Source: Mytilus galloprovincialis
Taxonomy: Eukaryota; Mollusca; Bivalvia; Mytilida; Mytilidae
DNA length: 64,000 nt
NCBI RefSeq assembly: GCF_965363235.1
Contig: NC_134839.1
Location: forward strand, 111,594,517-111,658,516
Direction: 5' to 3'
Of the stretch, positions 1 through 64,000 are shown piece after piece. Position 1 is the first letter of the stretch, and each line of letters starts with the position of its first letter. The position numbers were made by a program, and so were the translations under genes. Below the pieces are notes generated by a model. It was given only the letters and a program-made list of their open reading frames with translations, did no database searches and was not told the origin of the DNA.

Positions 1-312
1 AAATTGTATTGGTGATTGACCTATTTTTTGAAACATATGCAGAATATAATTTAACTTAGTTATTGGGCACCCTCTACATCATCTTGTTGGTTAACTTGAT
101 TCAACAAAGTATGCATTATTTTGATGAAACTGTCGCCCAGTCATAATGTTGACATTGCTCACGCCCTTTTTTATGACATTGATTCTTTGTTATTTTTAAG
201 CGAGAGCTTTTTAATCAAGAGAATGCTTTATTACACAATGAATACAATTTGAAGAAGACGGTTGTATTTCTGTGATAGTAAAACTATTTGTAATGTAATA
301 TTTATCAGTTAT
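1..312. other. AT-rich stretch, nothing recognised
   Basis: No open frame, repeat or motif was recognised here. Confidence 0.4.
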
Positions 313-436
313 GGACTTTTGACGAGGTCAATACGTTATATATGGACTTGTTCAGATTATATTGACCGAGGACGAAGTCCGAGTGTCAATATAATCTAAC
401 ATGTCCATTTATAACGTATTGAATGAGTAAAAGTCC
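313..436. repeat. Fold-back (inverted) repeat, MITE-like
   Basis: Two arms of about 58 bases are inverted copies of each other with several mismatches. The left arm starts GGACTTTTGACGAGG and the right arm ends AAAAGTCC. They are separated by only a few bases around GAGGACGAAG, so the transcript could fold into a long hairpin. It is probably a fold-back element or a MITE with almost no centre. No target duplication was found. Confidence 0.6.
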
Positions 437-484
437 CTAATTTCTGTATTAGATATGTAAATAATAGTTTATGAAAATAACGTT

Positions 485-708
485 CAATGTTCTTTCGGTT
501 CATCTTTATAACTATTTTGATCTAAGCGTCACTGATGAGTCTTGTCTAGACGAAACGCGCGTCTGGCGTATTCAATTATAACCCTGGTACTTTTGATAGC
601 TATTTACATCACTGGGTCGATGCCACTGCTGGTGGACGTTTCGTCCCCGAGAGTATCACCAGCCCAGGAGTCAGCACTTCGTAGTTGACATAAATATTAA
701 TTATATGG
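485..708 (+). repeat. Hammerhead-bearing interspersed repeat, copy 1
   Basis: This roughly 220-bp segment matches 45000-45215 over most of its length. The shared parts are a hammerhead core, then CCTGGTAC, GATAGCTATTTACA, a segment reading CTGCTGGTGGACGTTTCGTC, and a 3' part with CAGCACTTCG and TTGACAT. Shorter pieces of the same family recur on both strands of the window. It could be a SINE or a retrozyme-like element. No coding capacity is seen. Confidence 0.65.
526..569 (+). ncRNA. Hammerhead ribozyme motif (type I), core intact
   Basis: The core reads CTGATGA (532-538), then stem II GTCT/AGAC (539-542 with 548-551, loop of 5), then GAAA (552-555), then a very short stem III closed by C556-G561, then the cleavage triplet GTC ending at 563. 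Stem I pairs GCGTCA (526-531) with TGGCGT (564-569) over six pairs including G-U pairs. Every conserved core base of a hammerhead is present. A tiny stem III is typical of metazoan and retrozyme hammerheads, which cleave best as tandem dimers. Confidence 0.75.
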
Positions 709-1698
709 TCATTTTTTATAAATTTCCTGTTGACAAAACATGTTATTGAAAATATCATTTTTTTTTAACTGCATAACTTGTTGCATAAGCATTCTTATAT
801 TCTTATAGTTTGCAATTAACATAAAATTCATGAAATCTCTTGATAAACTTGCATATTTTCTTTTCTGATGCGGCACTACCTCCATGGTTGTTATGTGTGA
901 CGTCATGACGTCATAAATCTAAACTTAGCAAGATTTGTTTTATATTGTCCACCAATATACATATACATAGCGTCAATGTACGAAAAATTAGAAACAAAGC
1001 GTCAGATACGTAAAATAAACTATGAAACACGTAATCGTCATATCCATTGAAAACAGTAGAATGATACAAATTGTGTAATATAGATATATTATATAAATTG
1101 TATCGGAAAAAAATTACTTCAACGCTTTTAAAAAAAGGGTACCAAAAAGTAAAATCACAAAGTACCAAGTTCCAAGGTAAATTAAAAAAGGGGGAGTCCA
1201 TAAAAATGAAAATCTAATTTCAAGTCGAATATTGTTTATTTTATCTGTTGTAGACCTACTGAAGGATCTTGCTTTTATCTATTTTGATAACCATATAAAT
1301 GCTTATATTAGACTAAAAGTATCCAGTCGTGTAGAAAAAATCTTCGTCTGCAACAGATATATGTTTTAATTCTAAAGTACGACCGAAAATTGACCTTTTG
1401 TATAATAAAATATCATCTACGTCACAAATGTATCAAGTATATTGATTTGATATATACAAGGCAATAATTATAATTAAATTAAATATGGTGATACATATAC
1501 GTTTTATGTAAGTTATAAAATTTAGAAGGGTAAATCTACTTAGCAATCAATTTTTTTTATATCCATATGGAGTTGAATGTCATTGCTCTAATTTCTTTTT
1601 TTGTATGCTCGTTCAAGTATCTCCCTGGAAATCTTTATTTTTCTTTTAATGGAGTTTTTACAACAATTTTAACATACTTGATTAACTCTTAATATATA
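709..1698. other. Non-coding stretch with a CRE doublet
   Basis: Short open frames here have no recognisable similarity or splice support and look like chance. The only motif noted is the TGACGTCA doublet listed separately. Confidence 0.4.
898..913. promoter_or_regulatory. Two abutting CRE palindromes
   Basis: TGACGTCA occurs twice back to back. This octamer is the full cAMP-response element bound by CREB/ATF bZIP factors. No gene start is recognised nearby, so a role is unproven and chance or a repeat origin is possible. Confidence 0.3.
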
Positions 1699-2651
1699 TG
1701 TTCCGGACCATATGAGTATTTGGACCATACGCGTTTGGTCATGACCATATGCGTATACTCATATGGTCCGACCATACGCGTATGGTCGGACCATATGAGT
1801 ATAATAATCGTTTGGCCGGACCATATGAGTATTTGGACCATATAGGTATGTTTTTTTTAAATTATATTATAAAAGTTTCAATAATACAAAAACTCAATCT
1901 TAAAAAAACAATGATGGTTACATGACAATGTATTATTTTTATAATTCAAATGCTACGTAAAAATTAAATATTGATGCCATAGTTAGTTTACATCGCTAAT
2001 TACATTCTTGCATGTAGACTTGGGGTGACATTTACTTCCAACCGGTATCATAGCTGTTTTGCATTTGCAAGTCTTGGTTGTGCACGATCCTTTTCATTTA
2101 CACCTTTTGTTTGCGAGTGAAAAGCTAACCGTTTTGTAGCTGCGTACAGTGATACCGAGGTCTTGGGCCAATCCGATATGTCGACGGTGTTTTTCAGAAG
2201 CTCTAGATCTCAAATATCGTAGCATTACTGCAATACACCATACTCACAAGATAACTTAAATAAACTATGTTACTTTCCAGTGACTTTTTGTGTAACAGTT
2301 CATTACGAAATTTTGGAAATTTATTTTTTAAGGCGACATATTGACATTCACTCGTAATAACAAATCGGTATTGACCATCGGTATAAAATGTGTTTATTAT
2401 AGTTTTGACAAGTAAATAAAATTAACTTTCTGAAACTTCTTATTTTTATTTAGCTAATCGTTTTATTATTATATAATAATAAAACAACCTATATGATAGC
2501 GTCTTTTTAATGATTGGTCATATCATATGAAGAGTTTAGAAGTATTAAAAGTAAACTGTAACAGAGTGTTAATTACCCCGACCATATGAGTATATACCCA
2601 TATGGTCATTACCATACGCGTATGGTCCAAATACTCATATGGTCCGGAACA
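1699..2651. mobile_element. TIR DNA transposon, non-autonomous, 953 bp
   Basis: The left end starts TGTTCCGGACCATATGAG and the right end is its inverted copy. The terminal inverted repeats extend about 76 bp with few mismatches and are themselves built from nested copies of GACCATATGAGTAT and the palindrome GACCATACGCGTATGGTC. TATA flanks both ends (1695-1698 and 2652-2655), a possible 4-bp target duplication, though the flanks are TA-rich. The interior keeps one degraded transposase exon on the minus strand. A 112-bp MITE with the same ends lies at 8442-8553. Confidence 0.8.
1983..2227 (-). pseudogene. Cys-rich C-terminal exon of a transposase (remnant)
   Basis: Read on the minus strand, an exon-like frame opens just after a good splice acceptor (TATTGCAG) and runs to a TAA at 1983-1985. 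It begins MLRYLRSRASEKHRR and contains an arginine/histidine-rich helix-like part, then LANKRCK, then a cysteine-rich tail with TKTCKCK, GSKCH and KSTCKN. One in-frame stop interrupts it after RCK. This kind of tail ends integrase-type (Ginger/KRBA2-like) transposases as I recall them. The catalytic part is absent, so the element is an internally deleted derivative. The family assignment is tentative. Confidence 0.45.
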
Positions 2652-2764
2652 TATATATAATATATATATTTTGACATACAGCTGCATGGTTCATATCAAA
2701 GTGTTATGCTGTGTTAAGCAACATTTGTATTTTCTTTCATACCTATGTTAACTAACATTTTTTT

Positions 2765-3147
2765 CCCTTTAAAAATGTCCTGTACCAAGTCAGGAATATG
2801 GCCATTGTTATATTATAGTTCGTTTCTGTGTGTGTTACATTTTAACGTTGTGTTTCTGTTGTGTCGTTTGTTTTCTCTTATTTTTTAGTGTGAATTCACA
2901 TTACTATAAGACGTGTCACGGTACTTATCTATCCCAAATTCATGTATTTGGTTTTGATGTTATATTTGTTATTCTCATAGGATTTTGTCTAATGCTTAGT
3001 CCGTGTGTGTGTGTGTGTGTGTGTGTTACATTTTAATGTTGTACCGTTGTTTTCCTCTTATATTTAATGCGTTTCCCTCATTTTTAGTTTGTTACCCCGA
3101 TTTTGTTTTTTGTCCATGGATTTATGAGTTTTCTACTGTTGCCTTTA
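2765..3147 (+). repeat. R1 interspersed repeat, 5'-incomplete copy
   Basis: It matches 4036-4498 and 55295-55763 from AAAAATGTCCTGTACCAAG to CTACTGTTGCCTTTA. It lacks the first about 100 bases of the full copies. A (GT)n run at 3003-3026 sits where the other copies have only a few GT units, showing microsatellite growth inside this copy. An open frame across it is a by-product of the repeat. Confidence 0.75.
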
Positions 3148-3516
3148 TTTAACTAAAAGACACTCTGACTGTTCCTCATACCGAACTACATGATTTTTTC
3201 ACCATTCTGCACCTTATCCTGATATTATCTTATTAGCATAGCTTTAACTTTTTAACTCACATCGGCTAAACGTTGTATCATTTTGGATGTATACGATTTG
3301 GATTTTCTTATATTTCGGCCTTGAGTATTACTGATGAGACAATTGTTGTCAAAATAAGCATCTTGTGAAAGAACATTGGTGACTTTAATGTTTTTATGTG
3401 TTCTCTTAGCTCACATTGCCGTCCTTATTCGACTATTTGTCTGAGAAATTTCACAAAACGGTTGTAGTCATCTTTTTTACATACAGCAAAAAAAAAAAGG
3501 AAAACACAAATTTGTT

Positions 3517-4683
3517 ATTCTTTATTTTAATATTAGTATTGTTTGTCACTGCGAATTTTCCAGCAGTAAACATATCTCTTGTGAATATGATTTTCAACAT
3601 TTACAAAATTTACAAAAAAGTTAATCGTATATAGTGATTAAAACATAATTACAAATTTATAAATTAAAGAAAAAGCTAAGACACAAAGGAACATTTAAAT
3701 CTCATAAGTCGAAAAAAAACCATGACAATATAATATCAAGAAGTAGTACACACCAGGCCGTATCAATCTCACCTGAAGTCTCAGATGTCAATATACTTTC
3801 TTTTAATTGGTTGATTATCAAAGTAAAACTCTGAAGACACTTCAAGGAAAATAATAATGTAAACAATATATACAATTCAGTTGTATCCTGAATGTTTTGT
3901 ATAACCAGTACGTACTCTATTCTCGGAATAATAAGTGTTAGGTCCACAAAAACATATGTCTTCATTATAATAGTGTTGCTTTCACTTCAAAGCAATGTAT
4001 CTTTAATTTTCATATCACCATTATAACAATGTTTATGTTGTCATTTCTATGTTATATTTAACATTGCCATTAAAGTGCGAGGTTTGGCATGCCACAAAAC
4101 CAGGTTCAACCCACCATTTCTTCCTTTAAAAATGTCCTGTACCAAGTCAGGAATATGGCCATTGTTATATTATAGTTCGTTTCTGTGTGTGTTACAATTT
4201 AACGTTGCGTCGTTTGTTTTCTCTTATTTTTGAGTGTAAATTGACATTGCGATAAGACGTGTCACGGTACTTGTCTATCCCAAATTCATGTATTTGGTTT
4301 TGATGTTATATTTGTTATTCTCGTGGGATTTTGTCTGATGCTTGGTCCGTTTCTGTGTGTGTTAGTTACATTGTAGTGTTGTGTCGTTGTTCTCCTCTTA
4401 TATTTATGCGTTTCCCTCAGTTTTAGTTTGTTACCCCGATTTTGTTTTTTGTCCATGGATTTATGAGTTTGAACAGCGGTATACTACTGTTGCCTTTATT
4501 TATATGATGTTGAAACATGTTGTGTTACATTTGTTAATTTAAGTGGGCTAAGTTAAACCCATAAACGAATTATGTGTACACCAGGCCATATTAAAAACTA
4601 AAGAATCAGAATTTTATTAAAGCTAAGAAAACACATTAGCACATTAGTATATTTAAGAGTTTTTGTGTTGATGGTAGTAATAG
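3517..4683 (+). repeat. Local tandem duplication, copy 1 (with R1 insert)
   Basis: This block matches 4689-6140 through many landmarks in order: TTTCCAGCAGTAAACATATC, GTAGTACACACCAGGCCGT, GAATAATAAGTGTTAGGTCC, GGGCTAAGTTAAACCCATAA and TATTTAAGAGTTTT. Without its R1 insertion it is about 0.7 kb. Copy 2 has roughly 140 extra bases in two places (near 4965-5075 and 5185-5215). Confidence 0.75.
4036..4498 (+). repeat. R1 interspersed repeat, full-length copy
   Basis: The boundaries are fixed by comparison with the duplicate, which keeps the empty site near 5325-5335 (CAATGTTTATATGATG). The insert starts TGTTGTCATTT and ends CTACTGTTGCCTTTA. TTTA at 4032-4035 and 4499-4502 is the likely short target duplication. 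It includes GGTTTGGCATGCCACAAAAC and the segment around TGTCCTGTACCAAGTCAGG shared with R2. No protein was recognised. It may be a SINE or the tail of a longer element. Confidence 0.75.
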
Positions 4684-4688
4684 AAATT

Positions 4689-6140
4689 ATTATTGTTTAT
4701 TTTAATATTAGTATTGTTTGTCATTGCGAATTTTCCAGCAGTAAACATATCTCTTGTGAATATGATTTTCAACATTTACAAAATTTACAAAAAAGTTAAT
4801 CGTGTATAGTGATTAAAACATAATTACAAATTTATAAATTAAAGAAAAAGCGAAGATACAAAGGAACATTTAAAACTCATAAGTCGAAAAAAACCATGAC
4901 AATATAATATCAATAAGTAGTACACACCAGGCCGTCTCAATCTCACCTGAAGTCTTAGATGTCAACTTTGATCTTGCAGTTACCATCAGGAATTATAATG
5001 CAGACGTTGTTTGTTGTGAGATATTATTTAATCATAGTATTGTTTGGGTTAATTTTCAGTTGTTCTTTAATATCCTTTCTTTTAATTGCTTGATTATCAA
5101 AGTAAAACTCTGAAGACACTTCAAGGAAAACAATAATGTAAACAATATATACAATTCAGTTGTATCCTGAATGATTTGTATAACCACAGTGACACTTTTC
5201 TGTTGCCATGAGCAGTACGTACTCTATTCTCGGAATAATAAGTGTTAGGTCCACAAAAACATGTGTCTTCATTACAATAGTCAAAGCAATGTATCTTTTG
5301 TTTTCATATCACCATTATAACAATGTTTATATGATGTTGAAACATGTATTACATCTGTTTATTTAAGCGGGCTAAGTTAAACCCATAAACGAATTATGTG
5401 TACACCAGGCCATATTAAAAACTAAAGAATCAGAATTTTATTAAAGCTATGAAAACACAATAGCACATTGACAATGAGGGTCAGTTGAAAACAAAACTTT
5501 ACGACAAAAGAGATGATTTCAGCTTTCCAATTGTGAACTTTCAATTTCTAAGTAGCAACATTCCAGCAGCACCTGCATACGGGGTATATATCTCCCAATT
5601 GATACGATATTCCCGTGCTTGCATTTCCTATCATGATTTTCTTGATAGAGGGTTACTGCTCACAAGGAAGCTATTAAACCAAGAGTTCCAAATGGTGAAG
5701 TTGAAATCATCCCTTCGTAAATTTTACGGACGCCATCACGAGTTGGTTGACCGTTATGGAATAACCGTTTCACAAATGATATCGGATATGTTCCTTACGT
5801 CGTAACTACAATCCCCTTCCCTTTCATGAATGTGACCTACCGAATTAGACTATTTACCGGATTTGTAATCACATAAGCAACACGACGGGTGCCACATGTG
5901 GAGCAGGATCTGCTTACCCTTCCGGAGCACCTGAGATTACCCCTAGTTTTTGGTGGGGTTTGTGTTGTTTATTCTTTAGTTTTCTATGTTGTGTCATGTG
6001 TACTATTGTTTTTCTGTTTGTCTTTTTCATTTTTAGCCATGGCGTTGTCAGTTTTTTTTTAGATTGATGAGTTTGACTGTCCCTTTGGTATCTTTCGTCC
6101 CTCTTTTAGTATATTTAAGAGTTTTAGTGTTGATGGTAGA
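4689..6140 (+). repeat. Local tandem duplication, copy 2 (with PLE insert)
   Basis: Second copy of the block at 3517-4683. It lacks the R1 insert and instead holds a Penelope-like fragment at 5470-6107, placed between AGCACATT and AGTATATTT, which are contiguous in copy 1 near 4643-4660. Each copy therefore records the empty site of the other's insertion. Confidence 0.75.
5470..6107 (+). mobile_element. Penelope-like element, 3' end only
   Basis: 5'-truncated fossil of a Penelope-like (PLE) retroelement. The coding part matches the C-terminal end of the reverse transcriptase at 22669-23895 (KLYDKRDDFSFP, YGVYISQLIRYSRAC, DFLDRGLLLTRKLL, GRHHELVDRYGI). The 3' untranslated tail ends near CGTCCCTCTTTT. 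It inserted after the local duplication formed, so it is younger than that event. Confidence 0.8.
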
Positions 6141-6469
6141 CATAACAGTCGTACTTTTATTGTGTTACATCCTATTTGCTGTGGTTTTTATTATTATATT
6201 TTGTTACATTACGTTTTTTTCATTCATTATGTTCTCTTTTTTGTAATAAGGGGAAAATGTGGAATAAAAGTTGTATCATGATAGCTTATTATGAAAATAA
6301 ATTGTATAACAAAATTTTAATCTAAAATAGGAAGATTGGGTTAGGCAGCAAAAGTCTTTATATTGAACTTTTTCATGACATTGAGTTGTTATTTAATTGA
6401 CTTTTACCCGTCATCTCTTCTGATTATTTTCATTAATTTTAATTATAATCCCGTAATCTCCTGCAAGCC
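6141..6469. other. Short AT-rich gap
   Basis: Nothing recognised. Confidence 0.35.
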
Positions 6470-6730
6470 TCCAAAATATGTACCTTCCATTATTATGTAG
6501 CAGCATTCCAGCAGCAACTGCATATGAAATATATATATATATATATCCAAGTTGATACAATATTTGAGGGCTAGCATTTTCTTATCATGATTTCCTTGAT
6601 AGAAGATTGCTGCTCCTACAAAAAAGCTATTGATTCCAGAAATCCAAGTGATGAAGTTGGATATCCTTTCGGAAATTTTACGGAATTCATCATAACTTGA
6701 TCGACTTTATTGAATATTCTTAACTTCGAA
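6470..6730 (+). mobile_element. Penelope-like fragment, heavily decayed
   Basis: Old fragment matching the same C-terminal region as 5470-6107. Matching landmarks are AACATTCCAGCAG-like, a TGATACAATATTTGAG segment and TTGATAGA. An (AT)n run lies inside. It is too decayed to carry any function. Confidence 0.6.
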
Positions 6731-6762
6731 TCTAATTTGTTCTTTTATAGCTTTTTCCTTTG

Positions 6763-6808
6763 AGCCTCCATGATGAGTCTTTTGTAGACGAAAAGTGCAG
6801 TTGGCGTA
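6763..6808 (+). ncRNA. Hammerhead-like remnant
   Basis: ATGATGAGTCTTTTGTAGAC followed by GAAAA and GGCGTATT copies the hammerhead at 526-569, but the first core base and the cleavage triplet have changed. It is unlikely to be active. Confidence 0.4.
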
Positions 6809-6982
6809 TTAGTATATATATACTTTTAATCATAGTTTCTATGATGAGTTTATTTACAACCACTTGGTCAAGCTAGTATTTCTCAATTTGAAACAAGGAT
6901 AAATTCGATATTATAAACAACATTTTTACATATTATGACTGTTTTTTGTTCACACATCGTTGTTAATAAAATGGAGTTTAAT

Positions 6983-7188
6983 GCGACTGTCATACAAGTG
7001 AGTGGTTTAGCTAGCTTTAATAATCCACAATTTTCTACATTAGAAAATGCCAGTACCAAGTGTAATATGAATGTTGTTATCCATTCGTTTGATGTGTTTG
7101 AGCTTTCAATTTGACTATTTGATTAGAGACTTTCCTTTTTGAATTTTCATTGGAGTGTAGTATTTTTGTGATTTTACATTTTACTATG
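6983..7188 (+). repeat. R2 interspersed repeat
   Basis: About 200 bp running from ATGCGACTGTCATACAAGTG through GTACCAAGTGTAATATGAAT and CCATTCGTTTGATGTGTTT to TATTTTTGTGATTTTAC. The same sequence recurs at 17737-17937 on the same strand and at five places on the minus strand. No coding potential. Confidence 0.7.
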
Positions 7189-8441
7189 ATACTGCTAAAA
7201 GAGGTTTCCAAACAAGGGTTTCACCAGCCAAGTAAAAAGCACATCTATGATGCAATGAATTATTATTGATATTGAAAAAATCAAAAATTAGCCGTATACA
7301 AACGTGAATTTTTTTGAAATACGTAAAATTTTTTAACCAGGAATAGATAACCGAAGCTGTATTTAGAAACCTTTTCTTGAATTTTTGGCATCAATGCATT
7401 AAACTTTGTACATTGTTTGGCTTTCTTAAACTGTTATGATTCTTGTGATTTTTTAAGACGAAAGGCACATCAGGCGTACACAAGTTGTATCCTGTTATCT
7501 ATATTTTTTTTCAAGTATTATCTCCTTGAAAAATGGTTCCTTAGTCTTGACAAGATTTTATATTTTTATCCTTAAAATGTTCTAACAAGAAATAAATCAC
7601 CAATTCATTATATCCCAAACTTCAGATAATAATTTTGCCAAAATTTATGGTTCACAATTATAATGCACACATATGTTTGCTTTAGTATCGAATTCATAAC
7701 AGTGTGGCTATGGACATTGATTGGCGCACTTTAATATCCCATTGACTGGGACAGATTAGGTGAACGTTCGTCTATAACGCCCATTGCTCACGACGTCCTT
7801 AATATAAACATTTAAACCGTGGGGTCACCAAAGGTTCTCAACGCCTATATAAAATAATTCGAAATACTAATCAGGAATTTGTGTTTTGATTTATATTGAT
7901 TAATTAAACGTCCTTTACTTGTGTTTTTGTTATGTTTCGACAATCAATTTTCATAATAAGATATCGCAAAGCCATGTTCTTTCAGAAAAAAAGAATGACT
8001 TACTGAATGCATGTATTGATTGATTATCTTTTTCGGATTTAACAATTGCGATTGTCGAGTTATGTAATCTTTTAACTTTTATCTGGTCTAATTTTATTTT
8101 AGAACGAATGCATAATCCACTTTCAAAAGTTGTACAAATACGAAACATAAAGACAAAATATACTTCTGCCCTGTCTTTTTCGTACTTGAAAGTTATTGGA
8201 TAGTAAGAAAGCTATTTGGATTAAACCTTGTGAAATTTGCATGCATTTACGTTATTGTATTCAATTTGGCAAAATGTATCATTTGGTGTATATAGGAAAC
8301 TTAAACCGTTCTGCTATACTGCTACTATACTTGTGAAAAACACTTGGCAACAGAAACGCATTCATCTTATCTATATAAAAAAATCGACCCAATTTACATA
8401 GAAATGGACGTCTTCGTGCATTTGTGATCGCAAATAAAATA
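7189..8441. other. Non-coding stretch
   Basis: Nothing coding was recognised. Around 7440-7480 a GACGAAAGGCACATCAGGCGT segment resembles a decayed hammerhead repeat. The short open frame on the minus strand near 7951-8148 has no family or splice support. Confidence 0.35.
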
Positions 8442-8553
8442 TGTTCCGGACCTTATGAGTATTTGGACCATACGTGTATGGTTGGACCATATTAGTATAC
8501 CCTTATGGTCATGATATATGCGTATGGTCCAAATACTCATATGGTCCGGAACA
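8442..8553. mobile_element. 112-bp MITE related to the 1699-2651 transposon
   Basis: It begins TGTTCCGGACCTTATGAG and ends with the inverted copy ATATGGTCCGGAACA. It consists of little more than the two terminal inverted repeats of the longer element joined together. The 4-bp flanks (AATA and CATA) do not match exactly, so the target duplication has decayed or is shorter. Confidence 0.75.
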
Positions 8554-10789
8554 CATACATGATATTCTGTGTGTTGTCGGTCGTCTATTAATTTTTTTCT
8601 TTTGTTGATGGATTTGACGTCTTTCTGTGAGTGATTATATGTTCATGACTTAAAACTTACTTGCAAATAATTTAAAAACAAGACTTGATTTATAAAAATG
8701 TCTAAACAAACCATGATTTTTTTTAAACATACATCACATCCATTGCAAAAGGCTAAAATTCGCCAGGTCTTTAATTTCAACTAAGTGAGTTGACTAAATT
8801 AATGTTGCGGACCATTTTCCAATTTCCATGCAGTATCCCTATTTTTTTTCTCGCTCATCTTTTATGTTTGTTTTTTTCATCCCAAGACCTCTTGGAGCTT
8901 TCATTCTATAAAGTGTGTATTTTACTAATGGTCGAAGGCCATACGGGGACCTATAGCTTGATAACGCCTGTTGGTCCCTGGAAAGAATGTGTCTGATTGC
9001 CTATCACACTTCATATTCTTATTTTAACATGCAGTTATATCTATGATAAGAATGAAAATTGAATTGTCATTGAGACAAAAACCCAACCAAAGAGCAAAAA
9101 AAAAAAAGGAAAAAAAAAGAGCCCAAGGCAACATGTAGATCTTTCGTATCAAGGGAATTGCTATAAATATGTTTATTTCAGGTTAATAGTATTAGGCCAT
9201 ACTCAAGTTATAAAATAGATCTTGTCGTCAACTTTTGCAACCAGCTTCTATGTTTCTATAATGCACTGTTCATCTTTTTTGGGCTTCGACTTTTCCATTG
9301 GACAGACAATTTTGTTTTCGACTGTTTTAAAAAGATGCATTTTTTTACAAAATCATACAAGTAAGGAGTCTCTGGCCTTTGGTAGTGTTGTATGTTAATT
9401 AATGTTTGTTTATTTATTTGTTTAGGAAATAAGTATGACGTACATTTTCACTGAACTAGGACACTTTTTATAATAGTTTTTCGATATCGCTCGGGCAAAA
9501 ATAATCACGAATATAATGCCTACCCATGTTAAAACTACAATAAAGTATAGTTTGCATCAATTATTTCTTGAACCTACCATTTTTTTTGTCTGTGTTGGAT
9601 TTGTGTGGCATTGAAAAAAACGGGTATAAACTACACAGTGCAGCTTCCAACAAGAATACAAGATTTATTGATTTTCAAAATGCGACCAAAATTAAAAATT
9701 TGCTCGCAGCGGAAAAAATTCAACAGTTTGATTTTCATTGAAATAAAATAATTGTTATGATTTACACACCGTTACTTTTTCCAATATAAATATTCGAACT
9801 ATTTTGTTTGTTGTTTCCTTTATAAATTTACATCATTTTTAAAAAGACCACGCGTCTTCGATATTTAGAAGACTATAAAAGCGATGTTCATTATCTTTCT
9901 TCTGCTGTAAGTTTAATTTAGTTATTTTGTGTCATAATTGCCATCTCGTATGTTTTAAATTTGAATAAAGAAGATTCAGGTTGTCTTATACGTCAATGAT
10001 ACACACAAAAAAAAAAACGATAACAAATAAAATAAGGTGCAACATTCATTCTCCATGAAAAGAATACATCACATGGATGTAATTTTTGTAAGAAAAATAC
10101 CAATTTCGTGAGAAGTTGTGTGTTGGACTTGAAGAGCCAAGGCAAACTGACAAATATCTGAATGAACGAATCGATTTATGGTATATAAAAAAAAAACAAA
10201 GCCCACATGGTTAGCATTGAATAAATAGAAGGCCACTCTTAAATGATCACAACGTAGAAGTTTTTGTTCTCTTAATCAATAAGATATTTTCTGAAATAAC
10301 GCGGGTCCCTATTAACTTAAAGTTTTTTTGTTTTTTTTTACCATGAATAAACTTTTTCTTTTTTATTATTATTTATTGATATCAGCTCTGGACATTAATA
10401 TTCTTAAAAGTGAAACTGTTGTAAGTGATGGTATAACAATTATTTAAAATAAATTCCTTAAATGATATGTGAAAAGAAAGTTTCATTTTATGTATCAAAA
10501 TGTGTAACAAATGGTTATTTAAATCCCCACTTGAAGGCCTCCGATAGACTGAGTGAGCATAAAATCATCGCCCACGACAAACAGGTTAAAGGTAAACTTT
10601 TCAGTACAATTACTAATAAACGTTTTACTGTCGACCACACTGTTATGAATTTCGTTCTATTTTGGTCGATCTGTTAGACATGTATTTATGTTTTGTATCA
10701 GTGTAATCGCTAAAAGTATCAAGTATAAAATTTAGACTCCTTGATATAAAAATCATTAAGGTGTCATTCAGCTTTTGGCTGCTTAAGTG
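8554..10789. other. Non-coding stretch
   Basis: AT-rich with several A and T runs. Around 8930-8990 a segment (GTCGAAGGCCATACGGGGAC, CTATAGCTTGATAACG) is the inverted relative of one near 21340-21400, an undefined bivalve-type repeat. No gene was recognised. Confidence 0.35.
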
Positions 10790-13214
10790 AGATACATAAA
10801 AAGGACATCAAAGGAAGGCTACACAAACGTATGTGCGGTCATGGATCAGACATTAACCTCAATGCTAACGACATTCTTTACCAGCATTTCAATCAGCCCG
10901 ATCATTCCATCGTTTCTATGACAGTACGCATTTTTGAAAAAAATATACCATAGTTCTAACAATCCTAATCTTGCAACGCCTCTCCGTAGACAAAAAGAGG
11001 ACTACTGGATTATACAATTGGGAACTGCGACACCATATGGTTGCAATGACAAAATTGATGGTATAGGTATTCTATCTAGTCCTTCGTGTAGCTCGGTAAA
11101 TGTGATGAATATTTTCAACTCTACTCCTCGACGTAGACGCAGTCATGGTCATCGTCATTATACATCACCTACTCTGCATGATGTCTCTATTAATGACTTG
11201 CTGCCATTTATACAAAAGCCGTTAGGTATTCATCACATTCGCACGAAACTTTATTCATTACCCCTTTCAAAACTTCATCCTCAGTTCAATTTATTTTAGG
11301 AAACCAATGTTACAAACCTTCATTCAAACCGATACAATTTTACAGCTATAATTTCGGATATTGAAAGTCACAGACTTTTCAAGCCAGTCCGCATTGGAAA
11401 AGATAAAAAAGAGAAAAGATCTTTCCTTAATCTTTCCTAAAAAATTAATCTAAAAAGGGTCTCGATGGCGTCAACTTAGGCAATATCCTTCATCATAAAT
11501 TAGTTCAATCGAAAATACCTCCTTATTTCAAAGACCAGTCTGTACCAATCATTTTTTTATACCTATATCAAACCTATTGCAACTAAAATTTTCAATTACA
11601 AACACGTTTTGCAAGATCTCAGTATTGACGACTTCAATACTGAGTCTAAACCTCCTGATTGCACTTGTGCTAATTCCCTATTCACATATAATCCGGCTGG
11701 CCACGTTATTACGGTGACCTCAACATTGTTAATAACACTTCCCTACGAAATGTGTTATCGAAAGGTCCAAAATATCGTGAGCCGAAATCCATCAATTGGA
11801 AATACAACTTTAAAATTTTGATGGATTCAGTCGAGGATTATACCAGGCAATGGGCTAAGCGTGAGAAAGAAGACGTAGACACTCTTTCCGAATGGATTAA
11901 GGCAGTGAGGTCGTTGATACAAATCAGAATTAAGAAACTGAATGAGTCTATCAATGCCCATGCTACGTCAATCTTTAAAGACCCTAATGTTGCAAAACAT
12001 TTATCCTACCTTCATGACAAATATGTTGTTGTCCCCGCAGATAAAGCCCCACACAACATCGTTTTTGTGTGTAAAACTTATTATATTAACTGCTTGATAA
12101 ACGAATTAGGTATTGACAATTCACTTGGAAACCCAACACATACCCTCACGACACTTACCAAAGAGGAAATCCTGGATAATCATAGGTCTGTTCTATGTTC
12201 CTTTGGAATTTCAACCAAAGATGATGAAGTGGATCTTCCTTCACTTCATTGGATACCTAAACTGTATAAGTGTGCTTACAAACAACGGTATATTGCTGGG
12301 TCTTCTAAGTGCTCCACGAAACCTCTTTCTAAATCATTAACATCTATTTTATCAGCAATCAAAGACGGGCTTCAAAGTTATTGTGAAACTGCCTATTCTA
12401 GAGTTGGCGTGAATCAGATGTGGATACTTAAAAATTCCAAAGATCTTTTTAGAGTACATACAATCTAACTCTCTTTCATCTTGTAATAGTATTAAAACAT
12501 TTGACTTTTCTACACTGTATACAAGTATTCCACATTCCAAACTAAAAGACAAATTGAAAGAGATGGTATTGCTTTGCTTCATAAAAAAGAATGGCCAACG
12601 AAGATGCAAGTATCTTGTCTTAGAAAGGAATAAATCCTACTTTGTAAAGGATCACTCTGATTCAAACAAAAAAATCTCTGAAACTGACATTATCAAGATG
12701 CTTGATTTCTTGATTGACAACATATTTGTTACGTTCAGAGGACGTGTTTTTCAACAGACTATCAGCATTCCAATGGGAACGAATTGTGCCCCTCTTCTTG
12801 CCGACTTGTTTCTTTATTATTACGAGGCTGACTTCATACAGGAACTTCTTTCTTAGGAAGAAAGATAAGAAGTGAGCGATATCCTTTAACTCTACTTTCC
12901 GCTATATAGAGGATGTTCTTTCACTAAATAATTCAAAATTTGGTGACTATGTAGAACGCATCTATCCCACTGAACTAGAGATAACGGATACAACAGATAC
13001 AGTTAAGTCGGCCTCATATCTTGACTTTCATCTAGAAATTGACAATGATGAGATCACCCCTAGTTTTTGGTGGATTTCGTGTTGTTTATTCTTTAGTCTT
13101 CTATGTTGTGTCATGTGTACTATTGTTTGTCTGCTTGTCCTTCATTTTTAGCTATGGCGTTGTCAGTTTATTTTCGATTTATGAGTTTGACTATCCCTCT
13201 GGTATGTTTCGTCC
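10790..13214 (+). mobile_element. Penelope-like element, Naiad type, nearly whole but broken
   Basis: The parts run in this order. A GIY-YIG-type endonuclease segment (RMCGHGSDINLN, then YWIIQLGTATPYGCNDKI) lies at about 10820-11050. A linker with a C-x-C pair (PPDCTCANS) is near 11650. The reverse transcriptase follows from about 11750 (WIPKLYKC, IAGSSKCSTKPLSK, FDFSTLYTSIPHSKL, IPMGTNCAPLLADLFLYYYE) to about 13030, and the 3' tail ends near 13214. Endonuclease first, then CxC, then RT is the permuted layout of the Naiad clade of PLEs, common in invertebrates. The copy is old and carries several frame breaks. Confidence 0.8.
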
Positions 13215-13384
13215 TAACTGCACCTACATAATCACTAATCATTATTCAAATCTAAGTTCTTCATCGATACATGGTTTAACCTATAACTCAAAAGAGGGAA
13301 TATAGTATCTAATGATTTAAGCCCTTTATAACAGATTTGTGTAGTCTTTTCTTGTATATGCCTATATCTAGTCAGAAACCTATG

Positions 13385-14265
13385 ATTTAGCGGTTACCAA
13401 CTGTGACCCTAAACTTGTTGACTTGTTTCTTCGTTCATATGAGTATGACTACATACATGAAAATTGAATTAAAGAAAAGAAGTTAGCAATATACTTTTCT
13501 TTTCGTTATATCGATTATGTTCTTTCACTAAATAATTCAAAATTAGACTATGTTGAACGCATCTATCCAATTAAACTTAAAATAAAGGATACAACAGGTA
13601 CAATAAAGTCTGCATCGTATCTTGACCTACATTTAAAATTTGACAACGAGGGTCCGTTGAAAACAAAATTTATGACAAAAGGGGTGAGTTCAGCTTCCCG
13701 ATTGTAAACTTTCAATTTCTATATAGCAACATTCCAGCAGAGTATAAATTTCCCAGTAGATACGATATTTGAGTGCTTGTATTTCCTATCAGGATTTTCT
13801 TGATAGCGGGTTGCTGCTTCCAAAGAAGCTATTAAAAGAGAAGGGCAAAAGATACAAAAGGGACATCCCTTCGTTAATTTTTTGGACGCCATACCGAGTT
13901 GATTAGCCGTTATGAGATACCTGCTCCATAGATAATAGTAAAAAGGTTCCATGTTTTGTATCTACAATCCGACCTCTTATTTCAAGAATCTGACCTACCA
14001 AATTAGACTTATTAATTGGTTCATACTAACACGAGCAACACGAGCAACACGATGGGTGTCACAAGTAAAGCAGAATATGCTTCCCCTACCGGAGTACCTG
14101 TTATCACCACTAGTTTAGGTGGGGTTTGTGTTGCTCAGTCTTAGGTTTTCCATGTTGTGTTTTGTGTATTATTTTTTGTTGGTCTTTTTTTTTTTAGCCA
14201 TGGCGTTGTCAATTTATTTTACTTATGAATTTGAATGTCCCTTTAGTATTTGTTTCTAACTTTCA
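13385..14265 (+). mobile_element. Penelope-like fragment, decayed
   Basis: A second, more diverged fossil directly downstream and in the same direction. It carries the later part of the RT (matching LDLHLKFDNEGPLKTK, then FQFLYSNIPAE) and the 3' tail with GCCATGGCGTTGTC. Several breaks. Two PLE pieces head to tail fit the tandem insertions these elements are known for. Confidence 0.7.
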
Positions 14266-14424
14266 TCGTTTGTCGATTTTGCAGTTTTTCCTATTTGATT
14301 TTTCGATTATTGTGTTTTACATTAACCAGACATTTAGTAAAATCTGTCAATTCAAGGTCTTTTATAGCTTACTAAGTTCGTCCGTACGTTGAACTATTAT
14401 AGTCACCTTCTTCAGCATGTGGTC

Positions 14425-14480
14425 CCTGGTGGAGAGTTGTCTCATTGGCAATTATACCTCATCAGCTTCTTTTCATATTT
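14425..14480 (+). repeat. Short repeat with TTGTCTCATTGGCA
   Basis: GGTGGAGAGTTGTCTCATTG followed by GCAATTATACCTCATC recurs with small changes at 15347-15405 and 48165-48225. It is probably the conserved end of a longer bivalve repeat. Confidence 0.5.
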
Positions 14481-14766
14481 TCTATTAAATACTTCGAAAA
14501 GCAAAACGATTCAAGGATATCTACATTGCAACAGCTAATTAAATTATGTTTTATGAAGTCAGTTTCAGTTCACTGTTAGAGGTCAATACACGGCTGTCTA
14601 CAAAAGACAAGTGTCATGACCATATGTCTGACTCTAAATCATTAGTTGAGATTTTAGATGCCGTATAACAAACAAAGATGACAAAATTTTACGAATTACT
14701 GTTTATACAGGTTTATAATATTTTACGTGCATCATTCAAAACTTGAACATTTTATATTATAGTTGA

Positions 14767-14860
14767 TGTGTTTCCCTCGGTTTAAGTTTGTATCCTGGAA
14801 CTGTTTTCTTTCAATCGATTTATGACTTTTGAACACCGATATACTACTGTTGCCTATATT
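14767..14860 (+). repeat. R1 3'-end fragment
   Basis: Matches the last about 95 bases of R1 (GTGTTTCCCTCGG to ATACTACTGTTGCCT) with more mismatches than the other copies. Confidence 0.6.
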
Positions 14861-15049
14861 GGTCTTCCTTCCTTACGTTAAGAAAATATACATTCTTTAG
14901 TTATTTGTATTGTTGAGAGAGAGAAGGGACAAATCAATAAACTAATATCAATAATTCGAATATACCCAGACAACACCAATGCTATGTAAAAAAAACCCAC
15001 AAAAACCAATATATGACTACAGAGGAAACATCTAAACATTAAGAAACAT

Positions 15050-15725
15050 TAAACCCACCACAAACAGGGGTGAACTCATGTGATCCGGTAGGGTTAGTAG
15101 TTACAGTTCTACTATTGACGATCGATATTACTTCCAGAAATACGCGTTTAAAATTAGACATTTCTAAATAATAAACGATCGGTCAGACGAAATCTGAGAA
15201 AAATGAGAGGTAGGACAGGTTTTTAACAACATTTGAGCGTCTACAGATCAAAGATGGGCAAAAGCCACAAGTGGAACTGTCAAACTCATAAATCGAAAAT
15301 AAACTGACAACGTCTTGGCTAAAAATGAAAAAGAAAACAGACAAATTATGACTTGGATGGAGAGCTGTCTCATTAGCACTCATACCACATCTTCCTATAT
15401 CTAGATAATAGTACACAAGAAACAACATTGAAAACTAAAAACTAAGCAACATGAACCCCACAAAAAACTAGGAGTGATCTCAGGTGCTCCGGTAGGGTAA
15501 GCAGATCCTGCTCCACATGTGGCACTTTTCATGTTGCTCATGTTATTACAAACCCGGTAAATAGTCAAATTCAGAAGTCATATTCACGAAAAGAGAAGGG
15601 GATTGTTATTACGACATGAGAAACATATCCGATATCACCTGTGACATTGTAATTCCATAACGGTCTACCAACTCGTTAGGCGTCCGTAAAATCAAAATTT
15701 TCATCTTTTTAGCATGTAGATTCTA
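15050..15725 (-). mobile_element. Penelope-like 3' tail, minus strand, with nested insertion
   Basis: Inverted match to the PLE tail and C-terminal end (AACCCCACAAAAAACTAGG, GGTGCTCCGGTAGGGTAAGC, CACATGTGGCAC). A short repeat (15347-15405, TCTCATTAGCACTCATACC) interrupts it, so that repeat came later. A second scrap of the same tail lies at 15050-15110. Old and broken. Confidence 0.65.
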
Positions 15726-15889
15726 AATTTTGCGTTAGTTTCATTTTTTATTTCACATTTGAGAAAAAATGGATGGGATTGAGGATACGAAATTCTGATT
15801 ATTTCAATCGTCATCTTTGAAACAAATCTACCGTAATGATCAATCAAATTATACTCTGATTGATTGGTGATTGCTTAACGCCACATTTG

Positions 15890-16115
15890 CACACAAAGAC
15901 TATATTGCGGTGAGTCCACCAATTCGTGATGATGAACCGAAATTATTCGAAAATATGATTTCAACTGTACCATTTGAAACCCTTGTAAGCAGCAACCCTC
16001 TTTCAGGGGTATTTTGATAATAAACACAAGGTCCTGAATATTGTATAAACTGATAGAAGTGTGCACAATATATAGGCGCTTCATCGATATGGCTACGTAA
16101 AATAGAAATGTTCAC
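15890..16115 (-). mobile_element. Penelope-like fragment, minus strand
   Basis: Inverted, diverged match to the C-terminal RT region (APIYCAHFYQFIQYSGPC, ERGLLLTR). A few hundred bases separate it from the tail at 15050-15725. It may be part of the same old insertion. Confidence 0.5.
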
Positions 16116-16639
16116 AATTTGAGTCTTAAAATCATGTCTGTTTGTTGTATAGTTCTGTAAACAACCGACTCAGATTGTCAATCTATAGATGCACTCTAGT
16201 AATCAGATCTTTGGAATTTATTAGTATGCACATCTAATTCACAAGTAATTTCATTTTGATTTGTGACCTGTTGTTGTTGATTCGAAATGAATCTGTCTAG
16301 CTGATAAACTAATAAAAGTAATTTAAATGACACATTTCAATTGAATCATAATGTTCTTCTGTTCTTTTTCTGGATATCTTTTCACAATTGCGGGTAACAA
16401 AGGTAATGCAATAAAGTCGATATCAACATGAAATATATTATTAATTTAGGAGGATATTTTAGTGACTCGTCAATAACAATTTCGAATATTCAAGAATAAT
16501 ATAGCTTATGCATTTTCGTACAGTTCTATCATCGGCATTAAAATTTAATGAACTATATTTCTTGTAATCTAGATACAGATTCACGACTCAATAGATTTGT
16601 GCCATAATCTATGACAAACAAGACGATTTTAATTTTGAA

Positions 16640-17140
16640 ATAATAAATTAGTTAGCTTAGTAGCAATATACCAATTTCACCTGCATATGGGATAAACATT
16701 TACCAACTTGTTCGATATTCAAGAGCTTGCAGCTCATACTCAGACTTTGTAAAACGTCACCAGTGTCTGAGCAGAAAGTTGATGAACAAGGGGTATGCCA
16801 AAGAACCTCCCGTCCTTTTTCTAAAAAAGTTCATCGGAAGGTACCAAGACCTTGTGGATGAATATTCCGTATCAACTTCACAAATAATACATGATGGTAT
16901 TGATGTATAGATTCTGCGTTATGACGTTGTTTATAATCTTAACTATGTGTTATATTGTTCTTTTATTTGTCTTTGTTCAATTTATAATATTACTTTCACT
17001 GTTTGGTCTGTTTTATGTGATATCCATTTGACGTGGCTCAGTACTTATATATCCCGTCATTGTGTATGTATTATCGTTCATTTTTGCTGGTGTGGTTTGT
17101 GTAAGCGACTTTTTGTGTTTCCTTGTTTCTTATAATGTGA
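16640..17140 (+). mobile_element. Penelope-like 3' end of a second lineage
   Basis: The coding end reads GINIYQLVRYSRACSSYS, then RKLMNKGY, LKKFIGRYQDLVDEYSV, and stops near 16908. It is clearly related to, but different from, the other PLE copies (for example SDFVKRHQCLS where they have HDFLDRGLLLT). A T-rich 3' tail follows. This marks a second PLE lineage in the window. Confidence 0.65.
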
Positions 17141-17166
17141 CTCTGTACGTTTAAAGATCCCGGCAG

Positions 17167-17297
17167 TATGTTATTGTTCTATTATATGTCATTATGTTAT
17201 TGTTCTATTATATGTCATTATGTTATTGTTCTATTATATGTCATTATGTTAATAGTTATTGCTCTATTATATGTCATTATGTTATAGTTCTATTATA
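17167..17297 (+). repeat. 26-bp tandem repeat, about 5 copies
   Basis: The unit TATGTTATTGTTCTATTATA plus TGTCAT occurs three times exactly, then twice with changes. It lies between two Penelope-like fragments. Confidence 0.8.
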
Positions 17298-17339
17298 AAT
17301 TTGATAATACTTTGAAAAACAAACGACAAAATTATTTCA

Positions 17340-17480
17340 TTCGCGTAGTAGTATTAACCATTTATGGATTCTTAAAAATTCTAAAGAACTGCTGGATAAT
17401 TTTTAATCTCGGTCTGTTTCTGTAATTAATTCTAAAACTTTTGATTTTATAACCCTGCATACCACCAGTCTCCATGTGAA
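17340..17480 (+). mobile_element. Penelope-like RT fragment
   Basis: Matches an upstream part of the RT (WILKNSKELLDN, then SKTFDFITLHTT). It lies downstream of a C-terminal fragment (16640-17140), so the order is reversed relative to one element. This fits a head-to-tail pair in which the second copy was cut short. Confidence 0.55.
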
Positions 17481-17736
17481 ATTATAATTGTTTAGAATAG
17501 GCATTATACGACAAAATTTCTTTTTTGTGACGTTTTCATTTTGTGACGCCCAACACGCGAAACAAGGAAGGTAATTTTTGATTTGATAGTACTTTTTGTG
17601 TTTTTTGTATATGTATGTTTGTCTTGAGATCGTAACACAGTGATGACTGCTCTAACCATATTTTGACTATTTTACCGATTATGTCTTTTTTTACGCATCT
17701 TTGTAAAAATAACGGAATTTGATACAACTGTCTTAA

Positions 17737-17937
17737 AAGTGAGAGGTTTAGCGCTATAAAACCAGGTTCAATCCACAATTTTCTGCATTTGAAAATACCT
17801 TATCAAGTTAGGAATATAACAGTTGTTGTCCATTCGTTTGATATGTTTTATCCTTTGGTTTAGCCATTTGATTAGGGACTTTCCGTTTTGAATTTTCCTT
17901 GGAGTCCAGTATTTTTGTGATTTTACTTTTTGTAACA
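17737..17937 (+). repeat. R2 interspersed repeat
   Basis: Runs from GAGAGGTTTAGCGCTATAAA to TATTTTTGTGATTTTAC. Closely similar to 6983-7188. Confidence 0.7.
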
Positions 17938-20384
17938 ACTTACCACATATAAAATATGATATACAATATACATGTACAAGGGAGGTACCTTATATGTGTG
18001 TTATTCTTAATATGAAGAAGAACTTATGTAAAGTACATTAATCTATAATTATATAAATCATTAAAAAAGACTGTTATCCTAGTTATAATTTTATAGCAGC
18101 AAAAGTTACATAAAAAGTCCATAATAAATGAATAACATTTTCATGATTTGACAATTTTTAAAAGAGATAGAGGACAAAAAGGAGTTCAATAAGAAAAAGT
18201 ATAAACAACATAACAGAATCTGTTCACAGACAACTACAGATTTAGCAACACCAAGCCAGTCAAACAAAAAAACATTTCGGAAAAAAGTGCCATTCAATAA
18301 GTATTAGTTGGCGTTTTTATCAACTTGACCTTGAAAGTCGTCATTTCATTGAATTATTTTTCTATGTCATTGGACCATACAAAGAAAATAAATGCTATAT
18401 ACTCGATTAAATCGAACTAAATGATAAATAAATGCTGTGCGATATTAAATCATATTGATACTACTATACCTAGTAATTAATTAGAGTTTTCCATTTTGAG
18501 TTTGATTTTGATCTGTTGCCTTAAGATAGTCTACATGGAAAAAAGGTTAATTGCTGTAAATTTATGTTTTCTTTTTGACTTTAATGTGTGACGCCTTTAC
18601 AATTAATTTGAAACAAAATCTTAATAAGATAAATACTGAGATGTGTTATGATTTCTAATATTTCTAACAGAGACAAACTGATGTGGGTTTATGCAATTAT
18701 ATAGGTTAATGGGAACAATGTTGTCAGCTACATGTCAAAAATGAGGCTAGAAGACAAAAGGTAAAGTGATTAAAACATGTATTCACAAAAGAATCATTTT
18801 ACTAAGGACAAGATGCATTGTAGTCTCGTTGAAAGTAACAAAACATTTACAATTACTTTTAATCAGAAAGATAAGAGTTAAAACCTAAAGAACCAACCTC
18901 TTATGGTAACGCTCTTTTCGAAAAAAAAAATCCAATTCAACGACGGGTATACAAAATATTTTTAATTTAGATAAGAAGATGTGATGTGATAGTGTCAAGG
19001 CAACTCACCACCTGGGAACAAATTAATATAAACGGTAAGCAACTTTAGGTCACAGAACGACCTTCACCAAAAAGCCAATTCTATACTGCTCATCAAGCTT
19101 TTAAAGGCCCGAATAACATATTTAAGGCAACTAAAACGAAAAACAAGGAATGCTTAATGTGGGATATCAAACAATAAACGAAAAATATAATAAAAAGCAA
19201 AAGATGACAACCACAGAATAAAGGATCCTGACTTGAGACAAGCACATACATATGTGCTGGTATTACGATAAATGAAAGTGATCAAGAATTTGAGTAACGA
19301 ATGTAACTAACTTTCAAGTGCATTAAAACATCCATATGTGTACATGATAGATAATAAAAAGAAATAAATTATAATTGCCAAAGAGAAAACCATTTCTGTA
19401 AAGGATCTTTATGTCATCACCATTCGGAGTAGGATGCTTGAAAATTGAAGACATTACTTTGCATAGTCCTGCGCAATTGAAAGTCGACACATGAAAAAGA
19501 ATTTATACAATTCACTCGCAACAAACGACTCAATATAAGAAACGAAATGAAATTTGACATGCGTTTGAAAATTAAAATATTTACAATATTTTGATTTCTG
19601 ACAACGTATTATCATGAATATGTTTCAAAGTATAAATTCAAAAACAAAACTATGCTAGAATTAGTATAAATCTGTCTTTTCCAATAATGAAAAGAGCATT
19701 TGTGACTACTGAAAATACGCAAAAAAAATGAATTATGCATAATTCATATCAAAACGTTTTCCTAGCACGAAAGAAAACATTTTCAAAACAAATGAAAAGT
19801 AATAATAACATTATCTATAAATGAATTCGTAGTCGATGTAGAGTCGTGATTTACAACAAAACATGGTTTATATTAGGAACTTATTGTCTATCATAGAGAT
19901 ATCATAAATTCTATAAGAAATAAAATGGAAATAAAAACCGTTTTCTAAATTGAAATCCATTTTAATTAGATAGACAATCATTGTATAACTTCTCAGAACA
20001 CGAATAAGACATTACATGTGCTCAAGGGAAAGCTATATTGTATAGGAATCCAACCACTTAGTACAGGAATATCTTCAATTACACCTAGACAAAAACTGAA
20101 CAAAACAACCTAAAAACTGTAAGAAGAGGGAAGTCCATAAAACCTGCTCAAATGATACGCTCGTCTAGATCATTTAACGTAACGGAAGAAATGGAAAAAT
20201 ATACATTATGAGAAATCCAAGTGTTCTTTGTCATCGATTCGTTTGGTTTATCAAAGAATTTTGTAAATATTATGCCCCCAAAGCGCTTGTCTCCATTTAA
20301 TATATTAAGGAACACCCAGAACTAAATATTAAAGAATATGACTTACAAACTCTGAAATATTTAAAAGATATATGACCAAAATAA
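17938..20384. other. Non-coding stretch
   Basis: AT-rich, with no supported gene. Around 19000-19260 are pieces resembling dispersed bivalve repeats (TTTAGGTCACAGAACGACCT; GATCCTGACTTGAGACAAGC). Confidence 0.35.
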
Positions 20385-20419
20385 ATTCATCAAAGATACC
20401 AAGATTGAAATTTTATACT

Positions 20420-20462
20420 TGCGCAACGCGTGTTTCGTCTACAAGAGACTCATCATTGACGC
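20420..20462 (-). ncRNA. Hammerhead-like motif, minus strand
   Basis: On the minus strand GCGTCA, ATGATGA, stem II GTCT/AGAC, GAAA and then CACGCGTT. It keeps the fold, but the first core base is A and the cleavage triplet is GTT. GTT can in principle be cut; the core change makes activity doubtful. Part of the dispersed hammerhead repeat. Confidence 0.5.
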
Positions 20463-20694
20463 TCATATCAAAACAAATGTAAAGCCAAACTATTACAAAG
20501 TTGAAGAGCAAAATTTTCCATAGTGACGCTCGAATAATTTGAAAAAAAGGCCAAATAAAGTACGAAGTTAGAGAGAATGGAATTTTTGTCGAAATTAGAA
20601 CATAAAAAAGAAGCCAAATTCATCTACGGTCAACCTCTACTAAGGTAGTTTGATTCATCAACAGATCATTTTGGACCCAACCATGTGTATAAAA

Positions 20695-20905
20695 AGTAAA
20701 ATCACAAAAATACTGAATTCAGAGGAAAATCTAATAAGTTCATAATCACATGGCAAAATCAAATAACAAAACACATGAAAAACGAATGGACATGAACTGT
20801 CATATTCCTAACTTAGTAAAGGCATTTTCAAATGTAGAAAATGGTGGATTGAATGGTTTTATAGCGCTAAACCTCTCACTTGTACGACAGTTGCGTCAAA
20901 TTTTG
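20695..20905 (-). repeat. R2 interspersed repeat, minus strand
   Basis: Inverted copy of R2, from GTAAAATCACAAAAATACTG to TAAACCTCTCACTTGTACGA. Confidence 0.7.
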
Positions 20906-20937
20906 ACAATGATGCGTGAACAAAACAAAAAGACATA

Positions 20938-21128
20938 AGGAACATATCCGATATCATCTATATAACAGATATTCCATATCAATCAACCAACTCGTGATGG
21001 CGTCCGTAAAATTTACGAAGTGATGATTTCAGCTTCCCAATGTTATACTTTTGGGAAGCTGAAGCTTAACTCATCTCTTTTGTCGTAAAGTTGTGTTTTC
21101 AACCGACCCTCATAGTCACCGTCTAGAT
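20938..21128 (-). mobile_element. Penelope-like fragment, minus strand
   Basis: Inverted match to the C-terminal RT part (GGAACATATCCGATATCATC, CCAACTCGTGATGGCGTCCG, CTCTTTTGTCGTAAAG). Short, broken, and sandwiched between two R2 copies. Confidence 0.65.
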
Positions 21129-21300
21129 ATAAATCATAATCAAGTGGCAAAATCAAGAGCTCAAACACATCAACTGATAACAACTGTCATACTCCAGACT
21201 TGGAACAGACATTTCCTATGTAGAAAATGGTAGATTAATCCTGGTTTTATAGCGCTAAACCTCTCAATTTGATGACAGTCTCATCAAATTTCGTTATATT
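21129..21300 (-). repeat. R2 interspersed repeat, minus strand
   Basis: Inverted partial copy of R2 (ATAATCAAGTGGCAAAATC, TGTAGAAAATGGTAGATTAA, AGCGCTAAACCTCTCAATT). Confidence 0.65.
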
Positions 21301-21622
21301 TACAATGAGACAAATGTCCACAGGAGACCAAAATGACACACAAAATAACAACTATAGGTCACCGTACGGCCTTCAACAATGAGCATAGCCCATACCGCAT
21401 AGTTTTTGATTTTAAACATATTTTAAGATTAAGATATGAAAAAGATTGAGCAACAGGCACAGCCTATAAAAGCTCTCTCTATAATACATGTACAAGGTAT
21501 AATTCAATAATAACAACTGTATTCAAAATGATGCATTATAGTAGACCATGCATGCTACTTGTGAGCACACACGAGCAAATATATGTTAACAGTGTTACTT
21601 ACTAAATGTAAGGTAGATTTAA

Positions 21623-21700
21623 ATATATAGGCAATTAATTATCAGTTATATATAGGTAATAAATCATCAGTTATATATAGGTAATTAATCATCAGTTATT
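21623..21700 (+). repeat. Short tandem repeat, about 3 units of 28 bp
   Basis: Units of the form ATATATAGGTAATTAATC then ATCAGTT, repeated three times with small changes. Confidence 0.7.
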
Positions 21701-21743
21701 TAAAGTACCTTGAAACATGCAAATATCCTTTATAAGTCATTAG

Positions 21744-21744
<1 letters not shown>

Positions 21745-21813
<69 letters not shown>
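21745..21813. repeat. (AT)n microsatellite
   Basis: About 69 bases of pure AT dinucleotide. It lies just past the 3' end of the LINE fragment on the minus strand. Confidence 0.95.
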
Positions 21814-21816
<3 letters not shown>

Positions 21817-21912
21817 TTGAAAGAGACACTAAGCTTGCATAGTGGAATAAATGAATTAATGTTGGAGTGTAGGAGAAAAAAAAAAATAAATGAAGCAAAA
21901 ATTAGATAAGTT

Positions 21913-22545
21913 TCAAACAAAACGTGGAGTGTCACTGATATATTTCTGAACAGATTTAAAAATAGCAATATTCATATCATATAAAAATATTCTGTTTCCA
22001 AAATGTAGTAATTCAATACGTAAGTCACCATTATCAACAATGTAGTAAATGGAATCAAGAAGGATCTGTCTTACATCATGATACTTAGGTCAAATAAAAA
22101 AGAAGTGTTGGTTATCCTCAACAAGATGGTTACAGTTTGCACAAAAAGTGTTCTCGGATAAGAACTGATTAAACAAATAAGATATAAGGTTGCTAGCATA
22201 ATTTCTGAGTTAACAATGACTTATATTAAGTCTCCTTATCCCATAGTTGAAAGGTTTAAATATATCATCAGTCCTATAGACCTTATCCAGTCCACTTCTA
22301 AATATCCCCAAACTTGGTGATTTTTGAAAACTCAAAGGAAGACTATTCCAAAGTCTTAAAGTGGAAGGAATGAAACTATTAAAATAAGAGCTAGTTCTAG
22401 CAGGGGGCGGGTGAAAAGTGTTCTTTTCATTCCTCAAAGTATAAGGGGTTTGTTTGGGAAAATATGGCTGGACTAACTCATATAAGTACGCAGGTGTCAT
22501 CCAATTTAATATTTTATAGAATAGTAAAAGCTTATGATGTACACA
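21913..22545 (-). pseudogene. LINE ORF2 C-terminal fragment
   Basis: Minus-strand frame with a LINE RT thumb and C-terminal signature: HKLLLFYKILNWMTPAYLYE, then NSFIPSTLRLWNSLPLSF, SLGIFRSGLDKVY. The same frame continues past a stop into LISYLFNQFLSENTFCANC, NHLVEDNQHFFF, a second stop, then PKYHDVRQILLDSIYY, and ends at a TGA at 21913-21915. CANC and HFFF mark the terminal CxxC/H zinc-finger-like motif of RNase-H-less LINEs. The copy is 5'-truncated at about 22545 and has two in-frame stops, so it is dead. The exact LINE clade was not determined. Confidence 0.7.
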
Positions 22546-22668
22546 TAAACAAACGACAACCACTGAATAACAGGCTCATTAGACTTTTCTAGACTACACA
22601 GATATGGTTTTGTCTCTTATATTTTTATAATCGAACATTTTTTTATAACTTATCATGAAGCTTTTCAA

Positions 22669-23895
22669 AAAGAGGGACGAAAGATACCAAAGGGACAGTC
22701 AAACTCATAAATTTACAACAAACTGACAACGCCATGACTATTAAAATGAAAAATACAAACAGAAAAACAATAGTACACATGACACAACATAGAAAACTAA
22801 AGAATAAACAACACGAACCCCACCAAAAACTAGGGGTGATCTCAGGTGCTCCGGAAGGGTAAGCAGATCCTGCTCCACATGTGGCACCCGTCGTGTTGCT
22901 TATGTGATTACAAATCCGGTAAATAGTCTAATTCGGTAGGTCACATTCATGAAAGGGAAGGGGATTGTAGTTACGACGTAAGGAACATATCCGATATCAT
23001 TTGTGAAACGGTTATTCCATAACGGTCAACCAACTCGTGATGGCGTCCGTAAAATTTACGAAGGGATGATTTCAACTTCAGCATTTGGAACTCTTGGTTT
23101 AATTGCTTCCTTGTGAGCAGTTACCCTCTATCAAGAAAATCATGATAGGAAATGCAAGCACGGGAATATCGTATCAATTGGGAGATATATACCCCGTATG
23201 CAGGTGCTGTTGGAATGTTTCTACTTAGAAATGGAAAGTTCACAATTGGAAAGCTGAAATCATCTCTTTTGTCGTAAAGTTTTGTTTTCAACCGACACTC
23301 GTTGTCAATTTCTAGATGTAAGTCAAGATATGAAGCCGACTTAACTGTATCTGTAGTATCCTTTATCCTCAATTCGATGGGATAGATGCGTTCCACATAG
23401 TCACCAAATTTTGAATTGTTTAGTGAAAGAACGTCATCTATATAGCGGAAAGTAGAGTTAAAGGATATTGCTAACTTCTTATCTTTCTTCCTAAGAAGTT
23501 CCTGCATGAAGTCAGCCTCATAATAATAAAGAAACAAGTCGGCAAGTAGAGGGGCACAGTTAGTTCCTATTGGGATGCCGACAGTCTGTTGAAAAACACG
23601 TCCTCCGAACGTTACAAATATGTTGTCAATCAAGAAATCAAGCATCTTGATAATATCGGTTTCAGAGAATTTTTTGTATGAATCAGAGTGATTCTTTACA
23701 AAGTATGATTTATCCCTCCCTAAGACAAGATACTTGTATCTACGTTGGCCATTCTTTTTTATGAAGCAAAGTAATACCAACTCTTTCAATTTGTCTTTTA
23801 GTTTGGAATGTGGGATACTTGTGTAAATAGTAGAAAAGTCAAATGTTTTAATATTGTTTTCAAAAGCTATTACAAGTTGAAAGTTGACTATTGAT
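22669..23895 (-). mobile_element. Penelope-like element, 5'-truncated, best-kept RT
   Basis: Fossil PLE with its 3' tail at 22669-23100 and the reverse transcriptase from about 23895 downward. The RT keeps a long open stretch (23121-23789) containing LLADLFLYYYEADF, the catalytic FRYIDDVLSL box, ASYLDLHLEID and KLYDKRDDFSFP. The 5' half (endonuclease, CxC linker, early RT fingers) is missing. It looks younger than the copy at 10790-13214 because far fewer breaks are visible. It belongs to the same Naiad-type lineage. Confidence 0.8.
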
Positions 23896-23964
23896 ATGTT
23901 TTTTAATTGAGGGCTGCAAAAGTTTTGTATCTTGATGTTTTATTTGAGTTACTAAAAGTAGGCA

Positions 23965-24060
23965 AGACAATAAATATACTTATCATAGATACCAGGATTC
24001 AAATTATATACGCAAATCGCGCGTTTTGTTTACAAAAGACTTATTAGAAACTCTCGAATA
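23965..24060 (-). repeat. Hammerhead-repeat remnant, minus strand
   Basis: TCATAGATACCAGGATTCAA, then GCGCGTTTTGTTTACAAAAG and ACTTATTAGAAAC match the dispersed hammerhead repeat with several changed core bases. Confidence 0.45.
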
Positions 24061-25554
24061 AAAAAAAGTCCAATCCGTATGCTTTGTGTTTTTTTTTTTG
24101 TATATATGTTGATGTATGCAACTCCAATAGGCAAAATTCACCCAAGGTGAATATGGCTATATTTTGGGGGTAAGAATAAAGGACACATCTAGTTAGGAAA
24201 TATACATTTTAATATCTTTACATAGTATCTTGTCACATGCTGTTACACCCATATGATAACTTGCATGCGCTGATGTTTAGACCGAGGTAAGGCAGGCGAT
24301 AAAACGACTAAGACGAACGGAAAAAATATTTATGTATATGTTAAACGGATACTCAAAATTACTAGCTAAAGTCATTAAGGATTCTGTAAAATTTTCAAAA
24401 ATTTCAAATTTTTTTTTATTACGTACCGTTGGTTCATAAGCAGTAATTATATAAGCAAAAAAAAAATAAAAAAAAAAATACCGAAGGCAAATTTAAAAAG
24501 AGTGAAGTTTATAAAAAAAACTGACATAATAAAGCACTATCACAAAATGGAACAAGTAAAAAATGATGCCATATTACAGAAATTTTCAGACAAAAATGGT
24601 GGGTATAACCTGCATGTTTTTTTTTTTTTTGTATGACAGTGTTTCAAGCTCCGTTATATTGACAAAATTGGGTAAGCAAACCTAAACAGACAAATTTGGT
24701 TAAAGTGACAATAATTCGAATCCTGAAACATTTCCCAAAGGAAATCTTGATTGGGATGGCAAGCGATTCTGCGATGATATGAGGTGATATGAACATATGT
24801 GTAGCATATACAAGGTCTATGTGAATGTTGCTAAATAAAAATGAAATGCTCCCCATATAAAAAAGTTGAGTCAACAAACCGACCATTACTCGCAACTTAC
24901 AGCTGTCAAGATAATATAAGACCTTGACGTGTTAGTGGTATAACTAACAATAACAATTTTATGAGATCGATGCAATAAAAAAGGTCACTTAATATGCGGA
25001 AGATTTTCATGATTGTACAAACCTTAATACATGCATTATCTGACTTGTATACCGTTAACAAATATCATTTTTTTTCAATTTAATATCACAGGAAAGATTT
25101 GTTTCTGTTTAAATCTTTAAAGAATATTAAAGAAGATAAATTGTACTGTTATATCCAAATCGACAACAACACCAGATTATTATTTTTTAACTCCAGTTTG
25201 CATTTAAATCGGGAAACGTTATGACCTGCAGAGGTTTAGGCATTATTTTATATCATTAAGCACATTTGTATTGCAACTTTGTACCGCCCGTGTTGTTCTG
25301 ATGGGACATAAAACCGTATGAGTATATGAAGGTCGAATAGTATACACCTATTTATCGGGAATGAGGGTAATGACAGGTTTGTTGTCCCTATGATACCCAC
25401 TATTGCTCGAGGCGAAGCTAAAAGAACAACACACTTGATATTACTTTTATAACCAGTCATTAAGTGTTTTATTATACCGAACAAAACAACTTTCTAGAAA
25501 GACTGCATGCAACACTTGAAACAAAAACCGAAATAGTCATATAAACATGCTCAA
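24061..25554. other. Non-coding stretch
   Basis: AT-rich with many homopolymer runs. Short open frames on the minus strand (24644-24895, 25248-25484) have no recognisable domains. Confidence 0.35.
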
Positions 25555-25672
25555 TAAAGGCAACAGTAGTATACCGCTGTTCAAAACTCATAAATCCATG
25601 GACAAAAAACAAAATCGGGTAACAAACTAAAACTGAGGGAAACGCATTAAATATAAGAAAATAACGACACTA
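25555..25672 (-). repeat. R1 3'-end fragment, minus strand
   Basis: Inverted copy of the R1 end, from TAAAGGCAACAGTAGTATAC to GGGAAACGCATTAAATATAA. Confidence 0.75.
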
Positions 25673-26796
25673 GATTGCTATCAGGTTTTGCTCGTGCGAT
25701 AATTGACAATTGTTATCAACTGTATTCAAGACCAGGAATCCTTGTGTAAATATTCTTGTGCATATGATAAACGCTAGCTAACATATTTGACCGTACACCA
25801 AAGCGATTCAAGATTGCCTATACCATACGTTTATTATGTATTAGTCCTGAAAATTCTTGAAATATGTCTCGTAGATTTTCTTTTTTGCTTCAGTCTAGTA
25901 AGTAATATATTAATTTGAAATAACACCACATACATATAAATTATACAGTTTACGATATTTCAGAGTTTAACATTTACAGGCGCATAAATCGAGAAAAAAA
26001 AATCCAATGACGCAATTATTGTCTAATGACAAATCAGTATGAAAAAATACGGGAAATATGTTTTTTTCAACTATTGACCGGGGATACAGTCTTGAAACTA
26101 TTGACTGGCAAATGGTCTGTGGAATGAAATGGCACAAATACATTTAGATTTCATCCTATTTATAAAGTAAAACATACTGTCGAATAATAGATAACACTAT
26201 TGTTCGAAGCTTGTGACCTTGTTTAAATGTATCAGATAATTTTTCTTTCCCATATTTGTATCAACGACTGTAGAGATAACATTTTCACAATAATTATACG
26301 GGAAACAACTAGACACAAAAATAGTGTTTATTTGCTTCAAGACCATAAAACGCGAGTTTTATATTTCATAGTACATAACAATATTTCCTGATATTCTTTC
26401 TTTTAAGTTAATTGGTTTTTTGTCCTCTCGGAATGTAGAATTGACAAAATTTCAAGATACAAAGAATTAATTATTTACTTTTGTATTTTGAGAAAGGAAC
26501 AATGTTATTTTATGTCAGGTTTATTATTTTCATTCATTAGTTTTTTTTTACTTTTATGTACTAAAATACAGACCTTCATATTATGGGAAATGTATGAACA
26601 TTATCAAAGAAAGCCTTAATGGAGATGAAATATAAAAATATAATTAAACCAGCGTCTTGGCATCAAAACAATTGTTTATAGTTTAATATTTGTTTACCAT
26701 GATTCATTTTAAACTCATCATTTGTATGCCAAGAACATGGAAATTTAGTTAAGACAAAAAATGTTCCTTTGGAAGTGATCAGACATTGGCGTGTTG
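25673..26796. other. Unique-looking flank left of the tandem array
   Basis: No gene or repeat was recognised. The last four bases (26797-26800, ATAC) repeat right after the array and form its likely target duplication. Confidence 0.4.
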
Positions 26797-26800
26797 ATAC

Positions 26801-27259
26801 GGTTACAATTGCGCAATTATTTGTTTACATTTCACCGGGAAGTTTTTGAACCCAAGATGGTAGTAAGGAAAAAAATCTATGAGGCTTCTGATTGGATGGT
26901 ATGCCTTCAATTTATTGATTTTATGAAAGATAAACCATTTTTGTGCAAAAATAGTAACAATTTGGAATGATTGATTTAGTATTCTCTGTGGAAATATTTT
27001 TTTTGTGGTAATAGGTTGACTGAAAATTTTGCTATGTCATTTAGTGCGGATTTTGGAAGCGTCCATAACAACAGCTATTTAAGGCAATTTCCGCCGCATA
27101 AGCATGTTGTTTTTTTTTACTGAAATAAATTCTTAGTATGTCTCCTTTCAGATTCTGGCTTTGGTTTCTCTGCAATTTATGTACTTTTTTTTTATTAGGA
27201 TTCAAAGAGACAGGGTACCCTATGGAAAATGCATTGTAAATAATTGCGCAATTGTAACC
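26801..27259. repeat. Module A1: TIR-bounded terminal module
   Basis: 459 bp. The left end GGTTACAATTGCGCAATT and the right end AATTGCGCAATTGTAACC are perfect inverted repeats, identical over 22 bp. The core AATTGCGCAATT is itself a palindrome. Inside lie a TATTTAAG box near 27072, a Kozak-like AAGATGG start of a 37-codon frame (26857), and good splice acceptors (CTCCTTTCAG; a T-run ending ATTAG). It may therefore hold the promoter and 5' leader of the endonuclease gene that follows. In the array it also sits upstream of the transposase of the unit before it. Confidence 0.85.
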
Positions 27260-27355
27260 TATAGAATTTCTCTACTTTCACTTTCGATATTGGATTTTCA
27301 GAAAATCTGACTCTGAATCAAACATTCAATTGATTTGGATTGAATTTTAATCAAT

Positions 27356-27742
27356 ATGGATGACTTTTGGAGAGAACTACAACACAAATTCAACAAAAAA
27401 ACCCAGGGAAGTGTCAATGGAAAGGGGTGTATTGAGTGGTCGGGCACAAAAAAGGGAAAATCTGGTTATGGCATACAGGTTGTGAAATGGCCACAGGGGG
27501 AGGAAAAAAGGGAGGCTGCACATAGAGTGGCATATATGATTAGGCATAAATTGACCAGATATGATATGCCAAAGGTGGATGAAAACAATAATGCAATAGA
27601 GTGTAGCCATATTTGTCACAATGCATCATGTGTAAATGTAAACCACCTTGTGTTAGAACCTCATGCTATTAACTTGGACCGACTGCACTGTAAAAACCAG
27701 GGACTATGTTCAAAGAGTCACAAACCATATTGTTTAATTTAA
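27356..27742 (+). CDS. I-PpoI-like His-Cys box (His-Me finger) endonuclease, unit 1
   Basis: 128 aa. The C-terminal half matches the zinc-binding and active-site region of the homing endonuclease I-PpoI in composition and spacing. His85 corresponds to the general base H98. Cys87, Cys92 and His97 match zinc ligands C100, C105 and H110. Asn106 matches the metal ligand N119. Cys112 matches C125, Cys118 and His122 lie where C132 and H134 are, and Cys25 can fill the place of C41. HICHN and NHLVLEPHAINLDRLHC are the core strings. Such enzymes cut double-stranded DNA as dimers. The start follows an A-rich leader 97 bases after module A; no longer in-frame start is nearby. The stop lies 15 bp from the stop of the convergent transposase. 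All catalytic and zinc residues are kept, so it looks functional. A nuclease of this type inside a DDE transposon is unusual. Confidence 0.88.
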   Translation: MDDFWRELQHKFNKKTQGSVNGKGCIEWSGTKKGKSGYGIQVVKWPQGEEKREAAHRVAYMIRHKLTRYDMPKVDENNNAIECSHICHNASCVNVNHLVLEPHAINLDRLHCKNQGLCSKSHKPYCLI

Positions 27743-27757
27743 AAGTACTAAATTTAT

Positions 27758-29519
27758 TTATTTTCGAATAGAAATCTTCTTCTGCTTCTTGTTCTTAACA
27801 TACGGGTGGTCTTCATGTTTCGATTTTGATGATTTTATCCCGCGGTCAGCTTTCATTAGCATATTCTTTTCATATTGGATTATTTCGCTGAGTTTTTCAT
27901 ATAATTTGTATAACTTGCACCTTTTTTCACCTCGAAATACTTTATAATTTACACTTTGTTTGTGTTTTTTCTGCAAAATGTCAGTTTTTTGAATATTTTT
28001 CAGAGCCTTGTATGCACTACTGCCTACTGGAATATCACAGTGTAGAGCACTACAGAGTTCTAATATAGACTCCCCTGGACCATAATTAACGCTGTGAGCT
28101 GCTGCATGTGCACGACCCGACATGTTTTTCTTGAAAGTAACATTTGAAGGTAATGATCTTCTTAAACACCTATTAAATCCCTCAACAAAATTGGTGTTCA
28201 TGTTTAACCGTGTCTTTTCAAGCACTTTGGAACCTAGTCGCTTATTTATTTGTTTCCGAAGCGAGTCTAAATTCTCATTGCAGCTACTTATTTTAAAAGA
28301 ATTTGGTAAGAAAGGACGGCCTTTTAACCACGATCCCTGAAATCCTTTACAGGCAAAGGAGTTTTTTCTGCACCTGGCATGATCTCCCATGTAGCAGTAA
28401 GCTATGGCATCCACAGTGTGAGAAATTTTATTTTTTACTTTGTAAAAGTCTCCAGCATAAAATTTATAGGCCAGTAATAGTTCTTTGTTACATCTCTCAG
28501 TCAGATCAACAGAGAAATTATTCAAAAGTTTTTGTCTTTTTAGTTTTGTTGTAGCTGGCATCACTTTTAAAAGAGTTTTATCTGACTTTGCTCCTTTACG
28601 TACATGGTCGGAAAGATGTCTAGTGTCTAAAAAGTTTTCTGGCTCAACGGTATTTATTCCCTCATTGTGAAGGTCCATGGCAGCTTTATAGGCAGAACTG
28701 TCTGCATCAGTAACTAAATGCTCAATTTCAAGTTGGTCTTCCTTTAAATCAAGGAGGCATTCCCTGGCCCAGGTATACTCATCTCCTATACTTTTTACCA
28801 TGGGTATATTTGCACTGCAATCATCTGTGCAATCTTCATGAAGTCGGCCTGAGTCATTGTCTACGTCAAGACTAGAATGTTTGGAACAGAGCTTGTTTTT
28901 GATATTTAATGCTAATATATTGTGTTTTGATGTTTCATTTTCAGCTGCCGTATAAATTGTTTGTGTTGCTGGTTGAAATGGAGTGCGGCCTACACCAGAA
29001 TACAGTGGATTATTGTACATTCCATCCATTTGAACACTTATAGCATGTGGATTTTCCTTGCCTCTTAACTTATTTATTTCTACAATATCATTTCTTCTTC
29101 TTTTCATATCCTGTTTATTAATTTGTTCAATTTGTTTCATGACTGTATTTGCTCTTCTTTGTAGGCTAGATGTTGTTGGTGCCAAGATGTTACCACTTAA
29201 GAAGATTTTTTGTATACCAGAATAAGCAATGGGTGATTGACTCAGGCCGACATGAATTGCAGTGTCAAGTTTTGATGCTTTTCTCCCAGGTTTCCCACTT
29301 TCCAATTCTTCATACAGGGTGTACCGCTTTGATTTGTAATCACACTTTGTGCATATTAACTGTTGTCGCGTTCCAAAGCCTCTTTTCTCTTCATTTTCTA
29401 AATCGCATAGCAGAATACCTTCACACTGTGGATTTCTCAATTGATGTTCTTTAAATGCTGCATTCCACATTTCCTCCATCTTGTATATACATATTGCTCT
29501 GTTTGAATTGTAATCCGGT
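27758..29519 (-). CDS. Mutator-like DDE transposase, main (last) exon, unit 1
   Basis: 573 codons from the first Met, plus 13 codons and one base upstream to a strong acceptor (T-rich tract ending TTTTTTAG at 29520-29521). Residues (numbered from that Met): a CxxC-type zinc motif (C19, C25, C43, C46), a K/R-rich stretch around 126-130, first catalytic Asp in VQMDGMYNN (D152), second in LVTDADSSAYKAAM (D258 or D260), a GDHARCRKNSFAC segment (365-377) and the catalytic Glu in NTNFVEGFNRCLRR (E433). The C-terminus is lysine-rich. This is the DDE, RNase-H-fold pattern of the family annotated Mutator-like transposase in invertebrates. The TAA stop overlaps AATAAA-type signals (minus strand, about 27750-27763). 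No stop or frameshift is seen, and the exon is identical in the four units. Confidence 0.85.
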
Positions 29520-29598
29520 CTAAAAAATATAAAAAAAAATAAAAATTAGACTTAGCAAAGTACATATGCCTATTTACTGATTTTGAAAATAGAGTTAC

Positions 29599-29683
29599 CT
29601 GCCCCTTAGTTGACAGATATTTTTCTCTGTGATTTTAGATGGTACATAGACTTTTAAATCTTGCAATATGTATGAAGATGCTT
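29599..29683 (-). CDS. Transposase exon 2, unit 1 (inferred)
   Basis: On the minus strand an 85-bp open stretch reads EASSYILQDLKVYVPSKI then TEKNICQLRG and ends at a consensus donor GGCAG/GTAACTC. Its phase (two bases of a codon) joins exactly to the main exon, giving LRG-R-PDYNSNR. The acceptor (TAATAAAAAG) is weak. The phase does not match the end of exon 1, so either another small exon is missed or the true acceptor lies elsewhere. Confidence 0.6.
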
Positions 29684-29892
29684 CTTTTTATTAATATATT
29701 TGTTGTTAAATTCATAAAAATAACAGTTTATATGATTATACTGTTCTTTTTTAATTAAAAAAGGTGCATAGTGGCTCAAAATGGGCAATTTTTTGTACTT
29801 TTTACTCTATTATTTCCAAATTATTGTCTTTTTTGGTAAAAATATTTCACTTAAACTGTTTATGAGTAAATATTATTCAATTGTTAGCTTAC

Positions 29893-30167
29893 CTTTTGTC
29901 CTTTTTAGCATTTTTCCTGATTGGTTTGGTAAGAAGCACCTCATCACTCATTGGACGGAGTAATCTTGCAGCACGGCAAACCCTTTTGGATTTCTCCTGT
30001 GGATTAGCATACGGATCATTCACTACTAAATTGTGTTTTTCTTTGGTAAGTCTAATGTACTTAGATGTGTAAGAGTCACTTTTATTTTGTTTCACAGTCT
30101 TTCTTTTCTTGTTATAAGGAACATTTCCACCTTTGAATTTGTGTGTATTTCCCTTTTGGAATACCAT
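29893..30167 (-). CDS. Transposase exon 1, unit 1 (inferred)
   Basis: 91 codons and two bases from a Met at 30167 to a consensus donor AAAAG/GTAAGC. The stop of the open frame lies inside the intron start, as expected for an exon. The product is very basic (KKRKTVKQNK, a likely nuclear localisation signal) and includes YTSKYIRLTKEKHNLVV and AARLLRP, typical of the N-terminal part of Mutator-like transposases as I recall them. Upstream (30168-30875) is AT-rich non-coding DNA that would hold the leader, with module A2 beyond. Confidence 0.6.
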
Positions 30168-30875
30168 ATTTAGTAAAACAACAGAATTTTCACTTATATT
30201 CTACACTGTCTTTTTTTTTTATATGCTGATTTTGAATAATGTTCTTATAATTTCTTTTTGCAATATAAGTTGAAATCAAATGCTCACTAATTTATAGAAG
30301 AAATTGAAAAGAAACAGATGACCCCTTAAATTTTTACAGAATTTCTAAATAGACAACAAGATAATGTTTTGATATTTTTATAGTTTCTGTGAGGACAGCC
30401 AGATTTAATGCATATCATCTTTATTTCTCTTATCATTGGTAATAAAATGATAGAGGTTAATGATTCAAAGTGCCTCTTCAGTACACTTTTTTTTGGACAA
30501 AAGTTTTGAAAATATATGAAAAAAGACTGTTTTTCACTATTTTCAATAAATCTTGGGTATATTCCACCCTGAATAAAATTTGAAATCAACTTATACATAC
30601 ACAAAGAAACATTGCTTATATGTACATGAAAAAACAACATTTGTATTTTTTTGTAGAATTTTAATGCTTGAAATTTTCATTTAAACTTCTGTTTCAGTTG
30701 GTATTGCTGACTAAATCTTCTACTGGCCGCAAACATGGGATGAAGTATAGAAATGTCCATTTCTCAAAGAAGACTTCACCGATCACTTCCTAATTTGGTG
30801 TGTGTGATAGACATAGATAGTTGTATATGCAGGCAAAAATAAAGTCTCATTTGAAAACTTTTTATTCTTTCTATA
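30168..30875. other. Right non-coding part of module B, unit 1
   Basis: Presumed 5' region of the transposase gene (minus strand). The minus-strand frame at 30326-30640 shows no domain and no splice support; I regard it as chance. The segment ends CTATA directly before A2, mirroring TATAG directly after A1. Confidence 0.5.
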
Positions 30876-31334
30876 GGTTACAATTGCGCAATTATTTGTT
30901 TACATTTCACCGGGAAGTTTTTGAACCCAAGATGGTAGTAAGGAAAAAAATCTATGAGGCTTCTGATTGGATGGTATGCCTTCAATTTATTGATTTTATG
31001 AAAGATAAACCATTTTTGTGCAAAAATAGTAACAATTTGGAATGATTGATTTAGTATTCTCTGTGGAAATATTTTTTTTGTGGTAATAGGTTGACTGAAA
31101 ATTTTGCTATGTCATTTAGTGCGGATTTTGGAAGCGTCCATAACAACAGCTATTTAAGGCAATTTCCGCCGCATAAGCATGTTGTTTTTTTTTACTGAAA
31201 TAAATTCTTAGTATGTCTCCTTTCAGATTCTGGCTTTGGTTTCTCTGCAATTTATGTACTTTTTTTTTATTAGGATTCAAAGAGACAGGGTACCCTATGG
31301 AAAATGCATTGTAAATAATTGCGCAATTGTAACC
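30876..31334. repeat. Module A2
   Basis: 459 bp, no difference from A1 seen. Flanked inside the array by TATA on both sides. It lies between the divergent transposase of unit 1 and endonuclease of unit 2. Confidence 0.85.
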
Positions 31335-31430
31335 TATAGAATTTCTCTACTTTCACTTTCGATATTGGATTTTCAGAAAATCTGACTCTGAATCAAACAT
31401 TCAATTGATTTGGATTGAATTTTAATCAAT

Positions 31431-31817
31431 ATGGATGACTTTTGGAGAGAACTACAACACAAATTCAACAAAAAAACCCAGGGAAGTGTCAATGGAAAGG
31501 GGTGTATTGAGTGGTCGGGCACAAAAAAGGGAAAATCTGGTTATGGCATACAGGTTGTGAAATGGCCACAGGGGGAGGAAAAAAGGGAGGCTGCACATAG
31601 AGTGGCATATATGATTAGGCATAAATTGACCAGATATGATATGCCAAAGGTGGATGAAAACAATAATGCAATAGAGTGTAGCCATATTTGTCACAATGCA
31701 TCATGTGTAAATGTAAACCACCTTGTGTTAGAACCTCATGCTATTAACTTGGACCGACTGCACTGTAAAAACCAGGGACTATGTTCAAAGAGTCACAAAC
31801 CATATTGTTTAATTTAA
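31431..31817 (+). CDS. I-PpoI-like endonuclease, unit 2
   Basis: Same 128-aa product as at 27356-27742, shifted by exactly 4075 bp, with all zinc and active-site residues kept (H85, N106 and the C/H ligands). Confidence 0.88.
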   Translation: MDDFWRELQHKFNKKTQGSVNGKGCIEWSGTKKGKSGYGIQVVKWPQGEEKREAAHRVAYMIRHKLTRYDMPKVDENNNAIECSHICHNASCVNVNHLVLEPHAINLDRLHCKNQGLCSKSHKPYCLI

Positions 31818-31832
31818 AAGTACTAAATTTAT

Positions 31833-33594
31833 TTATTTTCGAATAGAAATCTTCTTCTGCTTCTTGTTCTTAACATACGGGTGGTCTTCATGTTTCGATT
31901 TTGATGATTTTATCCCGCGGTCAGCTTTCATTAGCATATTCTTTTCATATTGGATTATTTCGCTGAGTTTTTCATATAATTTGTATAACTTGCACCTTTT
32001 TTCACCTCGAAATACTTTATAATTTACACTTTGTTTGTGTTTTTTCTGCAAAATGTCAGTTTTTTGAATATTTTTCAGAGCCTTGTATGCACTACTGCCT
32101 ACTGGAATATCACAGTGTAGAGCACTACAGAGTTCTAATATAGACTCCCCTGGACCATAATTAACGCTGTGAGCTGCTGCATGTGCACGACCCGACATGT
32201 TTTTCTTGAAAGTAACATTTGAAGGTAATGATCTTCTTAAACACCTATTAAATCCCTCAACAAAATTGGTGTTCATGTTTAACCGTGTCTTTTCAAGCAC
32301 TTTGGAACCTAGTCGCTTATTTATTTGTTTCCGAAGCGAGTCTAAATTCTCATTGCAGCTACTTATTTTAAAAGAATTTGGTAAGAAAGGACGGCCTTTT
32401 AACCACGATCCCTGAAATCCTTTACAGGCAAAGGAGTTTTTTCTGCACCTGGCATGATCTCCCATGTAGCAGTAAGCTATGGCATCCACAGTGTGAGAAA
32501 TTTTATTTTTTACTTTGTAAAAGTCTCCAGCATAAAATTTATAGGCCAGTAATAGTTCTTTGTTACATCTCTCAGTCAGATCAACAGAGAAATTATTCAA
32601 AAGTTTTTGTCTTTTTAGTTTTGTTGTAGCTGGCATCACTTTTAAAAGAGTTTTATCTGACTTTGCTCCTTTACGTACATGGTCGGAAAGATGTCTAGTG
32701 TCTAAAAAGTTTTCTGGCTCAACGGTATTTATTCCCTCATTGTGAAGGTCCATGGCAGCTTTATAGGCAGAACTGTCTGCATCAGTAACTAAATGCTCAA
32801 TTTCAAGTTGGTCTTCCTTTAAATCAAGGAGGCATTCCCTGGCCCAGGTATACTCATCTCCTATACTTTTTACCATGGGTATATTTGCACTGCAATCATC
32901 TGTGCAATCTTCATGAAGTCGGCCTGAGTCATTGTCTACGTCAAGACTAGAATGTTTGGAACAGAGCTTGTTTTTGATATTTAATGCTAATATATTGTGT
33001 TTTGATGTTTCATTTTCAGCTGCCGTATAAATTGTTTGTGTTGCTGGTTGAAATGGAGTGCGGCCTACACCAGAATACAGTGGATTATTGTACATTCCAT
33101 CCATTTGAACACTTATAGCATGTGGATTTTCCTTGCCTCTTAACTTATTTATTTCTACAATATCATTTCTTCTTCTTTTCATATCCTGTTTATTAATTTG
33201 TTCAATTTGTTTCATGACTGTATTTGCTCTTCTTTGTAGGCTAGATGTTGTTGGTGCCAAGATGTTACCACTTAAGAAGATTTTTTGTATACCAGAATAA
33301 GCAATGGGTGATTGACTCAGGCCGACATGAATTGCAGTGTCAAGTTTTGATGCTTTTCTCCCAGGTTTCCCACTTTCCAATTCTTCATACAGGGTGTACC
33401 GCTTTGATTTGTAATCACACTTTGTGCATATTAACTGTTGTCGCGTTCCAAAGCCTCTTTTCTCTTCATTTTCTAAATCGCATAGCAGAATACCTTCACA
33501 CTGTGGATTTCTCAATTGATGTTCTTTAAATGCTGCATTCCACATTTCCTCCATCTTGTATATACATATTGCTCTGTTTGAATTGTAATCCGGT
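31833..33594 (-). CDS. Mutator-like DDE transposase, main exon, unit 2
   Basis: Identical product to unit 1 (573 aa from the first Met; D152, D258/D260, E433). It is read towards the endonuclease gene with 15 bp between the stops, and starts after the same TTTTTTAG acceptor. Confidence 0.85.
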
Positions 33595-33673
33595 CTAAAA
33601 AATATAAAAAAAAATAAAAATTAGACTTAGCAAAGTACATATGCCTATTTACTGATTTTGAAAATAGAGTTAC

Positions 33674-34242
33674 CTGCCCCTTAGTTGACAGATATTTTTC
33701 TCTGTGATTTTAGATGGTACATAGACTTTTAAATCTTGCAATATGTATGAAGATGCTTCTTTTTATTAATATATTTGTTGTTAAATTCATAAAAATAACA
33801 GTTTATATGATTATACTGTTCTTTTTTAATTAAAAAAGGTGCATAGTGGCTCAAAATGGGCAATTTTTTGTACTTTTTACTCTATTATTTCCAAATTATT
33901 GTCTTTTTTGGTAAAAATATTTCACTTAAACTGTTTATGAGTAAATATTATTCAATTGTTAGCTTACCTTTTGTCCTTTTTAGCATTTTTCCTGATTGGT
34001 TTGGTAAGAAGCACCTCATCACTCATTGGACGGAGTAATCTTGCAGCACGGCAAACCCTTTTGGATTTCTCCTGTGGATTAGCATACGGATCATTCACTA
34101 CTAAATTGTGTTTTTCTTTGGTAAGTCTAATGTACTTAGATGTGTAAGAGTCACTTTTATTTTGTTTCACAGTCTTTCTTTTCTTGTTATAAGGAACATT
34201 TCCACCTTTGAATTTGTGTGTATTTCCCTTTTGGAATACCAT
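33674..34242 (-). CDS. Transposase exons 1 and 2, unit 2 (inferred)
   Basis: Exon 1 is 33968-34242 and exon 2 is 33674-33758, as in unit 1, with the same donors (GTAAGC, GTAACTC) and the same unresolved phase between the two exons. Confidence 0.55.
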
Positions 34243-34950
34243 ATTTAGTAAAACAACAGAATTTTCACTTATATTCTACACTGTCTTTTTTTTTTATATG
34301 CTGATTTTGAATAATGTTCTTATAATTTCTTTTTGCAATATAAGTTGAAATCAAATGCTCACTAATTTATAGAAGAAATTGAAAAGAAACAGATGACCCC
34401 TTAAATTTTTACAGAATTTCTAAATAGACAACAAGATAATGTTTTGATATTTTTATAGTTTCTGTGAGGACAGCCAGATTTAATGCATATCATCTTTATT
34501 TCTCTTATCATTGGTAATAAAATGATAGAGGTTAATGATTCAAAGTGCCTCTTCAGTACACTTTTTTTTGGACAAAAGTTTTGAAAATATATGAAAAAAG
34601 ACTGTTTTTCACTATTTTCAATAAATCTTGGGTATATTCCACCCTGAATAAAATTTGAAATCAACTTATACATACACAAAGAAACATTGCTTATATGTAC
34701 ATGAAAAAACAACATTTGTATTTTTTTGTAGAATTTTAATGCTTGAAATTTTCATTTAAACTTCTGTTTCAGTTGGTATTGCTGACTAAATCTTCTACTG
34801 GCCGCAAACATGGGATGAAGTATAGAAATGTCCATTTCTCAAAGAAGACTTCACCGATCACTTCCTAATTTGGTGTGTGTGATAGACATAGATAGTTGTA
34901 TATGCAGGCAAAAATAAAGTCTCATTTGAAAACTTTTTATTCTTTCTATA

Positions 34951-35409
34951 GGTTACAATTGCGCAATTATTTGTTTACATTTCACCGGGAAGTTTTTGAA
35001 CCCAAGATGGTAGTAAGGAAAAAAATCTATGAGGCTTCTGATTGGATGGTATGCCTTCAATTTATTGATTTTATGAAAGATAAACCATTTTTGTGCAAAA
35101 ATAGTAACAATTTGGAATGATTGATTTAGTATTCTCTGTGGAAATATTTTTTTTGTGGTAATAGGTTGACTGAAAATTTTGCTATGTCATTTAGTGCGGA
35201 TTTTGGAAGCGTCCATAACAACAGCTATTTAAGGCAATTTCCGCCGCATAAGCATGTTGTTTTTTTTTACTGAAATAAATTCTTAGTATGTCTCCTTTCA
35301 GATTCTGGCTTTGGTTTCTCTGCAATTTATGTACTTTTTTTTTATTAGGATTCAAAGAGACAGGGTACCCTATGGAAAATGCATTGTAAATAATTGCGCA
35401 ATTGTAACC
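34951..35409. repeat. Module A3
   Basis: 459 bp, same ends and inner boundaries as A2. Confidence 0.85.
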
Positions 35410-35505
35410 TATAGAATTTCTCTACTTTCACTTTCGATATTGGATTTTCAGAAAATCTGACTCTGAATCAAACATTCAATTGATTTGGATTGAATTTTAA
35501 TCAAT

Positions 35506-35892
35506 ATGGATGACTTTTGGAGAGAACTACAACACAAATTCAACAAAAAAACCCAGGGAAGTGTCAATGGAAAGGGGTGTATTGAGTGGTCGGGCACAAA
35601 AAAGGGAAAATCTGGTTATGGCATACAGGTTGTGAAATGGCCACAGGGGGAGGAAAAAAGGGAGGCTGCACATAGAGTGGCATATATGATTAGGCATAAA
35701 TTGACCAGATATGATATGCCAAAGGTGGATGAAAACAATAATGCAATAGAGTGTAGCCATATTTGTCACAATGCATCATGTGTAAATGTAAACCACCTTG
35801 TGTTAGAACCTCATGCTATTAACTTGGACCGACTGCACTGTAAAAACCAGGGACTATGTTCAAAGAGTCACAAACCATATTGTTTAATTTAA
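35506..35892 (+). CDS. I-PpoI-like endonuclease, unit 3
   Basis: Identical 128-aa product to units 1 and 2, with the His-Cys box intact. Confidence 0.88.
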   Translation: MDDFWRELQHKFNKKTQGSVNGKGCIEWSGTKKGKSGYGIQVVKWPQGEEKREAAHRVAYMIRHKLTRYDMPKVDENNNAIECSHICHNASCVNVNHLVLEPHAINLDRLHCKNQGLCSKSHKPYCLI

Positions 35893-35907
35893 AAGTACTA
35901 AATTTAT

Positions 35908-37669
35908 TTATTTTCGAATAGAAATCTTCTTCTGCTTCTTGTTCTTAACATACGGGTGGTCTTCATGTTTCGATTTTGATGATTTTATCCCGCGGTCAGC
36001 TTTCATTAGCATATTCTTTTCATATTGGATTATTTCGCTGAGTTTTTCATATAATTTGTATAACTTGCACCTTTTTTCACCTCGAAATACTTTATAATTT
36101 ACACTTTGTTTGTGTTTTTTCTGCAAAATGTCAGTTTTTTGAATATTTTTCAGAGCCTTGTATGCACTACTGCCTACTGGAATATCACAGTGTAGAGCAC
36201 TACAGAGTTCTAATATAGACTCCCCTGGACCATAATTAACGCTGTGAGCTGCTGCATGTGCACGACCCGACATGTTTTTCTTGAAAGTAACATTTGAAGG
36301 TAATGATCTTCTTAAACACCTATTAAATCCCTCAACAAAATTGGTGTTCATGTTTAACCGTGTCTTTTCAAGCACTTTGGAACCTAGTCGCTTATTTATT
36401 TGTTTCCGAAGCGAGTCTAAATTCTCATTGCAGCTACTTATTTTAAAAGAATTTGGTAAGAAAGGACGGCCTTTTAACCACGATCCCTGAAATCCTTTAC
36501 AGGCAAAGGAGTTTTTTCTGCACCTGGCATGATCTCCCATGTAGCAGTAAGCTATGGCATCCACAGTGTGAGAAATTTTATTTTTTACTTTGTAAAAGTC
36601 TCCAGCATAAAATTTATAGGCCAGTAATAGTTCTTTGTTACATCTCTCAGTCAGATCAACAGAGAAATTATTCAAAAGTTTTTGTCTTTTTAGTTTTGTT
36701 GTAGCTGGCATCACTTTTAAAAGAGTTTTATCTGACTTTGCTCCTTTACGTACATGGTCGGAAAGATGTCTAGTGTCTAAAAAGTTTTCTGGCTCAACGG
36801 TATTTATTCCCTCATTGTGAAGGTCCATGGCAGCTTTATAGGCAGAACTGTCTGCATCAGTAACTAAATGCTCAATTTCAAGTTGGTCTTCCTTTAAATC
36901 AAGGAGGCATTCCCTGGCCCAGGTATACTCATCTCCTATACTTTTTACCATGGGTATATTTGCACTGCAATCATCTGTGCAATCTTCATGAAGTCGGCCT
37001 GAGTCATTGTCTACGTCAAGACTAGAATGTTTGGAACAGAGCTTGTTTTTGATATTTAATGCTAATATATTGTGTTTTGATGTTTCATTTTCAGCTGCCG
37101 TATAAATTGTTTGTGTTGCTGGTTGAAATGGAGTGCGGCCTACACCAGAATACAGTGGATTATTGTACATTCCATCCATTTGAACACTTATAGCATGTGG
37201 ATTTTCCTTGCCTCTTAACTTATTTATTTCTACAATATCATTTCTTCTTCTTTTCATATCCTGTTTATTAATTTGTTCAATTTGTTTCATGACTGTATTT
37301 GCTCTTCTTTGTAGGCTAGATGTTGTTGGTGCCAAGATGTTACCACTTAAGAAGATTTTTTGTATACCAGAATAAGCAATGGGTGATTGACTCAGGCCGA
37401 CATGAATTGCAGTGTCAAGTTTTGATGCTTTTCTCCCAGGTTTCCCACTTTCCAATTCTTCATACAGGGTGTACCGCTTTGATTTGTAATCACACTTTGT
37501 GCATATTAACTGTTGTCGCGTTCCAAAGCCTCTTTTCTCTTCATTTTCTAAATCGCATAGCAGAATACCTTCACACTGTGGATTTCTCAATTGATGTTCT
37601 TTAAATGCTGCATTCCACATTTCCTCCATCTTGTATATACATATTGCTCTGTTTGAATTGTAATCCGGT
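35908..37669 (-). CDS. Mutator-like DDE transposase, main exon, unit 3
   Basis: Identical 573-aa frame and acceptor to unit 1, with the DDE residues kept. Confidence 0.85.
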
Positions 37670-37748
37670 CTAAAAAATATAAAAAAAAATAAAAATTAGA
37701 CTTAGCAAAGTACATATGCCTATTTACTGATTTTGAAAATAGAGTTAC

Positions 37749-38317
37749 CTGCCCCTTAGTTGACAGATATTTTTCTCTGTGATTTTAGATGGTACATAGA
37801 CTTTTAAATCTTGCAATATGTATGAAGATGCTTCTTTTTATTAATATATTTGTTGTTAAATTCATAAAAATAACAGTTTATATGATTATACTGTTCTTTT
37901 TTAATTAAAAAAGGTGCATAGTGGCTCAAAATGGGCAATTTTTTGTACTTTTTACTCTATTATTTCCAAATTATTGTCTTTTTTGGTAAAAATATTTCAC
38001 TTAAACTGTTTATGAGTAAATATTATTCAATTGTTAGCTTACCTTTTGTCCTTTTTAGCATTTTTCCTGATTGGTTTGGTAAGAAGCACCTCATCACTCA
38101 TTGGACGGAGTAATCTTGCAGCACGGCAAACCCTTTTGGATTTCTCCTGTGGATTAGCATACGGATCATTCACTACTAAATTGTGTTTTTCTTTGGTAAG
38201 TCTAATGTACTTAGATGTGTAAGAGTCACTTTTATTTTGTTTCACAGTCTTTCTTTTCTTGTTATAAGGAACATTTCCACCTTTGAATTTGTGTGTATTT
38301 CCCTTTTGGAATACCAT
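37749..38317 (-). CDS. Transposase exons 1 and 2, unit 3 (inferred)
   Basis: Exon 1 is 38043-38317 and exon 2 is 37749-37833, with the same splice signals as unit 1. Confidence 0.55.
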
Positions 38318-39025
38318 ATTTAGTAAAACAACAGAATTTTCACTTATATTCTACACTGTCTTTTTTTTTTATATGCTGATTTTGAATAATGTTCTTATAA
38401 TTTCTTTTTGCAATATAAGTTGAAATCAAATGCTCACTAATTTATAGAAGAAATTGAAAAGAAACAGATGACCCCTTAAATTTTTACAGAATTTCTAAAT
38501 AGACAACAAGATAATGTTTTGATATTTTTATAGTTTCTGTGAGGACAGCCAGATTTAATGCATATCATCTTTATTTCTCTTATCATTGGTAATAAAATGA
38601 TAGAGGTTAATGATTCAAAGTGCCTCTTCAGTACACTTTTTTTTGGACAAAAGTTTTGAAAATATATGAAAAAAGACTGTTTTTCACTATTTTCAATAAA
38701 TCTTGGGTATATTCCACCCTGAATAAAATTTGAAATCAACTTATACATACACAAAGAAACATTGCTTATATGTACATGAAAAAACAACATTTGTATTTTT
38801 TTGTAGAATTTTAATGCTTGAAATTTTCATTTAAACTTCTGTTTCAGTTGGTATTGCTGACTAAATCTTCTACTGGCCGCAAACATGGGATGAAGTATAG
38901 AAATGTCCATTTCTCAAAGAAGACTTCACCGATCACTTCCTAATTTGGTGTGTGTGATAGACATAGATAGTTGTATATGCAGGCAAAAATAAAGTCTCAT
39001 TTGAAAACTTTTTATTCTTTCTATA

Positions 39026-39484
39026 GGTTACAATTGCGCAATTATTTGTTTACATTTCACCGGGAAGTTTTTGAACCCAAGATGGTAGTAAGGAAAAAAA
39101 TCTATGAGGCTTCTGATTGGATGGTATGCCTTCAATTTATTGATTTTATGAAAGATAAACCATTTTTGTGCAAAAATAGTAACAATTTGGAATGATTGAT
39201 TTAGTATTCTCTGTGGAAATATTTTTTTTGTGGTAATAGGTTGACTGAAAATTTTGCTATGTCATTTAGTGCGGATTTTGGAAGCGTCCATAACAACAGC
39301 TATTTAAGGCAATTTCCGCCGCATAAGCATGTTGTTTTTTTTTACTGAAATAAATTCTTAGTATGTCTCCTTTCAGATTCTGGCTTTGGTTTCTCTGCAA
39401 TTTATGTACTTTTTTTTTATTAGGATTCAAAGAGACAGGGTACCCTATGGAAAATGCATTGTAAATAATTGCGCAATTGTAACC
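39026..39484. repeat. Module A4
   Basis: 459 bp, same ends and inner boundaries as A2. Confidence 0.85.
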
Positions 39485-39580
39485 TATAGAATTTCTCTAC
39501 TTTCACTTTCGATATTGGATTTTCAGAAAATCTGACTCTGAATCAAACATTCAATTGATTTGGATTGAATTTTAATCAAT

Positions 39581-39967
39581 ATGGATGACTTTTGGAGAGA
39601 ACTACAACACAAATTCAACAAAAAAACCCAGGGAAGTGTCAATGGAAAGGGGTGTATTGAGTGGTCGGGCACAAAAAAGGGAAAATCTGGTTATGGCATA
39701 CAGGTTGTGAAATGGCCACAGGGGGAGGAAAAAAGGGAGGCTGCACATAGAGTGGCATATATGATTAGGCATAAATTGACCAGATATGATATGCCAAAGG
39801 TGGATGAAAACAATAATGCAATAGAGTGTAGCCATATTTGTCACAATGCATCATGTGTAAATGTAAACCACCTTGTGTTAGAACCTCATGCTATTAACTT
39901 GGACCGACTGCACTGTAAAAACCAGGGACTATGTTCAAAGAGTCACAAACCATATTGTTTAATTTAA
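39581..39967 (+). CDS. I-PpoI-like endonuclease, unit 4
   Basis: Identical 128-aa product to the other units. Confidence 0.88.
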   Translation: MDDFWRELQHKFNKKTQGSVNGKGCIEWSGTKKGKSGYGIQVVKWPQGEEKREAAHRVAYMIRHKLTRYDMPKVDENNNAIECSHICHNASCVNVNHLVLEPHAINLDRLHCKNQGLCSKSHKPYCLI

Positions 39968-39982
39968 AAGTACTAAATTTAT

Positions 39983-41744
39983 TTATTTTCGAATAGAAAT
40001 CTTCTTCTGCTTCTTGTTCTTAACATACGGGTGGTCTTCATGTTTCGATTTTGATGATTTTATCCCGCGGTCAGCTTTCATTAGCATATTCTTTTCATAT
40101 TGGATTATTTCGCTGAGTTTTTCATATAATTTGTATAACTTGCACCTTTTTTCACCTCGAAATACTTTATAATTTACACTTTGTTTGTGTTTTTTCTGCA
40201 AAATGTCAGTTTTTTGAATATTTTTCAGAGCCTTGTATGCACTACTGCCTACTGGAATATCACAGTGTAGAGCACTACAGAGTTCTAATATAGACTCCCC
40301 TGGACCATAATTAACGCTGTGAGCTGCTGCATGTGCACGACCCGACATGTTTTTCTTGAAAGTAACATTTGAAGGTAATGATCTTCTTAAACACCTATTA
40401 AATCCCTCAACAAAATTGGTGTTCATGTTTAACCGTGTCTTTTCAAGCACTTTGGAACCTAGTCGCTTATTTATTTGTTTCCGAAGCGAGTCTAAATTCT
40501 CATTGCAGCTACTTATTTTAAAAGAATTTGGTAAGAAAGGACGGCCTTTTAACCACGATCCCTGAAATCCTTTACAGGCAAAGGAGTTTTTTCTGCACCT
40601 GGCATGATCTCCCATGTAGCAGTAAGCTATGGCATCCACAGTGTGAGAAATTTTATTTTTTACTTTGTAAAAGTCTCCAGCATAAAATTTATAGGCCAGT
40701 AATAGTTCTTTGTTACATCTCTCAGTCAGATCAACAGAGAAATTATTCAAAAGTTTTTGTCTTTTTAGTTTTGTTGTAGCTGGCATCACTTTTAAAAGAG
40801 TTTTATCTGACTTTGCTCCTTTACGTACATGGTCGGAAAGATGTCTAGTGTCTAAAAAGTTTTCTGGCTCAACGGTATTTATTCCCTCATTGTGAAGGTC
40901 CATGGCAGCTTTATAGGCAGAACTGTCTGCATCAGTAACTAAATGCTCAATTTCAAGTTGGTCTTCCTTTAAATCAAGGAGGCATTCCCTGGCCCAGGTA
41001 TACTCATCTCCTATACTTTTTACCATGGGTATATTTGCACTGCAATCATCTGTGCAATCTTCATGAAGTCGGCCTGAGTCATTGTCTACGTCAAGACTAG
41101 AATGTTTGGAACAGAGCTTGTTTTTGATATTTAATGCTAATATATTGTGTTTTGATGTTTCATTTTCAGCTGCCGTATAAATTGTTTGTGTTGCTGGTTG
41201 AAATGGAGTGCGGCCTACACCAGAATACAGTGGATTATTGTACATTCCATCCATTTGAACACTTATAGCATGTGGATTTTCCTTGCCTCTTAACTTATTT
41301 ATTTCTACAATATCATTTCTTCTTCTTTTCATATCCTGTTTATTAATTTGTTCAATTTGTTTCATGACTGTATTTGCTCTTCTTTGTAGGCTAGATGTTG
41401 TTGGTGCCAAGATGTTACCACTTAAGAAGATTTTTTGTATACCAGAATAAGCAATGGGTGATTGACTCAGGCCGACATGAATTGCAGTGTCAAGTTTTGA
41501 TGCTTTTCTCCCAGGTTTCCCACTTTCCAATTCTTCATACAGGGTGTACCGCTTTGATTTGTAATCACACTTTGTGCATATTAACTGTTGTCGCGTTCCA
41601 AAGCCTCTTTTCTCTTCATTTTCTAAATCGCATAGCAGAATACCTTCACACTGTGGATTTCTCAATTGATGTTCTTTAAATGCTGCATTCCACATTTCCT
41701 CCATCTTGTATATACATATTGCTCTGTTTGAATTGTAATCCGGT
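39983..41744 (-). CDS. Mutator-like DDE transposase, main exon, unit 4
   Basis: Identical 573-aa frame and acceptor to the other units. Confidence 0.85.
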
Positions 41745-41823
41745 CTAAAAAATATAAAAAAAAATAAAAATTAGACTTAGCAAAGTACATATGCCTATTT
41801 ACTGATTTTGAAAATAGAGTTAC

Positions 41824-42392
41824 CTGCCCCTTAGTTGACAGATATTTTTCTCTGTGATTTTAGATGGTACATAGACTTTTAAATCTTGCAATATGTATGA
41901 AGATGCTTCTTTTTATTAATATATTTGTTGTTAAATTCATAAAAATAACAGTTTATATGATTATACTGTTCTTTTTTAATTAAAAAAGGTGCATAGTGGC
42001 TCAAAATGGGCAATTTTTTGTACTTTTTACTCTATTATTTCCAAATTATTGTCTTTTTTGGTAAAAATATTTCACTTAAACTGTTTATGAGTAAATATTA
42101 TTCAATTGTTAGCTTACCTTTTGTCCTTTTTAGCATTTTTCCTGATTGGTTTGGTAAGAAGCACCTCATCACTCATTGGACGGAGTAATCTTGCAGCACG
42201 GCAAACCCTTTTGGATTTCTCCTGTGGATTAGCATACGGATCATTCACTACTAAATTGTGTTTTTCTTTGGTAAGTCTAATGTACTTAGATGTGTAAGAG
42301 TCACTTTTATTTTGTTTCACAGTCTTTCTTTTCTTGTTATAAGGAACATTTCCACCTTTGAATTTGTGTGTATTTCCCTTTTGGAATACCAT
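41824..42392 (-). CDS. Transposase exons 1 and 2, unit 4 (inferred)
   Basis: Exon 1 is 42118-42392 and exon 2 is 41824-41908. Module A5 lies upstream and closes the array. Confidence 0.55.
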
Positions 42393-43100
42393 ATTTAGTA
42401 AAACAACAGAATTTTCACTTATATTCTACACTGTCTTTTTTTTTTATATGCTGATTTTGAATAATGTTCTTATAATTTCTTTTTGCAATATAAGTTGAAA
42501 TCAAATGCTCACTAATTTATAGAAGAAATTGAAAAGAAACAGATGACCCCTTAAATTTTTACAGAATTTCTAAATAGACAACAAGATAATGTTTTGATAT
42601 TTTTATAGTTTCTGTGAGGACAGCCAGATTTAATGCATATCATCTTTATTTCTCTTATCATTGGTAATAAAATGATAGAGGTTAATGATTCAAAGTGCCT
42701 CTTCAGTACACTTTTTTTTGGACAAAAGTTTTGAAAATATATGAAAAAAGACTGTTTTTCACTATTTTCAATAAATCTTGGGTATATTCCACCCTGAATA
42801 AAATTTGAAATCAACTTATACATACACAAAGAAACATTGCTTATATGTACATGAAAAAACAACATTTGTATTTTTTTGTAGAATTTTAATGCTTGAAATT
42901 TTCATTTAAACTTCTGTTTCAGTTGGTATTGCTGACTAAATCTTCTACTGGCCGCAAACATGGGATGAAGTATAGAAATGTCCATTTCTCAAAGAAGACT
43001 TCACCGATCACTTCCTAATTTGGTGTGTGTGATAGACATAGATAGTTGTATATGCAGGCAAAAATAAAGTCTCATTTGAAAACTTTTTATTCTTTCTATA

Positions 43101-43560
43101 GGTTACAATTGCGCAATTATTTGTTTACATTTCACCGGGAAGTTTTTGAACCCAAGATGGTAGTAAGGAAAAAAATCTATGAGGCTTCTGATTGGATGGT
43201 ATGCCTTCAATTTATTGATTTTATGAAAGATAAACCATTTTTGTGCAAAAATAGTAACAATTTGGAATGATTGATTTAGTATTCTCTGTGGAAATATTTT
43301 TTTTGTGGTAATAGGTTGACTGAAAATTTTGCTATGTCATTTAGTGCGGATTTTGGAAGCGTCCATAACAACAGCTATTTAAGGCAATTTCCGCCGCATA
43401 AGCATGTTGTTTTTTTTTACTGAAATAAATTCTTAGTATGTCTCCTTTCAGATTCTGGCTTTGGTTTCTCTGCAATTTATGTACTTTTTTTTTTATTAGG
43501 ATTCAAAGAGACAGGGTACCCTATGGAAAATGCATTGTAAATAATTGCGCAATTGTAACC
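43101..43560. repeat. Module A5, closing the array
   Basis: 460 bp. It differs from A1-A4 by one extra T in the T-run before ATTAGG (10 instead of 9). It ends AATTGCGCAATTGTAACC and is followed by ATAC, not by the TATAG that starts a B module. The array therefore stops precisely at an A inverted repeat. Confidence 0.85.
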
Positions 43561-43564
43561 ATAC

Positions 43565-45004
43565 ACATTTTACATTACAATGTCTACAATGCATGTATAT
43601 AAAATACATTTACTCACTGCTTTTCTCCTTCATAAAGTTATTACTTAATTGTGGGTGATTTGGAATGGGCGAGCACGGACGACAAACTATCGGTATCATG
43701 GTATTAATATTATAAGAATAAATACGAACTATACTGTATAAAAGAGGGATGAAAGATACCAAAGGGACAGTATAAGAGCGATTATAAACAAAAACTTTAT
43801 AGAAATATGTGGATGCATATTTAGTGATTCGGTCATTCTGGTTACTTTCTACGTTCACTAGTTTTTATATTCAAGTGAATTTGTCCAAAGCATAGCTCTT
43901 CTATTTACACCCTCCAGACTTTTTACGATCATGTTTCTAAAATCTTCCCCCAGTTTTGGCAACAAAACATTGGAAAATGAAACCATCTATTTAAGATTTT
44001 TAAGTTTAAAATAGGCAGGCGATACAAAAATGTAAACGAATATCAAAATTAAAGAAGAATTACCGTTCTTAAGGGAATCGCAACCCTGAAGATTGTAAAA
44101 TGGCAGAAACATCACTAGCCGAGTTCACCGAAATACTGAGATACAAAAAAAAATGTGTCTCGACAGAATTTAAAACTGTAAAATGAAAGAAACGTTACCA
44201 AGCAGACAACCAATTGCATAATTGACAAACAGGAAATAAAGGAAGAAAAGACAAATATAGAAGTTAAAAAAAATAATGATTGAGTAACAAAAATCGGATT
44301 TGGAACATTTGGTGTTGAAAGCAGAAATTTGACAGTCTATTCTCTATATACTTGGGCGGATTAGAGCTAGGACCATTGTATAGACCAAGTGTATACTTCA
44401 AATTTCTATGTTGACATTATTGTTTATTGGGTATAGTTTATGTCGTTTGGGTGTAATTTCTGTCGCTTTGTATTTATATTATGGTTAATTACGAACCTTT
44501 GTTTTATTCATTTTTTGCATACTAAGGTTAAGACCAATGTTGAGAAATAAATCTTTTTATGTAATCTATCATTATCTTGTCAAATTGACTTCAAATATTT
44601 TACAAAAATATAAATAGCCTTCAATTCACAAAAGTGACATGGTTTAATCTAATTTGAATTTGAAAGTCTACAGATCATTTCTATTTAATATATAAGACAT
44701 TTAAAACAAATTGTCTGAAATCGTGCCATAAATATTTTATTTCTTGTCTTAGATTATAATGTCATTGTTGATGAGAAGTCATATTAGTGAACGAGGAAGC
44801 TGTCCACATTGTTTATTGCAGTTTTGTTTTGGTAAGAAATGCAATTTATAGCTTTCAATAGATGTCAATACATTAGATTTAAAATTGTCTGTGAAATTAT
44901 AAAAGTACAATTATTTTAATTTTTTAAATCCCAACTGAACTTGATTTAATCAATATTTATTTGGGTCCTTAATGCTCTTCAACTTAGTACTTGTTTGGCT
45001 TTAT
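43565..45004. other. Non-coding stretch right of the array
   Basis: No gene recognised. At 43740-43775 a scrap (AAAGAGGGATGAAAGATACC, AAAGGGACAGT) matches the last bases of the Penelope-like tail on the minus strand. Confidence 0.4.
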
Positions 45005-45215
45005 AACTATTTAGATCTGAGCGTCACTGATGAGTCCTACGTAGACGATACGCGCGTCTGGCGTATTAAATTATAATCCTGGTACCTTTGATAGCTATTT
45101 ACACCACTGGATCGATGCCGCTGCTGGTGGACGTTTCGTCCCCGAAGATATCACCAGCCCAGTAGTCAGCACTTCGGTGTTGACATGAGTATCAATTATA
45201 TGGTAATTTTTATAA
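45005..45215 (+). repeat. Hammerhead-bearing repeat, copy 2
   Basis: Matches 485-708 almost throughout, including GCTGCTGGTGGACGTTTCGT and the CAGCACTTCGGTGTTGACAT end. Confidence 0.7.
45021..45064 (+). ncRNA. Hammerhead motif, one core base changed
   Basis: GCGTCA, CTGATGA, a stem II ending in GAC, GATA in place of GAAA, then CGCGCGTC and TGGCGT. The fold is kept. The GAAA change probably blocks or slows cleavage. Confidence 0.6.
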
Positions 45216-45375
45216 ATTTCCAGTTACAAAATTTAGAATTTTTCGATAAACTAAGGATTTTCTTATCCAAGGGAATAGATTACCTTAGCCGTATTTGGCA
45301 CAACCTTTTGGAATTTTGGGTCTTTTATTATCTTCTACTTTGTACTTGTTAAGTTTTATAACTATTTTGATCTGA

Positions 45376-45424
45376 GCGTCACGTGACTGATAAGTCTTAT
45401 GTAGACGAAACACGCGCCGGCGTA
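45376..45424 (+). ncRNA. Second hammerhead-like motif, 355 bp downstream
   Basis: GCGTCA with a small insertion, CTGATAA, stem II GTCT/AGAC, GAAAC, then CGCCGGCGTATT. In the same direction as the motif at 45021. The cleavage triplet is not clear. Confidence 0.5.
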
Positions 45425-45959
45425 TTAAATTGTAATGAATAATACAAATACATTTTATAAAAAAAATTCACAATTATGATCCAGAAACAAGCAAAAGGTG
45501 CTTATTTCTGAACTTGACATTAAGTCAATGAATATCGTAGATTCGTGTCAACAAACACTAAGAATCATTAAAATGTACAGCCCAATCAACTTTTAGCTAG
45601 GTGAGAGGTGTAAAATACCAGATCAATCTGATCATTCCTGTCGACAGTACCTATGATGTGTTAATGTATATTGGGTTTTCATAATCAGCTATGTTATGCT
45701 GTTTGGTGATAAGCTATACCAGAAAATGCAGGATCGAGTTTTTTGCAGATTCCCTCCCATAGACGATTGCATGCCATGGGTAAATTACGTGCTCAATCTT
45801 CACAAGCGTTTCTTCTTTGTTAACTCTCATATTTCTTGATTTTTCAAAAATCTTATCAAAAGAAAGTGATGCTAAAAATACCCGAAATCAAATCCGAGTC
45901 ACAAATCAACGAAACAAAATAAACGCGAACATAAATAAAAACGGACTATTTGAAGACGA

Positions 45960-46065
45960 CTGCTATATTCTTGAATTGGTACAGGACATTTTAAGAAGAA
46001 ATGGTGGGTTGAACTTAGTTGTATAGCAAGCTTAACCACCTGCTTGTATGGAAATTTAAAATACC
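45960..46065 (-). repeat. R2 fragment, minus strand
   Basis: TTGGTACAGGACATTTTAAG, AAATGGTGGGTTGAACTTAG and the following AAGCTTAACCACCTGCTTGT are the inverted head of R2/R1. Confidence 0.55.
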
Positions 46066-46475
46066 GTTAAAACATTACGTGACAGGAATACAGTTAAAAT
46101 ACAAATAAGAATACTCAGTACAGAGAAAAACATAAATAAATAATTTAATAGTACATAAGAACAATGTACACCACATAATAACAACGGGTCACAACACCCA
46201 ACGAATTTACGACATAAAATTACTAACTGTATAAGTCTTATAGTGTGACTATTTACACCCTCAGCTTTTTTCATCTACAAAGTATGTTAGCCAACGAAAG
46301 TAAACAAGCCCCTACAGCACACTAGAAGGATTCTGTGAGAAAAGTTTTTGATTATCCCTGCGCATGTTTTGTGGACTGAATCATAATTGTGTTGAACTTT
46401 ATGAATTATCAATGTAATGCATTTTTGTATTTCACAATAAACTCATCATAGATACCAGAATTTAATTTTGTACTT

Positions 46476-46519
46476 ACGCCAGACGCGTGTTTCGTCTACA
46501 TTAGACTCATCAGTGACGT
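46476..46519 (-). ncRNA. Hammerhead ribozyme motif, core intact, minus strand
   Basis: Minus strand: ACGTCA (stem I), CTGATGA, stem II GTCT/AGAC with loop AATGT, GAAA, a short stem III C/G around ACGC, cleavage triplet GTC, then TGGCGT closing stem I. All conserved core bases are present. Confidence 0.75.
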
Positions 46520-46658
46520 TAAAAAGGCTCAATGAAGGAAGAAGTTGAAGAGCAAGAAAATCCTTAATTTTTCGAAAATTCCAAGTTTTGTTACATGACA
46601 TTTATGAATATTACTATATAATTGATAATTATCAAAGGTACTAGGATTGCAATTTAAT

Positions 46659-46702
46659 ACGCAAGACATGTGTTTCGTCTACAATAGACTTATCAGTGAC
46701 GC
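46659..46702 (-). ncRNA. Hammerhead-like motif, minus strand, tandem partner
   Basis: Same direction as the motif 183 bp to its left. The core reads CTGATAA instead of CTGATGA; GAAA and GTC are kept. Flanking sequence also repeats (AAGTTGAAGAGCA; AAAATCCTTA followed by TTTCGAAA), so the two form a tandem dimer. Confidence 0.65.
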
Positions 46703-46719
46703 TCAGATCGAACTAGTTA

Positions 46720-49700
46720 TAAAGTTAAACAAGTATAAAGTTGAAGAGCATTGAGGACCCAAAATCTAAAAAGTTGTGCCAAATATGACCATATCAATGA
46801 TAACTCATGTCAAACACATCTAGGGAAATCTTCACTTTGGTAGAAAATCCTTAGTGTTTCGAAAGTTCAAAGTTTTGGTCGTTGTTGGGGATTTCTTTGT
46901 TCATTCTTAATCTTTTATAGTAGGCTATTGTTTTGTCTTTTTTATGTGTACCGTTTTGTAGACTAATGTTTCGTCTTTTCGTTGTTTACTGTGTAGTGTT
47001 TTGCAGTTTTTTGTCTTTTTTTTTTATATTCATAAAGTAATTGCGATAACCATTTTCATCTTTATAATTAATAAATTTCCATTTTGTGTAATCTCATTCT
47101 TTATGATTCTTATGTTGTAGTCCTAAGTTTTATTAAATTATATTCTATGCATATAACCAATACTAGATTTAATCTCATCACAAACCTACATATTTTTGTA
47201 ACTTCCTCCTGTGCTTCTAAAATTAATACCAAAAAGGTTCGATAAGAAATGCGCTTCAATTTTCATTAAAACGCAATTGATGACAACATTATTGAGTTTT
47301 GTTTGCAGTAATCATTTTAACATTCACGAAACCCGTCTTCCCTTTGACAAGGTCTATGAAATTCAGTTGTACCTATTCGTATGCCTAAGACATATTTTAC
47401 CTTTATTTATATCATTTCAAAATATTTCAGAAGATAGGTCTAATTGTTATCTTTTGCCCCTCTTTAACGATCATTTTATAATTGATTTGAAATAATGAAC
47501 AACCTTGTCTTGCCTATAAGAACTTGTTAGTCTGATTCAGAAGTTCTTGAAAGTCATCGTTGTAATAATTCAATAATATAATTGATAAGAATTGTAGTTT
47601 AACTAATCGATTGCATCCTGTTTTGCTTTGGCATTTGATTGAAGATCACTCACGTTTAAAATAGAAAAATGTTCTCAAATATTCCCAGTAATTATATTAA
47701 AGAGAATAACATTGAATTTATTGTACATAAGTCTCAGACCGTCCCTAATAAAGATTATTTATGCAATAACGATCCAGACCGACTGTCATGAAGGTTATTC
47801 ATTATGAATACGACCCTGTCTATATTTGGTGAAGGATATTTATTTTCAATGCGATCCAAACCGATTTTGTATTATATAAATGGTGCGTATCGTACATGGT
47901 TGTGGTTATTTATTGTCAATACAGATATATTCGTATCATGGTAAAGTAAATATTGTCAATATGTTCCTACAAAAACACATTCTCAAAATATCCAGCTACA
48001 ATCATCCTTAGGTTACCTAAATTAATAATAAAATACCTGCAATCTTTGAACCATGAGAAGGACATGATTCAGTTACTCGGGTAAATTCGAAAAAAAAGAC
48101 TGACGGGGTTTGGGGAAAATATTGAAAAAAATACTTTGACCTATAATTATTTACTTTTGAAAATTGTGACTTGGATGGGGAATTGTCTCATAGGCACTCA
48201 TACCACAATTTCTTATATTCAAATAATCGAACATTAGACATTTATTATATAATACGTACATGAACCTACTTTCCCGAGTCGGTTTTTTTTGTATAATATT
48301 AATGAATATGTTCGAAATCCCTTTGATATGACCGGCTTATCATTCTCTTTTAAAAACCAACGAAGAACGCACTGGCCAGAGGTTAGACTATATGCTAACC
48401 TTAATATGAGTTCACTTAATACAGTGATACTAAATCCTCATTAATGGTCATTTCAACATATGATGCCATTAATAGTGGACTTTTCTGACTTCAGAGTATC
48501 ACCATTCCTGTAGTTAGCACTCCTGTGTTAGCATGAAATATCATTGCTCCGGTAATTCAATATGAACACTAAGTTTGTCTTAACCCATACAAAGATAGCC
48601 TTAGACGTTTTTAATTAAGTTTTTGGAACTTTTTTTCTCTATGCTCTTCAACATCGTATTTTGTTTTGCCTTCAAACTAATTTGATACGAATACGCCTCG
48701 TAAACGATCGTCCTGGGCACAACATTATAAGCCTAGTATTTACGGTTATTTCTTTTTGAAAGGCACATAAAGAATTGGGCAAAAACAGATATGTTTGTTA
48801 TAAGTTCCATTTTGATTATTTGTTCTTAGTCTTCATGGCCTTTACAAGCAGTATTACAGTAGCTATATCCGAAATAGTTTTGATTTTATACTAGTAATAC
48901 TGTATATTACATGTATATCAGGCATATCTTATATAGTTATGTGCTTTCATATACACGGATTTCACATATCATTACCCAAGGAATAAAACCACCTTCTTCT
49001 TCATGATAACTATTTCACAGGATATAGATTTACAAGAATTGAACATTTACTGTTGCCTTAATCTATAAGAGTATACAATTTCCATATGATCTCTTAAGAT
49101 GTTAGCTTACAGTTTCAAATCAAATTGTGAAACGAAAAGCCTAATTTGGTTCGAACCAAGCGTTAATTGATTACAATAAAACTTTATAAACTGCATGCAT
49201 CCGACGCGCTTTCCTGTATTTACATTTATAGGATTCCATTAGCGAGCTATGTGTTACGGTGTTAGTTTTCCATAAAGTTTTGTGTAAAACAAAAACAAAG
49301 GAGGATGAAAAAACTTGACCTATTTTTCTGTTACCGTAAATAACACCAAACATACCAGATTCATGGTTCGTATGACATACAGTCACACGTTTCGTATACA
49401 TCAGACTTATCGGTAACCTGGAATAAAAAAGCTATAGCGCAAAAAAAAATAATAACGTTAAAGATGACTGAGCACAATTATTTGGAATACAAATGTCTTT
49501 TTGTTTCTAACAATTCGAAGTTTTGTAAACAGTTGATTTATAAATATGACAATATAAAAGATGATTCAAGACAACACGGAAGTATAAATAGATCTACTTC
49601 TATTCGTCTTCCTTTCGTCGACTGTTATTCAACAACTTAAGGTTGCCCTTTTCCGTATACATTTTGTAATAAATACCTCCTCGATACGTAGCTCTTTTTT

Positions 49701-51109
49701 ACGAGCTACATGGAAATAAAGAGACTTAAGTTAATAGTATCAACGATATAACATGTCATTTAAATGACATTTATAAACTGATAATACCAATGTTAAAAAT
49801 TTTAATTTAAAGGACATTTTCAATCTAAAAATACCATCTATAATAAAAATTTGAAATGACTCAATGTGAAATGTAAATAAACTGAACGCAGAATGTGTAT
49901 GTGATTTCTTGACGAGACACAGCACCTTGCATTTAATATACTTGTCTAGTATAGGTACATTGCACAAATCTTATAACAATAGTATATCTGTCACAATGAA
50001 AAACAGCCAAATGCAAATAAATTTCCAAGAGTAAAAAAGTTGACAATTACTTTTCCAATATAATGAAATTCTTGCATACTCTATAAATCACATTGAAATT
50101 CAAATTAAATCTGCAGAAAATCATTATGTACTAAAAACTAATAAATATAAATCTAAAGCTGAGTAACTGTAACATTTAACATCCTACATTACTTCTTGTA
50201 AACTAATCATTCCTTTCACAAAACAGGCCATCCCGACTTTAATATGTATCCTACCTTAATTAATCATTTCCGTTATTGAAGCAGAAAGTAGTATCAGAAT
50301 TTCAATACTGTTAGCAAAAATAAGAAAGGTTTACCCGACAAATCTTTTTATGTGTTGCTTGAATTCTAAGAAAAATATTTTTTAGAAACGTGGACCATAA
50401 TCTAGGAACAAGTGTCAAGCAAGGATTAATGGTCTCAACTTTAAGGTCCGGTCTTGTTCCGTTAAATTCGAAAAAAAATCTTTCATTATCCGAAGACCAC
50501 TAACAGATGTTTTAATAAGAAATGATAGAAAGTATTATTACTCAAGTTCTACATGTTTTATTTCTTGCTACAAATGAAAGTATCATTATTTCTTTTTAAA
50601 ATTTATCTTCTCTTATATTGCAAAAGGTTTAACCAAACAAGTATAAATCTTAATTTGCCGAAATATCAAGATAAGACATATACCGTAGCTCACCTGATCA
50701 AAAATCTTCAAAGGTGCGCTTTTTCTAAATGTTGAGATCGACCTACTTTCCATTTAAAATAATAGGTTGAACCATTTTTTATACTCCTTAAACATGTTAA
50801 ATGACGAGTTTTACCTTTTTTTCTTCATTTTTGTATATTATCTCAAAAGCTCAAATAGATCGATATACCTTTTTCAACTTTGAAATTAATATGATTCTCA
50901 GAATTTGAGCACAACTGATGAGTTATTTGTAGGTAAAGTGCTTGTTTAACGTACTTTCAAGCGTGGTATTCTAATTGACCTCTTAATACTTAAAACACCA
51001 AATCCGTTTGAAACAGAGAGTTAAAAACAAACGCATAATTTCAAAACCTACTTGATGTATGCTATACTTTATTTGCATTTTCAAGTTTAGTAAACTTTGA
51101 ACATGTTGT
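46720..51109. other. Long non-coding stretch
   Basis: AT-rich, no supported gene. A repeat end with TTGTCTCATAGGCACTCATA lies at 48165-48225. A decayed hammerhead repeat on the minus strand lies at 49374-49420 (ACACGTTTCGTATACATCAG), and a weaker plus-strand relative near 50905-50960. Short open frames (47211-47495, 49171-49401) show no domains. Confidence 0.4.
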
Positions 51110-51325
51110 TATATGTAAAAAGTAAAATAACAATTATCGAACTCCGAGGAAAATTCAAATCAAGAAGTCCGTAATCAAATGGCAACATCAAAAGCTCTAA
51201 CACATCAAACGAGTGGATAAGAACTGTCATATTCCAGTTTTGGTACAGGCAATTTTTATGTATAATGGTGGATTAAACCTGGTTAATAGCTTGCTGAACC
51301 CCTCACTTGTTTGGCAGTCGTAAAA
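51110..51325 (-). repeat. R2 interspersed repeat, minus strand
   Basis: Inverted R2 copy from TATGTAAAAAGTAAAATAAC to CTGAACCCCTCACTTGTTTG. Confidence 0.7.
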
Positions 51326-52010
51326 ATCTTTCAGTTACTCAAAAGAAACAAAACCATGGAAATATCAATATAAAGTATCTGATGCACGTTACACCTAAGA
51401 AAAGGTAAACAATAATACAGTATGATTTCAAATTTTCTCTTTATAACGTAGTATTCTTTTAATTTAACACAGAAAATGTTCTACTATTTGAATTCATGTA
51501 AGGTTGTCACCGAGCCAATCAATAACATCAGTACAAATGAATCTACATGTGAAATTGATAACACAACTATCAAAATTATCTCATTACAACATTATACTGT
51601 TACACTGATACAAACCAAAGCTAAATCAATCGTCAAACAAACACTGCAATAACAAATGAATCAAATTAAACGTTATTGTTTTTCTGCCTTTAATACGCAT
51701 TTGTATATCAATTTCAATCATATACAAAGACTGGACGGAGCAACCTTTCCCCGAAATGAATATCGTATGTTTTAGTTGAATGTTATGATTATAAGTTACA
51801 TTTTGCTGTATTTAACTGTACAATTCCTATTACATATATTGATGATACAAGTAGGTTTATTTGTATATGTTATTTCATCATAAACACCTACGTATCTGAG
51901 GTTTGATAATGAAAGAGCCGACAGCAAAACTCAAATGCATCAATACTATTCAAATCTTATATAAATAAAGTATGGTAAGAAATCAACTCATCTTAGATAC
52001 CAAGATTGAA
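51326..52010. other. Non-coding stretch
   Basis: Nothing recognised. Confidence 0.35.
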
Positions 52011-52021
52011 ATTTTATATTT

Positions 52022-52065
52022 GCACCAGACGCGCGTTTCGTCTACAAAAGACTCATCAATGACGC
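52022..52065 (-). ncRNA. Hammerhead motif, one core base changed, minus strand
   Basis: Minus strand: GCGTCA, TTGATGA, stem II GTCT/AGAC, GAAA, CGCGCGTC, TGGTGC. Everything is kept except the first core base (T for C), a position important for catalysis. Confidence 0.6.
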
Positions 52066-52346
52066 TCGAATCAAAACATGTTAAAACGCAAATGAAAATA
52101 CGAATTTGAAGAACACAACAGGTATATTTGACGGTGGGCAATAAAGCGCATCACAATTTTTTTCATCTTGTACCATAAGGCTGTTTTCAATTATTGGTGG
52201 ATGGTATTGGTTCCGCTTGAAGTTAGTAAAATAGAAAGCAGAACAATACTTGATATAGACAAAGAAAGTGATGTCTTGCAAAAACAATACAAATGAGAGA
52301 CACAAAATACCACATGGAAATTCAAATTCATCAATCCAATGGCAAA

Positions 52347-52610
52347 TAAAGGCAACAGTAGTATACCGCTGTTCAAAACTCATAAATCCATGGACAAAAA
52401 ACATAATCGGGGTAACAAACTAAAACTGAGTGAAACGCATTAAATATAAGAGAACAACGACACAACATTAAGATGTAACACACACACACACACACATAAA
52501 TCAGAAACGGACTAAGCATTAGACAAAATCCGTTGAAAATAACAAATATAACATCTAAACCAAATACATGAATTTGGAATAGATAAGTACCGTGACACGT
52601 GTTATAACAA
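52347..52610 (-). repeat. R1 repeat, 3' half, minus strand
   Basis: Inverted R1 copy from TAAAGGCAACAGTAGTATAC to ACCGTGACACGTGTTATAAC. It contains a (CA)n run near 52480-52496 at the same place as the (GT)n in the copy at 2765-3147. Confidence 0.75.
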
Positions 52611-53650
52611 GTTTAATTTTTTTAAAACGAATCACAACGTAAAGAAAAAACAATGTTTAACAAAATTTAATGTAGAAAACTAATCTTGGAGGATATTCTG
52701 AGAAATCAGATTTTCATTATTAATTTCTAGCATCATGTGTGACGTGTTATACAATACTATACTCTTTCAGGTAAGATAACATTGGTTGGTCAATGTCACG
52801 TCCTTACTCGAGTAGTTTTGTTCAGAACTAATATGGATATCCAGAAAATCAAGATCAGCTTAAATTCTAATTTCCTTTATATAATCCTAAAATTTGTAAA
52901 CCTCCTACAATGACTGTGTGCTTGAAAGCCATGAATGATTTAAACATTATTACGTTAACTTTAATTTATGCATATATGAGATGAATGAATTCTCTGATGT
53001 TTTTAACATTTACCCTGATTATATTTACACCTCATTAACGTACAAATACATTTCCAAAAAGTGTTTTAAGCAATATAATTTTCAATAGTATATTATATCT
53101 TACTGTTTTTCAACAAAACAGTAATTTTCGCTGTTTAAATCCCAACTAAACAAGAAGATGAATAAAATAATTGTTGGTCGTAGTGTATGCTACCAGCACA
53201 AAGCTTCAATAATATAGATATTATTAAGGCAATGATATTGTTGGAACAATACATTCAAATTAATATACATTTATCATATGATGAAAATCACCATGACACA
53301 AAAAAACGGATTGAACAAAGAGGTTCATTAGCCATTCATAAGGAAGACATAGTAAATAATTGTGTAAATCTATGTAGTGACAGATTGAATAAAATAACTT
53401 ACTGACGAAAATATATTACATAAAATATATTGTTATTAGATTAAAAACGTAAAGTAATAACAATCTATGGCGTTCTGCAATGGATAGGATCTTGATTAAA
53501 TGTTACAAATTTAATACAGACTATATGCCGATTGTACGCTTTAAACATGATAATCCGCTAAATATTATTTTCATCCCATAAAAGTTTTGACATTAATAAC
53601 TTACTATGACTTTATTGATCGGTTACGTTTATATGCTATAGCTGCTATAC
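52611..53650. other. Non-coding stretch
   Basis: Nothing recognised. The frame at 53187-53405 has no domain or splice support. Confidence 0.35.
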
Positions 53651-53654
53651 TCAG

Positions 53655-53915
53655 CATCAATAGACGTTGTAGCAATGAGGGAATGTTGTATATAAAATAT
53701 TGTTATAGTTATAAAATCACAGTTCGTTGTATCTGTGAGGGAAAGTAGTTTATAATACATTGTTCTGGTTATAATCACAGTTCATTGCAGCTATGAGGAG
53801 ACTTGGTAGTTAATGCTCGAGAGTTAATGCATTGTTTTGTATATACCTGATAAATCATAGTTCATTGTATTTGTGAGGGACCGTAGTATATAATACATTG
53901 CTTTTAGTTATACTT
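53655..53915 (+). repeat. Imperfect tandem repeat, about 4 units
   Basis: Units of about 60-80 bp share ATCACAGTTCATTGTA, TGTGAGGGA, GTAGT and ATAATACATTG, with indels between units. Confidence 0.65.
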
Positions 53916-54097
53916 GCTTTTTTTCAGTTCACTATCTACTTTCTGGACTAATAACTTACTATTCTTATTCCCAGGTAAGACATACATTGCATTTCAATTT
54001 TATCTGAACTCTTTTCTTTTCTTGTTTATTCTCTTGAAAAGAATTACTCTGGCATATTAATAGATGAACAAAATAAACTAATGACTTCCTCATAAGT

Positions 54098-54099
<2 letters not shown>

Positions 54100-54171
<72 letters not shown>
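54100..54171. repeat. (ATA)n trinucleotide microsatellite
   Basis: 72 bases, about 24 units, without interruption. Confidence 0.95.
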
Positions 54172-54765
54172 GTCTACTATCTACACAGTCTTTACATCTG
54201 TAGGGATTTTACATTGAAGTCTCAATGTGTTTTGATTTCATAGTATAATTAAATGCCGGTATGCTTCTTCTGCAATGATTGTTTTTTTCTTGTTTTTTTT
54301 TCTTGTGAAATATGCTTGTATCGTTTGTGATGATTGTTTACTCGTGTTATACTTGATTGATTCTCGTGTAAAACTTTTGTTTGTCGTGTATATGTTTGTT
54401 GCTTGCTTACTGCTTAGTTATCGTTTAATATTAAACAAAAATATATGATAAGAAGATGTGTTATGATCGCAATGATACAACTTACTACTAATGACTTGTT
54501 TTTTTTTTGCAACGCATATTTTTTGAATTGTTTAGCTGTAACGGTTTTACCCCTTCATTTATTAAATTTGATTTTGTTCAACGTAATCTGTACGATGTTT
54601 TACGTGTGAAGTAAGATTCAAAACAAACCGGACATAGCTATATAATATAGTTAATTGCTACATTAGTTTTCTATTAATAAGTATTGAAATGTGCATTGTT
54701 ATTAAATGTAATATCAGTATTTAGTTCAAATATAATCTTAAATCAATCCTAATTCTATCTTATTC

Positions 54766-54870
54766 ATTCAAATGTGACGTCATTTTTTTATTTTTTGATA
54801 TCTGTTTTACAAATTCAAATGTGACTTCATTTTTTTGTCATTTTTTACAATTTCAAATATGACGTCACTT
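54766..54870 (+). repeat. Three CRE-bearing repeats
   Basis: TTCAAATGTGACGTCATTTT is repeated three times about 40 bases apart. The first (54775-54782) and third (54860-54867) units hold perfect TGACGTCA. The second has TGACTTCA. A CREB/ATF site cluster is possible, but no promoter is identified. Confidence 0.5.
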
Positions 54871-55169
54871 GGCGTTGAGGTTTTCACTTATTCAGATGTT
54901 TCTATTTTTTGTGTTGCATTTTGTCGGGTTATGTAATGTATTTCGGTTGTTTCCTGTAATTAGTTAATACTTCAGTTTTATCATGTATATCTTTTGTATA
55001 GTCATTTTATAAAATTTACTGTTTACAAAAGTATAAATCATTCTAAATAATAAGGATGTTCTGGTACCTAACAAAAATCCTGCCGTTTTTGGCACAACTT
55101 TTTTGAACTTTTGGTCTTCGATGCTGTTCAACTTTGTACTTGTTTCGGCTTTCAAACTTTTGTATCTGG

Positions 55170-55213
55170 GCGTCACTAGTAAGTCTTGTGTGGACAAAAT
55201 GCACTTCTGGCGT
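55170..55213 (+). ncRNA. Hammerhead-like remnant
   Basis: GCGTCA, CTAGTAA, GTCTTGTGTGGAC, AAAA, TGCACTTC, TGGCGT. Stem I and stem II are kept, but the core has several changes. Probably inactive. Confidence 0.4.
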
Positions 55214-55294
55214 ATAAAAATTTTAAACTTGTTGCCTTTTGTTAGCTATTATTTGTATGTTCCTATTTATTTATATTGTAGTCCTGTAATTTTG

Positions 55295-55763
55295 TGTTGT
55301 CATTTTAATGTTATATTTCAAATGGCCATAAAAGAGGGAGGTTTGGCATGCCACAAAACCAGGTTCAACCCACCATTTTTTCCTTTAAAAATGTCCTGTA
55401 CCAAGTCAGGAATATGGCCATTGCTATATAACAGTTCGTTTCTGTGTGTGTTACATTTTAACGTTGTGTTTCCGTTGTGTCGTTTGTTTTCTTTTATTTT
55501 TGAGTGTGAATTCACATTATTATAAGACGTATCACGGTACTTATCTATCCCAAATTCATGTATTTGGTTTTGATGTTATATTTGTTATTCTCATAGAATT
55601 TTGTCTAATGCTTGGTCCGTTTCTGTGTGTGTCACATTTGAATGTTGTGTCGTTGTTCTCTTATATTTGATGCGTTTCCCTCGGTTTTAGTTTGTTACCC
55701 CGATTTTGTTTTTTGTCCATGGATTTATGAGTTTTGAACAGTGGTATACTACTGTTGCCTTTA
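55295..55763 (+). repeat. R1 interspersed repeat, full-length copy
   Basis: Starts TGTTGTCATTTTAATGTTAT and ends CTACTGTTGCCTTTA, the same limits as the copy at 4036-4498. Open frames on both strands across it arise from the repeat. Confidence 0.8.
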
Positions 55764-58373
55764 TTTACCCCGCTGAATCAGTAATTGAGTCAACCATTAT
55801 GTTACTTTGTCTATAGTTAATGTGTGTGTTGTTTTGTGGAATATATTTAGTCTGGTTTTTTTTTTCTCTTTGCTTTTGTATTGCCAGCTTTTAATCAACA
55901 TTTATTTTTTATTGTTCCGTTTATAATTATTAATCCTTTTGTTGTTTCATTGCTAAGTATATGGTTAATTTATAAACCAAAATCCGCAGCCTCTTCATTT
56001 GACAATTCGTATTAAAGTAATAATTGCATTCAGTTCTACCAATGACTTCCCTAAAACAAGTATATAAATAAATGTATTGATTACAACATGTATAAGTATA
56101 GATTTATTCAAGTACACCTTCTACATTGCCCTATATTTTAGTGACTCAGGACGAAGCTTTGTAAATATATAAAGTTTGTTTAGGATCTTTTTAAATTTAT
56201 TTAAAAGTATTAGTACGTCATGGTCAAGTGCGTTATCTAAGTTTAAAATTTAACATAGAAAATATTTTAAAAAAAGTCTGTGAATATTCTGCAACCTTTT
56301 GGATAAATGTCCATATCATCCCCATATTAAATACAAAGAAACAGTATACAGTACACGATACAGTATTACTTTGAACAGTAGTTACTGTTGGTAAATGTAC
56401 AGAAATTCTCCTCTGTGACTTCGACTTTTGTATTTTTGCTGTTTTCGTATTGAAAATTTCGTAATACACATCTCTGCATAAGGGGCATCAATCTTTATCT
56501 CTTAATTTTAATTTTCATTGTTTTAAAAACAAAATTCATTTAGTCTTGGTGCTGTCATCTTATAGCGTTTTACTCTGTCCATTGTAAACTCTTCTTCGTA
56601 TCTTTTTATCAGAAATGTCGTTTTAAAACCTTCTGAAAAGTAATCGACAAATAAACAAAAATAGCAGTTAACTATGCTATGATAAAATAACTGAATTTAA
56701 ACAATAGGTGCACAACAACTGATATTATCACCCTTTTGATGAGCAAGTGGAGTTTTATTTACATGTCGTCATCTCTGATGTCGACTTTCTTCTCTCCTTT
56801 AATTCTCAAGATAAAAAAACTTGAAAAAAAAATGTAATAATAGATTTTTAACACATTTGCTTACTATATTTATTAAAGAATCGAAATTACTTTATTGAAA
56901 TTATTATTCAGACATACCAATCACCACTAGAGCTAGTAAAATTCCAAACCAGGAAGAGATTTCAATACGATACTAGTAAAGTGATAACGGAACTATTTTA
57001 GGAAGCTTTTTTTCCCAAACAAGCTAGATAATAGATATCGATAAATAAGAATTTATATAAACTTGTTTATTCATGATTTAGATTGAAATATTACGATTTA
57101 GTTTAGATGTAATGTAATATAATGATAACCAGAGAGTAATCCTAGATTTCTTGTATAAAATAAAGGAACCTTTTACTAGAATGCTGGACTTGTGATGTAA
57201 ATTGTTAACAGCGTGCAATATTGTTAAATGAAAAGAAAATTACCAGTGAGGCTGAAAAACACTTTCCATCGAAACCTAAACAATATGATATTCCAGGACA
57301 CTCTCAGATTGGGTTTATAATCATTTCAATCTATGTTTCTCCTTAAATTTTAATAACAAAATGGACAGAGGGGATTTGTTGATTTACCATGCACAATTAT
57401 AACACGCACTGGTGAAAACAATCAGAATAATTACAAAATTACTTGTACTGCAGACGTTATATGAGGAAAAAGAAATTTGCATTTTAAGTATTTTCATGTG
57501 CACAATTCTTGCAAATTTCTATTCTTCTTATATTAGAAGTTAATATAATAAAAAATAACGTACAAAAACAATCACCAGATGCGTCGAAGTTAAACTTTGA
57601 CTGGGTGTTGGAACATATATTCTTGACAACTGTACGATTTGCAATCATCCATTTGTAACTTAAAATTTATTTATCCATCTGAAACTTCGATAGGTCTTTA
57701 AAATGTGATAAATGTGTTCTCACCTTTTATATTATCATTGTATCGTCTTTACATGTTGTACTTGATATGTAATTCTTTATTGCTTGCTATAGGACATGAC
57801 ACTGATTGTATTGATAGATTATTGACACGGACGTTCATTCAATATTACAGTCAGTCTAGATAAATGTCATCACAAGACAATTTTTTCAGTCATCATTATG
57901 AAGTTGTCAGAGTAAAAATGTGCCACGTAAATATCGTTGATGATTATTCGGTCCGATCGACTTTATTTGGATGTAAGAGGGTTTATATCATATAAACACA
58001 AAACAAATCCAGATTGTCGTATAATTGGAGGAAACTCTTACGTCCAATTCAAGTACAAATGATGTGATAAGGTCATGACGGAACTAATAAATCTTATAGA
58101 AAAAATAATACTATCATCAAATCATCTTTGACCGAAGGCAGGAAATTAATTTTACGGATAAGAGAAATAAACCGGGAATGTTTCGTATCTCTCATGTAAA
58201 TATGACCGTCTTAACAATGGACACGTTTTATCTACTGATAGGTCTGTCGCTTTGATTATCGATTCTGCATAAGACAAAATTTTAAAAAGAACTTACAGGG
58301 TAGTTATATGGTTGTATTTTTTTTTCTTTTATTACAATTTGTTAAATAGAAATTGTCATTTCTTCCTTTGCAG
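55764..58373. other. Non-coding stretch, likely upstream region of the receptor gene
   Basis: No coding sequence recognised. It ends in the acceptor of the first coding exon, so at least one 5' untranslated exon must lie upstream, possibly in this stretch. Confidence 0.4.
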
Positions 58374-58431
58374 GGAAATAATTATGACTCTTGGTACAAA
58401 ATATACGTCATTCCTTATATCAATAATGTTT
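58374..58431 (+). CDS. Secretin-family GPCR, first coding exon (signal peptide)
   Basis: A short exon between a strong acceptor (TTTCTTCCTTTGCAG, ending 58373) and a donor (GTGAGTAT, from 58432). The start codon is at 58384 and gives MTLGTKYTSFLISIMF in phase 0. Joined to the next exon in phase 0 it reads on as VSLTSTLANKKC, forming a typical signal peptide with a hydrophobic core and a likely cleavage before NKKC. The join across a 3.8-kb intron is inferred from phase and sense and is not proven. The leader GGAAATAATT is non-coding. Confidence 0.6.
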
Positions 58432-58853
58432 GTGAGTATATCTTATTCTAAATTGATCGAAATCTAATTATAAATTAACTATTTTTGTATGTTATGCAAA
58501 TGTTAATGGGTGTTTTTACGACAAGGACTTGTCGAAATTCGTTATTTACCACACTACATTTAACTTCTGTTTTCCTTACAAATGATTTCTGAACATCACC
58601 GAGCATCACGCATCACGCACATTCTTGGAATAATGACCGTTAGACTTCTAAGATTTGATTAGTCATGCATACGTTACACGAACATTCAGTTTTGACATAA
58701 CTGAATTTGACTTATTCCGAATACACATCATATTAACAGTTTTATTTTTTCACTTAAAATTTCAATTGTTATTAATTTTGTGTTAGATTCAATTATCATT
58801 GAATATTCGCTTACCTAAGTTAGCTAATGTTTTTTTTTTTATTTTGTTATAGT

Positions 58854-61528
58854 CACGGTGGGTATGGTTGTCCTGCGAGAGAATGTTCTGTTCTGGTGAT
58901 TCTGTCCTGACGGGTGCTGGTGATCAATGAAAAAATGTAAACAAAGACGAAAATGATGATTTTTGACGTTTTCACTCATAAAAAATAGAAGAAAACAGTT
59001 GAGATTTTTCAATTTTGCTTCTTATGGGTTCATATGTAAACCATTAAAAAGTTGACCCTCTAAACTGTTTCAGTAAGCGTAACACAAAAATGCTCATTTT
59101 CAGAAAATCTCGAACTGAAAAAATAAAACAAAAATGCTCATAGAGTCCGCTTTCTATACCGCAATCCACACGACAAAACTATTTTGTGAAAAAACATTGC
59201 AATTTATTAAAATTTAGCATTTTTTCAATTTATTCATGTCCTGATACTGTGCTGGTGGGTCCTGTCATTGTGCTGGTGGGTCTTGATACGGTGCTGGTGA
59301 TTTTGGATAAGAAGTTGCTCATATTTGAAACAAATGTTACAAAATCAATAAAATTGGGCAGATAATTATTGTCAATAGGATCTATGACTCCTATTTTAGC
59401 TCTTGTGCATCCATTTGGCTGTTTAATATGTGTTTTCAAATGATCGTTACTTGTATTACACAATTACATAACAGGGCAACCTCTTTCGTCCAATATCAGA
59501 TAACAATATATACTATCTGAAATAAAAATAGTTTTATTAAGATATTAAATGCCCCTTACATTGATGCTTCAACAATGATCAAAGCCCATGCTGCATAGAC
59601 ATGTTTGTTAGCGCTCCGCATACCCCTCCCCACTTACTCAACCCCCCCTCCATTTCCTCCTTCATTGTTACAGTGGTGTAGCAACACAACAATTTATCAC
59701 AAAAATAATAACATAAAGACACACATTATTGAACAACAAATGCTCACAGGTACTGAAAGCTAGTTCAAAGCCGCATTTTCAACTAATAGATAAACCATGT
59801 TCTCATATGCAAAAATCCAATCGTGTCGATTAAAAAAGTCTCAAAACTTAAGTTCACATTTTAATGTTTGATTAAGCAGAACTATAATTAAAAGTGTGCA
59901 GTGAATCTTGTGCGCACAATAGTTATTGTCATAATTATGTTTACATAAGACTTATAACGGAATTAAGAAGGTACCAAGAAATATTTTACAGTTCAATTTA
60001 ATGATCATGAATGGAAGGAAATGGTACGGAAGTTTACATAGGACAAAAAAAAATTGATAGTATTTTTTGGCGAAAGACTTAAACGCTTCTTTGCATTATA
60101 TAGTAAAACTCTTCTTTAAAAGCATGCAAAAAATAACTTTGATTGACTTGCTTGCTATGTTTGCTACAAGGATATTTTCAAACAATAGGTAGGCGGAGTT
60201 TCAATACATACTGGGATTTGATTGGACAAATACAAACTGACAGGAATTGAAGTTAATGTTTATTGTCCAAACATATTCTAGTATATAGTAAACTTTCGGT
60301 CTGTAGGACCAGGCTACTTCAAAAGGAGGGTACTTTACCTTACCTAACAATGACCTCACGGTTTAGCTAACAAGCTATTTTGGAATTTTGAAATGAAAAA
60401 GCTAAGAAATCTTAGTTTTGTTAGTGTGTACTAGGTTTTTGAAAAAAATACCTGATAACCCTTCAGACAAAAAAAAATGTTGAAAATATCTTACAGATAC
60501 AGCAAGTGATTCTTAATAGCTATAAGATACATTTTTCTTTTAAAATACAACTTTTAAATCTTACGGGAAACTATTCCAAGCTTAAAACTTTCACTGTAGC
60601 CTCGCATTAACTAATCCCCCATCCCCCCCTCCCCCGAAAAAAAAACCCAAAACCAGCAAACCCGCAATACTATTGTCATTCCTATAGTCAGCACTCAATT
60701 GTTCACAAACAAATGTGTTTAAAGCTGCTAAAGACATATGATTCAAACGCTCAGAAAGTCCTTTGTTCGATATTTTTGCTCTCCATTTTTATGCAAAACC
60801 TTTTACATTTTTATTTTATCGGTTATTGTTGAAGGTCGTACGATGACGTATGGTTGTTAACACATACTTTCTTTGGTTTCTTATGGAAATTTTTCCATTG
60901 ACAACAAACATACCACATCATCTGCATTATATAAGTATTGTATAAATTACAACGTATTTTGGTAATCTTGCAAAATGATCGTAATCCCGAAAATCGTTAA
61001 CATATTTTCTTATCTTAAAAGGGGCAAGAAGGGTTCCATCAACAGGCCAATAAATAAAATTACAGTTAATTTAAAAAAAAAAAAAAATAGGTGTATTTTT
61101 TCTCTCATAATAACAGTAAACAGATTCACAACAATGTCAATTTCAAGAAAGCAGACAACAGTTAATTAGTCAATAACAATGCAGCATCACTGATCTTGAA
61201 TATATGCTTGTTTTAACTAAAATATAAAGGCACAGAACCAGGACATTGGAGCACAGTACCAGGACCGTTTTTTTTATCACTAGCACAGCGTCAGGACAAT
61301 TCCGTTTAACGAACTTGTACGACTTTTGCAATATAATATTGTTGTAATATACTTTGCATAGTACTTATGACGCATCAGAGAAAAATTAAGCAACAAAACA
61401 GTCGTTTTATTGCCGTTCTGATACAATGTAAACAAACCCACCAGCACAGAATCAGGACCCACCAGCACCTGACAGGACCAAATCACCAGCACAGTACGTT
61501 CTCTCGCAGGACAACCATACCCACCGTG
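58854..61528. mobile_element. Transib/RAG-type TIR transposon, non-autonomous, in intron 1
   Basis: 2675 bp bounded by perfect 30-bp inverted repeats starting CACGGTGGGTATGGTTGTCC, with similarity over about 70 bp. ATAGT flanks both sides (58849-58853 and 61529-61533), an exact 5-bp target duplication. Subterminal copies of GTGCTGGTGGGTCCTG occur on both sides (about 59240-59300 and 61430-61490, inverted). A CAC start and a 5-bp duplication are characteristic of Transib elements and their RAG relatives, and CACGGTG resembles the RSS heptamer CACAGTG. No transposase frame was recognised, so it depends on a partner. The minus-strand frame at 59230-59463 runs into the subterminal repeats and may be a remnant or chance. 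Confidence 0.75.
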
Positions 61529-61710
61529 ATAGTGCAAATAAAATATTTGTTTTTATATGGAAAAGTTGAAAAACTGATAAAAAAACTACACATGTGGGTA
61601 TAAGTATAGTAACAGACAACTGCAATAACAATCTTTCACACGAATTGGAAACCATGCTTTTATTTTGAGTGTTTCACTTGTTCTTGGTCGAAAGTTACAA
61701 ATTTAGCATT

Positions 61711-61905
61711 AAAAATTAAAATCACACAAAAAACTGAACTCCAAGGAAAATTCCAAAAAGGAAAGTCCCCAATCAAATGGCAAAATCAAAAGTTCAAATA
61801 CATCAAACGAATGGATAACAACTGTCATATTCCTGACTTGGTACAGGCATTTTCTTATGTAGAAAATGGTGGATTGAACCTGGTTTGATAGCTAGCTAAA
61901 ACGTC
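61711..61905 (-). repeat. R2 interspersed repeat, minus strand, in intron 1
   Basis: Inverted R2 copy (AAATCACACAAAAAACTGAA, GACTTGGTACAGGCATTTTC, AAAATGGTGGATTGAACCTG). Confidence 0.7.
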
Positions 61906-62250
61906 TTTTGCTATGATAAAGATATAATAATTAATCAAACTTTTTCTGTTTTCATGTTCTAAAGTTTGCGTTTTCCGGTGCATTTTTGCGGCCATGTATA
62001 TTATCGGATGTATTTGGTAATGTTGATTACTGTGTAACATGCATGATGGTGCTCTTTGAGTGTCTACTGTCAAAGTAAAGAGAAATCTATAACATTGATG
62101 TTAATTATAATTAATATCATATCTTATGTTAGTCGACAGGAATGTTTCGTTATAAAATATTACATACATAAATCATTCCCAGTTACTGTATCTTGTAAAT
62201 TGCCTTATATATTTGTTCATTCTTATCATGAACAATTATACAAATTTCAG

Positions 62251-62695
62251 GTTAGTTTAACAAGTACACTGGCAAATAAGAAGTGCCATTCAAGACTTGG
62301 ATATCATGACCCTGCAACATTTGATTTATACTCATGTGCATGGTGTTATGACTTTCTCTTCTCTGTAGATGGGAAATCATTAAGCGCCAACATCCATGAA
62401 CCATACCTCCGAGAAAGAGATCAAACGATAGCCGATAATTATATAGTACCAGATATAACAGACAACGGCAATTTTAGTCGTATTTGCTCAACATTAACAA
62501 ACGACGAATGCAAACGGTGGCATGCTTGCTGTATAAATGCACATGATTGTTGTGGAAGGCAGCTCTCTGCACCACCTGTAACAAACGGAACATGTGCTAG
62601 AACTTGGGATGGGTGGGGTTGTTGGGACGATACCCCACCTAGTACGTCTGTTTACCTTTCTTGTCCAGCATATATATCATTTTCTATTCCAACAA
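62251..62695 (+). CDS. Secretin-family GPCR, exon with Cys-rich ectodomain and HRM start
   Basis: 445 bp between the acceptor ACAAATTTCAG and the donor GTAAGT (62696). It encodes 148 residues: VSLTSTLANKKCHSRLGYHD, a first part with SCAWCYDF, then CSTLTNDECKRWHACCINA, HDCCGRQL and the start of the hormone-receptor domain CARTWDGWGCWDDTPPSTSV followed by YLSCPAYISFSIP. RTWDGWxCWDDTP is the hallmark of HRM domains, which bind peptide hormones in family-B1 receptors. The open frame runs further left, but that part lies before the acceptor and is not coding. Residues after PT come from read-through into the intron. Confidence 0.8.
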
Positions 62696-63257
62696 GTAAG
62701 TTCTCTTGTTATATTTTATATATTAACTCTGAAAATCTTATGTCATATTCATAGCGTAATCATTTAGTTTTTCTCGTAAATAGAAGATAACTGCTATAAA
62801 TAGTATGTAATGTTGCTTCATCGAAATTGTGTTTTATAGAAACAACTGTGATGGTACAAAGCTACAATATAAAACAAGACAGCATGTATTATCTATAAAC
62901 TATATAAAAATATTTAAACAGTATGTTTTTTTTTTTTTTTTTAATTTTCCCTGTAAACATCAAAACATTTACACTTGCGTAGCTCTTAATTATTAATGCG
63001 TATAAGATTCATCGACAAAAACACTAATAAGTTCAGCATACGGAACTATCATTCATAATTCTATTTTGTTGTTCGGTCAGCTGCTGATTATTTTTTTTCT
63101 ATATTTGAAAACTTTAAGATATGTGAAATACATCTGGCCTTTATTTAAACACTTGTAATACTTGCACTATTTTATATCAAATACTTCAAATGACAAATTT
63201 TGAACCGTGTGAATTCATTATTTATAGTTAATTTCAAATCACAATCATTTATTTCAG

Positions 63258-63349
63258 TACAAGCTGAGAAGACATGTGCATCTGATGGTACATGGCAAAT
63301 ACGAGATGGACAACCCTGGACCAATTATCAACCTTGTTTGAACTTTCAT
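63258..63349 (+). CDS. Secretin-family GPCR, exon completing the HRM domain
   Basis: 92 bp between the acceptor TTTATTTCAG and the donor GTAAGT (63350). Joined in phase (A|TA) to the previous exon it reads IQAEKTCASDGTWQIRDGQ, then PWTNYQPCLNFH. C-x-x-DGxW and WTNYxxC are the last cysteines and tryptophans expected of an HRM domain. The seven-transmembrane segment should follow right of the window. The receptor subtype (calcitonin-, PDF- or CRF-like) cannot be told from this part. Confidence 0.8.
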
Positions 63350-63417
63350 GTAAGTTAAACTTGTACGTTGTAACTTCATTGGTTACTTGTCTATGGAATG
63401 TCAATATATTATGATTT

Positions 63418-63452
63418 TCGAACAGCGGTATACTACTGTTGCCTTTATGTAA
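63418..63452 (+). repeat. R1 terminal fragment
   Basis: CGAACAGCGGTATACTACTG followed by TTGCCTTTA is the very end of R1. Confidence 0.65.
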
Positions 63453-63519
63453 AATATTATTAGTATTTTTTTTTATCATCGGCGACAGTGTTGAAATTAT
63501 CTTCATTTGATACTTAGTA

Positions 63520-63645
63520 TCTTTTTGTGGGGATCCTGTTGCTTAGTCTTTAGTTTTCTATGTTTGTTTCGTATTTTATAGTTTCTTTCTTTGTCATGGC
63601 GTTGACGGTGTGAATGTTCTTTGGGGTCTTTCCCCTCTTTTTATT
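63520..63645 (+). mobile_element. Penelope-like tail fragment
   Basis: Decayed match to the PLE 3' tail: GTTGCTTAGTCTTTAGTTTT, CATGGCGTTGACGG and TTCCCCTCTTTT, lying in the intron after the HRM exon. Confidence 0.55.
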
Positions 63646-64000
63646 GATAAAACAACCCCAAGAGAAGTCAAATGGTGGCATGCCCATCTTCCTACTTAAA
63701 TCATGTACAGTATCATAGCAACTGTCATTTACGTCAAATTTCTGAATTTCGTTGTTTCAAAAATGTTAATAGATAAAATGTAAACACTGCAGTTATTCAT
63801 AAAATGGCAATCATACAACTTCTATTTTTTTTTTTTATTCCTTTTAATATTTATTGTCATTCTGCCTGACTTAATAGAAACTTTCTAGATAAATATCATT
63901 GACACAGATACAAAAAAATTCTTCATTGACACAATAAAATGTACATTCATTCAAACATATGGTTTTGTTCACATCGCTTGATGTTGTTATGTAAATGTTC

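Follow-up and report, generated by a model that had tools for sequence, protein, structure and literature searches.

A KolobokP-lineage DNA transposon multimer of five long terminal direct repeats and four internal regions

The window analysed in this study, a 64-kb stretch of DNA from Mytilus galloprovincialis, contains an array in which five long terminal direct repeats (LTDRs, here A) alternate with four internal regions (INTs, here B). The array is a (LTDR-INT)4-LTDR multimer of the KolobokP lineage, and we regard its assignment to this lineage of DNA transposons as nearly certain. Kojima & Bao (2022, Mob DNA 13:24; PMC9587614) described KolobokP as an internal region placed between LTDRs of ~450 or ~660 bp. 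For a eukaryotic DNA transposon such an architecture is unusual, yet it is already described and named and does not constitute a new transposon type. In this sense, the original prediction read the architecture correctly but held that no named superfamily possessed it, which is wrong given the description of 2022. The copy reported here is useful as a clean and well-preserved example, with open reading frames in four units and one base difference, and it offers a good basis for asking what the His-Me nuclease cuts and what role it has in multimerisation or in the upkeep of the LTDRs.

Structure of the array

The array occupies positions 26801-43560 exactly, in the form A-(B-A)4, with both outer limits on A ends. 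This layout had been proposed beforehand and is confirmed by an exact period of 4075, which holds with zero mismatches across 26801-43493 and stops there because the fifth A has an extra T in a T-run (Table 1). The four remaining A copies are identical 459-mers and the four B copies are a single identical 3616-bp sequence, one base being the total difference among the array units. The monomer corresponding to these modules would measure 459+3616+459 = 4534 bp. An exact four-unit array of this length cannot have originated by chance.

Table 1. Positions of the modules, target site duplications and coding features in the window. The coding features are given for the first unit.
Feature	Position	Strand	Basis
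Left outer target site duplication, ATAC	26797..26800	.	flank comparison
A1 = LTDR 1, 459 bp, 22-bp perfect TIRs, GG...CC	26801..27259	.	
B1 = INT 1, 3616 bp, TATA at start and end	27260..30875	.	
His-Me finger nuclease ORF (His-Cys box, I-PpoI-like), 128 aa	27356..27742	+	PF05551 match
DDD/E transposase main exon, 573 aa from first ATG	27758..29479	-	PF20700 match
Predicted transposase 5' exon	29893..30167	-	splice prediction
A2 = LTDR 2, 459 bp, TATA either side	30876..31334	.	
B2 = INT 2, same sequence as INT 1	31335..34950	.	
A3 = LTDR 3, 459 bp, TATA either side	34951..35409	.	
B3 = INT 3, same sequence as INT 1	35410..39025	.	
A4 = LTDR 4, 459 bp, TATA either side	39026..39484	.	
B4 = INT 4, same sequence as INT 1	39485..43100	.	
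A5 = LTDR 5, 460 bp, extra T in T-run	43101..43560	.	
Right outer target site duplication, ATAC	43561..43564	.	flank comparison

Each A opens with GGTTACAATTGCGCAATTATTT and closes with the reverse complement of these bases, exact at 22/22 positions, so that the perfect inverted ends of the form GG...CC, and with them a DNA transposon whose direct terminal modules are bounded by TIRs, were found as anticipated. The expected 4-bp flanking duplication is ATAC, which is found immediately outside the array on both sides, and TATA is present at 8/8 internal A/B junctions. Since ATAC marks the outer limits only and TATA the eight internal junctions, it is A ends that delimit the inserted unit. A different way to obtain such a pattern would be that A is an unrelated MITE which landed beside or within tandem copies of another transposon, B; inside the array A is indeed TIR-bounded and flanked by TATA/TATA, as an insertion might be. 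We find this extremely unlikely, as an A end closes the array on each side, with ATAC duplicated next to it, and this kind of pairing recurs in the 228 published KolobokP families (PMC9587614). Furthermore, the B ends share just TATAGAA in inverted orientation when compared by eye, and blastn of B against itself gave no inverted match at its ends with E up to 1.

With the array masked, blastn found no further copies of A or B in the 64-kb window (short weak matches, best E 0.016) and no solo A. A search of the whole window against Rfam at the gathering score gave 0 matches. Other repeats do occur around the array. Dispersed repeat copies of about 86-89% identity lie at 4032-4502, 55291-55767, 2760-3151 and 52341-52618. 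Fragments of a reverse-transcriptase element, possibly Penelope-like, are located at 23121-23939 (minus strand), with related copies at 12490-13048 and 5467-6107; the match to RVT_1 (23124-23939, E 8.1e-05) is below the Pfam gathering score, and self-blast gives 91-97% identity between the copies and parts of 22668-23853. Additionally, an ORF at 62047-62754 (+) matches the hormone receptor domain PF02793 (E 4.6e-07) and probably belongs, as an exon, to a class-B GPCR gene of the host.

Proteins encoded in the internal region

The two genes predicted in B, a DDE transposase and a nuclease, were both supported by Pfam. The 573-aa ORF, present in all four units, has a match to PF20700 (Mutator-like transposase) that spans residues 1-377, with an E value of 1.5e-44. 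By motif reading, its putative signature residues are D152, D258 or D260, DTRH at 285-288 and E433, in the published order, with a C/H cluster at 362-377 (C362/H367/C370/C377) between DTRH and E433; the assignment of E433 depends on motif reading because this residue lies beyond the Pfam-matched region. Motif reading also places C198, H201, H214, C217 and C221 between D152 and D258, so that the second (CCHC) zinc finger is matched at the level of a C/H cluster only. A predicted 373-bp intron would join the 5' exon to the main exon and give a transposase of 678 aa, as predicted from the sequence by one of four tried splice combinations giving >600 aa.

The 128-aa nuclease, which recurs at offsets of +4075, +8150 and +12225 in the remaining units, shows a strong match to PF05551 (homing endonucleases, zinc-binding loop region; E 1.3e-14). 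Its similarity to I-PpoI PDB chains in phmmer is weak taken alone (E 0.048-0.063); in that alignment the I-PpoI residues S97, H98, H110, E114 and N119 are all kept (5/5). Structure predictions with AlphaFold without alignment had a mean pLDDT of 38.5 for the nuclease and 35.7 for the transposase, both too low to use. Pfam gave no match for the third ORF of B, a minus-strand frame of 104 aa at 30326-30640, and we do not put it forward as a gene.

No NCBIfam family was matched by the nuclease or by the transposase (0 each). We also scanned contigs for relatives by means of exact 8-residue words, which limits the reach of these scans to close relatives. In the viral contigs, the nuclease gave one stretch with a pattern match and 0 confirmed by tblastn, and the transposase gave no pattern match; in the genome contigs, 20 stretches had a pattern match with the transposase and 0 were confirmed. 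A degenerate nuclease motif pointed to one contig, L001, where a short translated stretch contains the HNH-like motif RHICHN...CVNPNHL. The first 18 bases of the TIR had 0 matches in the viral contigs.

Assignment to KolobokP

KolobokP comprises 228 families from seven animal phyla, and its forms are reported especially from bivalves, almost all of the analysed bivalve genomes having at least one family (PMC9587614). Of eight of its features that we compared, seven are found in the array: the LTDR layout, the TIRs of the LTDR, the termini, the target site duplication (TSD), the transposase, the nuclease and the multimer; for the eighth, the CCHC finger, the match goes no further than a C/H cluster. 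We made these comparisons against the published description in PMC9587614. The LTDRs of 459/460 bp around an INT of 3616 bp correspond to the class of about 450 bp. Published LTDRs carry their own TIRs, in a range up to 18 bp, and RR...YY termini (PMC9587614); here the TIRs are longer, at 22 bp, and the termini are GG...CC. The TSDs of KolobokP are short, of 3-4 or 4-5 bp for solo LTDRs, its multimers are usually TSD-flanked and no strong target specificity was reported (PMC9587614), to which ATAC/ATAC conforms; the TTAA TSD of canonical Kolobok is not seen, ATAC being outside and TATA inside the array.

The published transposase is a DDD/E protein with C/DxxH between the second D and E, a zinc finger between C/DxxH and E, and a second zinc finger, of CCHC type, downstream of the first D (PMC9587614). 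The PF20700 match, together with the residues obtained by motif reading, agrees with a DDD/E transposase having C/DxxH and a zinc finger. The published His-Me finger nuclease is encoded downstream of the transposase, on the opposite strand, and has the I-PpoI residues S97, H98, H110, E114 and N119 (PMC9587614), as does the PF05551 protein of each INT, placed in the same manner. The (LTDR-INT)n-LTDR form is present with n = 4. The expectation that A-B-A is the full element, with solo A and longer arrays as further forms, also agrees with the literature, which gives a table of monomers, solo LTDRs and (LTDR-INT)n-LTDR multimers, with their TSDs, in three molluscs (PMC9587614). In the library searched, no paper beyond Kojima & Bao (2022) named KolobokP or linked Kolobok to LTDRs, and none named PF20700.

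Two other classes were rejected. An LTR retrotransposon was set aside, given that Pfam, run on three ORFs of B, recognised a transposase and a nuclease and that A has 22-bp TIRs. The TSD of MuDR elements is 8-11 bp. An ordinary Mutator (MuDR) was set aside despite the Pfam name, as a TSD of 4 bp misfits MuDR and fits KolobokP.

Probable origin and expansion of the array

We think it probable that the KolobokP multimer started as a transposase-made insertion at ATAC and later gained units by recombination between the A repeats. The TSD and the ends suggest that the DDD/E transposase would have joined the outermost GG...CC ends to the target, duplicating ATAC. Further units would then have come either from homologous recombination among the A copies, which are identical direct repeats, or from an A-B circle that integrated into one of them; exchange between direct repeats and circle integration are both published proposals (PMC9587614). 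Neither route would alter the TSD outside the array or the TATA at its internal junctions. The nuclease may stimulate the exchange by cutting a site in the element, as was also proposed (PMC9587614). The four identical INTs with open reading frames suggest that the expansion was recent or that the units were homogenised.

One left and one right outer TIR with a matching TSD would also be expected if a ready-made multimer (a whole excised array, a concatemer or a circle) had inserted at ATAC in one step, with no growth in place. Such a history seems rather unlikely to us, although a monomer growing in place yields the same sequence and the array does not separate the two. The identity of the units except for one T, and a copy number taken from the assembled sequence, would likewise be compatible with tandem copies created by the assembly from a single A-B-A insertion. 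We consider an artefact of this kind very improbable, since TSD-flanked multimers are commonly reported in the published families (PMC9587614, Table 2).

Candidate sites for the nuclease

When one A and one TATA are removed, the resulting INT-INT junction reads TTCTATAGAA, a 10-bp perfect palindrome whose centre is the 4 bp present at every internal A/B junction; at the outer target, ATAC, the palindromic centre is merely 2 bp (arm 1). I-PpoI cuts a semi-palindromic site and leaves 4-base 3' overhangs (PMC9587614). Taken together, this palindrome and the cutting mode of I-PpoI suggest that the nuclease could cut INT-INT junctions devoid of A. A possible explanation for the layout, by analogy, may be that the LTDR plays the part of an intron lodged in a homing site, A occupying the palindromic recognition site of the nuclease itself. 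An A-less junction would be cut, and A would return when the break is repaired from a nearby unit that has it. If true, this would explain the upkeep of a fragile composite layout, a question left open in PMC9587614, where the authors' own proposal, as we understand it, puts the cleavage within the LTDR or where TIRs abut.

We give the homing analogy little credence. In the window minus the array and microsatellites, 14/570 background TATA sites are equally palindromic (at least 10 bp), and with microsatellites included 49/610 TATA sites outside the array lie in palindromes of at least 10 bp. In addition, INT-INT arrays with no A at the junction have been reported, including four from KolobokP-1_MeMe in which one TATA stands at the junction (PMC9587614).

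Each TIR also holds a 12-bp perfect palindrome, AATTGCGCAATT, for example at 26807-26818 and 27242-27253. This makes ten copies in the array, and a search of the rest of the window that allowed up to one mismatch gave none. From its sequence, AATTGCGCAATT is a possible candidate for a dimeric protein-binding or nuclease site, and as a competing candidate cut site it would suit the published model of induced crossover. Palindromes of at least 12 bp, as in the TIR, are held by 275/47156 22-mers of the window minus the array and microsatellites, and by 359/47156 when microsatellites are included. Given these backgrounds for TATA sites and for 22-mers, we do not take either palindrome to prove that the nuclease cuts there.

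Comparison with known systems

The closest system is KolobokP itself, which the array resembles in the LTDR-INT-LTDR layout with multimers, the ~450-bp LTDR class, the TIR-bounded LTDR, the RR/YY ends, the short TSDs, and a DDD/E transposase and a His-Me nuclease on opposite strands. The length is also alike, as autonomous families from oyster measure 4022-4748 bp and the monomer here 4534 bp, and the INT of KolobokP-1_MeMe begins and ends with TATA (PMC9587614), as the INT here does. The difference is the perfect TIR of 22 bp against a published maximum of 18 bp.

Within the wider group, Kol0, KolobokE, KolobokH and KolobokD share the DDD/E transposase with the C/DxxH signature and the RR...YY ends, but LTDRs have been described in KolobokP only and the others have other accessory proteins; canonical Kolobok has a TSD of TTAA (PMC9587614), in contrast to ATAC here. 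Direct terminal repeats and solo repeats are also found in LTR retrotransposons, and tandem arrays in TRIMs (PMC9587614), whereas our array has 22-bp TIRs on A and, as the Pfam-matched proteins of B, a transposase and a nuclease. Finally, bacterial composite transposons and IS26 pseudo-composites likewise have two direct, TIR-bounded end modules that may be mobile by themselves or together with their interior (PMC9587614), but in the array described here the transposase gene is found in the interior and not in the end modules.
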